Shown in pieces: positions 1 through 64,000 of a DNA stretch of 64,000 nt (positions within the stretch are counted from its first letter, which is position 1; every line of letters begins with the position of its first letter). Origin of the DNA: Zea mays (taxonomy: Eukaryota; Streptophyta; Magnoliopsida; Poales; Poaceae); contig NC_050096.1 in the NCBI RefSeq assembly GCF_902167145.1, forward strand, positions 161,757,825 to 161,821,824. Reading direction: 5' to 3'. The notes below the pieces were generated by a model. It did not search any database. It saw only the letters and a program-made list of their open reading frames with translations, and had not been told where the DNA came from. The translations under genes were made by a program, and so were the position numbers.

Positions 1-617
1 GCGGCGGCGGCGCGCAGGAGAGGGAGGCGGCGGCGGCGCGCACGGGGAGGGGGCGCGGTTAGGGCAGGGGAGAGGGAGAGAGGGAGAGAGAATGACGGGC
101 GGGGCCCGCATGGGAGGAGAGAGAAATTTTGGGGGAGGGAGGGGGGCGCGGCTGGGCCGCTTTGGGCCCAAATGGGGCGCGCGGGGGGGCGGCTGGGCCG
201 GCCGGGGTGGCCCACGGCGTGGGGGAGGGAAAGGGGAGGGGGGCACGGCTGGGCCGGCCAGCTGGGACGGCCAGCTGGGCCGGGCGCGAGGGGGAGGGGT
301 GGCTGGGCCAAAAATGGGGAAGGAGGGGGGGAGGGGAGAGAGGAAAGGATTTTCCTTTTTTTCTAAAATCTATTTTTCTCTAGATGAATGTATTTACATT
401 TTCAAACAATCAAAAAGGATGCACGATTCGGCATGGTGCATCAAACAAAATAAAGTATTTTAGGGTTTTGCTTTACATGGGATCTCAAGCCGAATCCCGC
501 TGTAACTTTGGAAAAGATCAAGGTTTAGCGAGGAGAAAAGGGAAAAGGAAAGGGTAACGCACGAATTTGGTGAGAGAAAAGAAGAAAAAATTCTACCCCC
601 AAATTCAGGGCGTTACA
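1..617 (-). mobile_element. Truncated LTR fragment of the G2 chromovirus family
   Basis: Read on the minus strand this begins at 617 with TGTAACGCCCTGAATTTGG, the same start as the G2 LTRs at 12288 and 21182. It runs through the same leader into the GC-rich tract and leaves the window. The five bases on its right (618-622, ACACG) match the uninterrupted sequence at 35906-35910 in the other G1 LTR, so it is an insertion into the G1 3' LTR and ACACG is its expected TSD. The right arm of its terminal hairpin (554-570) has two substitutions relative to G2. Whether it is a solo LTR or one end of a full element cannot be seen here. Confidence 0.85.
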
Positions 618-3578
618 ACACGGTTTTTAATCGACTCAGACAGAGACACTACACCGAGACTTCCTTCTCGTGCAAGTCACCCGCCCGGTCTCATCTTTAT
701 CATTTAAAACCTAAAGTTTGGTATTTGTCAGAGGTACATCTTTTCTGATGTTGAACCCATCATGGCCATGATGGATTCACCATCAAGTCTTTTCTTTGAA
801 AACTTCCCATCCCATATGCAGCATCATCTTTGTTTAAAAAACATTTTGTTTTCTAAGGCAAGGCTAAGCATCAGAAAACTTTTAAGTAAAACAGACATCA
901 AGGAATGGTAAACAATTCCAAGGAAGGAAATGTAGCAATTGTTTATCACTCAACTCCTATCATCTAATGCATCATTTCAAGTGATAAAGTGTTTGAAATA
1001 ACAAGGAAGGGGTAAATACATCGGGGCTTTCCTTGTGTTGTAGGAGGCTCAGAATCTGTTCCACAAATATCAAAGTAGAAGTCATTCTCGACAAGTGGAA
1101 TTTCAGCTTTTGGGGCAGTTTCTTCTTCGACTACCACTTCTTCTTCATTTTCTATACATAACAATACATATATATGAATGCTCATGTGATGCTATGAATA
1201 TGCAGTTACAATAGAAACACACTAAGTTGTATCTTGAATACAACTTTCCTTCATGGTGCCCACTAGTCACTAGAGTTTCCTAGTTTAGTGCTCTATTAGG
1301 GTTAGGTATTTAAATCCTAGAAAGCTAGTTTCTTGGGTTTAGGATCAAACAATGTCCAAAGCATGTCAAACTTTACCCAAGGGCTTTAATTCTGAAGTTA
1401 AGCTTATCCAAAAAGTTTTATGATTTTGGAGCTACCAAAATAATTCTAAAATTCTAAAAAGCTAGGTTTAGGCATCTTTAAATGCTAAATAAATCCAGGT
1501 TTGGACTAAAAAACTTGGAACTACTTTTATTAAATACTATAGGTTTCTAGGAGTCTAGCAAAATTGGTCCCATAATTTTACCGTTTTTCTAGAATTCCCT
1601 ATAAATTTCCAAACTTGGCAGTAAAAAGAAAAGGAAAAAGAAGTAACAGTATTGGGCTTAAACCAGCCCAAATCGGCCCACCAACGGGGGGAAACCCGCG
1701 CCCGCACTGTGGTTTTGCGCAGAGGCCCTTGGCCTTTCGAATAACTAGTAAAGAAGTCACGGCACTATTCCCATGTCTCTCTGACAATCACATTTAAACC
1801 CCTCGGTTTCTGTTTCTTCGCAAGATCAAGTCCCCGACGGTGAACGGCGACATGCGCACTCCGACGAGTTTTCACCAGCCGCAACACCAAACCATTCACA
1901 CCCTAAGTCGGTCTACACCAAATTCCACCCATGGAGATCGTAATCCATCCCTCAATTGAACTAGTTCAGCCCAGAGTTATTTTGCCCACGACGGCGGCGA
2001 GACCCAAGGGAAACCTGAGGTGTTCCCGACAACTAGGCGTGGTATAGCTTAATTGGTGGGGTCGACGAGCATCATAAACACACGAGAGTGTCAAAACATG
2101 AACCAGAAGGGTGAGAGCGGACTTGGAGATGGCTGACCTTGATGGGGTGACTCACGGCGGCGCAGAAAGTGGATTTGGGGGAGATTCCAAATTAGGACGC
2201 TACAGTGGACGATCGGAGGCGAGGGCTGGTGCTCTGGCTTCGTAACAACCTAGCGGAGCTAACGGCGCACTCAATTTATAGCCTCCGGGAGAGGTGGCTC
2301 CGAATTTGAGGAAGGAAGCTAGCGGCCGAAGAGAGGGGGTGAGTCACCGGCGAGCGCTATCGTGGCATTCACAGTGCTAGGACTTACGGCTGTCACTAGC
2401 TATCCCTCAAGGCTTGCGACGACGTGGTGAAACGACCGAGAGTGTGGCATAACCGAGAGAAACGGCGGCACGACAGCGATGGTCGCGCGGCCATGTCGCG
2501 ACGCAAGTGGGTACGGCGAACTGAGCGGTAACAGGGTCTGAGCTCATCCCAACACCAAGATCTTTTACCCCGAGTCATTATCCACACGCCACTGGGCACG
2601 AATCACAGCGCCGGCGTGGATCGCGGCGCGGGTTCACTGGTGGTGGGGTTCAGTGAATATGCGATCTTCTTCAGGTTACTGTACAATGGGAATTTCATTG
2701 AGTGTGCCTGATAGAGCAATTTAAAGGACTTGGTTCTCAAATTTTTATGTAGTAACTCACTAATCCATCTGTGGCAAAGTTGATCTTCTACAAACCAGCT
2801 TGAATTTTGTTATAGCAACCAGAATCAAATATTCACTGGATCCTACTCGAAATTGCTCCCAAAGTCTGTCCCAGTTCACTGTCAGTCCAGATTCAGTTTC
2901 AGGGCTGACTGATAGCCAGACTTTAAGTCCATTTATCCCCAATTTTTTTACTGCACCAATGCTTAGTCACTTAATCAAAGTTGTACTCCTATCATAGCTA
3001 TACAAGTTTGATGTATTGACCTAGGGCAAAATTCTCATGAATTAAGAAATACAAGGCTCCAAAGTCAGCTTAATCTCACTGAACGTTCAGAGTTTAACAC
3101 ATGGGTGTTCTTGGGACTTTTGCAATTAAGTCCAAATTGCTCCATACTACTTGAAAATTCTCCAATGTAAAAGTTGCTTGGTTTTTGATGTTCTACCACT
3201 TTTATATGTACACTTTGGTCCAAAAGTGTATAGAATTTGAAATCACCCCTAGGGTACAAATTAGGGTTTTCTAGGGTCCCTTTTATGGTTTTGAGCACTC
3301 TAGGGTTTTTGTGCCACTCAAATCCATCAATCTTGATATCTTATGAATATTTCCAATGACTTTTGAGGTATTATTAATTTTGGCTTCCCATTACCCAAAT
3401 GCCCTAATCCGGGGTTAGGTACCCTACCCTAGGGCTAAGAATACTTCAAGCCACTACATCACACTTGTTTTGAAGTTTTACCTAGTGGATGCATCCTAGG
3501 TGTAACAAACAAAATGAAATGTCAATGCATTTGATGTCCTACTCAAGTTATCGTGCCAGTAACACCAGGGGTGTTACA
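618..3578 (-). repeat. G1 3' LTR, left part missing
   Basis: On the minus strand the LTR starts at 3578 with TGTAACACCCC, directly after the polypurine tract. It continues leftward to 618, where the G2-family fragment interrupts it. Bases 618-2695 match 35906-37984 of the other LTR. Bases 2696-3578 have no partner in the window because the other copy is cut by T1 at 37985. Nothing in it codes for a convincing protein. Confidence 0.88.
3559..3577 (-). other. Hairpin at the LTR terminus (G1)
   Basis: A perfect 8-bp inverted repeat, GTAACACC (3559-3566) and GGTGTTAC (3570-3577), closes a 3-base loop one base inside the LTR start. The same stem is present in G4 (60484-60502). Longer versions of it occur in G2 and S1. 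Confidence 0.85.
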
Positions 3579-3597
3579 TCCTTCCCCCCATAAAAGA
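3579..3597 (-). other. Polypurine tract of G1
   Basis: On the minus strand a purine-rich run with GGGGGGAAGGA lies immediately before the 3' LTR. It follows the ATCTCGGGACGAGAT motif typical of the end of this Gypsy group. It would prime plus-strand DNA synthesis. Confidence 0.85.
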
Positions 3598-3731
3598 ATC
3601 TCGTCCCGAGATTTAAGGTCCTAGGGTAAGTAGTGGAAAAGGAAACACGTCACATCTTTATTTCCTTATTTATCTTACAGAGCAGGGGTGGTATTGGGTT
3701 TATAACAACTTTACAATTAGATGTACAAATC

Positions 3732-6700
3732 TTATAGGTTACATGAAGCTAAAAACCTAGGAAAATTTTTCTCCAAGAAATCTTGAGTCTCCCAGGTAGC
3801 TTCGTCTTCAGTGTGCTGGTTCCATTGTACCTTATAGAATTTAAGAGTCCTCTTCCGTGTGATTCTGTCCTTTTGATCCAGAACTCGAATAGGATGTTCC
3901 AAATAAGTCAAGTCTGGTTCTAAAGTGACATCCGCCACATTGATGGTTCGATCAGGAATCCGAAGGCATTTCTTCAACTGGGATACATGGAACACATTAT
4001 GTATCGTAGATAATGATTCAGGCAGTTGAAGTCTGTACGCCACTGGTCCGCATTGTTCCAGAATGGGAAATGGGCCAATATATCGGGGTGCCAACTTTCC
4101 TTTTACCCCAAACCAATTAACACCCTTCATGGGTGATACTTTCAGGTATACATGTCCTTGACTTGAAAGACCAAAGGTCGGCGTCGTTTATCCGCATAGT
4201 TTTTCTGCCAAGCTTGAGCTTCTTTCAAGTGGTGTCTTATCCGTTGAACCTTTTCTTCCGATTCTTTAACCAAGTCAGGCATGAAAAAGCATTGTTCCCC
4301 TGGTTCAGACTAATTTAAGGGTGTTCGGCATCGTCGCCCGTACAGTGCTTCAAACGGTGCCATCTTAATGCTTTCTTGGTAACTATTATTATAGTAAAAT
4401 TCTTCCAATGGCAGGCAGTCATCCCATTTTTGCGGGAACTCCAGGACACATGCCCGTAGCATATCTTCAAGTATCTGATTTACTCTCTCAGTTTGTCCGC
4501 TTGTTTGAGGATGATAAGCCGAACTGTGGAGTAATTTAGTACCCAAGGATTTGTGCAGTTCTTCCCAAAACTTGGATACAAATTGCGGTTCCCCGTCCGA
4601 CAGTATTGTTTTCGGAACTCCATGCAAACTGAGAATACAAGCAATATAAAGTTCTGTGTACGTGGCCACTGTATATTTTACCTTGACGGGAAGAAAGTGG
4701 GCAATCTTTGTAAGTCTATCAATTATAACCCAGATAGAATCAAATCCTTTAGTTGTCCTAGGTAATCCTACAATGAAATCCATACTAATATCTTCCCATT
4801 TCGAGGTTGGGATTTGCGAAGATTGTAGTTGCCCAGCAGCCTTCATATGTATGGCCTTGACTCATCTGCAAGTGTCACGCTTTGCCACATAGCGTGCAAT
4901 TTCAATCTTCATTTTAGTCCACCAATAATGTTGCTTTAAGTCTTGATACATCTTAGTACTTCCAGGATGAATGGAATATCGACTAAGATGAGCTTCGTCC
5001 AAAACTTGTTGGCGGACTTCAACATCTTTTGGCACTACTATGCGATCATTAAACCAGATTACTCCCTAATTATCTTTTCTGAAGCAATTTGCCTTGCTGA
5101 CTTTTATTTTCTCATGAATGTACTTCATACCCTCATCTATTCTTTGAGCGTCAATAATTCTTTGCAGAAGAACTAACTCAAGCTTCACATTTATCAAAAT
5201 TCCTTGCTGCACTATCCCTAGATTCAACTTCTCCATTTCTTGACATATAGTGGTGTTAGGTGCTCTTACTGTAAGACAATGACAAAATATCTTCCGACTT
5301 AAAGCATCTGCCACCACATTGGCTTTTCCTGGGTGATAATGGATTTCCAAGTCATAATGTTTGATTAGCTCAAGCCATCTTCTCTGCCTCATGTTTAGTT
5401 CCGACTGGGTAAAGATATATTTCAAACTTTTATGATCCGTGTACAAATGGCAGGTATTTCCCAGCAGATAATGACGCCAAATCTTGAGGGCATGAACGAC
5501 TGTAGTTAGTTCCAAGTCATGAGTTGGGTAGTGTTCTTCATGCCGGCGTAGCTGCCTTGAAGCATATGCTATAACTCGCCCTTCTTGCATCAAGACACAT
5601 CCGAGTCCATTGTCTGACGCGTCACAATACACATCAAAAGGCTTTTCAATATCCGGTTGGGCCAACACCGGGGCAGTGGTCAACAACACTTTCAGCTGCT
5701 CAAAGGCTTTGTTGCATTTTGAGGACCAATCAAACTTTGTATCATTCTTCAATAAACCCATAATGGGTTTAACAATCTTGGATAAATCCGGAATGAATCT
5801 ACGGTAATATCCAGCCAGTCCAAGGAAACTCCGAACTTGATGTACTGTAGTAGGTGAGTTCCATTCTAAAATATCTTTGACTTTGCTGGGATCAACCGCA
5901 ATCCCTTTAGTAGACAACACATGTCCAAAAAATTGGATTTCCTCCAACCAGAACGTGCATTTACTGAATTTGGCATACAGCTGATGTTCCCTTAAGCTCG
6001 TTAGCACGATCCGCAAGTGATTTGCATGCTCCTCTTCATTTTTGGAATAGATCAGGATGTCGTCAATGAAGACCACCACAAACTTGTCTAACTCAAGCAT
6101 GAATATCGAATTCATTAAGTATGTGAAGTGGGCTGGAGCATTTGTTAATCCGAAAGACATAACCAGATATTCAAATAACCCATACCGCGTGGTGAATGCG
6201 GTCTTGGGTATATCCTCGGGTTGAATACGGATCTGATGGTAGCCCGATCTGAGATCAATCTTGGAGAATACCCGGGCTCTAGTAAGTTGATCGAATAAAA
6301 TATTGATCCGAGGAAGAGGATATTTGTTCTTGATGGTAACCTCATTGAGGGGTCTATAGTCCATGCACATTCGAAGTGTCTGATCCTTCTTCTTGACGAA
6401 TATTGCTGGACATCCCCATGGTGATGAACTTGGTCTGATGATCCCTTTCTCCAACAAGTCTTGTAGTTGAGTCTTGAGTTCTGCCAGTTCATTAGGTGGC
6501 ATGCGGTACGACCTTCTAGAAATAGGAGTCGTACCGGGCTTCAATTCAATTACAAATTCCACATCCCTTTGAGGAGGCAATCCGGGCAAGTCTTCGGGAA
6601 AGACATCCGGAAATTCACATACCACTGAAATATCCCGAATTTCTTGTACAATGGTTTCAAAAACTTGTCTAGATGCTTTAACTAGGATAGTTATAGGGAT

Positions 6701-7117
6701 GGACAATTGGACTTCTTCATGACCATAACTTAACTTAATGGTCCTTTGGTCTGTATTGATGATGGCTTTATTCTGGGCTAACCAATTCATTCCCAGAATC
6801 ACATCTATATCTTGCCCCTTTATAACAATCATATTTGTAAGGAATTCCCGTTCGGCCAAAGTTACGGGTATGTGGAAGGCTACTTCCTTAGTAAATATTC
6901 GGCCCCCATGTGAGTGGATAACAAATCCCTCCCTTGATTCAGTGCAATGTATGCAACATTTCTCCACAAAACTCTTGCTTATGAAGGTATGTGATGCACC
7001 AGAATCGAAAAGGATAACTGTTGGGTAGTTGGCAACGAGGAACGTACCCATCATCATCGGTTCGCCTTTCGGTGTAGTAGCCACCTGGGTATAATAGACC
7101 CTTCCAGTTTTCTTCAA
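3732..7117 (-). pseudogene. pol: G1 pol remnant (PR, RT, RNase H, integrase, chromodomain)
   Basis: The first 683 codons (7117-5066) are open. They hold an aspartic protease (FDSGAS), a reverse transcriptase with the FIDD catalytic box, and RNase H ([10 protein letters not shown]). A TAG at 5066-5068 and a TGA at 4862-4864 then break the integrase. Its D,D,E core is still visible at 4846-4310 ([25 protein letters not shown]). The HHCC zinc finger just upstream has one Cys replaced by Arg (KRDTC). A TAG at 4310-4312, where the family usually has Trp, and a frameshift near 4130 precede the last part (4130-3732). That part ends in a chromodomain with YKVQW and ATWE. The breaks show it is non-functional. 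Gag and pol share one reading frame, as is usual in this clade. Confidence 0.92.
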
Positions 7118-7177
7118 ATTTTTGCCTGTTGAAGAGTTGGTCGTGTTCCCCTTTTCTTGATTTGAGTTCCCAGAAGT

Positions 7178-8209
7178 CTACTGAAAGTTGGATTTGTTTT
7201 GCTTCGGATATGGGCAGTCCTTGATGAAATGTCCGGACTTTCCACAATGGAAGCAACCACTGGAGGAACTGGGAAGGGCAGGGAAACGAGTACCAGGGGC
7301 ACTCGGCTGATTGGTTGGAGCGGGGGCAGGAGTGGGACGAATAAATACGGGTTGTTTGAATGGATATGTAGGTGGGCAAGGTGAAGAATAGTTTGGATTA
7401 AAAGGTTGGATTACCAACCTTGTTCTCTTTTCAGGTCCCTGAGTTGATCTTTCACCCGCATATCCCTTTGACTTTCCGTGTCCCGCATTTTTGGCTTCAA
7501 CCGCTAGTGTTGTACTGACATCCCTGTTGTATGTGAGGTCCAAACACGTTGCCATCTTATGCTGGAGTCTGTCATTTAGTCCCCTCATAAAACAATTCTT
7601 CTTTTTCAAGTCCGTATCCACGTGATCAATGGCGTACTGGGAGAGATGATTCAATTTATTGAGATACTGCATCACATAATCTCCCCCTTGCTTCAGTCGG
7701 ATGAACTCTTCCAGTTTCATTTGTAGCACGCCTTCCAGAACATAATGTTCCCTAAATGCCAGTTTAAACTCTTCCCAAGTGACTTAATGTCCCGCATGTT
7801 GGATGGCGAAAACGTTTGCCCACCAAGTGCTGACGGGGCCTCTTAACTGCTAAGCAGCAAATAGGGGCTTCTACACCTCGGTGCATCGGATTAGCCCGAA
7901 TTTCTGTTCCATCACCCGCACCCACTAGTCATCTTCCAAGGGTTCCTCTGCCTTGACGAAGAGCGGTGGTCGGGTTTCGGAGAACTCCAGATAGGTAGTA
8001 TCTCGGGGTCCTTGAGGGGGAACTCTTCCTTCGTGTTGTTGAAATTGGTTGCCCGCCATTTCGCGCAAAAAGCGTGTGTTATCGGCGATGGCGTTGACCA
8101 AGGCAGCAATAGCCTCGGCCAGGGTAGGAGGTACATGTGGCAGATTGGGAGTGTCCTCCCTGCCGCGGGATGTACCTGCCCCATCATGAGCACGAGTCTG
8201 GGATGGCAT
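7178..8209 (-). pseudogene. gag: G1 gag remnant
   Basis: The likely start is the ATG at 8209 (MPSQTRAHDG), although the frame is open back to 8257. The N-terminal part is open to a TAG at 7925-7927. Further in-frame stops lie at 7871-7873, 7850-7852, 7784-7786 and 7178-7180. The capsid region (7729 downward) resembles plant retrotransposon Gag (VTWEEFK, EFIRLKQG). A CX2CX4HX4C zinc knuckle, CFHCGKSGHFIKDC, follows near 7240. Several stops are TAG or TAA where related elements have Gln, as expected for C-to-T changes. After the last stop the frame runs on into pol. Confidence 0.88.
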
Positions 8210-8347
8210 ATGAGGCAAAGAAACATTTGGAAATATAACATGCCAAACATACACCATCTTTATTTCACTGCAGAATAGTAGTAATTATACATACTCCATT
8301 ATACAACTCAACTGCCTTACTTATTTTACATAAGTACATTACTTAGA

Positions 8348-8932
8348 CTATACTACTCTAATCTTCTTCATCCTTAGTTGTTCCGCTGCCTGCTTCAAGA
8401 GACCGTTCATCTGCAAGATTCATGGAAGGAGGGGCTCCAAAAAGGTCAATCCCCCATCAAATCCTCCATTTACTGTTCCAGATGGTCCAGCTCCCATTGC
8501 TGCCACATCAGGTGGCACGTTCGGGTGCAGCCGATCATACAATACATGCACTTCTTCATGCAAGGTGTTGCAGTACGCTTGCAGACTTTCGAGGGATGTG
8601 CTAAGTTCTGCTACTCGAGCTAGAGCTTTGGCTTCACAGTCCCAAGAGAAAGAGCGTGAGTTTACGGCCCAGTCAATGGCCATATCATGTTCCGAAATTT
8701 CGTACTACAGGCGATTAACTTCGGCTGATAGTTCAGCAATGTGGCGACTATCGCGCGCACGCTCCCTACACCTGTGGCGTAGTTCAAACCTGAGGCGATC
8801 CACTCTGGCCTCCAAGTCCCCGATGGGGTCGTTACTTCCACTGATGCTTCCTTCATGCCTGGAGGCTAGCTGATGTCGAGGCACACCTTGAGGTCCAGTT
8901 GATTTGCGCTGGGTAGTTTTTGTGCGTGCCAT
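8348..8932 (-). pseudogene. G1 ORF1: histone H3-tail-like N terminus plus coiled coil
   Basis: This is an extra sense ORF upstream of gag, starting at the ATG at 8932 and ending at TAG 8348-8350, about 195 codons. It is broken by an in-frame TAG (8705-8707) and TGA (8420-8422). The first residues MARTKTTQRKSTG match the H3 tail ARTKQTARKSTG at 10 of 12 positions after the Met. A PRHQLA block then lines up with PRKQLA of H3 (residues 16-21) after a one-residue gap. The rest is not a histone fold. It looks like coiled coil, with heptad-like Leu, Glu and Arg spacing (LEARVDRLRFELR, then a segment around ELSTSLESLQ). I see no catalytic motif. Its function is unknown. It is in the same frame as gag and pol but separated by stops. 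The G2 counterpart is at 15173-16186. Confidence 0.75.
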
Positions 8933-9171
8933 ATCTCCTTAAGAGGGGGAAATTTTATTTAGTATAGTTTAAACATGATGCATGCATAACCTAATAATTA
9001 TGGGATCAATCTTTCGTTGATCCCTTACTTCCTCATATACTGCACTCTGTTACCCGACTTTTAAAAGGTAAGTTACTACCAGAAAGTGGTAAGATAAGAA
9101 TGAAAGAATATTTTAAGGTAAGTATTTAAAAATTATTTTGAAGTACTACGTAATGTCTGAAGAGACGGGCT
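8933..9171 (-). other. G1 5' leader
   Basis: Untranslated stretch between the primer binding site and ORF1. I see no ORF or obvious structure in it. The ORF1 start codon is preceded on the minus strand by CTTAAGGAGAT. Confidence 0.6.
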
Positions 9172-9185
9172 TCGCTCCGATACCA
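9172..9185 (-). other. Primer binding site of G1
   Basis: On the minus strand TGGTATCGGAGCGA lies two bases inside the 5' LTR end (...GTGACA). It resembles the TGGTATCAGAGC site used by initiator Met-tRNA-primed plant elements, with one G for A change. Confidence 0.85.
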
Positions 9186-9187
9186 GC

Positions 9188-9658
9188 TGTCACGAAACCT
9201 TCCAAGGTATTAGGCCCACCTATAAATGTCCTTGTCCTAAGGACCTCGGACAACCATGTAGATGCAAATAATCACTCGACAAGTTCGGTCATCTGTATCA
9301 TCATCATATCGTCCAAGAGCGCTTCACCCATCACGCAGACATTACACACGTAATCGGAGAAAAGAATAAGCGAAAGCGGATTACAATAACTTATTTTACA
9401 TTCGTAAAATATATAGAGAGTATTTATTACAGTACCGGGTGTCATGAGTGCATAACTTATTATTACAAAACAGGGAGGTAAAACATCCTCCCACACAAAA
9501 GCTTAGTGTTTTAAACTAGGAGGCAACACATCCTCCCAAACAGTTTACTGATTGGCCTCCTCCTTTGGCACCACCTTCGAGCAAAAACAGCAAAACTCCG
9601 CTGTTTCATCACCTACAACAACATGGGTTTGAAAACCCTGAGTACAGAGTATACTTTC
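9188..9658 (-). repeat. G1 5' LTR, segment 1
   Basis: The 3' end of the G1 5' LTR, which terminates at 9188 (CA on the minus strand) next to the PBS. It is interrupted by C1; bases 9654-9658 (CTTTC) are the C1 TSD, repeated at 30892-30896. The matching part of the left LTR is outside the window, so this segment has no partner here. Confidence 0.85.
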
Positions 9659-9849
9659 TTAAAGGGAAATAGGCTTACACCTTTTCCTAAATGATTTTGG
9701 TGGTTGAATTGCCCAACACAAATAATTGGACTAACTAGTTTGCTCTAGATTATAAGTTCTACAGGTGCCAAAGGTTCAACACAAACCAATAAAAAGTCCA
9801 AGAAAGCGTTCAAATAAAAAGAGCAAAAGACAACCGAAGGCTGCCCTGT

Positions 9850-10256
9850 CTGGCGCACCAGACTGTCCGGTGTGCCACCGGACAGTGTCCAGTGCACTAG
9901 GGAGATCAACTCCAAACTTGCCACCTTCGGGAATTCTGGGAGCCACTCCACTATAATTCACCGGACTGTCCGGTGTAGCACCGGACTGTCCGGTGTGCCA
10001 AGTGGAGCAACGGCTACCTGCGCCAACGGTCGTCTGCAATGACTACGGTGAACAGTGAATAGTGCCGACTGCGCACGCAGAGTCAGAGCAGGCGCCATAA
10101 GGCGCACCGGACAGTGAACAGTGACTGTCCGGTGCACCACCGGACTGTCCGGTGACCCACATGTCAGAAGCTCCAACGGTCGGAACCCAACGCCTGGGTA
10201 ACGTGGCTGGCGCACCGGACAGTGTTCGGTGGCGCACCGGACTGTCCGGTGTGCCA
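9850..10256 (+). promoter_or_regulatory. CACCGGACTGTCCGGTG palindrome cluster
   Basis: About eight full or half copies of ACCGGACTGTCCGGT and its variant ACCGGACAGTG lie upstream of the TATA box. The clearest are near 9850, 9890, 9960, 9980, 10105, 10125, 10140, 10215 and 10235. The array recurs in the 3' LTR at about 29850-30275. Conserved palindromes of this kind are a known feature of Sirevirus LTRs, thought to be cis-regulatory. Confidence 0.8.
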
Positions 10257-10287
10257 TACGACAGAAGCCCTCACCAACGGCCATTTT

Positions 10288-10320
10288 GGTGGTTGGGGCT
10301 ATAAATACCCCCCAACCACC
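10288..10320 (+). promoter_or_regulatory. C1 TATA box within an inverted repeat
   Basis: TATAAATAC (10300-10308) is flanked by GGTGGTTGGGG on the left and CCCCAACCACC on the right, an 11-bp perfect inverted repeat that puts the TATA box in the loop. The 3' LTR keeps it (TATA near 30319) with one mismatch in the left arm. It is the only good TATA box in this LTR. Confidence 0.75.
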
Positions 10321-10873
10321 ACACTTCAATGCATCCAAGTTTTCAGCCATCAAACCTCATACAAGAGCTCTAGACTTCATTCCAAGACACAAACAAAGAA
10401 AACAAATCCTCTCCCAAGTCCGGAATCACTCCAAACAAATTAGTGACTAGAGAGAGAGACTTTTGTGTTCTTTTGAGCTCTTGGGCTTGGATTGCTTTTC
10501 TTCTTCCTCTATTCTTGTTTACAACTCACTTGTAATCAAAACAAGAGACACCAAGTTGTGGTGGTCCTTGTAGTGGACTAAGTGTCCCATTTGATTGAAG
10601 AGAAAGGCTCACTCGGTCTAAGTGACCGTTTGAGAGAGGGAAAGGGTTGAAAGAGACTCGGTCTTTGTGACCACCTCATCGGGGAGTAGGTTTGCAAGAA
10701 CCGAACCTCGGTAAAACAAATCACTGTGTCATCCACTCTGATTTGCTTGTGATTTGTTTTCGCCCTCTCTTTCAGACTCGTTTATATTTCTAATGCTAAC
10801 CCCGGCTTGTAGTTGTGCTTAAACTTTATAAATTTCAGATTTGCCTATTCACCCCCTCTAGGCGACTTTCAAT

Positions 10874-10888
10874 TGGTATCAGAGCTCG
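10874..10888 (+). other. Primer binding site of C1
   Basis: TGGTATCAGAGCTCG lies two bases after the 5' LTR end, complementary in form to initiator Met-tRNA. Confidence 0.88.
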
Positions 10889-10920
10889 GTACTTCATTAA
10901 GAGCCTAACCACTCAAAGTG

Positions 10921-12192
10921 ATGTCGGGAACTCATGCCAAGAAGGAGATGGTGACCGGCGAGAAGCCCGCCACAAGCCATGGGAAGGCTCCATCGGGGGA
11001 GTCCGGCAACAAGAAGAGGGATGAATCACCTTCCCGCGTAAAGTCGCACCGGAGTGGCGACAAGAAGAAGAAAATGAAGAAAGTGGTCTACTACGAGACC
11101 GATTCTTCGTCGCCCTCCACCTCTGGCTCCGACACGCCTTCCATCACTTTGAAGCGCCGTGAGCGCAAGAAGTTTAGTATGATCCCCTTACGCTATCCTC
11201 GTATTTCTAAACGCACCCCTTTACTTTCCGTCCCATTAGGCAAACCACCGGTTTTTGACGGTGAAGATTATTGTATGTGGAGTGATAAAATGAGGCACCA
11301 TCTAACCTCACTCCACGCTAGCATTTGGGACATTGTTGAGTTTGGTGCGCAGGAACCATCCGTGGGGGATGAAGGCTATGACTCGGATGAGGTAGCCCAA
11401 ATCCAGCACTTCAACTCCCAAGCCACTACTATACTCCTCGCCTCTCTAAGTCGAGAGGAGTATAATAAGGTGCAAGGGTTGAAGAGTGCCAAAGAAATTT
11501 GGGACGTGCTAAAGACCGCGCACGAAGGAGACGAGGTGACCAAGATCACCAAGAGGGAAACAATCGAGGGGGAGCTCGGTCGCTTCATGCTTCACCAAGG
11601 GGAGGAGCCACAAGCCATGTACAACCGGCTCAAGACCTTGGTGAATCAAGTGCGCAACCTCGGGAGCACCAAATGGGATGACCATGAAGTGGTCAAGGTT
11701 ATTCTTAGATCACTCGTTTTCCTTAACCCTACTCAAGTTCAATTAATTTGTGGTGATCCAAGATATAAACTAATGTCTCCCGAGGAAGTGATAGGAAAAT
11801 TTGTGAGCTTTGAATTAATGATCAAAGGCTCCAAGAAAATCATCGAGCAAGGTGCCACCTCTACATCCGAGGTGCAACCCGTCACCTTCAAGGCGACGGA
11901 GGAGAAGAAGGAAGAGTCTACATCAAGTAGGCTTCCCATCGACGCCTCCAAGCTCGACAATGAGGAGATGGCTTTAATCATCAAAAGCTTTCGCCAAATC
12001 CTCAAGCAAAGGAGGGGGAAAGATTACAAGCCCCGCTCCAAGAAGGTTTGCTACAAGTGTGGTAAGCCCGGTCACTTTATAGCAAAATGTCCTATTTCTA
12101 GTGACAGTGACAGGGGCGACGACAAGAAGGGAAGAAGGAAGGAGAAGAAGAAGTATTACAAGAAGAAGGGCAGCGATGCCCATGTTTGCCGG
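10921..12192 (+). pseudogene. gag: C1 gag, N-terminal part
   Basis: Starts at ATG 10921 (MSGTHAKKEM) and is open for 424 codons. A Lys-rich, probably disordered N terminus is followed by a UBN2-type Copia capsid domain (motifs PPVFDGEDYCMW, AKEIWDVL). A CX2CX4HX4C zinc knuckle sits at residues 377-390 (CYKCGKPGHFIAKC), then a basic Lys/Arg tail. The hAT insertion at 12193 stops the frame, with its first codon supplying TAG. The same frame resumes at 24220 after the right-hand TSD copy. Gag would form the virus-like particle. Confidence 0.92.
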
Positions 12193-12288
12193 TAGGGCTG
12201 GAAACGAGCCGAGCCGAGCTCGGCTCGGCTCGCCCATTCCACGAGCTGGCGAAAGAGGCTCGGCTCGGCTCGACCTTGGCTCGCGAGT

Positions 12289-12352
12289 GTAACGCCCTGA
12301 ATTTGGGGGTAGAATTTTTTTCTTCTTTTCTCTTACCAAATTCAGGCGTTAC
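12289..12352 (+). other. Hairpin at the LTR terminus (G2)
   Basis: The left arm GTAACGCCCTGAATTTGG (12289-12306) pairs with CCAAATTCAGGCGTTAC (12336-12352), 17 pairs with one bulged C. The loop is about 29 bases and T-rich. The 3' LTR repeats it at 21183-21247. S1 has the same stem with a paired substitution. Confidence 0.88.
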
Positions 12353-12544
12353 CCTTTTCTTTTCTCGTTCCCTCGCTAAACCTTGATCTTTTCCAAAGTT
12401 ACCGCGGGGTTCGGCTTGGATTTCCCGTGTTAAGAAAAAACCCTAAATCACTTTATGTTGTTTGATGCACCATGCCGAACTATGCATTCTTTGATTGCTT
12501 AGAGATGTAAGTGCATTCATCTAGAAAGATCGGATTTCGAAAAG

Positions 12545-13105
12545 GAGAAAAAAAACCTTTTCTTTCTTTTTCTTTTTCTTTCTCTCTCTCCTCTTTTTCT
12601 CTCTCCCGCGCCGTGGGCCGCCCCGGCCGGCCCAGCCGCCCCCCCGCGCGCCCCCTTTGGGCCCATTGGCCCAGCCGCCCCCTCCCCTTCCCCCCAATCC
12701 CCCCAATCCCTCTCCCTCCCTCTCATTCTCTCTCTTCCCCACCCCAGCCGCCGCCCCCTGCCCTAGCCGCCGCCCCTGCTCGTCGCCGGTTCGGCCGCCC
12801 GTCCCCTTCCCCGGTGAGGTCCCCCTCCCCCATCTCCCCTCCCCTTCCCCCTACCCGGCTCGGCCCCGCCGCTCGGCCGCCCCTGCGCCCCGGTCCGGCC
12901 GCCCGCCGCCCAGCTCGGCCGCCCCCTGGCCGGCTCGGCCGCCGCCGCCCCTGCGCGCTCTGCCCCGCCCCCTGGCCGGCTCGGCCACCCCCTGCCCCTG
13001 CGCCCCCGCCGGTTTGCCCCCCCCCCCCCCGCCAGCTCGGCCGCCCCCGCCCCTGCCCAGGCCGGTTCAACCACCCCCCTGGCCGGTTCAACCGCCCCCC
13101 CCTTT
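12545..13105 (+). repeat. Pyrimidine-rich and GC-rich tract in G2 LTR
   Basis: A CT-rich stretch grades into (C)n and GGCCGGCTCGGCCGCC-like repeats. The complementary strand is G-run rich and could form G-quadruplexes. The two LTR copies differ here mainly by small indels. It spans the likely promoter and leader area of the LTR, but I cannot place a TATA box. Confidence 0.7.
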
Positions 13106-13356
13106 TTATTTATTTTATTTTATTTTATTTTCTTTCGTTACTGTTATTTATTTTATTTTAGGCAGGTTAATCATTGTTCATGTTATTGAAGTAGGAAACT
13201 TAATTTAGAATTCCGTTACGCTAGTTAATTCATATAATCAATTGTTTATCCAGTTCAATGTTGATCAACTAAAAATGACTAGGTTTCCATTAGTGCATAT
13301 AACTAAATTCTTTTGTTAGAACCAAATGTAACTAATCATTAGTGCGTAAGCTTTAA

Positions 13357-13374
13357 CCCCCCCCCCCCCCCCCC
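13357..13374 (+). repeat. Poly-C run
   Basis: Eighteen consecutive C, against twenty at 22287-22306 in the 3' LTR, a length difference that arose after insertion or in sequencing. Confidence 0.9.
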
Positions 13375-13819
13375 GCGAGACCTTTCCCCGTTTCTTTCTA
13401 ACCATAATGAATGCGATATCGAATGTCATACTTGATGCATATCCACTTTATTTGTTCCCTTGTATGATGTACTGTTTGCTTCCCAATTTGAATGGATGTA
13501 TGTATGTATGCTTGCAATCGCATAGAGAACGATCCGGTTGAAGAGCCCGAGGAACTCGCAGGAGAAGCCCCTGAGCAGCAGTCGGTTGGTGGAGGCAATG
13601 TCCTTTGACCTATCTCTGTCCTATTCATTATTTAATTCACCTCCCGCTTTACACATTTATGCCTAAGGACTGACTAGCTTTTGTTATCCATATCCTTGTT
13701 TACCTATATGGGTTGGATTATTATTAGTTAGCTTTATGCTATTGCTCAACTCTAATCAATGAACATGATGAGATTATCTATGATACGTTGTTTTCCCTTC
13801 TCTTATTATGATGTTGTAC

Positions 13820-14265
13820 TTGTGGCTTTAAGGGGGCTCGAGCGGTTTCTCGAGTGCCTCTCCGTAAGGACCTGTTCTATGGATGACCGCCCGGGAAAAC
13901 AGTGCAACCATGAGGGTGGAATGGGATGCCCTTAGCTGAATAATTAGAGGATCTGGGGTGTAGTTCACTTAGTCGTTGTGCCGTCAATGGGGCTCGGTGT
14001 ATGCGGCTCGCTCTGCCAAGTTTGGGTTCGCCCCTTGGGGAGGAGTGTGGTGCATTTAGGAAACCTAACGGGTGGCTACAGCCCCGGGGAATCTTTGTAA
14101 AGGCTACGTAGTGAAACCCTGCCTATTCACCTTGGTAGTGTTTAAGGGTTTGATCGGCCCGAGGCAAGAGGGAATCACGGCTTGTGGGTAAAGTGCACAA
14201 CCTCTGCAGAGTGTTTGAAAACTGATATATCAGCCGTGCTCACGGTTATGAGCGGCCAAGGGAGC
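13820..14265 (+). other. LTR block conserved across three families
   Basis: Contains CCTCTCCGTAAGGACCTGTTC, GGAATGGGATGCCCTTAGCTG, TTTGTAAAGGCTACGTAGTG and CTCTGCAGAGTGT. The same series, in the same order, occurs in S1 (about 34640-35110). In G3 a shorter version without the first motif occurs (about 42000-42375). No shared ORF runs through it. It lies about 650-1100 bp before the LTR end, in the transcribed R/U5 part. Confidence 0.75.
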
Positions 14266-14916
14266 TCCAGTGATTAGTGGTACTTGATCAGAGATACTTT
14301 GGTACAGGTGGCTATGAGATCGATGGTTTTGGTTATGACTATGGTGCTGGTAAGTGGTATTCTTTCCATTCGGAAAGGGTACATCGGGTTAATAACTTGG
14401 GTTAATGCTAAAACTTGGCTTTCTACTAGTAAGTAATAATCTGACCAACTAAAAGCAACTGCTTGACTTATCCCCACATAAAGCTAGTCCACTATAGCCA
14501 AACAGGATACTTGCTGAGTATGTTGATGTGTACTCACCCTTGCTCTACACACCAAACCCCCCCTCCCCAGGTTGTCAGCATTGCAACCACTGCTCAGGCG
14601 AAGATGAAGCTGTGGAAGGAGACTTCCAGGAGTTCCAAGACTACGACGAGTTCTAGGTGTGGGTTAGCGGCAACCCCCAGTCGGCTGCCTGTGAAGGCCG
14701 CGGTTATCTACGTTTCTTTTCCGCACTTTGATTTATTGTAAGGACTATATGGACGTCTCAGACGTATGATGTAATCGACTATTTCCCTTCTTAATACTAC
14801 TTTGAGCACTGTGTGATGATGTCCATGTTATGTAACTGCTGTGTACGTGAATAACTGATCCTGGCACGTACATGGTTCGCATTCGGTTTGCCTTCTAAAA
14901 ACCGGTGTGACATAAG

Positions 14917-14930
14917 TGGTATCAAAGTCG
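14917..14930 (+). other. Primer binding site of G2
   Basis: TGGTATCAAAGTCG starts four bases after the 5' LTR end. It is close to the Met-tRNA type TGGTATCAGAGC, with A for G at one position and a diverged end. Confidence 0.8.
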
Positions 14931-15172
14931 TGCTGACTGTAGGACCGCTAACCTAGAGTAGAATGGTCGTTCTAAGGACTATAGACCTCTGTCCCTGCCT
15001 TGACTTTGATATCCCTTCAAAAGTTGGTCATACCGACCACACCTATGTTCTACTATATATAATACCTTGCTGAAAATCATGTTTTATTCTAATCCTTCAT
15101 TTACTTATGATTTATTATTTGCTGGTCATATTAATTCTGTCCTCACCCTTTTGCTTGCGATGTCTTTTGTAG

Positions 15173-16186
15173 ATGGCTCGACTTAGACACACTGCACGAA
15201 AGTCAGTCATCCCCTTCTTACCCTCCCGCCTTGCTGAGCATCCGCTTCGCCGTCCCGTGGCCGGACAGTCCAGCCACTTGGAGAGACTGCACCACCGCCT
15301 GCATGAGGAGCAGGAACGTCGACGACAGGAGCAGCAGGGCTCTTCCTTCTCGCTCCACCAGGAGATAGAGTCTGTGAGGAGCTGCTCCCCTGTGCTTCCC
15401 CTGGAGGTGCCCCCTACACCATCACTGGGCGCCCCAGCTTCTGGAGTAGCTGCTGGAGGAGACCCAGACGACGGAGGTGGTGACGACAGCTCGAGCCACG
15501 ACATCGACTTCTCTGCTAACCATGAGCCGGAAGGATGGGTTGCTCGACCCATCACTCGCGACGCTGCTCGCGGGTGTCACTTCCACGACGCGCTCGACAC
15601 CCTGCTACGTCGGGCATTTAACCGGCATACTTGGTCCGTTGAGTATAGCTGTGTGGTCTACCAGCACAGTCGCAGGGTCTACCCGGACCGCTGGGAGGCA
15701 ACCTGCTTGGTGCGCTGCCTGGAGAACAGTCTCCAGGGTGCGGAGGCCTGCTCAGAGCACTATTCTATCTCTGAGCGGGACTCAGCTGAGGCAGCCATGC
15801 AGGATGCTGCACGGCGTGCGCTTTCGCACTACTGCTCGGTTTTCGGTGGGGCAGCTGACGGTCTTGACCTGAAGTATTACCCCCGCCGTCCATCTGGCAG
15901 CACAGGAGGCGTGATTGTCTCACCTGTCGGTGAGGGCAATCCTAGGTTGAGCAGCACAGTCAACCTAGCCGCCGTGCTAAACACGGAGCTGGACCATGCA
16001 TTAGACGAGCTGAGTAGGGCTCGTGCTGAGATCGCCCTGCTGCGGGCTGAGCACGCGGAACGTCGTCACCTGGATGGTGGTTCCCCCGCTCCCGTCGGGA
16101 CTCAGCACCCGTACCGCTCACCTCAGCGTGGACACCAGTCTTATGGCAATCCCGACTGCAAGACCAAGATAACCCTAGAACCATAG
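15173..16186 (+). CDS. G2 ORF1: H3-tail-like start, possible dsRBD-like middle, coiled coil
   Basis: An intact 337-codon sense ORF between the PBS and gag, unlike any standard retrotransposon gene. It opens MARLRHTARKSV; after the Met, 7 of 10 residues match the H3 tail, including the whole TARKS block around K9, while K4 is lost. Residues about 35-60 are Gln/Arg/Glu-rich, and about 75-125 look disordered and acidic. Residues about 135-230 hold a compact region: a helix, a strand-rich part, then an Ala-rich helix (SAEAAMQDAARRALSHY). This recalls the layout of a double-stranded RNA-binding domain, which is my inference from pattern only. A short coiled coil follows (ELDHALDELSRARAEIALL). The ATG is preceded by TCTTTTGTAG, a good splice acceptor. 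The gag start has the same layout. Function unknown. Confidence 0.7.
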   Translation: MARLRHTARKSVIPFLPSRLAEHPLRRPVAGQSSHLERLHHRLHEEQERRRQEQQGSSFSLHQEIESVRSCSPVLPLEVPPTPSLGAPASGVAAGGDPDDGGGDDSSSHDIDFSANHEPEGWVARPITRDAARGCHFHDALDTLLRRAFNRHTWSVEYSCVVYQHSRRVYPDRWEATCLVRCLENSLQGAEACSEHYSISERDSAEAAMQDAARRALSHYCSVFGGAADGLDLKYYPRRPSGSTGGVIVSPVGEGNPRLSSTVNLAAVLNTELDHALDELSRARAEIALLRAEHAERRHLDGGSPAPVGTQHPYRSPQRGHQSYGNPDCKTKITLEP

Positions 16187-16205
16187 TTCATTAGAGTTGG
16201 ATCTT

Positions 16206-16589
16206 GTAAGTAATACGAAATATATATATATAAGCTTCAGTCTTAGCGTTAGTCTCGCTCTTAGTTAGTCTTAGTTAGACAGGGTAGTTTGCTATATCCT
16301 GTGCATTTATGTTTGTCATGATGAACTATGTTTGGTTTGGATCTTTGTAATGACTGTCACCAGAGTGTGGGTGTCCCCTGCATTTTGGTTTACCTATTAT
16401 GTTAATGGAGTTAGTTATATAGTTGGGAAATCTTTTATTCCACTTTCCTCTTTATCTGAGAAGCTGTGTGGTCTGTGTTGGAGATCAGTGAAGATGCTCA
16501 TCTGTTCAGTGCTGTTGAAGAATTCTATCCTCTTTTCTTATGCTGCAAGATTTGCCAGATCAGTTCTGATGTGTGGTTGCATTCTGCAG
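16206..16589 (+). other. Putative intron between ORF1 and gag in G2
   Basis: GTAAGT at 16206-16211 lies 20 bases after the ORF1 stop and matches the plant splice donor. The sequence ends TTGCATTCTGCAG at 16589, a good acceptor, and the next three bases are the gag ATG. The 384-bp interval is T-rich, as plant introns usually are. Splicing here would move gag close behind ORF1, or bring it to the front if a leader donor were used. No transcript evidence is available to me. Confidence 0.45.
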
Positions 16590-17797
16590 ATGTCAGAGAA
16601 TAGGCGCAGAGGAGGAAGGCGTGCTCAGCAGGAGCGAGCCGCTCAACAGGATGAGGTGCCCCAGCAGCAGCACCTGTCGCCCCGCCCCCGATGTCGATCG
16701 AGCAGATGTTTCTGATGCAGACTCAGGCAGTTCAAGCCATCGGTCAGACTTTGGCCGCCATTCAGCAGCAGCAGCAGCAGCAGGCCCCACCTCAGCCTCA
16801 GATGCCTCAGATGCCCAGAGACAAACGTGCTGAGTTCATGAGAGGTCATCCACCAACGTTCGCTCATTCTTCTGACCCCATGGATGCTGAAGACTGGCTG
16901 CGCACTGTGGAGCGGGAGTTGCATACCGCTCAGTGTGATGACAGGGAGAAAGTCCTGTATGGTCCCCGTCTGTTGAGAGGAGCAGCCCAGTCATGGTGGG
17001 AGTCTTACCTCGCCACCCATGCCCACCCTGACGCCATCACCTGGGAAGAGTTCAGAGGAAGCTTTCGTCAGTACCATGTTCATGCAGGTCTGATGACAGT
17101 GAAGAAGGAGGAGTTCCTGGCCCTCAAGCAAGGGCCATCGTTTGTCAGTGAGTACCGGGACAGGTTTCTGCAGTTGTCTCGCTATGCTCCTGAAGATGTC
17201 AACACCGACGCCAAGCGACAGTACCGTTTCCTGAGAGGCTTGGTTGACACTCTGCAGTACCAACTGATGAATCACACCTTCCCGACATTCCAGCACCTGA
17301 TTGACAGAGCAATCATGACAGAGAGAAAGCGTAAGGAGATGGAAGATCGTAAGCGCAAGATCAGTGGACCCCAGCCTGGAAGCAGCAATCGTCCTCGTTT
17401 CTCAGGCAATCAACCTCAGCAGTTCAGGCAGAACCAGCGTCCACCTCAGCAACATCAGCAATTCCAAAGGCAGTATCCTCAGCACCAGTACCAGAACCGT
17501 CAGAGCAATCAGTCAGGAGGTCAGTTTCAGAGGCAGAATCAGCAAGCACCTCGTCTTCCTGCCCCAGCAACCCAGCAGAACAGTCAGGCAGCACCAGCTC
17601 AGGTTGGAAACAGAGCATGTTTCCACTGTGGAGAGCAAGGCCATTGGGTGATGCAATGTCCGAAGAAGGCAGCCCAGCAGCAGTCAGGCCCCAATGCCCC
17701 AGCAAAGCAGAATGTGCCTCAACCTGGAGCAGGCAATCGCTCTCAGCCGTGCTATAATCATGGGAGACTGAACCACTTGGAGGCTGAAGCAGTTTAG
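16590..17797 (+). pseudogene. gag: G2 gag, with one frameshift near the start
   Basis: The expected start is ATG 16590 (MSENRRRGGRR). A single-base indel in the C-rich stretch 16678-16690 moves the rest into the frame that begins at ATG 16691 and runs 368 codons. That part holds a Gln-rich linker, a retrotransposon Gag domain (DAEDWLRTVEREL, ITWEEFRGSF, LALKQGPSFVSEY) and a Gln/Pro/Arg-rich region. It also has a CX2CX4HX4C zinc knuckle, CFHCGEQGHWVMQC, and a degenerate second one (CYNHGRLNH). It ends in TAG 17795-17797, which is in frame with pol. Starting at 16691 would still give an almost complete Gag, so partial function is possible. Confidence 0.88.
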
Positions 17798-17809
17798 GAG
17801 ACCCCCGGC

Positions 17810-20800
17810 ATGATAGTAGGTATGTTCCCAGTCGACTCCCATATTGCAGAAGTCTTATTTGATACTGGAGCAACACATTCTTTCATTACTGCATCATGGG
17901 TAGAAGCACATAATCTTCCAATTACTACCATGTCAACCCCCATTCAAATTGACTCAGCCGGTGGTATTATTCGAGCCGATAGCATTTGTTTGAATATAAG
18001 TGTGGAAATAAGGGGGATAGCGTTTCCCGCCAACCTTATAATAATGGGTACTCAGGGAATAGATGTCATCCTAGGGATGAATTGGCTAGATAAGTACCAG
18101 GCAGTTATCAGTTGTGATAAAAGGACCATCAAGTTGGTGTCCCCACTAGGAGAGGAAGTGGTGACCGAGTTAGTCCCGCCTGAGCCAAAGAAAGGAAGTT
18201 GTTATCAGATAGCTGTTGATAGCAGTGAAGCAGACCCGATCGAGAGTATCAAGGTTGTGTCCGAGTTCCCAGATGTGTTTCCAAAGGACTTACCGGGTAT
18301 GCCACCAGAGCGGAAAGTTGAGTTTGCCATAGAGCTTCTTCCCGGAACCGCCCCTATCTTCAAGAGAGCTTACAGAATATCTGGACCAGAGTTGGTTGAG
18401 CTTAAGAAGCAGATTGATGAGCTGTCAGAGAAAGGTTACATCCGGCCAAGCACCTCGCCTTGGGCCGCCCATGTCCTATTTGTGGAGAAGAAAGATGGCC
18501 CCAAGAGGATGTGTATTGACTACCGAGCTTTGAATGAAGTCACGATCAAGAACAAGTATCCCTTTCCCAGAATAGAAGATCTGTTCGACCAGTTGAGAGG
18601 AGCCAGTGTGTTCTCCAAGATTGATCTGAGGTCAGGTTATCATCAGCTCAGGATCCGACCTTCGGACATTCCGAAGACGGCATTCATTACCAAGTATGGG
18701 TTGTATGAGTTCACAGTGATGTCTTTTGGTTTGACCAATGCGCCAGCATTCTTCATGAACTGGATGAACAGTGTATTCATGGATTACCTTGATAAGTTTG
18801 TGGTGGTATTCATTGATGATATTCTGGTTTATTCTCAAAGCGAAGAAGAGCATGCAGATCATTTGAGGATGGTATTGCAGAGATTGCGAGAGCACCAGTT
18901 GTATGCAAAGTTGAGCAAGTGTGAGTTCTGGATCAGTGAAGTCCTGTTCTTGGGTCACATAATCAACAAAGAAGGATTGGATGTGGATCCGAAGAAAGTG
19001 GCAGACATTTTGAACTGGAAAGCGCCAACAGATGCTAGAGGAATCAAGAGCTTCATTGGAATGGCCGTATACTATCGGCGATTCATTGAAGGGTTTTCGA
19101 AGATTGCGAAACCAATGACAGCGTTGCTAGGCAACAAAGTTGAGTTCAAGTGGACCCAGAAATGTCAAGAGGCCTTTGAAGCGCTGAAAGAGAAGTTGAC
19201 TACAGCGCCTGTCCTAGTCTTGCCTGATGTGCACAAGCCCTTCTCGGTGTATTGTGATGCTTGTTACACAGGTTTGGGATGTGTGTTGATGCAAGAGGGA
19301 AGAGTTGTGGCTTACTCGTCCCGACAGCTGAAGGTTCATGAGAAGAATTACCCAATCCATGATCTAGAGTTGGCAGCAGTGGTTCACGCACTGAAGACAT
19401 GGAGGCACTACCTGTATGGACAGAAATGCGATGTTTACACAGACCACAAGAGTCTGAAGTATATATTCACTCAGTCAGAGTTGAACATGAGGCGACGAAG
19501 ATGGTTAGAGTTGATCAAAGACTATGAGTTGGAGATTCATTACCACCCAGGCAAAGCAAACATAGTGGCAGATGCTTTGAGCAGAAAGAGTCAAGTCAAT
19601 CTGATGGTCGCTCGTCCGATGCCTTATGAGTTAGCCAAGGAGTTCGACAAGTTGAGTCTCGGATTTCTGAATAATTCGCGAGGAGTCACAGTTGAGTTGG
19701 AACCTACCTTGGAGCGCGAAATCAAAGAAGCGCAGAAGGATGATGAGAAAATCAGTGAGATCCGGCGACTGATTCTAGATGGCAGAGGTAAAGATTTTCG
19801 AGAAGATGCAGAAGGCGTGGTATGGTTCAAAGACCACTTGTGTGTTCCCAATGTCCAGTCCATTCGGGAGTTGATTCTCAAGGAAGCTCATGAGACAGCT
19901 TATTCGATTCACCCTGGCAGTGAGAAGATGTATCAGGATCTGAAGAAGAAATTTTGGTGGTACGGAATGAAGAGGGAAATCGCAGAGCATGTGGCTATGT
20001 GCGATAGTTGCCGAAGAATTAAGGCAGAGCACCAGAGACCTGCTGGATTGTTGCAACCGTTGCAGATCCCTCAGTGGAAATGGGATGAAATCGGTATGGA
20101 TTTCATAGTCGGACTGCCTCGCACTCGAGCCGGCTACGATTCCATTTGGGTAGTGGTGGACCGCTTGACCAAGTCAGCCCACTTCATACCTGTCAAGACC
20201 AACTACAGCAGTGCAGTATTGGCAGAATTGTATATGTCTCGGATCGTTTGTCTTCATGGTGTGCCAAAGAAGATAGTGTCAGACAGAGGAACGCAGTTCA
20301 CCTCTCATTTCTGGCGGCAGTTGCATGAAGCTTTGGGCACGCATCTGAATTTCAGTTCCGTCTATCATCCGCAGACAGATGGCCAGACCGAAAGGACCAA
20401 CCAAATTCTTGAAGACATGTTGAGAGCCTGTGCGTTGCAAGATCAGTCCGGATGGGATAAGAGATTGCCTTATGCAGAGTTTTCCTATAACAACAGTTAC
20501 CAGGCCAGTTTGAAGATGTCACCATTTCAGGCGCTCTATGGAAGGAGTTGTAGAACTCCGTTGCAATGGGATCAGCCTGGAGAAAAGCAAGTGTTTGGGC
20601 CAGACATTTTGCTTGAAGCCGAAGAGAACATCAAGATGGTTCGGGAGAATCTGAAGATAGCGCAATCGAGGCAGCGAAGCTATGCAGACACAAGAAGAAG
20701 AGAGCTGAGTTTTGAAGTCGGAGACTTTGTCTATCTGAAAGTGTCACCGATCAGAGGAGTCAAGAGGTTCGGAGTCAAAGGCAAGCTAGCACCCCGCTAC

Positions 20801-21145
20801 ATTGGTCCGTATCAGATTCTTGCAAGACGTGGAGAAGTGGCCTATCAGCTCAGTTTGCCCGAGAGTTTGTCTGCTGTGCATGATGTCTTTCATGTGTCTC
20901 AGTTGAAGAAGTGCTTGCGTGTACCAGAGGAGCAGTTGCCAGTGGAAGGTCTTGAAGTCCAGGAGGACTTGACCTACGTTGAGAAGCCAGTGCAGATCCT
21001 CGAGGTTGCAGACAGAGTCACCCGAAGGAAGACCATCAGAATGTGCAAAGTTAGATGGGATCACCATTCAGAAGAAGAAGCAACCTGGGAGCGTGAAGAT
21101 GATCTGATGACTAAATACCCTGAGCTCTTTGCTAGCCAACCCTGA
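17810..21145 (+). CDS. pol: G2 Pol: protease, RT, RNase H, integrase, chromodomain
   Basis: An open frame of 1111 codons, full length for a chromovirus Pol. The protease has FDTGA with catalytic D18. The RT has the FIDD box at 334-337 and the usual [10 protein letters not shown] block. RNase H begins near YCDAC with D483. The integrase zinc finger is H694, H701, C731, C734, and the catalytic triad is D764, D825, E861 with the canonical 35-residue spacing. The C-terminal tail after about 1050 is a chromodomain (KVRWDHH, ATWE). All key residues are present, so this Pol looks able to act. It is in the same frame as gag, with one TAG between them. The ATG at 17810 is just the first after that stop. 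In intact relatives it would be part of a Gag-Pol polyprotein cut by the protease. Confidence 0.95.
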
Positions 21146-21162
21146 ATCTCGAGGGCGAGATT

Positions 21163-21181
21163 CTTTTAAGGGGGATAGGTT
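21163..21181 (+). other. Polypurine tract of G2
   Basis: TTTTAAGGGGGATAGGT directly precedes the 3' LTR and follows the CTCGAGGGCGAGATTC motif just after the pol stop. Confidence 0.85.
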
Positions 21182-23829
21182 TGTAACGCCCTGAATTTGG
21201 GGGTAGAATTTTTTTTCTTCTTTTCTCTTACCAAATTCAGGCGTTACCCTTTTCTTTTCTCGTTCCCTCGCTAAACCTTGATCTTTTCCAAAGTTACCGC
21301 GGGGTTCGGCTTGGATTTCCCGTGTTAAGAAAAAACCCTAAATCACTTTATGTTGTTTGATGCACCATGCCGAACTATGCATTCTTTGATTGCTTAGAGA
21401 TGTAAGTGCATTCATCTAGAAAGATCGGATTTTGAAAAGGAGAAAAAAACCTTTTCTTTCTTTTTCTTTTTCTTTCTCTCTCTCCTCTTTTTCTCTCTCC
21501 CGCGCCGTGGGCCGCCCCGGCCGGCCCAGCCGCCCCCCCCCGCGCGCCCCCTTTGGGCCCATTGGCCCAGCCGCCCCCTCCCCTTCCCCCAACCCCCCCA
21601 ATCCCTCTCCCTCCCTCTCATTCTCTCTCTTCCCCACCCCAGCCGCCGCCCCCTGCCCTAGCCGCCGCCCCTGCTCGTCGCCGGTTCGGCCGCCCGTCCC
21701 CGTCCCCGGTGAGGTCCCCCTCCCCCTCTCCTCCCTCCCCCATCTCCCCTCCCCTTCCCCCTACCCGGCTCGGCCCCGCCGCTCGGCCGCCCCTGCGCCC
21801 CGGTCCGGCCGCCCGCCGCCCAGCTCGGCCGCCCCCTGGCCGGCTCGGCCGCCGCCGCCCCTGCGCGCCCTGCCCCGCCCCCTGGCCGGCTCGGCCGCCC
21901 CCTGCCCCTGCGCCCCCGCCGGTTCGGCCGCCCGCCCCCCGCCAGCTCGGCCGCCCGCCGCCGGCTTGGCCGCCCCCGCCCCTGCCTAGGCCGGTTCAAC
22001 CGCCCCCCTGGCCGGTTCAACCGCCCCCCCCTTTTTTATTTATTTTATTTTATTTTATTTTCTTTCGTTACTGTTATTTATTTTATTTTAGGCAGGTTAA
22101 TCATTGTTCATGTTATTGAAGTAGGAAACTTAATTTAGAATTCCGTTACGCTAGTTAATTCATATAATCAATTGTTTATCCAGTTCAATGTTGATCAACT
22201 AAAAATGACTAGGTTTCCATTAGTGCATATAACTAAATTCTTTTGTTAGAACCAAATGTAACTAATCATTAGTGCGTAAGCTTTAACCCCCCCCCCCCCC
22301 CCCCCCGCGAGACCTTTCCTCGTTTCTTTCTAACCATAATGAATGCGATATCGAATGTCATACTTGATGCATATCCACTTTATTTGTTCCCTTGTATGAT
22401 GTACTGTTTGCTTCCCAATTTGAATGGATGTATGTATGTATGCTTGCAATCGCATAGAGAACGATCCGGTTGAAGAGCCCGAGGAACTCACAGGAGAAGC
22501 CCCTGAGCAGCAATCGGTTGGTGGAGGCAAGTGTCCTTTGACCTATCTCTGTCCTATTCATTATTTAATTCACCTCCCGCTTTACACATTTATGCCTAAG
22601 GACTGACTAGCTTTTGTTATCCATATCCTTGTTTACCTATATGGGTTGGATTATTATTAGTTAGCTTTATGCTATTGCTCAACTCTAATCAATGAACATG
22701 ATGAGATTATCTATGATACGCTGATGTTGTACTTGTGGCTTTAAGGGGGCTCGAGCGGTTTCTCGAGTGCCTCTCCGTAAGGACCTGTTCTATGGATGAC
22801 CGCCCGGGAAAACAGTGCAACCATGAGGGTGGAATGGGATGCCCTTAGCTGAATAATTAGAGGATCTGGGGTGTAGTTCACTTAGCCGTTGTGCCGTCAA
22901 TGGGGCTCGGTGTATGCGGCTCGCTCTGCCAAGTTTGGGTTCGCCCCTTGGGGAGGAGTGCGGTGCATTTAGGAAACCTAACGGGTGGCTACAGCCCCGG
23001 GGAATCTTTGTAAAGGCTACGTAGTGAAACCCTGCCTATTCACCTTGGTAGTGTTTAAGGGTTTGATCGGCCCGAGGCAAGAGGGAATCACGGCTTGTGG
23101 GTAAAGTGCACAACCTCTGCAGAGTGTTTGAAAACTGATATATCAGCCGTGCTCACGGTTATGAGCGGCCAAGGGAGCTCCAGTGATTAGTGGTACTTGA
23201 TCAGAGATACTTTGGTACAGGTGGCTATGAGATCGATGGTTTTGGTTATGAATATGGTGCTGGTAAGTGGTATTCTTTCCATTCGGAAAGGGTACATCGG
23301 GTTAATAACTTGGGTTAATGCTAAAACTGGCTTTCTACTAGTAAGTAATAATCTGACCAACTAAAAGCAACTGCTTGACTTATCCCCACATAAAGCTAGT
23401 CCACTACAGCCAAACAGGATACTTGCTGAGTATGTTGATGTGTACTCACCCTTGCTCTACACACCAAACCCCCCCCCCCTCCCCAGGTTGTCAGCATTGC
23501 AACCACTGCTCAGGCGAAGATGAAGCTGTGGAAGGAGACTTCCAGGAGTTCCAAGACTACGACGAGTTCTAGGTGTGGGTTAGCGGCAACCCCCAGTCGG
23601 CTGCCTATGAAGGCCGCGGTTATCTACGTTTCTTTTCCGCACTTTGATTTATTGTAAGGACTATATGGACGTCTCAGACGTATGATGTAATCGACTATTT
23701 CCCTTCTTAATACTATTTTGAGCACTGTGTGATGATGTCCATGTTATGTAACTGCTGTGTACGTGAATAACTGATCCTGGCATGTACATGGTTCGCATTC
23801 GGTTTGCCTTCTAAAAACCGGGTGTGACA
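21182..23829 (+). repeat. G2 3' LTR
   Basis: 2648 bp. It differs from the 5' copy by about 20 substitutions and several indels, including a deletion near 22722 and extra GC-rich units near 21735 and 21950. Its terminal hairpin is at 21183-21247, poly-C at 22287-22306, and the conserved block at about 22740-23190. Confidence 0.94.
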
Positions 23830-23834
23830 GCGAG

Positions 23835-24211
23835 CCGGCTTGGCTCGGCTCGCGAGCCATATTCTGGTACTTATCGTTGCATTATTTGGTGAATTAACAT
23901 TATATAAATTTGAAATATAGAATCATCATTCTACATAATGAGTAAATTAAATTATAACTTATAATATATTCATCATCAAAGACTAAAAAATAAGCTATTA
24001 TCCATAAAATTATCTAATATTCATTATTATTCCATAAATTGATCATTTTTGCAAGGCTCGCGAACCGGCTCGTGAGCTGGAACGAGCCGGCTCGGCTCGG
24101 CTCGCTGCAAAAACGAGCTCGAAAAAGGGGCTCGGCTTGGCTCGTTCGAGGCTCGCGAGCCGCTCCGAGCTCGAGCCGGCTCGCGAGCCTCGAGCTAATT
24201 TTCTAGCCCTA
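23835..24211. repeat. Right arm of the hAT element
   Basis: Begins with CGAGCC/GGCTCG units, passes through about 170 bp of AT-rich sequence, then returns to dense GGCTCG repeats and the terminal inverted repeat. No coding sequence. Confidence 0.85.
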
Positions 24212-24219
24212 TTTGCCGG

Positions 24220-25582
24220 GAGTGGGACTCCGACGAGAGCTCCACCGACTCCTCCTCCGACGAGGACGCCACAAACATCGCCATCAACAAGGGCCTTCTC
24301 TTCCCCAACGTCGGCCACAAGTGCCTCATGGCAAAGGACGGCAAGAAGAAGAAGGTAAAATCTAGATCCTCCACTAAGTATGCAACTTCTAGTGATGAGC
24401 AAAATTCTAGTGATGATGAGGATAACTTGCTCACCCTTTTTGCCAACTTAAACATGCAACAAAAGGAAAAATTAAATGAATTAATTAGTGCCATTCATGA
24501 GAAGGATGAACTCTTGGATAGCCAAGAGGACTTCCTTATTAAAGAAAATAAGAAGCATGTTAAAGTTAAAAATGCTTATGCTCAGGAGATAGAAAAATGT
24601 GAAAAATTAACTAGTGAGCTAAGCACTTGCCATGACACTATTTCCAACATTAGACTTGAAAATGATAAATTGATTGCTAAGGTTGAGAAATTAAATGTTA
24701 GTGATGATTCTTTTGTCAACCTTAGAAATGATAATGCCAATTTGATTGCTAAGATTGACAAATTGAATGCATCTCTCTCTAGCCTTAAAATTGAAAATGA
24801 AAAATTAATTGCTAAGGCTAAAGATTTAAATGTTTGCAATGTTTCTATTTCCAATCTTAGAGATGAGAATGCTATTTTACATGCTAAGATTGTTGAATTA
24901 AATACTTGCAAATCCTCTACATCTACTATTGAGCATGTTACTATTTGCACTAGATGTAGAGATATTAATGTTGATGCTATTCATGATCACCTAGCTTTAA
25001 TTAAACAACAAAATGATCACATAGCTCAACTTAGTGCCAAAATCAATGAGCATGACTTAGAAAATGATAAATTTAAATTTGCTAGAAGTATGCTCTATAG
25101 TGGGAGACGCCCTGGGATTAAGGATGGCATTGGCTTCCAAAATGGAGACAATGTCAAGCTTAATGCCCCCAAGAAATTGTCCAACTTTGTTAAGGGCAAG
25201 GCTCCCATGGCTCAGGATAATGAGGGTTACATTTTATACCCTGCCGGTTATCCTGAGCACAAAATTAGGAGAATTCACTCTAGGAAGTCTCACTCTGGGT
25301 CTAATCATGCTTTTATGTATAAGAGTGAGGTATCTAGTTCTAGGCAATCCACTCATGTTAAATTGCCTAAGAAGAAAACTCCTACTGCATCAAATGAACC
25401 TAATATTTCATTTAAGACTTTTGATGCTTCATATGTTTTAACTAACAAATCAGGCAAAGTAGTTGCCAAATATGTTGGGGCCAAACACAAGGGCTCAAAG
25501 ACTTGTGTTTAGGTATCCAAGGTGCTTGTTTCTAATGTAAAAGGATCCAAGACCGTTTGGGTACCTAAGAACAAGGCCTAAA
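24220..25582 (+). pseudogene. gag: C1 gag, C-terminal part with coiled-coil repeats
   Basis: Resumes the frame broken at 12192. An acidic Ser/Asp-rich stretch and a Lys-rich stretch are followed by about 200 residues of heptad-like repeats. These consist of three or four degenerate units around LENDKLIAKVEKLN, LRNDNANLIAKIDKLN and LKIENEKLIAKAKDLN (about 24650-24905), a strong coiled-coil prediction. A TAG at 25510-25512 sits where relatives have Trp; the frame then runs to the natural stop near 25579. Sirevirus Gag proteins are known for a long C-terminal extension, and some bind dynein light chain family proteins. Whether this one does cannot be told from sequence. Confidence 0.88.
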
Positions 25583-25591
25583 TTTGTTTTG

Positions 25592-28500
25592 TAGGTTTAT
25601 GCATCCGGGGGCTCAAGTTGGGTAATTGATAGCGGGTGCACAAACCACATGACAAGGGAGAAAAGGATGTTCTCCTCCTACGAGAAAAACCATGATCCTC
25701 AAAGAGCTATCACATTCGGGGATGCAAATCAAGGTTTGGTCAAAGGACTTGGTAAAATTGATATATCACCTGACCATTCTATTTCCAATGTTTTCTTGTA
25801 GATTCTTTAGATTACAATTTGCTTTCTGTTTCTCAATTATGCAAAATGGGTTACAACTGTCTTTTTACGAATATAGGTGTTACTGTCTTTAGAAGAAGTG
25901 ATGATTCAGTAGCATTTAATGGAGTACTCGAGGGTCAGCTATACTTAGTTGATTTTAATAGAGCTGAACTCGATACTTGCTTAATTGCTAAGACTAACAT
26001 GGGTTGGCTCTGGCATCGCCGACTAGCCCATGTTGGGATGAAGAATCTTCACAAGCTTCTAAAGAGAGAGCACATTTTGGGACTAACAAATGTTCATTTT
26101 GAGAAAGACAGGATTTGTAGCGCATGTCAAGCAGGGAAGCAAGTTGGTGTTCATCATCCACACAAGAACATCATGACGACTGACAGGCCGCTTGAGCTAC
26201 TCCACATGGATCTATTCGGCCCAATAGCTTACATAAGCATCGAAGGGAGTAAGTATTGTCTAGTTATTGTGGATGATTATTCTCGCTTCACTTGGGTGTT
26301 CTTTTTGCAAGAAAAATCACAAACCCAAGAGACCTTAAAGGGATTCTTGAGACGGGCTCAAAATGAGTTCGGCTTAAGGATCAAAAAGATTAGAAGCGAC
26401 AACGGGACAGAGTTCAAGAACTCACAAATAGAAGGCTTCCTTGAGGATGAGGGCATCAAGCATGAGTTCTCTTCTCCCTACACGCCACAACAAAATGGTG
26501 TAGTGGAGAGGAAGAATAGAACTCTACTCGACATGGCGAGGACCATGCTTGATGAGTACAAGACTTCGGACCGATTTTGGGCGGAAGCAATCAACACCGC
26601 TTGCAACGCTATCAACCGTCTCTACCTTCACTGAATCCTCAAGAAGACATCATATGAACTCCTCACCGGTAAAAAGCCCAATGTTTCATATTTTAGAGTC
26701 TTTGGTAGCAAATGTTTTATTCTTGTTAAAAGAGGTAGAAAATCTAAATTTGCTCCTAAGGTTGTAGAAGGCTTTTTACTTGGTTATGACTCAAACACAA
26801 GGGCATATAGAGTCTTTAACAAGTCCACTAGACTAGTTGAAGTTTCTTGTGACATTGTGTTTGATGAGACTAACGGCTCTCAAGTAGAGCAAGTTGATCT
26901 TGATGAGCTAGATGATGAAGAGGCTCCATGCATCGCGCTAAGGAACATGTCCATTGGGGATGTGCGTCCTAAGGAATCCGAAGAGCCTCCACATGCACAA
27001 GATCAACCATCTTCCTCCATGCAAGCATCTCTACCAACCCAAGATGAGGATCAAGCTCAAGATGATGAAAATGAAGATCAAGAGGAGCCACCTCAAGAGG
27101 AGGACAATGATCAAGGGGGAGATGCTAATGATCAAGACAAGGAAGATGATGAGGGTCCAAGGCTGCCTCACCCAAGAGTCCACTAATCAATACAACGAGA
27201 TCACCCCGTGAAAACCATCCTCGGTGATATTCAAAAGGGGGTAACCACTCGATCTCGTGTTGCTCATTTTTGTGAACATTACTCCTTTGTGTCTTCTATT
27301 GAGCCATACAGGGTGGAAGACGCATTAAGGGATTCGGATTGGGTGTTGGCAATGCAAGAGGAACTCAACAACTTCACGAGGAATGAGGTATGGCATCTAG
27401 TTCCACGTCCTAACCAAAATGTTGTAGGAACCAAATGGGTCTTCCGCAACAAACAAGATGAGCATGGTGTGGTGACAAGGAACAAAGCCCGACTTGTGGC
27501 CAAGGGATATTCACAAGTCGAAGGTTTGGATTTTGGTGAAACCTATGCACCCGTAGCTAGGCTTGAGTCAATTCATATATTACTTGCCTATGCTACTTAC
27601 CATGGCTTTAAGCTTTACCAAATGGACGTGAAGAGTGCCTTCCTTAATGGACCAATCAAGGAGGAGGTCTATGTTGAGCAACCTCCCGGCTTTGAAGATA
27701 ATGAGTACCCTAACCATGTCTATAAACTCTCTAAGGCGCTTTATGGGCTCAAGCAAGCCCCAAGAGCATGGTATGAATGCCTAAGAGATTTTCTTATCGC
27801 TAATGGCTTCAAAGTCAGAAAGGTCGATCCTACTCTCTTTACTAAAACTATTGCAAATGATTTGTTTGTATGCCAAATTTATGTTGATGATATCATATTT
27901 GGGTCTACTAACAAATCTACTAGTGAAGAGTTTAGTAGGATAATGGTTCAAAAATTCGAGATGTCTATGATGGGGGAGTTGAAGTATTTTCTAGGATTTT
28001 AAGTCAAGCAACTCCAAGAGGGCACCTTCATTAGCCAAACAAAGTACATTCAAGACATACTCACCAAGTTTGGGATGAAGGATGTCAAGCCCATCAAGAC
28101 ACCCATGGGAACTAATGCGCATCTCGACCTCGACACGGAAGGTAAATCCGTAGATCAAAAGGTATACCGGTCGATGATAGGATCTTTACTCTATTTATGT
28201 GCATCTCGACCGGATATTATACTTTCTGTATGCATGTGTGCAAGATTCCAAGCCGATCCTAAGGAAGTTCACCTTAGGGCCGTGAAATGAATCTTGAGAT
28301 ATTTAGTTCATACTCCTAAGTTTGGCCTTTGGTACCCCAAGGGATCCACTTTTGATTTAATTGGATATTCAGATGTTGATTGGGCAGGGTGTAAGATTGA
28401 TAGAAAGAGCACATCAGGGACTTGCCAGTTCTTGGGAAGATCTCTGGTGTCTTGGGCTTATAAGAAACAAAATTATGTAGCTCTTTCTACCGCCAAAGCC

Positions 28501-28834
28501 GAGTATATTGCCGCAGGCCATTGTTGTGCGCAATTGCTTTGGATGAGGCAAACCCTTAGGGACTATGGTTACAAAATTAACCAAAGTTCCTCTCCTATGT
28601 GATAATGAGAGTGCAATCCGCATGGCGGATAATCCCGTTGAGCACAGCCGCACTAAGCACATACCCATTCGGTATCACTTTTTGAGGGATCACCAACAAA
28701 GGGGGGATATCGAGATTGCATATGTTAGCACCAAAGAACAATCCGCCGATATCTTTACCAAGCCATTAGATGAGAAAACTTTTACCAAACTTAGGCATGA
28801 GCTAAACATTCTTGATTCTAGGAACATTGATTGA
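25592..28834 (+). pseudogene. pol: C1 pol remnant (Copia order PR, IN, RT, RNase H)
   Basis: Starts one frame off from gag. The protease has WVIDSGCTNHMT near 25620. A one-base deletion near 25798 shifts the frame. The integrase keeps its HHCC finger (LWHRRLAHVG, ICSACQAGK), then LHMDLFGP, RSDNGTEF and PQQNGVVERKNR for the D,D,E triad. A TGA at 26632 follows. An acidic Asp/Glu/Gln-rich linker ends at TAA 27184. The RT has VKSAFLNG and YVDD near 27885. TAA at about 28000 and TGA at 28288 break the RNase H region. A one-base insertion near 28577 shifts into the last segment, which carries STKEQSADIFTKPL and ends at 28834. Most stops fit CAA to TAA or CGA to TGA changes. Integrase before RT defines Copia. 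Confidence 0.92.
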
Positions 28835-29656
28835 TTCCTTGCACACATAGCTCATTTATATACCTTTGATCATATCTCTTTCATGTGCTATGACTAATGT
28901 GTTTGTCAAGTGTATTTCATACCAAGTCATAGATTGAAAGGGAAATGGGGTCTTCGGCGAAGACAAGGCTTCCACTCCACTCCATCAAATTATTCATCCT
29001 TCGCCGACACTCCGCATCGCTATCCAATTTGGTATAATCTTCACTCCTACATTATTTACCAAAGGGGGAGAAAGTTTGAAAAAGGGCTTATATTTCACTC
29101 ACAAGTATCCGTTTTTGGCGATTCATGCCAAAAGGGGAGAAAGTATTAGCCCAAAGCAAAAGGACCGCGCCACCACCAATTTCAAAAATTAGTGTTCTTT
29201 CAATTTGTATTAAAGAAGTTTTTCAATTGATATCTTATTTTTGATATAATTTCAAATTGGTATGACCTCTTCAAAATTAATATCTAAAACCCTCTTGAAC
29301 ACTAAGAGGAGAATTTTATTGAGGGGGAGTTTTGTTTAGTCAAAGGAAAAGCATTTGAAATAGGGGGAGAAAATTTCAAATCTTGAAAATGCTTTTCAAA
29401 ATCTTATTCATACACCTTTGACTATTTGAAAAAGACTTTGAAAAAAAAATTCCAAAACATTTGCAAAAACAAAACAAGTGGTGCAAGCGTGGTCCAAAAT
29501 GTTAAAATAGAAGAAAGCATCCATGCATATCTTATGAAATGTATATTGGTTTAATTCCAAGTAACCTTTGCACTTACATCATGTAAACTAGTTCAATTCT
29601 GCACTTATATATTTACTTTGGTTTGTGTTGGCATCAATCACCAAAAAGGGGGAGAT
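28835..29656 (+). other. C1 3' non-coding tail with multiple polypurine tracts
   Basis: No ORF. Repeated tracts such as CCAAAGGGGGAGAAAG (29060), CAAAAGGGGAGAAAG (29130), GAGGGGGAGTTTTG (29320), AGGGGGAGAAAAT (29363) and AAAAAGGGGGAGATTG (29643) occur, the last abutting the 3' LTR. Multiple PPT-like repeats are a recognised Sirevirus feature. Confidence 0.85.
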
Positions 29657-30891
29657 TGAAAGGGAAATAGGCTTACACCTTTTCCTAAATGATTTTGGTG
29701 GTTGAATTGCCCAACACAAATAATTGGACTAACTAGTTTGCTCTTGATTATAAGTTCTACAGGTGCTAAAGGTTCAACACAAACCAATAAAAAGTCCAAG
29801 AAAGGGTTCAAATAAAAAGAGCAAAAAACAACCGAAGGCTGCCCTGGTCTGGCGCACCGGACTGTCCGATGCACCACCGGACAGTGTCCGGTGCACCAGG
29901 GAGATCAACTCCAAACTTGCCACCTTCGAGAATTCTGGGAGCCACTCCGCTATAATTCACCGGACTGTCCGGTGTAGCACCGGACTGTCCGGTGTAGCAC
30001 CGGACTATCCGGTGTGCCAAGCAGAGCAATGGCTACCTGTGCCAACGGTTGTCTGCAATGACTACAGTGAACAGTGAACAGTGCTGACTGCGCGCGCAGA
30101 GTCAGAGCAGGCGCCAGAAGGCGCACCGGATAGTGAATAGTGACTGTCGGGTGCACCACCAGACTGTCCGGTGGCCCACATGTCAGAAGCTCCAACGGTC
30201 GAAACCCAACGGCTGGGTGACGTGGCTAGCGCACCGGACAGTGTCTGGTGGCGCACCGGACTGTCCGGTGCGCCATACGACAGAAGCCCTCACCAACGGC
30301 CATTTTGGTGGTTGGGACTATAAATACCCCCCAACCACCACACTTCAATGCATCCAAGTTTTCATCTATCAAACCTCATACAAGAGCTCTAGACTTCATT
30401 CCAAGACACAAACAGAGAGATCAAATCATCTCCCAAGTCCGGAATCACTCCAAACAAATTAGTGACTAGAGAGAGAGACTTTTGTGTTCTTTTGAGCTCT
30501 TGCGCTTGGATTGCTTTTCTTCTTCCTCTATTCTTGTTTACAACTCACTTGTAATCAAAACAAGAGACACCAAGTTGTGGTGGTCCTTGTAGTGGACTAT
30601 GTGTCCCATTTGATTGAAGAGAAAGGCTCACTCGGTCTAAGTGACCGTTTGAGAGAGGGAAAGGGTTGAAAGAGACCTGGTCTTTGTGATCACCTCAACG
30701 GGGAGTAGGTTTGCAAGAACCAAACCTCGGTAAAACAAATCACCGTGTCATCCGCTCTTATTTGCTTGTGATTTGTTTTCGTCCTGTTTTTCAGACTCGT
30801 TTATATTTCTAACGCTAACCCCGGCTTGTAGTTGTGATTAAACTTTATAAATTTCAGATTTGCCTATTCACCCCTCTCTAGGAGACTTTCA
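29657..30891 (+). repeat. C1 3' LTR
   Basis: 1235 bp, TGAAAGGGAAATAGG to GACTTTCA. It keeps the canonical TG start lost in the 5' copy. TATAAATA is near 30319, with the palindrome cluster at about 29850-30275. Confidence 0.93.
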
Positions 30892-31300
30892 CTTTCGCAA
30901 GTCTTACCCGACAAAGGAAAAGACTCTTAATGATATGCTGGCTTGTGGGATTCAAGGTAAAGCTGTTCAAGAATCAAAGACCCTGTTTGCATAAATGCTT
31001 ACTAATAGTGGATCCTAAAAAATCCAGTTTTATTAGCAGGTTAAGTCATTACCTATATCTAGAGTTATTTCTATTCTATTTCAAGCACTTGGCCTATGCT
31101 AGCCATATATTATCAACACTTCACTTTACTGGATTGCTACATGTAGGGCAGTGATCAAGTCTTCATGTCCGAGAAGTAACAGCGATCCGAATCGATTAAT
31201 ACCCAACTGGAGATCTCCAACCACACGACATATGTAGCACTTAACCCTTGCATATGTCAACTCGCCACCGGGTTTCTCAACACCAGACCGGGTTCACGCC
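30892..31300 (-). repeat. G1 5' LTR, segment 2
   Basis: Continues G1 after C1. The first five bases are the duplicated C1 target CTTTC. No coding sequence. The last five bases (31296-31300, ACGCC) are the S1 target. Confidence 0.82.
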
Positions 31301-31301
31301 T

Positions 31302-31364
31302 GTAACACCCTGAATTTGGGGGTATAAAATTTCTTTTCTAATATCCACCAAATTCAGGTGTTAC
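31302..31364 (+). other. Hairpin at the LTR terminus (S1)
   Basis: GTAACACCCTGAATTTGG (31302-31319) pairs with CCAAATTCAGGTGTTAC (31348-31364). Compared with G2, one pair is A-T instead of G-C, changed in both arms. Confidence 0.87.
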
Positions 31365-31614
31365 CCTCTCTTTTCCTTGATTTGTTCTTTTCTTTTCCCT
31401 AAATAGTGGGGAATTATTTTGTTTTATATATACATATAAGCCTAGTAAATTAAAACCCTATAAGTGCTTTGATTGTCGCATCATGCTGAAGCATACTTTC
31501 ACTTTATTTAATGAGTGATTTTGTGGAGCATGGGTTTAATAAGGAATTCGATTTGACATCGTGAAGAAAATAGGAATGGACAAAAGATAAATAAATAGGA
31601 AAGAAAAGAAAGAG

Positions 31615-32545
31615 ACCCAGCCCCTTCCCCCTCAACCCAGCTCGGCCTTGCGGCCTGCCCTAGCCAGCCCACCGAGCGCGCGTGGCCCACCTTCCACGCT
31701 CCCTCTGGCTTGCTCGGCCTCAGTGGCCCAGCAGCGCCAGCCCAGCTGGCCCACCCCGTCGTGGGCCACGCGCGCGGCCGCGTGCCCGCCCAAGCTCCAG
31801 CGCGCACGTGCGCCCCCTCCCAGGTCGCCAGGCCAGCTCGGCCCACCGCGACCACGGCTCAACCGCGTGGCCTAGCGCTCCACCGCATCCCCCACCTGGC
31901 CCACTCGCACGCAGCGGCCCAGCTCGGGCGCGCAGGAGGCGCTCGCCCACGCCGCATAGTGCCTAGCGCGCTCCTCGCCGCGCCTAGCGTGCTCGCGTGG
32001 GTGGGCGGCTGCACCAGCGCCGCTGGCCCCACCAGCTCTTCCCCACGAGAACAACTGCCAGGCCACTCCCTTTGGCGCCCACGTCGCCAACTCGTAGAGC
32101 CGCCAGCCACCTCCCCTCTACATCTTCTCCCCATTCCAACCCTCCTCTCACTGGCTGGACGCGCGCAGCACCTTCTTCCTCCCTCTCTCTTCCCCACGCC
32201 TGCGTCTCGCCTCGCATGGCCGCTCGGATCGTCGCTGTTCCCCGCCGGCCTAGCGGTGCCCAGCGCCGGCGCCCCCTCCCTCTTTCTCCCTGGTCGGGCA
32301 AGCTCGACGGCGAGCCAGTGCCCCTCAGCGGCGTGCAGCTATGGCTGCCAGCCCGCAGCCGTCGCGGCCCGTGGCTCTACACGGCCGGTCCTAGCCCTTG
32401 CGCGAGGTCGGCCTGCCAGCGCGGCGGCGCGACCAGCCAGCGCCGTCATCGTCATGCTCGTGTCCTCGTCGTCGCTCGTGCGGTGCATCGTGCACACAAC
32501 ATGTCGTCGTACCTCGCCTCGTCTCGCCGTCATCGCGAGGTAAGC
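31615..32545 (+). repeat. GC-rich segment of S1
   Basis: Dense in GGCC, GCGCG and CCAGCTCGG-like units. Overlapping long open frames on both strands are composition effects. No TATA box that I would defend. Confidence 0.6.
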
Positions 32546-32859
32546 CTCACCTACCCCTTGCGCACAATTCACATGAGGTTCGCGCGACGACACGCAAATC
32601 ACTAATTACGCGCTTTAAACAAAGTCATTTCATCGTGTCGTCATTCGCGCGAGTCGCGATTCACGCACTTTAATAAAATTGTTTATGAGCCATGAATTGT
32701 TTGCTATTCAATATATAACGCGTCATGAACCCGTCTGTATTCGTTTCAGTCGCGTCAACTCTGTAGCAACGCCGATTTCATATTAGTAACGTATTTTATC
32801 ACGTCACAAGTTTTAACTATTTAATTAGTGGTTTATTCGATACTTATGACCTTCTAATT

Positions 32860-34130
32860 AAAACTAGTTTATAGTTCATCTCGCGCTTTTATAAATAAAT
32901 GTTAAATTAATACCAACTTAAACGCTTTTCATTTACTACTTGTTTATTATAAACTCGTTGTGGTTTAGCGAGTATCGCGTATCGTGTGCGCCGTTCACGC
33001 AGGACGCGCGTGCTGTTCGCACGCGTTGTCGCGCGTCAATTGCGCGTGGTCACACGTGGCGTGAATGCTTTTCGTGTGCTCCTTCGCACGTGACACACTC
33101 GTTGTTCTCACGTGTGGCGCTCACTGTAGTCGTGTCGCATGTTTTAGTTGAATAATTAATTATGGGCTTGTTCGAGTGTTAATAAAATAACAATTTAATT
33201 AGAACGAGTCTATAGTTTTAATTCGTGCTTTTATAAATATAAATATTAATTAACTTGATTAATACTAGCTAAAATACTCTTAATTAATTATTTATTTGTT
33301 GTTGTTCGCGTGTGACATCATTTGTGCGTCGTCATGCTGTTTGTGAGCGTAGTCGCGTTGGCTCGCGCGTTCGCGCACTGTCGTGCGTGTTGTTTCATGT
33401 GCCGTCCGCGCGCTGTTTTGTACAGTGTCGCATGTCGCCACACGTCGGTTGTGTGTGTCGCGTGTGCCATTTGCACGTGTCGCTTGCCTTGCAGCGCGTT
33501 GTTAGCGTGTATCTCGCGTGTCGATCACGTGTGTCGCGCGACATCTACGCGTGATAATAAATTTAAGGTTCACTCGACTAATATTTATTAGATTAATATT
33601 CTAACTAGATTAAATGTGTAGTGTTCCACTTGAGCTTTTATAATAAATATTAACATGAGAAATATTAACTTAACTACTTTCTATATATTTAACATCTGTT
33701 TAGTATAAACATGTCACCTATTTAGTTTTCTCACCTGTCGCGTGTGCTGTTCCGCACGTGGTGGCGTTCTCGTTCGCGCTGGTCACCGTGTTGTTTCGTA
33801 TGCCGTCAGCGTGCTATGTCATGCGCGTTCGCACGTCGTTTACACGCTGTCGTGTTGGATTCGCCGTCGTCATGTTATCTGCGTGTGGTGTGCGCGCTAG
33901 GTCGCGCGGTCATGTTGTTTCACGCGTTACGTATTTCGTGTTGCTCTGCTAATTCGTCCCGCTTAGAGTCGCTGATGTTATTTGAATTACTTATTTAACT
34001 ATGAATTGTTAGTGTGGTTAGCTAATTAAAACTATATGATAGCTCTAGTTTCATTTTAAATAAATATCGATTAATATAATCAGGTCAAACTAAATGTTAT
34101 GATTAATACTCGTTTAGTGTAAACGCGATA
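32860..34130 (+). repeat. Degenerate tandem repeat in S1
   Basis: An AT-rich module (TAATTAGAACGAGTCTATAG then CTTTTATAAATA...TTAATA...TTAGTATAAAC-like) alternates with a CG-rich module full of CGCGTGT and GTCGCG. The AT module recurs near 32860, 33195, 33605 and 34020, about every 335-420 bp, strongly diverged. Confidence 0.6.
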
Positions 34131-34639
34131 GCTTCTCGACCGTAGCTCCGACTGTCGCGTTTCTTTTTTTCGCGTGACTGTAGTAACGCGCTCTATTTTG
34201 TTTTGCATGTTTTATTATGTTTGTATTTGTATGGTGTAATGTTCTTATGCATATATGTGTTTGTTTGTTTGTTTGTGCCTGTTTGTATTCGTTGTACGTC
34301 GCGAATAGATTGTGATCCGTTTCTGAGCTTCGAGGGATCGAAGATCAAGCGTTGGCGACTAAGTGATCTGGCTCTTCAAGTTCTACAAGGTTGAAGACCC
34401 TGAGCATCTGTTTGGTGAAGGCAAGTGTCCTCTGATCCATTATGTCCTATTTACTTTATAATTCACTATCCCGCATAACTTAATCAACCTAAGGATTGAC
34501 TAGCTTTCTATTTACCTTGTCCTTGATTACCTTTTGGGTTACTATGGTTAGCTTCATGCTATTGCTTTACTTTAATCAGTGAACATGATGTGAACATTTA
34601 TGATACGATGTTTTTATTATGATTATGATGATGATCTTG

Positions 34640-35110
34640 TGATACTTTAGGGGACTCAGGCCATTTTCCTGAGTACCTCTCCGTAAGGACCTGTTCGGGG
34701 AGTGACAACCCGGGATAATAGTGCAACCATGAGGGTGGAATGGGACGCCCTTAGCTGAATAATTAGATGAACCTGGGGGTGTAGTTGGCTTTACCGGAGG
34801 GCCGTCAATGGGGGCAGGGGCGTAGTGCTCGCTCTGCCAAGGGGGGTGCAGAGGTTTATTCGATTTGGTTTTGTTAGTCACCCACCTTGGGGAGGTGTAC
34901 TATGTTTGTACGACTGGCGAAACCTAACGAGCGGCTATGCACCAGGGGAGTCTTTGTAAAGGCTACGTAGTGATACCCTGCCAGGCCACCTAGGTAGTGG
35001 TCAATGGGGATTAGCTCTCCCCGGGCAGAAAGGGAATCATGACTCGTGGGTAAAGTGTGCGACCTCCTCAGAAGATTAGAAACTGATATATCAGACGTGC
35101 TCACGGTTAA
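34640..35110 (+). other. LTR block conserved across families (S1 copy)
   Basis: Shares CCTCTCCGTAAGGACCTGTTC, GCAACCATGAGGGTGGAATG, TTTGTAAAGGCTACGTAGTG and AAACTGATATATCAG with G2 at 13855-14235, in the same order. Confidence 0.75.
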
Positions 35111-35729
35111 GAGCGACCTTGGGATCCTCTTTGATTAGAGATACAGATGATTTGATATACAACGGTTCTATTTATTATTTTGGTTTGATGATGATAATGA
35201 TGTTCCTCGATGAGGAAAGGATTCATAGGTTGGTTATATTATAAAACTTGGCTTCCACTAATAATAAATACCTGACCAATTAAAAGCAACTGCTTTGACC
35301 TTAACCCCACATAAGGCTAGTCCACTTCAGCCAAACGGGACATTGGCTGAGTACGTTGATGTGTACTCATCCTTGCTTTCACAAAACACTAGGTTGCCTT
35401 TGGTGCAATATATGCTTAGGTAAAGAAGAAAGCATTGAGGCAGATCTCCAGCAGTTCCAGCATGTCGACGAGTTCGAGGATTATGCTAGCGACCTCCCCC
35501 AGTCAGCTGCCTGTGGTGGGTTAATTTACGTTGGCTACGTTTCTATTATGTGCACTTTGATTTATATTATGTAAATGACTCTAGTCTTTAATATCATTAC
35601 TTATTCTTTATAGTTATTTGAAGCATTGTGCTATGATGAGTCATTTATGTAATCGTTGTGTACGTGAATTTCTTATCCTCGCATGTACATGGTTCGCATT
35701 CGGTATACCTTCCAAAACTGGGTGTGACA

Positions 35730-37984
35730 ATGCCAATCGATACACCACTGTCCAGCCTCTTGCCACGGAGGGTACACGCTACTCTCGCCATCTCTCCACT
35801 CCCATTACGTGTTGGCCTTTCTGGTATTGGTCCGACCGAGGCAAAGCTTACCCATGACAAGGCATGTGGCCAGTTAAAGGGTCCTCAATCAACAAGCCTA
35901 CATCAACACGATCCTTAATCGACTCAGACAGAGACACTACACCGAGACTTCCATCTCGTGCAAGTCACCCGCTCGGTCTCGTCTTTATCATTTAAAACCC
36001 AAAGTTTGGTACCTGTCAGAGGTACATCTTTTTAGATGTTGAACCCATCATGGCCATGATGGATTCACCATCAAGTCTTTTCTTTGAAAACTTCCCATCC
36101 CATATGCAACATCATCTTTGTTTAAAACAAAACAATTTGTTTTCTAAGGCAAGGCTAAGCATCAGAAAACTTTTAAGTAAAACAGGCATCAAGGAATGGT
36201 AAACAGTTCCAAGGAAGGAAATGCAGCAATTGTTTATCACTCAACTCCTATCAACTAATGCATCATTTCAAGTGATAAAGTGTTTGAAATAACAAGGAAG
36301 GGGTACATGCACCGGGGCTTGCCTTGTGTTGTAGGAGGCTCAGGATCTGTTCCACAAATATCAAAGTAGAAGTCGTTCTCGACAGGTGGAATTTCATCTT
36401 GTGGGGCAGTTTCTTCTTCGTTTTCTACATAACAATACAAATATATGAATGCTCATGTGATGTTATGAATATGCAGTTACAATAGAAACACACTAAGTTG
36501 TATCTTGAATACAACTTTCCTTCACGGTGCCCACTAGTCACTAGAGTTTCCTAGTTTAGTGCTCTATTAGGGTTAGGTATTTAAATCCTAGAAAGCTAGT
36601 TTCTTGGGTTTAGGATCAAACAATGTCCAAAGCATGTCAAACTTTACCTAAGGGCTTTAATTCTGAAGTTAAGCTTATCCAAAAAGTTTTATGATTTTTG
36701 GAGCTACCAAAATAATTCTAAAATTCTAAAAAGCTAGGTTTAGGCATCTTTAAATGCTAAATAAATCCAGGTTTGGACTAAAAATCTTGGAACTACTTTT
36801 ATTAAATACTATAGGTTTCTAGGAGTCTAGCAAAATTGGTCCCATAATTTTACCGTTTTTTCTAGAATTCCCTATAAATTTCCAAACTTGGCAGTAAAAA
36901 GAAAAGGAAAAAGAAGGAACAGTATTGGGCTTAAACCAGCCCAAACCGGCCCACCAACGGGGGAAATCCGTGCCCGCACGGTGGTTTTGCGCAGAGGCCC
37001 TTGGCCTTTCGAATAACTGGTAAAGAAGTCGCGGCACTATTCCCCTGTCTCTCTGACAATCACATTTAAACCCCTAAGTCGGTCTTGGCACTATTCCGCA
37101 CGGTGGTTTTTGTTTCTTCGCAAGATCAAGTCCCCGACGGTGAACGTCGACGTGCGCACTCCGACGAGTTTGCATCGGCCGCAACACCAAACCATTCACG
37201 CCCTAAGTCGGTCTACACCTAATTCCACCCCTGGCGATCATAATCCATCCCTCAATTGAACTAGTTTGGCCCGGAGTTCTTCTGCCCACGATGGCGGCGA
37301 GACCCGAGGGAAACCCGAGGTGTTCCCGACAACTAGGCGTGGTATAGCATAATTGGCGGGGTCGACGCGCATTATAAACACACGAGAGTGTTGAAACACG
37401 AACCAGAAGGGTGAGAGCGGACCTGGAGATGGCTGACCACGATGGGGTGACTCACGGTGGCGCGGAGAGTGGATTTGGGGGAAATTCCAAATTAGGACGC
37501 TACGGTGGACGATCGGAGGCGAGGGCTGGTGCTCTAGCTTCGTAACAACCTAGCAGAGCTAACGGCGCACTCAATTTATAGCCTCCGAGAGCGGTGGCTC
37601 CGAATTTGAGGAAGGAAGCTAGCGGTCGAAGAGAGGGGGTGAGTCATCGGCGAGCGCTATCGTGGCATTCACAGTGCAAGGACTTACAGCTATCACTAGC
37701 TATCCCTCAGGGCTTGCGACGACGTGGTGAAACAACCGAGAGTGTGGCGTAACCGAGAGAAATGGTGGCATGACGACGATGGTCGCGTGGCCACGTCACG
37801 ACGCAAGTGGGTACGGTGAACTGAGCGGTAATAGGGTCTGAGCTCATCCCAATGCCAAGATCTTTTACCCCGAGTCATTATTCGCGCGCCACTGGGCACG
37901 AATCACAGCGCCGGCGTGGATCGCGGAGCGGGTTCACCGGCAGCGGGGTTCAGTGAATATGCGATCTTCTTCAGGTTACTGTAA
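35730..37984 (-). repeat. G1 5' LTR, segment 3
   Basis: Continues G1 after S1. Bases 35906-37984 match the left LTR at 618-2695 with scattered substitutions and an extra roughly 27-base stretch near 37075-37115. T1 cuts it at 37985. No gene. Confidence 0.86.
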
Positions 37985-39459
37985 TGTCGGCGTTTCGACC
38001 CCGGGGGGTCCCTGGACCGACGAGTGAATTGTCGCCGCGTGTCCCAGCCCAGATGGGTCGGCGCGAGACGGAGCACGAAGGGGGGAAAGGAGACAAGCGA
38101 GAGGGGAAACCCACGGCCTTCGTGTTGTCCTGCGCCCAGGTCGGGTGTGCTTGCAGTAGGGGGTAACAAGCGTCCGCGTGGGAGAGAGCGGGGGACTTTA
38201 CGCGTCGGCCCGTCCTCCCGCGCAGCCAACCTTCTCGTACGAGAGCCCTGGACCTTCCTTTTATAGGTGTAAGGAGAGGGCCCAGGTGTACAATGGGAGG
38301 TGTAGCAGTGTGCTAACGTGTCTAGCAGAGAGGAGCTAGAGCCCTAAGTACATGCCGTCGTGGCAGCCGGAGAGGTTTTGGCACCCTGTTCATGTGATGT
38401 CGTGGCCGTCGGAGGAGCTTTGGAGCCTTGCGGAAGGACAGCTGTCGGGCTGTCGAGTCCTTGCTGACGTCTCCTTGCTTCCGTAAGGGGCTGAGGGCCG
38501 CCGTCGTCATGGAGCACGCGGGGTGCCATCATTATTTGTTTACCGGGGCGAGCCAGATGGGACGCTGGTCTTGTTCCCCGTAGCCTGAGCTAGCTAGGGG
38601 TAGGGTAATGATGACCCCCCTGTGACGTGGTCGGTCCGAGCCCTGGGTCAGGCGAGGCGGAGGCTCCTCCGAGGTCGAGGTCGAGTCTGTCTTCCGAGGT
38701 CAAGGTCGAGTCCGAGCCCCGGGTCGGGCGAGGCGGAGACCGTCGTCCGAGGCCCAGGCTGAGTCCGAGCCCTAGGGTCGGGCGAGGCGGAGTTCGTCGT
38801 CTTCTGGGGTCGAGGCTGAGTCCGAGCCCTAGGGTCGGGCGAGGCGGAGTTCGTCGTCTTCCAGAGCCGAGGCTGAGTCCGAGCCCTGGGGTCGGACAAG
38901 GCGGAGTTCATCGTCCGAGGCCGAGACGGGGGCCGAGCCCTGGGGTCGGGCGAGGCGGAGTTTCCTATGGCACCCGAGGCCGGACTTGGCTGCTGTCAGC
39001 CTCACTCTATCGAGTGGCACAGCAGTCGGAGCGACGCAGGCGGCGCTGTCTTCTTGTCAGATCGGTCAGTGGAGCGGCGAAGTGACTGCGGTCACTTCGG
39101 CTCTGTCGACTGAAGAGCGCTCGTCAGGATAAGGTGTCAGGCGATCCTTGCATTAAATGCTCCTGTGATACGGTCGGTTGGTGTGGCGATCTAGCCAAGG
39201 TTGCTTCTCGGCGAAGACTAGGCCTCGGGCGAGCCGAAGGTGTGTTCGTTGCTTGAGGGGGCCCTTGGGCGAGACGTGAATCCTCCGGGGTCGACTGCCC
39301 TTGCCCGAGGCTGGGCTCGGGCGAGGCGAGATCGTGTCCCTTGAGTGGACTGAGCCTTGACCTTAATCGCACCCATCAGGCCTCTGCAGCTTTGTGCTGA
39401 TGGGGGTTACCAGCTGAGATTAGGAGTCTTGGGGGTACCCCTAATTATGGTCCCCGACA
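37985..39459 (+). repeat. T1 5' LTR
   Basis: 1475 bp, TGTCGGCGTTTCG to GGTCCCCGACA. It carries a TATA-like TTTTATAGG near 38259 and an internal tandem array. The long ORFs across it are periodic because of the repeats and are not genes. Confidence 0.75.
38634..38962 (+). repeat. Tandem array in the T1 LTR
   Basis: Six diverged copies of a unit of about 55-75 bp containing GTCCGAGCCCTGGGTCGGGC and GAGGCGGAG. It is GC-rich, with copies starting near 38634, 38709, 38764, 38820, 38877 and 38933. Confidence 0.8.
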
Positions 39460-39592
39460 GTAGCCCCCGAGCCTCGAAGGGAGTGTTGATACTCGCTTGG
39501 AGGCTTTTGTCGCACTTTTTTGCAAGGGGACTGACCTTTCTCGGTTGCGTTTCGTTCCGGTGGGTGCGCGCGAGCGCACCCGCCGGGTGTAG
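39460..39592 (+). other. T1 leader, segment 1
   Basis: Starts GTAGCCCCCGAGCC directly after the LTR. I do not recognise a tRNA-matching primer site there. It ends TGTAG (39588-39592), the target duplicated by G3. Confidence 0.65.
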
Positions 39593-40361
39593 TGTAATAC
39601 CCATTTTTGTAAAAGAAATAAAAGGAGAATTTATTTTCCTTTATATGTGAACTTTCCATTTATCATCACATGTGAACACTTCATTTGAAAATAAATGATT
39701 AATAAGAATATATATATACCACTATATTATGCATCATGCTGGATTTTGTTTTGTGTGCATTTTATGTCAACATAAAATAATTTAAAGAAGAAATATATTA
39801 AATTCCCAAAATAGAATTTGGAAAATAAAAGGAGATCCTATAATTTGAGGAAAGAGAAGAAGAATACTATACAAGATAGAGAGATAAATATTAAAGAAAT
39901 AATAAATAAACTCATATCATGCCATGTTTAAGATGTATATTTTATGAGAATATAGATGTACAAGAAGTCTGAACTTTAATGGAAATTAAATTATGAATTT
40001 GAAAATTATAAAAGAAAAGGAAAAGCAAAATATAAAAGAAAATGGAGAAATGCTAGAATGGGCCAGAATCCCTGCTTTGGGCCCACTCAGGAAAACGCGT
40101 CGCGCAGCCCATTACACCCCACATCCCTGCGCGCCATGGCGCCGACACGTGGACCCCTTGCGTCGGTTACCCGCACGCTTCGATCTCTGCTCGTTTGGGC
40201 CCGCTCGTCAGACGGCCTTGTTCCTTTGCGCGTCGTTCTGTCGCCGGCTGGTGGGCCCGAGCAGCTCGGCTCCGTCTTCCTCGCGCTGTTAGGCGCAACA
40301 ACCTGGCGAACTCGGCGGATCTCCCCCGCCAGAACCGGACCACGCGGACCACGCTGAGGAT

Positions 40362-40370
40362 GCATAAAAG
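40362..40370 (+). promoter_or_regulatory. TATA-like box in G3 LTR
   Basis: GCATAAAAG at the downstream end of a GC-rich stretch. The 3' LTR has the same at about 44926-44934. Placement is plausible for the U3/R boundary but unproven. Confidence 0.45.
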
Positions 40371-41999
40371 CCTCGGCCGTCGACTTATTCCACTCGTTCC
40401 CTTTTTCCTCTGCTCCTTCTTCTACCTCCTCGCGCGAGTTTGGCTCACCAGAACCACCGCCGCTACCAGTGCCGAGCCCGCCGCCGCCGAGGGACTTCAA
40501 CGCGCCGCCATCCCCCGAGCTTCTTCGTGCCTGCTCTCTGCTGTTGGGCGGGACCGCGGGGGCGCGTGCGAGCGTTCGAACGGGAGCTCTATGGTCGGGA
40601 AAGCTATCGGTAAGCACCACCCCGAACTCTCTTTCTCTCCCCTCGTCGTCAGTTCATGCATGGCCGAGGTAGAACCTGGGAGCTGCTCGGCGTTTAGCAT
40701 TGAGCGGCGTCGGCATTGGGGATTATAGATGGGGCGCCTGGGAGGGGACGAACTACGGCGAAAGTGCGACTGGGGGCACTCCTCGTCGCCGGTGAGAGCT
40801 CCGGCGCGTCGGGGCGCGCTGTGTGCATGCGCGCGATGGAGAAGAAAGCTGGCGACCGTGGGATTTATAGTTGACGGCTGCGATTAGATATGGAGTATCC
40901 TATTCTCGCGCGGTCGATCCCAGCCCTTCATCGAGAATCGGTCGGTAGAAGCGTGTCTTCACTAAATTCGAATCTGGACCGTAGCTGGCTAATCGTAGGG
41001 CTGTGGCGTGATCGGTGGAGTGGATCGATCCTGACCGTTGACCATCGATCGGGCGGGTGCGGGTGATCGTCCACCCTAGATGAAGATCGATCTAATCGGA
41101 TCCACTAGTTTCTAATCCGACGGCTGGCAAACGTCAGTACCCCTTCGGCCTGGATATTTTTCTCTAAAGAGCCCTCGGCTTATTTAGAAATCAACCCGCC
41201 ATCCACCGTGGGGTAGATCTGTGTCTTGGGACTTTTCGCGCATTAACCCCTGGACTTTCCTGTAATTGAGGCTCAGTCCAGTGGCGTGTTAAAATGAATA
41301 AATGAATTATAAAATAGGTTTTTATGATATAAATGAGTGCTAGAACTTCAATAATTCATAGTAAATTCATTTTAACTCTAAATTGAGTCATTCCAGTTGC
41401 AATAATTTTGTATTAATATTGTTTATCACCTAGTACCTTTGTTTCACCATGAAACTTGAATTAAAGTTGTTCATAAGGATTAATCTATTCTAAGCACTAA
41501 ATAATTTTGTAAATTCATAACTTAATAACCGTAACTCTGAATTTAGCGGTTCTCGAATCCACGATCTCGTATTGACGCATGGATTACTATTATGCAGTGT
41601 GTGCTTATGTCTGATGTGATGTTAATTTTGCCTATACCATGTTTCGTTTGTATTGCTACGACTAGCAGTGAGGACACGTGTCACTTGAAGATCATCCTGG
41701 TACCTGGAATCTCAAGTCCCAGGCAAGTTGTGCCCTTGATCACTTCTTTTACCCACTCATGTTCTAATTAATCATAATGATCTGCATAGGTTAATTTTGA
41801 TGGGACCTAATAGGTTACCCTAGTTTGTCTATCTTTATGCCTTGTTTACCACTGAACTTTTTGGGTAGTACTTGCTAGTGCTATATGTGGTTTTGGGCAT
41901 TGAGATACACATTATTCATGATTATACTTTTGTTATCCGTTGTTATTTACTGTTCATGTCAAGATCATTAATGTTAATTGGAACATAGAGCTTAACTTG

Positions 42000-42375
42000 A
42001 GAAACACGTGCCACCACAAGGGTTTATGGACGCCCTTGGCTGATTAATTAGGAAACCTAGTGGAGGACTACCTTACCCGAAAGGGGCAAGGGCAGTAGGG
42101 GGGTGGTCAGTGTAGGGAGGTCCTTGCTTGATTTTGCTGCGATGGCAGTCAGGCAAGAACCCTGCATTGGAGCTTCCTATAAACTGTAGCGGGTTTTCTG
42201 AAGCTAGTGGAACTTTGTAAAGGCCTCGTAGTGTTACCCTGCCTCGCCTCCTCGGTAGAGGTGTATGGGAAGTCGCGATCCCTTGGCAGATGGGTAACAT
42301 GACTTGTGGGTAAAGGGTACCACCTCTGCAGAGTGTAAAACTGGTATACTAGCCGAGCTCACGGTCATGAGCAGC
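42000..42375 (+). other. LTR block conserved across families (G3 copy)
   Basis: Contains GGACGCCCTTGGCTGATTAA, CTTTGTAAAGGCCTCGTAGTG, GACTTGTGGGTAAAG, CTCTGCAGAGTGT and GAGCTCACGGTCATGAGC. These line up in order with the later part of the G2 block. Confidence 0.7.
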
Positions 42376-42920
42376 TCAGGACTCTCTGATGATTAATTTA
42401 TGGAACTAAATTCAATTTCTCATATGCATTGCATCGCAGGTGATGATGTTACTTTTGTTCTACTACTTGATTGGGTTGGTATTTACTTATACTTAGTAAC
42501 TGCTAATAAAATTTTGACCAACTTTAAAAGCAATGCTCAGCTCTAACCATCCTCTTTGGTAAGCCTTACACTTCACGTGAGCTCCCACTTTTGGCGAGTT
42601 CATGCACATTATTCCCCACAACTTGTTGAGCGATGAACGTATGTGAGCTCACTCTTGCTGTCTCACACCCCCCCACAGGTCAAGAACAGGTACCGCAGGA
42701 TGAGGCACATGGAGGATGCAGCGACGAGTTCGTGAGAGGTCTAGGCCGTCGTCTCCCAATCAACTTTGGGTTGCTGGACCGTTGTCTCCTTATAATGTAA
42801 TTATCTATTTATTTTGTATAGAACTCCTGTTATGTAGTAAAGATGTGACATTTGATCTTGTGCCATGAATCATCATATGTGTGAGACTTGGTCCCAGCAC
42901 ACCTGGTGATTATGTTCGCG

Positions 42921-42948
42921 CCCGGGTTTTGGACCCCTAAAATCCGGG
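42921..42948 (+). other. Hairpin near the LTR 3' end (G3)
   Basis: CCCGGGTTTT and AAAATCCGGG flank an 8-base loop a few bases before the LTR end. In G3b the same stem is a perfect 10-bp inverted repeat (46387-46414 and 51117-51144). G2 LTRs have a shorter CGGTTT...AAACCG at the same place. Confidence 0.75.
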
Positions 42949-42955
42949 TGTGACA

Positions 42956-44156
42956 GAAGTGGTATCAGAGGATTGTTGACTGTAGGACGAAACCTAGATA
43001 GAACTAGTCAACCAATATTTACTTACCTCTACTACTCTGATTCTTTCTAAACTTTTCTTAATCTTTTCTTATCTATTTCCGCTTTACTCTGATTGCTCTT
43101 ACCTTTTCTTTCTAAAGACAAATGTGGATTTCACACTTTGAAATCCTGTACCTAAAGTGATCTTTAGGAATAGGAGACCTAATCTTAGGAACAAAAACAA
43201 AACTATTTTTTTTCTATGCACTTGAATGTTTGTTCTTATGATACTTGTCTGATTTGGATCTTTGAATGAGTGTGATGGGTTGTGGAGTAATATCCACAAT
43301 TACATCTGCATATACATATAGGCATAAATATAAATAAATAAAAAAAATCATAAGATGACTATACAAACTAAGAATACCCCCATTAAAATATATCCAACTT
43401 CATAAGATCCACCTTATCTCAATAGATCCATCTTGTCCTAACCACTATACTTATCTCATCCTAGTGTAACAACCATGATCTAAAACAAATTAATTAAGAT
43501 CTTATCTGAACCAGTCATACCATTCTAATCTAGATCTCATCTAATCTAACACGATATAACCTAATGTGAGTACTCAACAAGTTAGTAACACTGGTACAAT
43601 TCGATTAGACCATATTTCTATAAACATGTGTTAACCTAAATTGGTGCCCCAAACTAACTTGACCATATACAACTACCCGACTATATGCAACTACCTTACC
43701 CTGCCCATCATATGGTTGCATAACCCCTCTGTATCAACCTAACAACAAAACAGAGATTCTAACCAACCTACCTCGTGAAATCTATCCTACCCACAATTAG
43801 CTTAACCACATGTCTCTAACTCGGATGATCACAACAAGACCAAAGGAAAGAAGGTCAACCTTGACAAGGAAGAATGTGAATAGAATCAGAACTTCAGATG
43901 AATCAAGATCCACCATCCAAGATGAAGTCTTTCCATGCCTTAATCCTTCTTACCCCAACCTTATCTACTGTTGCCTAATAACTAAACATAATGTACCCAT
44001 GTTTCCCTAACCATTTCCTCATTTGATGACTAAAAAAAATTGTGCTTGACACCACTTGAGAAAATTCGAAGCTAAATTATAACCAAACATATGACTTTCT
44101 ATATCCCTTTTCTAACTAATCTCGAGGACGAGATTATTTTTAAGGGGGGTAGGATT
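42956..44156 (+). other. G3 internal region, non-coding
   Basis: PBS TGGTATCAGAGGA at 42960-42972, then 1.2 kb of mostly AT-rich sequence. A short open stretch at 43810-44010 is related to the G3b interior at about 49985-50105. It may be a scrap of former coding sequence, but no domain is recognisable. The end has CTCGAGGACGAGAT and the PPT TAAGGGGGGTAGGATT just before the 3' LTR. Confidence 0.85.
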
Positions 44157-46378
44157 TGTAATACCCATTTTTGTAAAAGAAATAAAAGGAGAATTTCTTT
44201 TCCTTTATATGTGAACTTTCCATTTTTCATCACATGTGAACACTTCATTTGAAAATAAATGATTAATAAGAATATATATATACCACTATATTATGCATCA
44301 TGCTGGATTTTGTTTTGTGTGCATTTTAAGTCAACACAAAATAATTTAAAGAAGAAATATATTAAATTCCCAAAATAGAATTTGGAAAATAAAAGGAGAT
44401 CCTATAATTTGAGGAAAGAGAAGAAGAATACTATACAAGATAGAGAGATAAATATTAAAGAAATAATAAATAAACTCATATCATGCCATGTTTAAGATGT
44501 ATATTTTATGAGAATATAGATGTACAAGAAGTCTGAACTTTAATGGAAATTAAATTATGAATTTGAAAATTATAAAAGAAAAGGAAAAGCAAAATATAAA
44601 AGAAAATGGAGAAATGCTAGAATGGGCCAGAATCCCTGCTTTTGGCCCACTCAGGAAAACGCGTCGTGCAGCCCATTACACCCCACATCCCTGCGCGCCA
44701 TGGCGCCGACACGTGGACCCCTTGCGTCGGTGACCCGCACGCTTCGATCTCTGCTCGTTTGGGCCCGCTCGTCAGACGGCCTTGTTCCTTTGTGCGTCGT
44801 TCTGTCGCCGGCTGGTGGGCCCGAGCAGCTCGGCTCCGTCTTCCTCGCGCTGTTAGGCGCAACAACCTGGCGAACTCGGCGGATCTCCCCCGCCAGAACC
44901 GGACCACGCGGACCACGCTGAGGATGCATAAAAGCCTCGGCCGTCGACTCATTCCACTCGTTCCCTTTTTCCTCTGCTCCTTCTTCTACCTCCTCGCGCG
45001 AGTTTGGCTCACCAGAACCACCGCCGCTACCAGTGCCGAGCCCGCCGCCGCCGAGGGACTTCAACGCGCCGCCATCCCCCGAGCTTCTTCGTGCCTGCTC
45101 TCTGCTGTTGGGCGGGACCGCGGGGGCGCGTGCGAGCGTTCGAACGGGAGCTCTGTGGTCGGGAAAGCTATCGGTAAGCACCACCCCGAACTCTCTTTCT
45201 CTCCCCTCGTCGTCAGTTCATGCATGGCCGAGGTAGAACCTGGGAGCTGCTCGGCATTTAGCATTGAGCGGCGTCGGCATTGGGGATTATAGATGGGGCG
45301 CCTGGGAGGGGACGAACTACGGCGAAAGTGCGACTGGGGGCACTCCTCGTCGCCGGTGAGAGCTCCGGCGCGTCGGGGCGCGCTGTGTGCATGCGCGCGA
45401 TGGAGAAGAAAGCTGGCGACCGTGGGATTTCTAGTTGACGGCTGCGATTAGATATGGAGTATCCCATTCTCGCGCGGCCGATCCCAGCCCTTCATCGAGA
45501 ATCGGTCGGTAGAAGCGTGTCTTCACTAAATTCGAATCTGGACCGTAGCTGGCTAATCGTAGGGCTGTGGCGTGATCGGTGGAGTGGATCGATCCTGACC
45601 GTTGACCATCGATCGGGCAGGTGCGGGTGATCGTCCACTCTGGATGAAGATCGATCTAATCGGATCCACTGGTTTCTAATCCGACGGCTGGCAAACATCA
45701 GTACCCCTTCGGCCTGGATATTTTTCTCTAAAGAGCCCTCGTCTTATTTAGAAATCAACCCGCCATCCACCGCGGGGTAGATCTGTGTCTTGGGACTTTT
45801 CGCGCATTAACCCCTGGACTTTCCTGTAATTGAGGCTCAGTCCAGTGGTGTGTTAAAATGAATAAATGAATTATAAAATAGGTTTTTATGATATAAATGA
45901 GTGCTAGAACTTCAATAATTCATAGTAAATTCATTTTAACTCTAAATTGAGTCATTCCAGTTGCAATAATTTTGTATTAATATTGTTTATCACCTAGTAC
46001 CTTTGTTTCACCATGAAACTTGAATTAAAATTGTTCATAAGGATTAATCTATTCTAAGCACTAAATAATTTCGGAAATTCATAACTTAATAACCGTAACT
46101 CCGAATTTAGCGGTTCTCGAATCCACGATCTCGTATTGACGCATGGATTACTATTATGCAGTGTGTGCTTATGTCTGATGTGATGTTAATTTTGCCTATA
46201 CCATGTTTCGTTTGTATTGCTACGACTAGCAGTGAGGACACGTGTCACTTGAAGATCATCCTGGTACCTGGAATCTCAAGTCCCAGGCAAGTTGTGCCCT
46301 TGATCACTTCTTTTACCCACTCATGTTCTAATTAATCATAATGATCTGCATAGGTTAATTTTGATGGGACCTAATAGG
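44157..46378 (+). repeat. G3 3' LTR, left part
   Basis: Matches 39593-41814 almost base for base. It ends in ATAGG (46374-46378), the target of G3b; the rest of the LTR resumes at 54502. Confidence 0.93.
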
Positions 46379-49300
46379 TGTAACGCCCGGGTTTTAGGGG
46401 TCCAAAACCCGGGCGCGAACATAAACACCAGGTGTGCTGGGACCAAGTCTCACACATATGATGCATAGTGGCACAGGATCGAATGTCACATCTTTACTAT
46501 ATAACAGGAGTTCTGTACAAAAATAATTAAATAATTACATCATATGAGGAAACGATCCAGCAACCCAAAGTTGACTGGGAGACGACGGCCTAGACCTCTC
46601 ACGAACACATCACAGCATCCTCCATGCGCCTCATCCTGCGGTACCTGATCTTGACCTGTGGGGGGGTGTGAGACAGCAAGAGTGAGCTCACATACGTTCA
46701 TCACTCAACAAGTTGTGGGGAATAATATGCATGAACTCGCCAAAGATGGGAGCTCACGTGAAGTGTAAGGCTTACCAAAGGAGATGGTTAGAGCTGAGCA
46801 TTGCTTTTAAAGTTGGTCAAAATTTTATTAGCAGTTACTAAGTATAAGTAAATACCAACCCAATTAAGTAGTAGAACAAAAGTAATAACATCACCTGCGA
46901 TGCAATGCATATGACAAATTGAGTTTAAGTTCCATAATTTAATCATGTGAGGGTCTGAGCTACTCATGACCGTGAGCACGGCTAGTATACCAGTTTTACA
47001 CTCTGCAGAGGTGGCGCATCTTTACCCACAAGTCATGTTACCCATCTGCCAAGGGATCGCGACTTCCCATACACCTCTACCGAGGAGGCGAGGCAGGGTA
47101 ACACTACGAGGCCTTTACAAAGTTCCACTAGCTTCAGAAAACCCGCTACAGTTTATAGGAAGCTCCAATGCAGGAATCCCTTGCAGGACCGCCATCGCAG
47201 CAAAATCCTCCCGAGGGCCTCCCTACACTGACCACTCCCCTACTGCCCTTGCCCCTTTCGGGTAAGGTAGTCCTCCACTAGCTTTCCTAATTAATCAGCC
47301 AAGGGCGTCCCATTATACCCTTGTGGTAGCACTGTTTTCCCGGGTGGTCGCTCCATGTTCCAATTAACATAATGATCTTATCATGAACGATAAATAACAA
47401 CGGATAACAAAAGTATAATCACGAGTAATGTATCTTCATACCCAAAACCACATAAAGCACTAGCAAGTACTACCCAAAAAGTTCAGTGGTAACAAGGTAT
47501 AAAGATAATCAAACTAGGGTAACCTATTGGGTCCCATCAAAATTAACCTATGCAGATCATTATGATTAATTAGAACATGAGTGGGTAAAAGAAGTGATCA
47601 AGGGCACAACTTGCCTGGGTCTTGAGATTCCAGGTACCAGGATGATCTTCAGGTGACTCGTAACCTCGCGCTAGTCATAGCAGTACAAACAGACATGGTA
47701 TAGCCAAAATTAACATCACACCAAACATAAGAACATATTGCATAATAATGATCTACACGCTGCTACGAGATCGTAGAAACAAGAACCACTAAATTCGGAG
47801 CTACAGTTATTAAGTTATGAATTTCTGAATTTATTTAATGCTTAGAATAAATTAATCCAAATGAACAATTTTAATTCAAGTTTCATGGCTAAACAGTACT
47901 ACTAGTTGATAGATAACATTAGTACAAAATTATTGCAACTGGAATGACTCAATTTGGAGCTAAAATGAATTAACTATGAATTATACAAGTTTATAGAATT
48001 ATTTTCATACTAAAAATCTATTTCTTTATTGTTTTCTGAATATCCTAAGTGTTCTGGACCGAGCGCATGAATAAACAAAAGGTCAGGGCTCAATTCGCAA
48101 AATAACCCAGACACAGGTTTCCCACGCATTGGACGGCGGGTTGTTTTCTGGAAATCATAGGGGCTCTTTAAGAAAATTACCCAGCCGAAGGGGTACGCAG
48201 CGATCCTGGCCGCCCAGATCTAATTCTACGGCCCAGATTAGATTGCCCTAATATCTAAACGGTACGCAGCAGGAACCCTTGGATCTAAAATCACGGGCGG
48301 GGATTTAAAGAAGACGAGATCAATCTGGATCCATCCGATCCGATCCTATGGCCCGGATTTAACCCCCGCCTAAACAATTCGCGCGACCAATCTAAGTCGC
48401 TCGCTATCGATCCGATGGTCCATCCATCAACGCATCTGACACCGGCCCACTTAGATCGAACGGCCCGCGGCTGTCTTCCTATCTCACGGTCACCAGAGCG
48501 GCGGCGCGCGCACACCCGATGGCGAGCCCCGGTGAGCACACGCCCAACACCCCAGAGCACGATTCCTACTGCTGATTGGTAATAGACGTTCTACAGAGCA
48601 TATTGAACGGATTACGGTGAGGCTTACTTGGATAGAGGGGCGGTAAGGATGCTGCCTACACGGCGCAGCGGGTCCGCCGCGGTTGACAAAGCCCGGCGGC
48701 AAGATTCGGACCATCCAATGACCCATGCGCCCGCCCAGATGTGGATGTGTGATCCATGAGCCCCGACGGACCCCATGACCCAACACAGTGGCCGAAACGA
48801 TGGCGAGGTTGTCCATCCATGGCGACGGCGGAGGTCGTTGGCAGCGAATCCGCACAACAGAGCCATGGTGGCGCTAATCCAAGGCAGAACTCGATTCGAG
48901 GGGTGAGGAGGTCACGGGGTCCCGCGTTTATACTCTAGGGGCGAGGGCGAGTCGATTGAAGCCCAGCCGGATAGGGATCCCGCGATCCCCGGCGGTGGTT
49001 CACAACGACCCGGAGCTATCTTGATTCGGACTTGAAGGAGACAACTGACGCACTGGGCCCACACGGCAGCAACGCAGCGAGACCCACCGGCGAGCGGGTC
49101 CGGGTTGTCAGCGAGGGTTACGGGCGCGCGGAGTTAAGGGGTGCTGGTGGGCTGACACAATGGCGCCACAAGCCAGTGGCGCCCCGCGCGTGGTGTGGCT
49201 GGCCCGTGGGCCCTCCATGTCGGCGCAATACCACTGCTGACAGGGGCGTGCACAAGTTGGGTCGTGCGGGTGTGAGAGGAATAGTGGGCCAAAATGGGAG

Positions 49301-49756
49301 CAGCCGGCCCAAACAGGATTTCTTCTTTTTCTTTTTTTTTCTCTCTCTTTTCAAATTCAAGTTGTGTTCAAATTTTAATTCAAACTCTTGTGACCAAATA
49401 TTCTCAGATGATATTGCGCCAGAAACAGAACTATTTTGAAGATATATTATTTTTATATCTTTTCTCTTTTTGGTTTCACTTCTAGAATTTCTTTTCCAAA
49501 CTCTAGAATTTCTTTTAGGATTTAATTTCCCCATTGGGGTATTAACATAATTATTATTATTTTTTTGTTTACCATATTTTTATATCATCACAAAATGCAC
49601 ACAAAGTAAGATCCAGCATGATGCACAGGTTGTTTATGTGCCACTTGTTAATTATTCACTTTTCAATGTGGTTATTCACCTGTACCAATGAGTAAAGGCA
49701 ACACATATAGGGAGAATAATCTTAGTTCTTATGCTTTTACAAATTTGGGTATTACA
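46379..49756 (-). repeat. G3b 3' LTR
   Basis: 3378 bp. On the minus strand it runs from TGTAATACCC (49756) to GGGCGTTACA (46379). Its terminal hairpin (46387-46414) is a perfect inverted repeat. Confidence 0.93.
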
Positions 49757-51108
49757 AATCCTACCCCCCTTAAAAATAATCTCGTCCTCGAGATTAGTAA
49801 GAAAAGGGATATAGAAAGAATGGTTTGCAATTGAGCTTTTAGGTTCAAAATTTAAGAGTCTTTTTTAGTCTTTAATACTGATTAGTATGTGATTAGAAAA
49901 GCATTATCCTCTTTTATTTCTGGCCATCTAGTAGACAAGATTTGGTTAGAGCAGGGATAGGTTGAGGCAATAAAGGCAGGGCAAGAAAAGACTTCATCTT
50001 GGATGGTGGATCTTGATCCATCTGAAGTTCTGATTCAATTCATATCCTTCCTTGTCGAGGTTGACCTTCTTCTTTCCTTCGGTCTTGGCGTGATCATCTG
50101 AGTTAGGAACATATTGTTAAGATATATGTGGGTAGGATGGATTACATGGCGTAGGTAGGTCAGAATCTCTGTTGGGTTAAAACAGAGGGGTTATGCAACC
50201 ATCGGATGGTCAGGTAGTTGTGTATGGTCAAGTTAGTCCAATGCACCAATTTATCTTAGGACATATTTATAGGAGTATGGTCTAATCTATTTCATCACTA
50301 TGAACTTGTTAAGTAGCTGACCTTAAATTAGCTCAACTTTAAGTTAGACTTCGTTAGCTTAGATGGATCTATCACACAAGATTGAATCTAGGTTAGATTA
50401 GTATGACTAGTTTGACTAAATAAGATCTAATTAATCTGCATTAGATCATGGTTGCTTAATCTAGGGTGGATAAGTATGCTTATTGGGATAAGATGGATCC
50501 ATAAAGATAAGATAGAATCTTTTGAGATCAGTTAGGTTTATTAGGATAAGGATTAAATCTTTTCAAGATAAGATGGATCTAGATACATTAGGATAAGTTA
50601 AGATCATTTGAGATAAGATAGATCTATGAGTGTAAGATAGAATCTTTTAAGATGAGATGAATCCATTAAGCTAGATACATTTTTTTTAATGAGGGATAAT
50701 CCAACTTGTCTAGTTACTTTTATAAGCATTTTTTTCTATATGTATATGCAGATGTAATTGTGGACATTACTCCACAACTAATCACACTCAATCAAAGATC
50801 CAAATCAAACAAGTATCATAAGAACAAGCATTCATGTGCATAGATATCTATAAAAAAATAGTTTTGTTTTTGTTCCTATGAGTAGGTCTCCTATTCCTAA
50901 AGTCACTTTAGGCACAGGATTTCAAAGTGTGAAATCCACATTTTTCTTTAGAATGAAAAGGTAAGAATAATCAGAGTAAAGCGGAAATAGATGAGAAAAG
51001 ATTAAGAAAAGTTTAGAAAAGAATTAGAGTAGCAAGGGTAAGTAAAGAATGGTTGTCCAGTTCTATCTAGGTTTCGTCCTACAGTCAACATTCCTCTGAT
51101 ACCACTTC
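49757..51108 (-). other. G3b internal region, non-coding
   Basis: On the minus strand the PBS TGGTATCAGAGGAA is at 51091-51104 and the PPT TTAAGGGGGGTAGGATT is just right of 49757. In between lie repeated GATAAGATGGATCTA-like units (about 50460-50680). No ORF of substance. Confidence 0.88.
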
Positions 51109-54100
51109 TGTAACGCCCGGGTTTTAGGGGTCCAAAACCCGGGCGCGAACATAAACACCAGGTGTGCTGGGACCAAGTCTCACACATATGATGCATAGTG
51201 GCACAGGATCGAATGTCACATCTTTACTATATAACAGGAGTTCTGTACAAAAATAATTAAATAATTACATCATATGAGGAAACGATCCAGCAACCCAAAG
51301 TTGACTGGGAGACGACGGCCTAGACCTCTCACGAACACATCACAGCATCCTCCATGCGCCTCATCCTGCGGTACCTGATCTTGACCTGTGGGGGGGTGTG
51401 AGACAGCAAGAGTGAGCTCACATACGTTCATCGCTCAACAAGTTGTGGGGAATAATATGCATGAACTCGCCAAAGATGGGAGCTCACGTGAAGTGTAAGG
51501 CTTACCAAAGGAGATGGTTAGAGCTGAGCATTGCTTTTAAAGTTGGTCAAAATTTTATTAGCAGTTACTAAGTATAAGTAAATACCAACCCAATTAAGTA
51601 GTAGAACAAAAGTAATAACATCACCTGCGATGCAATGCATATGACAAATTGAGTTTAAGTTCCATAATTTAATCATGTGAGGGTCCGAGCTGCTCATGAC
51701 CGTGAGCACGGCTAGTATACCAGTTTTACACTCTGCAGAGGTGGCGCATCTTTACCCACAAGTCATGTTACCCATCTGCCAAGGGATCGCGACTTCCCAT
51801 ACACCTCTACCGAGGAGGCGAGGCAGGGTAACACTACGAGGCCTTTACAAAGTTCCACTAGCTTCAGAAAACCCGCTACAGTTTATAGGAAGCTCCAATG
51901 CAGGAATCCCTTGCAGGACCGCCATCGCAGCAAAATCCTCCCGAGGGCCTCCCTACACTGACCACTCCCCTACTGCCCTTGCCCCTTTCGGGTAAGGTAG
52001 TCCTCCACTAGCTTTCCTAATTAATCAGCCAAGGGCGTCCCATTATACCCTTGTGGTAGCACTGTTTTCCCGGGTCGTCGCTCCATGTTCCAATTAACAT
52101 AATGATCTTATCATGAACGATAAATAACAACGGATAACAAAAGTATAATCACGAGTAATGTATCTTCATACCCAAAACCACATAAAGCACTAGCAAGTAC
52201 TACCCAAAAAGTTCAGTGGTAACAAGGTATAAAGATAATCAAACTAGGGTAACCTATTGGGTCCCATCAAAATTAACCTATGCAGATCATTATGATTAAT
52301 TAGAACATGAGTGGGTAAAAGAAGTGATCAAGGGCACAACTTGCCTGGGTCTTGAGATTCCAGGTACCAGGATGATCTTCAGGTGACTCGTAACCTCGCG
52401 CTAGTCATAGCAGTACAAACAGACATGGCATAGCCAAAATTAACATCACACCAAACATAAGAACATATTGCATAATAATGATCTACGCGCTGCTACGAGA
52501 TCGTAGAAACAAGAACCACTAAATTCGGAGCTACAGTTATTAAGTTATGAATTTCTGAATTTATTTAATGCTTAGAATAAATTAATCCAAATGAACAATT
52601 TTAATTCAAGTTTCATGGCTAAACAGTACTACTAGTTGATAGATAATATTAGTACAAAATTATTGCAACTGGAATGACTCAATTTGGAGCTAAAATGAAT
52701 TAACTATGAATTATACAAGTTTATAGAATTATTTTCATACTAAAAATCTATTTCTTTATTGTTTTCTGAATATCCTAAGTGTTCTGGACCGAGCGCATGA
52801 ATAAACAAAAGGTCAGGGCTCAATTCGCAAAATAACCCAGACACAGGTTTCCCACGCATTGGACGGCGGGTTGTTTTCTGGAAATCATAGGGGCTCTTTA
52901 AGAAAATTACCCAGCCGAAGGGGTACGCAGCGATCCTGGCCGCCCAGATCTAATTCTACGGCCCAGATTAGATTGCCCTAATATCTAAACGGTACGCAGC
53001 AGGAACCCTTGGATCTAAAATCACGGGCGGGGATTTAAAGAAGACGAGATCAATCTGGATCCATCCGATCCGATCCTATGGCCCGGATTTAACCCCCGCC
53101 TAAACAATTCGCGCGACCAATCTAAGTCGCCCGCTATCGATCCGATCGTCCATCCATCAACGCATCTGACACCGGCCCACTTAGATCGAACGGCCCGCGG
53201 CTGTCTTCCTATCTCACGGTCACCAGAGCGGCGGCGCGCGCACACCCGATGGCGAGCCCCGGTGAGCACACGCCCAACACCCCAGAGCACGATTCCTACT
53301 GCTGATTGGTAATAGACGTTCTACAGAGCATATTGAACGGATTACGGTGAGGCTTACTTGGATAGAGGGGCGGTAAGGATGCTGCCTACGCGGCGCAGCG
53401 GGTCCGCCGCGGTTGACAAAGCCCGGCGGCAAGATTCGGACCATCCAATGACCCATGCGCCCGCCCAGATGTGGATGTGTGATCCATGAGCCCCGACGGA
53501 CCCCATGACCCAACACAGTGGCCGAAACGATGGCGAGGTTGTCCATCCATGGCGACGGCGGAGGTCGTTGGCAGCGAATCCGCACAACAGAGCCATGGTG
53601 GCGCTAATCCAAGGCAGAACTCGATTCGAGGGGTGAGGAGGTCACGGGGTCCCGCGTTTATACTCTAGGGGTGAGGGCGAGTCGATTGAAGCCCGGCCGG
53701 ATAGGGATCCCGCGATCCCCGGCGGTGGTTCACAACGACCCGGAGCTATCTTGATTCGGACTTGAAGGAGACAACTGACGCACTGGGCCCACACGGCAGC
53801 AACGCAGCGAGACCCACCGGCGAGCGGGTCCGGGTTGTCAGCGAGGGTTACGGGTGCGCGGAGTTAAGGGGTGCTGGTGGGCTGACACAATGGCCCCACA
53901 AGCCAGTGGCGCCCCGCGCGTGGTGTGGCTGGCCCGTGGGCCCTCCATGTCAGCGCAATACCACTGCTGACAGGGGCGTGCACAAGTTGGGCCGTGCGGG
54001 TGTGAGAGGAATAGTGGGCCAAAATGGGAGCAGCCGGCCCAAACAGGATTTCTTCTTTTTCTTTTTTTCTCTCTCTTTTCAAATTCAAGTTGTGTTCAAA

Positions 54101-54496
54101 TTTTAATTCAAACTCTTGTGACCAAATATTCTCAGATGATATTGCGCCAGAAACAGAACTATTTTGAAGATATATTATTATTTATATTATTTTTATATCT
54201 TTTCTCTTTTTGGTTTCACTTCTAGAATTTCTTTTCCAAACTCTAGAATTTCTTTTAGGATTTAATTTCCCCATTGGGGTATTAACATAATTATTATTAT
54301 TTTTTTGTTTACCATATTTTTATATCATCACAAAATGCACACAAAGTAAGATCCAGCATGATGCACAGGTTGTTTATGTGCCACTTGTTAATTATTCACT
54401 TTTCAATGTGGTTATTCACATGTACCAATGAGTAAAGGCAACACATATAGGGAGAATAATCTTAGTTCTTATGCTTTTACAAATTTGGGTATTACA
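51109..54496 (-). repeat. G3b 5' LTR
   Basis: 3388 bp, the partner of 46379-49756. It has an extra TATTTATATTAT-like insertion near 54176. Confidence 0.93.
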
Positions 54497-54501
54497 ATAG
54501 G

Positions 54502-55642
54502 TTACCCTAGTTTGTCTATCTTTATGCCTTGTTTACCACTGAACTTTTTGGGTAGTACTTGCTAGTGCTATATGTGGTTTTGGGCATTGAGATACACATT
54601 ATTCATGATTATACTTTTGTTATCCGTTGTTATTTACTGTTCATGTCAAGATCATTAATGTTAATTGGAACATAGAGCTTAACTTGAGAAACACGTGCCA
54701 CCACAAGGGTTTATGGACGCCCTTGGCTGATTAATTAGGAAAGCTAGTGGAGGACTACCTTACCCGAAAGGGGCAAGGGCAGTAGGGGGTTGGTCAGTGT
54801 AGGGAGGTCCTTGCTTGATTTTGCTGCGATGGCGGTCAGGCAAGAACCCTGCATTGGAGCTTCCTATAAACTATAGCGGGTTTTCTGAAGCTAGTGGAAC
54901 TTTGTAAAGGCCTCGTAGTGTTACCCTGCCTCGCCTCCTCGGTAGAGGTGTATGGGAAGTCGTGATCCCTTGGCAGATGGGTAACATGACTTGTGGGTAA
55001 AGGGTACCACCTCTGCAGAGTGTAAAACTGGTATACTAGCCGAGCTCACGGTCATGAGCAGCTCAGGACTCTCTGATGATTAATTTATGGAACTAAATTC
55101 AATTTGTCATATGCATTGCATCGCAGGTGATGATGTTACTTTTGTTCTACTACTTGATTGGGTTGGTATTTACTTATACTTAGTAACTGCTAATAAAATT
55201 TTGACCAACTTTAAAAGCAATGCTCAGCTCTAACCATCCTCTTTGGTAAGCCTTACACTTCACGTGAGCTCCCACTTTTGGCGAGTTCATGCACATTATT
55301 CCCCACAACTTGTTGAGCGATGAACGTATGTGAGCTCACTCTTGCTGTCTCACACCCCCCCACAGGTCAAGAACAGGTACCGCAGGATGTGGCACATGGA
55401 GGATGCTGCGACGAGTTCATGAGAGGTCTAGGTCGTCGTCTCCCAGTCAACTTTGGGTTGCTGGACCGTTGTCTCCTTATAATGTAATTATCTATTTATT
55501 TTGTATAGAACTCCTGTTATGTAGTAAAGATGTGACATTCGATCCTGTGCCATGAATCATCATATGTGTGAGACTTGGTCCCAGCACACCTGGTGATTAT
55601 GTTCGCGCCCGGGTTTTGGACCCCTAAAATCCGGGTGTGACA
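54502..55642 (+). repeat. G3 3' LTR, right part
   Basis: Resumes after the second ATAGG and matches 41815-42955. It ends CCGGGTGTGACA before the TGTAG duplication. Confidence 0.93.
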
Positions 55643-56168
55643 TGTAGCCCCCGAGGCCTCGGAGGAGTGGTTTGACTCCTTCGAGGTCTTAGTGCGTTTT
55701 GTAATGCTTCGTCCGGCCTGGTTATTCCCTCATGCGAACTGGTCGTAGCCTGGGTGTATAGTCGAGTCCCAAGTTCTCGGGCTGGTATGTTGACACTGTC
55801 AACGGTTTGGTCGGAGCCGGGTTTGCGAGAGCAGCCCCCGAGCCTCCGCACAGAGCGAGAGGACGGTCAAGGACAGACTCGGCTTTTTTCATACGCCCCT
55901 ACGTCGCCTTTCCGCAAGGAGGAGGGGGGAAAGCGCCATGTTGCCCTCGGAGGGCGCCGAACATGGTGTCTCCAGTGAGTTGCTAATGGGTAATCCGAGT
56001 AGACGCACGTGCCCCATTCGTTAGGGGTCGGCTAGTGGCCCGAAGGCGCGCTCCAAAAGTACCTGCGAGTGATCTGCCGGACCCGGTCCCCTTTTGACGG
56101 GGTCCGAGGGCTCGATGCCTCCCTCTGGTGGGATTCCGTTACAAAATCGTTCCCGTCGGTCTCGAAAA
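55643..56168 (+). other. T1 leader, segment 2
   Basis: Begins TGTAGCCCCCGAGG, the same kind of sequence as 39460, and continues as GC-rich non-coding leader. It ends GAAAA at 56168, the presumed target of G4, whose other copy is outside the window. Confidence 0.65.
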
Positions 56169-59100
56169 TGTGGCGGAACTGCCCGAATTATTCCAACTCA
56201 AGTGCCCAAGTCCCGCCTTAGAGGCTAGACCACACTTAAATGGGAATAACTCGTCAATCCCTCGGATCTAGTCCGACAAGGCCACTGACAGGATCAAGTA
56301 CCACAATCTCACTCGATGGTGAGTCACAGAGCAAATACAATAAAGCATAAAACCATGCATGTGAGAGTATTAAATTATTACATCACCATCGGAGTTTTGC
56401 AAAAGTAGTCATCATTGTTCGAAGTGCAGCGGAATAAAACTAACGGTAAATAAACAGAGAGATGGGGAAGCCTGTCCCATCACTCCTCATGCTCCTCCTC
56501 AGCCGAGGCGGGGTCCCACTCGACAGTCCAACCCGGTGGCAAGATGGACGGCCAAGTCACTCCAGCAACCATGTCCTCCAGAGAACTTGTAAAATTATGC
56601 CACAAGCAAGGCTGAGTATACTAATACTCAGCTAGACTTACCCGGTGTGAGGAGTCTACTCCTCTACCTCTAGACATGCAGCTGTTTGGCTATGGGGTTT
56701 GGTTGCCAAAAGCACTAGCTGAGTTTCTAAGTCAAGTTTTATCTTTGTCAATTTAAGTGTGACTCTCTTAAGGCTAAATGTGTACTATCTACTCATACAT
56801 AGTAGCAAACATTATTAGCAATCAACATCTTATATCAACTCATCATATTTTCACTTGTTACTCAATGCAGTACAATGGATCAAGCAGTCTCATTAGCTGT
56901 GAGAAGCAGACGATTCGAATCGAGTTTTTATCCTTGCAAGGTAAACCTAAACACACGACATGCCAGGGCACTCCGTCCCCACACACATCAACCGTCCCCA
57001 TCAATTCCCCGTCAGCAGATCAGGGCTCACCGCCTTGGCGTACAATGCCTCACTGACCCCGACTGCCGTCGTGCAGTGACCGCACTTGTACCCACCATAA
57101 CCGGAATGGGAGACCACGTCTCAGGTCGCGTGAGGGGCAAAGTCTACTGCCAGGTTCAGTCAGGTACTAGGCTTACCGATTTACCATATTTCTCGGTATG
57201 TGTTTAGTACGTTCAAACGCTTGACACAGGTATCCGCACGTTAATCCTTATTCCATTTTCCCATCTCGTAAACAACCAATCCCCATGGATTGTTGTCCAC
57301 AACTAGTATCATGATAGTATTAAAGTGGGTACAACCAATTTCCTGATCTCGCGCGAGTGCTAGAAAAATCACTCGTCTTCTACCGAGATCCTAATTAAAT
57401 AAAGCAACTATTCGACCTAGCATACTAGTATCCATCTCAAAAGGATTCCTGGGATCATGCAACTAGGGTTTCAGTCAACTCCTACACTTAGGTGCACAAT
57501 ACAAGCCTACAAACATTAAGTGCAGTAAAATAGCATATATAACGGTTATGCATAAAACCGGGGCTTGCCTTCCAAAGCAGTGGCAGGCAGGTCCTCTGGT
57601 GCAGGCTCTGGTGCTGGATCTGGGGCTACCTCCTGAGCAGCTCCTTGCTCCGGCACGAGGACGTACTCTCCGTCCGCAAGGTTACAGTCTATCGAAATGC
57701 AATGAACATGTATGTCATGATTATGCAGGATTTAATAACATTATGCTAAGAGAAGAAAAACTAAGTTAATGAGTAACTTAGGGTTTCCGGGTCATATGTG
57801 GCTCTTAATGGTTTATGCTTATCACTTCTAGGTTTAGGTTTTTCTAGGGATAGGCATAGGGAATTTGTATTGCCTCTATATATTTCAGTGGACAAGTTAA
57901 TAAGGGTTTTAGGATGACACTAGTTCCTCTCATTCATTTTTCCCTTTCTTCATTTCCTATTTAGGGTTTCTAGTGTAGATTTGAACTACAACAGTGGTTT
58001 AATATTTTCCAAAAATTCTGTAAAAATTACAGTGGGTTGCCATTGGCCATTCTAGCCTGTTCTAGGAATTTGAGGTTTAAAATACAAAGGATATGCTTTA
58101 GACAAAAATAACAAGAGTTGTGTAAAATGGGCCACTTTGCACTACATCTCTTAATTAGGGGTGAGTTCTGCCCTAAAGGTTATTTTTGTTGGCATCTAAC
58201 AGTAATAATAGGCTTCTGTGCCAAAAATCACAGAAAGCTAAGGGATGGTCATTCAGTTATGCTTTTCTAAAGTTAAATGCCAAAGAGGCACTTTCTACTA
58301 CATTGTTATTTGAAAAATGTCAAACAGCAGATTTCATATTTTTCTTAAGTTCTTAATAACAAAACATTAACTATCCCAAGGGTTGGGGTGTTTTCACCTT
58401 GGGGTTATTTTTGTAGGGTTTTTCTAAGTTTTCCTTGTTTTATTAAAATAAAAGGTATCCTACTCATTTTATACTAAACCAGGGTATGATAGATTTTTCT
58501 AGTGAACTACATTGAATAAGTACCCTAATAAAAATAAGGGTGCCCTCTGGTTCATTATTTAAATCACCTTTTCTATTTTTCTTAACCTTAAGCATATTGT
58601 AAATTAAATGGCAAAAACTATCTTAATGGGTTGGACAGAGAGGTTTAACATTTTTAAACAGGTCAGTAGGTGGATATAAACTTCTCCAAATTTTTCTAAC
58701 CCTAGTCAAATAGTGCAACTATTTTTAGCCCTATTATTTAGCTTTTGGCCAAAACAGTAATTAAATCAGAACCTTATAGTTTTCTGTAGTACTAAAGGGT
58801 TTTATATTTTTCCTAAGCAGTTTACATTATTTAAAGTCCAACAAAATTGGTTTGACCAAATTTGGATGAACTAAACAGAAGTTATGAATTATTAAAGTTT
58901 CTGTTCAAATTTAAAAACAGATTTAATAAGGGTTTCCTGGAAAAGCAGTTTACACCGAGGACCCTGGGTTATTTCCAAACTAACTCTCTCAGTTATACCC
59001 CTGCGTTACTATTCATTTGAGTCACTGACATTTCACAAAACCCCCCAGACTTCTCTCCTTCTCCCCCGCGGTCCCTCCCTAGGTTTAAACAGTACCCGCA

Positions 59101-60503
59101 AGATAGAAAAGGGTGGCGCGGCTTACCGGCGGCGAGATAGGTCCGGCGAGGGGCGGGGTTGGCTCGGGGAGGCTCTGGCGGTCACAGCGATGTACGACTC
59201 GACGGCGGGGATGGCCGGAATCGCTCGGTCCACGTGCGCAGGCGGGTGTCTTCGTCGGCGGCGGGTGTGCCGGCCAAACCACGGCGATCTAGTTCAATCC
59301 AAGGGCACGGTGAGCTTCACGGGGTGACGTAGAGACCGTGTGCACAAGGAATCGGAAAATGGTTCAGTGGATTACCCTGTCCACGCACTCCGGCGGGTTG
59401 TGAACTCCGGCGACCGTGGACTGGCCTCTCCGGCGAAGCAGGCTTCGATTCCTCGCTCGGGGAGCTTCACTGAGGTGTGCTCACTCGTCTCCGAGGGTCG
59501 GACGGGGTTGGGAAAGGCTGGGCTGGCCGGTCTACGGCGGCAGGGGCTCGGGTGGCCGCAGACACGCCGCGCACGGGCAAACGGCGGTGAGTTGAGCTCC
59601 GGTGAGGTTTGAGCGTGCGTGGAAGAGTGTGGTCAACGCCTGAGCGGGCTTTATAGGCGCGGGCGCGGGCCATGGCATCGGCTGGCCGTTGGCGCGATGT
59701 GGGGCGCGCGCGGGCGTGCTCTGGCGCACACAGAGCGCGTCGAACACGTGGAGCTTTTCTTCTGCCCGTGTTCCATAGCTCACCCAAGTCGCAAACGTGC
59801 GAATCTTGGCAAAAATCCGGCGCGAGTCTTTTCCTGGCACCTAGGGTTGTCTCTCATCTGTGAGTTGCCATGGCAGATATGGCCTAGGTAAGGAGATCTT
59901 CGGTCGCCAAATCGGGTGTGTCACTCTGCCCATTTCGCGACAAAAACCATGCCAAGGCATGTCAAACGTCAAGATCTCGGGCTCAGCTTTTTCCAGTGGG
60001 TGCCCTAGGTGGTATGCCACATTTTTGGTATAGAACTTAGGTGGTTTTGGTGCCAGCTTCGAGGTGAACACGGTTGATCTTTAGTGTAGGTGTAGTTTTT
60101 AACTTAGAGAGAATTAGAGAGCTCTAGCTCTCTCTCTACTTAGGGAATGGATTTGGGGTTTCTCCAGGGGTCTTTTTGCAATATTTCCTTCCCATAATTG
60201 CTGGTTATAAGGTTACTTAAGGTTTGGTTAAAGATTGCTCATGTTTTGCACATTTGCTCACTCTCTCCCCCCTCTTATCCATGGCTTTGGGAGATAGGGT
60301 TCAAGAGAGGTCTAGGGTTTTCCCTCCTCTTGCCCAAGGTAGTAAGTGTACAAAGGTTTGAGTAATACCTCTTAGGTCATTAGAAATCTTGGTTAACACA
60401 TGGCCTCCAAGGTTCTTATGTTCTCCTTAAGTTTTTACCACATGTGATCACAGTCCTTAGCACCAAGGTGTGCTCTAGCCATGGTAACACCTGAGGTGTT
60501 ACA
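56169..60503 (-). repeat. G4 3' LTR
   Basis: 4335 bp. On the minus strand it starts TGTAACACCTCAGG at 60503. It is AT-rich for about 57700-59030 and GC-rich at 59050-59720. There are no genes; short open frames near 59085-59890 are in the GC-rich part. The conserved block of G2, S1 and G3 is not evident here. The left edge is the less certain boundary. Confidence 0.8.
60484..60502 (-). other. Hairpin at the LTR terminus (G4)
   Basis: GTAACACC and GGTGTTAC form a perfect 8-bp stem around a 3-base loop, the same stem as G1 although the rest of the two LTRs differs. Confidence 0.85.
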
Positions 60504-60521
60504 GCCCTCCCCCCTTAAAGG
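60504..60521 (-). other. Polypurine tract of G4
   Basis: On the minus strand CTTTAAGGGGGGAGGGC abuts the 3' LTR, next to AAAATCTCGGGATGAGATT. Confidence 0.85.
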
Positions 60522-60723
60522 AATCTCATCCCGAGATTTTAGGCAGAGTCCTCTAGAGGGTGCTACGAGGCACGCGGGTGTGCTACTCTTTCTTATACTC
60601 AAGTTTCTCTTGTTAACTGCTCTTCGAATGTCATTCTCTTTGCAACTTCAGAAGGAAGCCCTTTTTAAGCTAAATCCACAACTTAGACTATCCTTGTTAT
60701 CTAAGTTTTTCTTATAATTGAAT

Positions 60724-63700
60724 TCAAAGGGCAGGTGGGGGTGGGGTTTTGGGGTACGTACCGACTCCTTTGGGCAGAAAGTCGGGGAAGCGAGAGCGTA
60801 GAAAATCCTCAGTCTCCCATATAGCTTCTTCTGCTGAGTGGTGACTCCACTGAACCTTATACATTCGGATCGACCTTGCCCGAGTTGATCTCTCCTTCTG
60901 ATCTAATACCTTGATGGGGTACTCTTGATAGGACAAGTCTGGTTCTATCTCAATGTCTGGTTCTGGCAGCACTTCAGTGGGTAGGCGAACACATTTCCGC
61001 AGCTGAGATACATGGAACACTTTGTGAACTGCTGACATGTGAGGTGGCAATTCCAATTGATAGGCTACGGGTCCACAAGCTTCCTTGATCTGGTAGGGTC
61101 CAATGTAGCGAGGAGCTAACTTGCCCTTAATTCCGAATCTCTGGACACCCTTGGTGGGTGATACCTTAAGATAAACATGATCTCCCACTTCAAACTGTAG
61201 AGGCTTCCGCCTCTCGTCATGATAGCTCTTTTGCCTGGCCTGAGCAGCTTCTAAGTTCTTCTTGATGATTCTGACCTTTGCCTCTGCTTCAAGTACCAAA
61301 TCTGGCCCAAAAATTTCTCTCTCTCTCCTACTTGAGACCAATTCAGCGGTGTTCTACACCTTCTCCCATATAAGGCTTCAAAAGGTGCCATCTTTAGACT
61401 GGACTGATAGTTGTTATTATAAGAAAACTCTGCCAAAGAAAGACACTTGTCCCAATCCTTTCCGTAGTGTAGTGCACATGCCCGCAACATGTCTTCCAAA
61501 ATCTGGTTTACCCGTTCTATCTGGCCATCTGTTTGGGGATGGTATGCTGAGCTTCGTATTACATGGGTCCCAAGTGATTCTTGCAGCTGCTCCCAAAAGC
61601 GTGCCACAAACAGTGCTCCTCTGTCAGATACAATGGTCTTTGGAATACCATGCAATCGCACTATTTGATCAACATACATTTCTGCATACTTCTCTGTCTT
61701 GTGGGTGGTATGCACTGGTAAGAAATGAGCAGTCTTGGTCAATCTGTCCACAATAACCCAAATAGAATCATGGTGCCTGGAGGTATTGGGCAATCCCACT
61801 ATGAAGTCCATGCAAATGTCCTCCCATTTCCAAGATGGTATGGGAAGAGGTTGCAAAGGGCCTGCTGCCTTCAAGTGACTAGCTTTTATCCTCTGGCAAG
61901 TGTCACACTCGGATATATACTTGGCAATTTCCCTTTTCATTCTGGTCCACCAATATAAAGATCTGAGATCATCATACATTTTGTTGCTACCAGGGTGCAT
62001 GGAGAATTTTGAAAGGTGAGCTTCATCCAATATCTTCTTTCTGAGCTCAGGTTCCTTGGGAACAACCAATCGATCTCCAAACCATAGAATTCCCTTGCTG
62101 TCCTGCCGGAAGCACTTGTATCTCTCTGCCTTCTGCTTGATCATTTACTTGATAACCTGAACACCCTTATCCTCAATCTGTGCCCTGACTATCTGCTCTT
62201 GCAATGTGGGCTCTACCGAGATATAACTTAAGTCACCTGAAGAAACAACTTCCAGGTTCAGCTTGCACAATTCATCACACAGGGTGGTAACTCTTGCATC
62301 CATGCTCATACAATTGCACTGGGCCTTTCTGCTCAAGGCATCTGCCACAACATTGGCCTTGCCTGGATGGTAATGCACTTCCAAATCATAGTCCTTGATT
62401 AACTCCAACCATCTCCTCTGCCTCATGTTCAGATCTGCCTGAGTGAAGATGTATTTGAGACTCTTGTGATCAGTGTAGATGTTACAGTGAGCTCCCATCA
62501 AGTAGTGTCTCCATATCTTAAGAGCATGAACCACAGCTGCCAATTCCAGATCATGTGTCGGGTAGTTCTGCTCATGGGGTCTGAGTGCTCGGGAAGCATA
62601 AGCAATGACTTTGTTATCTTGCATCAAGACACAACCCAATCTCGTACCAGAAGCATCACAATAAACTTCAAATGGCTTGGTGTTGTCAGGTTGAGCCAGC
62701 ACTGGGGCTGTTGTTAAATGCTACCTCAAAGTGTGAAAGGCATTTTCGCACTTTTGGCTCCAATCATACTTGACTCCCTTCTTCAACAGTTCAGTCATTG
62801 GTTTAGCAATTCTGGAGAAATCCGGAATAAATCGTCGATAATACCCTGCTAAACCCAGAAAACTTCGAATTTGCTTCACTGTAGTCGGGGGTTTCCAATC
62901 CATTACCTCTTGCACCTTCTCAAGATCAACTGATATCCCATCCTGAGAGATTGTGTGACCCATGAATTTAATCTCCTTCAGCCAAAATTCACATTTAGAC
63001 AACTTAGCATAAAGACGATGATCGCGCAGTCGCTGAAGCACGATGTGCAGGTGCTCAGCGTGTTCGTCTTCATTCTTGGAATAGACCAGAATATCATCGA
63101 TGAAAACGACCACGAACTTATCCAACTCTGGCATGAATACTGAGTTCATTAGGTACATAAAATAAGCCGGGGCATTGGTCAGCCCAAAAGACATCACCAA
63201 AAACTCATACAGCCCATATCTGGTTGAGAAGGCCATCTTGGGAATATCACTAGTTCGAATCTTGATCTGATGGTAACCTGAGCGAAGATCTATCTTGGAG
63301 AACACCTTGGCTCCTACCAACTGATCAAACAGAACATCAATGCGGGGCAGTGGGTATTTGTTCTTGATAGTCACCGCATTGAGAGGGCGGTAGTCAACAC
63401 ACATCCTCAAACCCTCATCCTTTTTCTTTACGAACAAGGCGGGACATCCCCAAGGCGAAGTACTTGGGCGAATAAACCCTTTGTCCAACAACTCTTGCAA
63501 TTGCTTTTTCAGTTCTGCCAATTCCGCGGGAGGCATCCTATAGGGTCTCTTGGAGATAGGAGCAGTCCCGGGTTGCAATTCGATTGCAAACTCAATGTCT
63601 CGGTCAGGTGGCATCCCTGGCAATTCATCTGGGAAAACATCTGGGTAGTCACAGACCACTGGGATCTTTTCCACTAGAGATTCTATCATAACAAAGGCAC

Positions 63701-63982
63701 AGGAACGGGTACAACCCTGGTCGGGTAGATATAAGGTGATCTCGCATCCAAAGGGGAGTGGATTTCTATGGCTCTAGCTGCAACATCAATCACCGTGTGG
63801 TGTCGTGATAACCAATCAGTCCCTAAGATGATATCCACACTATCCAATCCCATTATCAAGAGAGTGGTTTTGAAAATGAAACTATCCAGCTTAATTGGTA
63901 CGTGTCTATTGATCTGATAGGTGGCAACCCTGCCTCCTGGTGTTGAGATTGTAATGCCCCCATTGGTGTGGTGAAAAGGCAA
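60724..63982 (-). pseudogene. pol: G4 pol remnant (PR to chromodomain)
   Basis: Read right to left: the protease tail (63982-63686, IILGTDWLS) is shifted one frame from the RT. The RT (63689-62721) has FIDD and [14 protein letters not shown] at 62721-62723, where Lys is usual, is followed by RNase H ([11 protein letters not shown]). A TAA at 62145-62147 precedes the integrase, which keeps the zinc finger (H..H and CDTC), [17 protein letters not shown] and GQIERVNQ. A frameshift in a CT repeat near 61310 leads to the last part (61341-60724). That part ends in a chromodomain (YPIKVLDQKERS, YKVQW, AIWE). Gag and any ORF1 lie outside the window. Confidence 0.92.
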
Positions 63983-64000
63983 TTGACACTTGGCACTAAA

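What the first reader, a model, noticed from the sequence alone, without database searches (positions are those of the whole stretch)
8348..8932. G1 chromovirus encodes an ORF that begins with a histone H3 tail
The ORF upstream of gag starts MARTKTTQRKSTG; H3 starts (M)ARTKQTARKSTG, so 10 of 12 residues agree. A second block, PRHQLA, lines up with H3 residues 16-21 after a one-residue gap. Both main methylation sites (K4 in ARTK, K9 in RKST) are kept, and the sequence sits exactly at the N terminus, where H3 has it. The remainder is coiled coil, not a histone fold. The same element's integrase carries a chromodomain, a fold known to bind methylated H3 tails. Inference: the product could be a histone mimic that is itself modified and bound by chromodomain proteins, either drawing silencing factors away or tethering the element's own complex.
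Basis: partly seen in the sequence, partly recalled or inferred. Interest (0 to 1): 0.88.

Follow-up and report, generated by a model that had tools for sequence, protein, structure and literature searches.

The report
Retrotransposon protein starting like histone H3
Two different families of jumping genes in a maize-like genome make an extra protein whose first residues resemble the tail of histone H3, centred on the lysine that cells use to mark silent DNA, so it could act as a histone decoy, though no binding has been shown.

Summary
The H3-like start is real and above chance, but the ORF is broken in this copy: minus strand, in-frame stops at codons 76 and 171. Of 255 ATG-started frames in the window, two stand out against H3 residues 1-12: this one (10 of 12) and the pre-gag ORF of a second chromovirus at 15173 (MARLRHTARKS, 7 of 12); the other 253 have 0-4. 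A PDB profile search with the G1 family puts histone H3 first (E 0.0032); the family 2 profile does not find H3. The two ORF profiles align only at residues 1-19.
In family 2 the tail is the most constrained stretch of the ORF (about 12 synonymous, 0.2 nonsynonymous differences; rank 1 of 315). In the G1 family it is not special. K4 is often Arg; the shared core is R2, T6, R8-K9-S10. The chromodomains of both elements keep one of three cage aromatics, so reading their own methylated tail is doubtful. A third chromovirus's pre-gag ORF lacks the tail.
Best reading: a K9-centred H3-tail mimic on ORF0 of Tekay-type retrotransposons; binding and function are inferred. Nine paper searches showed no description of it.

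The parts
8348..8932 (-). G1 pre-gag ORF (ORF0/5' aORF): H3-like tail, then (in an intact relative) a 100-residue helix and a disordered C-terminus; broken in this copy
   Evidence: intact relative L003:1511-2086
8864..8929 (-). H3-tail-like segment, codons 2-23 (ARTKTTQRKSTGPQGVPRHQLA)
8705..8707 (-). in-frame stop, codon 76
8420..8422 (-). in-frame stop, codon 171
9174..9185 (-). primer-binding-site-like TGGTATCGGAGC of the G1 element
   Evidence: identification as a tRNA-Met type site is recalled
7178..8209 (-). G1 gag region (zinc knuckle; weak Retrotrans_gag, below Pfam cut-off), interrupted by stops
5066..7057 (-). G1 protease, reverse transcriptase and RNase H
3732..4130 (-). G1 integrase C-terminus with group II type chromodomain
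12288..14912 (+). 5' LTR of the second chromovirus (ends inferred from TG..CA; its other copy lies about 8.9 kb downstream)
14917..14928 (+). primer-binding-site-like TGGTATCAAAGT of the second chromovirus
15173..16186 (+). ORF0 of the second chromovirus (family 2), 337 aa, intact
15176..15241 (+). second H3-like tail, codons 2-23 (ARLRHTARKSVIPFLPSRLAEH)
15163..15172 (+). splice-acceptor-like tract (TCTTTTGTAG) directly before the ORF0 ATG
16691..17797 (+). gag of the second chromovirus (upstream part in another frame in this copy)
17810..21145 (+). pol of the second chromovirus (protease, RT, RNase H, integrase)
21014..21130 (+). chromodomain-like stretch of the second chromovirus (weak: 19.3 bits, Pfam cut-off 25.1)
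60724..64000 (-). third chromovirus (pol, by eye from the translations; not Pfam-scanned); its pre-gag ORF lies outside the window (L039:1935-2669) and has no H3-like start: internal control

Best explanation
The pre-gag ORF (ORF0/5' aORF) of at least two Tekay-type chromovirus families in this maize-like genome begins with a mimic of the histone H3 N-terminal tail. SHOWN: the H3-like start at the exact N-terminus, well above chance, in two families whose ORF bodies do not align; a common core R2, T6, R8-K9-S10; very strong purifying selection on it in family 2; no predicted structure in the tail. INFERRED: after removal of the initiator Met the protein enters the nucleus, displays several tails on a coiled-coil assembly, and is recognised at the K9 site by host H3K9 factors (SUVH-type methyltransferases, H3K9 readers) or an S10 kinase. 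The likeliest use is as a decoy or adaptor, either drawing silencing factors away from the element's chromatin or docking the element's complex to heterochromatin proteins.
For: Window outliers, shuffles and probability. PDB sequence searches not aimed at histones: single ORF, 39 of 46 rows at E <= 10 are H3 or H3 chimeras (one labelled Cse4), best E 0.11; profile A2, histone H3 first at E 0.0032 and 55 of the 60 rows shown (147 in all) are H3, aligned from profile position 1 or 2. Second family at 15173; only residues 1-19 align between the two ORF profiles (E 0.001, probability 21%). Family 2 subfamilies A (28 copies) vs B (4 copies): codons 2-23 dS 1.33, dN 0.003; rest dS 0.83, dN 0.15; rank 1 of 315; 10 of 20,000 random codon sets as low. 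Subfamily C differs from A and B mainly at tail positions 3 and 5, which do not match H3. 5,394 genome sites match a degenerate DNA pattern covering MAR-x-[K/R]-x-TARK-[S/T] (it also admits some other residues); reversed-pattern control 0. Predicted nuclear localisation of grass Tekay 5' aORFs (PMC11728184).
Against: [quoted passage not shown] H3 A1 is mostly Pro (13 of 16) and K4 is Arg in G1b; H3 A7 is Gln in the window subfamily. 14 of the 16 fetched G1b copies have an in-frame upstream ATG, so the tail may not be N-terminal there; open copy L004 has one too. Family 2 profile does not find H3 in the PDB; its match is 7 of 12 and lacks the T11-G12 and PRKQLA part. In family 2, seven other 22-residue windows are more conserved by residue frequency (rank 8 of 315). 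The third chromovirus's ORF0 has no tail. No expression, localisation, modification or binding data. A published ARKS-motif mimicry claim is disputed (PMC10833455, passages read).
Confidence: 0.5

Rival explanations
1. The segment is a conserved basic N-terminal signal with another job (nuclear import, RNA or DNA binding, or a basophilic kinase site around T-x-R-K-S); the H3 likeness is convergence on a short basic, Ser/Thr-rich peptide.
For: The residues common to both families are R, K, S and T. Grass Tekay 5' aORFs are predicted nuclear in PMC11728184. The conserved stretch in family 2 runs on to residue 23 (VIPFLPSRLAE), which is not H3-like.
Against: A basic signal does not predict 10 of 12 identities in register from residue 1 plus the PRxQLA block; 0 of 100,000 composition-preserving shuffles score as well. 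A profile search puts H3, not other basic proteins, at the top.
Confidence: 0.27
2. The tail is a ligand for the element's own group II chromodomain, or for Gag: integrase and ORF0 assemble through an H3-tail-like peptide, tethering ORF0 to the integration complex.
For: Both elements with the tail encode a chromodomain-like C-terminus (family 2 below Pfam's cut-off). The partner of plant group II chromodomains is unknown (PMC3350952; PMC12786077). Co-encoded ligand and reader would be economical.
Against: In both elements only one of three cage aromatics is kept, so methyl-lysine reading is unlikely. The third element also has a chromodomain-like end, with W45 and, by a gapped alignment, Y24, but no tail. 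No covariation test was done.
Confidence: 0.12
3. The tail is a relic of a captured H3 first exon, or an ancient N-terminal peptide kept for translation or stability, with no mimicry.
For: The two families' tails align with each other from residue 1 (hhalign E 0.001, probability 21%) and share features that H3 lacks (Arg at position 4 in part of the G1 family, Pro at position 13), which suggests common descent.
Against: Amino-acid constraint with high synonymous divergence in family 2 argues against a relic. In most H3 rows the alignment ends by about residue 39, and there is no histone fold.
Confidence: 0.12
4. Chance resemblance.
For: Short motif; database-level E-values for the single ORF are weak (0.11 and above).
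Against: Probability 3.1e-11 for 10 of 12; the only two outliers among 255 window ORF starts are the two ORF0s; selection on the second.
Confidence: 0.05

Closest known systems
Tekay ORF0 / 5' aORF (Retrosat2, RIRE3, RIRE8, FRetro3; sunflower Tekay group 2; PMC3485330, PMC11728184)
   Same: Extra ORF upstream of gag-pol of Tekay-lineage or related elements, divergent between families; PMC11728184 reports disorder, helices, predicted nuclear location and a weak DRBM-like structural match for maize and sorghum
   Different: Neither paper's main text contains the word histone. PMC3485330 proposes catabolic enzymes from modelling. An H3-like N-terminus is not described in the parts I read
Viral histone-tail mimics (influenza NS1 ARSK, hepatitis delta antigen, adenovirus protein VII, SARS-CoV-2 ORF8 ARKS; review PMC10208167, passages)
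   Same: Short H3-tail-like motif in a non-histone protein of a genetic parasite
   Different: NS1 carries ARSK at its C-terminus. Here the likeness is at the exact N-terminus, in H3 register, over 12-22 residues (G1 family), in a retrotransposon. No function shown; the ORF8 case is disputed (PMC10833455)
Integrase chromodomain targeting (MAGGY; plant group II chromodomains; PMC3350952, passages)
   Same: Chromoviruses connected to the H3K9 pathway by a reader domain
Host H3K9 mimicry candidates (PMC10611923, search listing only)
   Same: H3K9-like sites in non-histone proteins
   Different: Host proteins, not mobile elements; not compared here

Membership tests
Tekay-type chromovirus | Ty3/gypsy gag-pol with integrase C-terminal chromodomain | tested here: met
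   Pfam RT, RNase H and protease domains for G1 and family 2, integrase domains for family 2. Chromo above cut-off for G1 (29.5 vs 25.1 bits) but below it for family 2 (19.3 vs 25.1). Third element not Pfam-scanned
Tekay-type chromovirus | group II chromodomain (Y24 and usually Y48 lost, W45 kept) | tested here: met
   G1 and family 2: Y24 to I/V, Y48 to H, W45 kept. Third element: Y48 to H, W45 kept, Y24 possibly kept by a gapped alignment. HP1a sequence recalled
Tekay-type chromovirus | placement in the Tekay clade by RT phylogeny | not tested
   no reference RT set was used
ORF0 / 5' aORF | ORF between the primer-binding site and gag, sense orientation | tested here: met
ORF0 / 5' aORF | maintained as an intact frame in many copies | tested here: met
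   family 2: 110 of 119 listed matches without stops (best-scoring copies only). G1 window subfamily: 2 of 8 fetched copies open
ORF0 / 5' aORF | sequence homology to published ORF0 proteins | not testable with these tools
   published sequences not held
Histone H3-tail mimic | H3-tail sequence likeness above chance in an accessible segment | tested here: met
   no predicted structure in the tails, at low confidence
Histone H3-tail mimic | likeness maintained by selection | tested here: inconclusive
   met for family 2; in the G1 family not above the rest of the ORF
Histone H3-tail mimic | modified or bound by histone writers or readers | not testable with these tools
   needs binding and enzyme assays
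Histone H3-tail mimic | nuclear protein | not tested
   published prediction only (PMC11728184)
Histone protein | histone fold | tested here: not met
   single long helix after the tail in the G1-type model; no Pfam match at E <= 0.01 for the family 2 ORF; the G1 ORF itself was not Pfam-scanned here

The most novel reading that the evidence does not exclude
Abundant grass chromoviruses encode a dedicated, self-made H3K9-tail mimic: a multivalent coiled-coil protein whose N-termini are methylated by the host's own silencing enzymes and bind H3K9 readers, either as a sink that weakens silencing of the element or as the missing ligand of the cage-poor group II chromodomain.
Probability: 0.35. Interest if true: 0.93.

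Novelty: new variant of a known kind. Interest (0 to 1): 0.8.

Why it matters
ORF0 of Tekay elements has no established function. An H3K9-centred tail points to a specific, cheap test of how very abundant retrotransposons of a major crop genome might meet the silencing machinery that targets them. It also offers a candidate partner for plant group II chromodomains, whose binding partner is described as unknown (PMC3350952). If true, histone mimicry would extend from viruses to plant retrotransposons, in a form set at the protein N-terminus as in H3 itself.

Tried and rejected
Rejected: (a) an intact ORF at 8348-8932 (two stops and a shifted C-terminus). (b) K4 mimicry as the conserved feature (K/R split in the G1 family; family 2 has Arg). 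(c) Own chromodomain as reader of the methylated tail, as the lead model (cage mostly lost). (d) A splice-based expression model: the acceptor-like tract before the family 2 ORF0 ATG is in 30 of 30 copies examined (29 TTTTGTAG, 1 TTTTATAG; these copies were found with a tail pattern), but the donor-like GGTAAGT in the LTR is in 20 of 20 subfamily A copies and 0 of 10 subfamily B copies, so it stays an idea. (e) A dsRNA-binding fold in family 2 ORF0: helix-strand-strand-strand-helix order at residues 137-224, but model pLDDT 47.7 and no Foldseek PDB match at E <= 0.001.

Led nowhere: three viral-contig scans found no relatives. The first dN/dS run is superseded: its subfamily B copies came from a pattern that required the tail. 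One search used only 14 subfamily A copies, because copies on the other strand were missed; one search repeats it with 28 of 30 (two with stops dropped). Both A and B copies are among the best whole-protein matches to their queries, which favours intact ones. The first conservation count let in three family 2 proteins by a rule that asked for RKS; one search repeats it without them (75 of 120) with almost the same result. The H3-identical versus other codon split is circular and is not used as evidence. A first chromodomain alignment was local and did not cover Y24 in G1; one search replaces it.

Full report
WHAT IS THERE. The window lies in a 2.18-Gb genome, maize by size and content (my inference; the search listing gives 2,178.6 Mb for T2T Mo17). 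The finding sits on the minus strand. From 8932 the frame reads MARTKTTQRKSTGPQGVPRHQLASR..., with an in-frame stop two codons upstream. This copy is broken: stops at codons 76 and 171, and a C-terminus out of frame relative to intact relatives. Forty close copies were scored of 2,148 candidates in the genome; of the eight fetched, L003 and L004 are open, L004 with an upstream in-frame ATG and with His in place of R2. Downstream lie an interrupted gag, protease-RT-RNase H, and an integrase end with a chromodomain. Upstream is a primer-binding-site-like TGGTATCGGAGC.

IS IT MORE THAN CHANCE. Against H3 residues 1-12, 253 of 255 ATG-started frames of 60 aa or more in the window have 0-4 identities. 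Two stand out: this one with 10, and the 337-aa ORF at 15173 with 7. From the window's ORF composition, 10 or more of 12 has probability 3.1e-11, and 7 or more of the first 10 has 3.3e-7. Shuffling the first 25 residues gave an equal or better alignment to H3 in 0 of 100,000 (window copy) and 3 of 100,000 (family 2); the third chromovirus's ORF0 was matched or beaten in 83,127 of 100,000. In a search not aimed at histones, phmmer of the intact ORF against 177,635 distinct PDB sequences put an H3-type chain first (E 0.11), and 39 of 46 rows at E <= 10 were H3 or H3 chimeras, aligned from query residue 1 or 2. A profile of 29 homologues put histone H3 first at E 0.0032, with 55 of the 60 rows shown (147 in all) being H3. 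The family 2 profile found none (1 hit, not H3), and neither did the third ORF (0 of 7).

A SECOND FAMILY. The ORF at 15173-16186 has the same place in a different chromovirus (LTR pair about 8.9 kb apart) and begins MARLRHTARKSVIPFLPSRLAE. Its body does not align with the G1 ORF: the profile comparison aligns only residues 1-19 (E 0.001, probability 21%). It is very common: 119 scored matches of 11,151 candidates, 110 of them without stops. A degenerate DNA pattern covering MAR-x-[K/R]-x-TARK-[S/T], which also admits some other residues, has 5,394 sites, with a reversed-pattern control of 0. The sites listed, all on the first contig, are of this family or its close variants; H3 genes should also match and were not separated.

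CONSERVATION AND SELECTION. Family 2: among 75 of 120 listed homologues of 320 aa or more, residues 2-23 have mean top-residue frequency 0.939 against 0.866 for the rest, rank 8 of 315 windows. Between subfamily A (28 of 30 fetched copies; two with stops dropped) and B (4 copies), codons 2-23 show 11.9 synonymous and 0.16 nonsynonymous differences on average (dS 1.33, dN 0.003), against dS 0.83 and dN 0.15 for the rest, rank 1 of 315. Random sets of 22 codons were as low in 10 of 20,000 (with 14 A copies). Most of the synonymous change is in codons 12-23; codons 2-11 alone have about 3 synonymous and 0.1 nonsynonymous differences. Subfamily C reads mostly MARIRCTARKSVIP. Among subfamilies the tail differs mainly at positions 3 and 5, which do not match H3. 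G1 family: residues 2-23 are not special (0.826 vs 0.846, rank 124 of 169, 101 of 120 proteins; dN 0.26 vs 0.32, 8 vs 16 copies). Fixed or near-fixed changes between subfamilies fall at H3 positions 1 (A/P), 4 (K/R), 5, 7 (Q/A) and 14; T6, R8, K9, S10, T11, G12, P16, R17, Q19, L20 and A21 are mostly kept. Many Arg losses are to His or Cys, as expected from CpG decay in dead copies (inference). The residues common to both families are R2, T6 and R8-K9-S10, so the K9 site is the conserved part and the K4 site is not.

STRUCTURE AND START. The G1-type protein is modelled as an unstructured N-terminal 35 residues, one helix 36-135 (pLDDT mostly 95-98) and an unstructured end. Family 2 has an unstructured start, a helix, a poorly modelled helix-strand-strand-strand-helix region and a C-terminal helix (mean pLDDT 47.7). 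No PDB fold match reaches E 0.001. A published study saw a weak DRBM likeness for maize and sorghum Tekay 5' ORFs (PMC11728184, abstract, sections 2.4, 2.5 and Discussion read). In subfamily G1b, 14 of 16 fetched copies have an upstream in-frame ATG, so the tail may be internal there. In family 2 a splice-acceptor-like tract ends directly at the ORF0 ATG (30 of 30 copies), but a matching donor was seen only in subfamily A (20 of 20 vs 0 of 10).

HOW IT MAY WORK. The most likely reading is an H3K9-centred tail mimic carried by a coiled-coil or multidomain nuclear protein. Which host factor binds it, and whether K9 is methylated, is unknown. Reading by the element's own chromodomain is less likely: in G1 and family 2 only the Trp of the cage is kept (Y24 to I or V, Y48 to His, against a recalled HP1a sequence), as reported for group II chromodomains (PMC3350952, passages), whose mechanism is said to be unknown (PMC12786077, passages). 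The third element, without the tail, keeps W45, has His for Y48 and may keep Y24 (gapped alignment). Binding that does not need the cage remains open.

WHAT IS KNOWN. ORF0/5' aORFs of Tekay and related elements are known: PMC3485330 (abstract, passages and section 14 read; it proposes catabolic enzymes from modelling and says the effect on transposition is unclear), PMC11728184 (above) and the review PMC7264820 on additional ORFs (passages). The word histone does not occur in the main text of any of these three. Viral H3-tail mimics are known (PMC10208167, passages), and one, ORF8, is disputed (PMC10833455, passages). Nine searches listed no paper that I could recognise from title and start of abstract as describing an H3-like ORF0; the library lacks most subscription journals, and I opened seven papers.

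LIMITS. One genome and metagenome-derived proteins of unknown host; no RT tree; no expression data; published ORF0 sequences not compared; top-120 listings and best-match loci favour close, intact relatives; only 4 subfamily B copies in the main selection test.

Noticed in passing
15163-15172, 16580-16589; L039 upstream of 2669: The ATGs of family 2 ORF0 and gag, and of the third element's ORF0 and gag, each follow directly on a splice-acceptor-like ...AG. Five upstream ATGs lie between the primer-binding site and the family 2 ORF0 ATG.
   Followed up: partly
14349: A donor-like GGTAAGT in the 5' LTR of the second chromovirus, present in 20 of 20 subfamily A copies but in 0 of 10 subfamily B copies.
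   Followed up: partly
L039:1935-2669 (just right of the window): The third chromovirus has a pre-gag ORF of 245 aa with no H3-like start; 10,548 candidate copies in the genome, 150 scored. Weak PDB matches to coiled coils near its C-terminus.
   Followed up: partly
window 15581-15844: Residues 137-224 of family 2 ORF0 are modelled in dsRNA-binding-domain order (helix, three strands, helix), at low confidence.
   Followed up: partly
40360-40728 and 44924-45292; 48490-48816 and 53220-53546: Two pairs of nearly identical ORF-like stretches about 4.6-4.7 kb apart, suggesting duplicated or tandem repeats.
   Followed up: no
24328-28002: Fragments that look like a copia-type element (integrase and reverse transcriptase pieces) with a long coil-rich ORF at 24328-25512 (identification from recall).
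   Followed up: no
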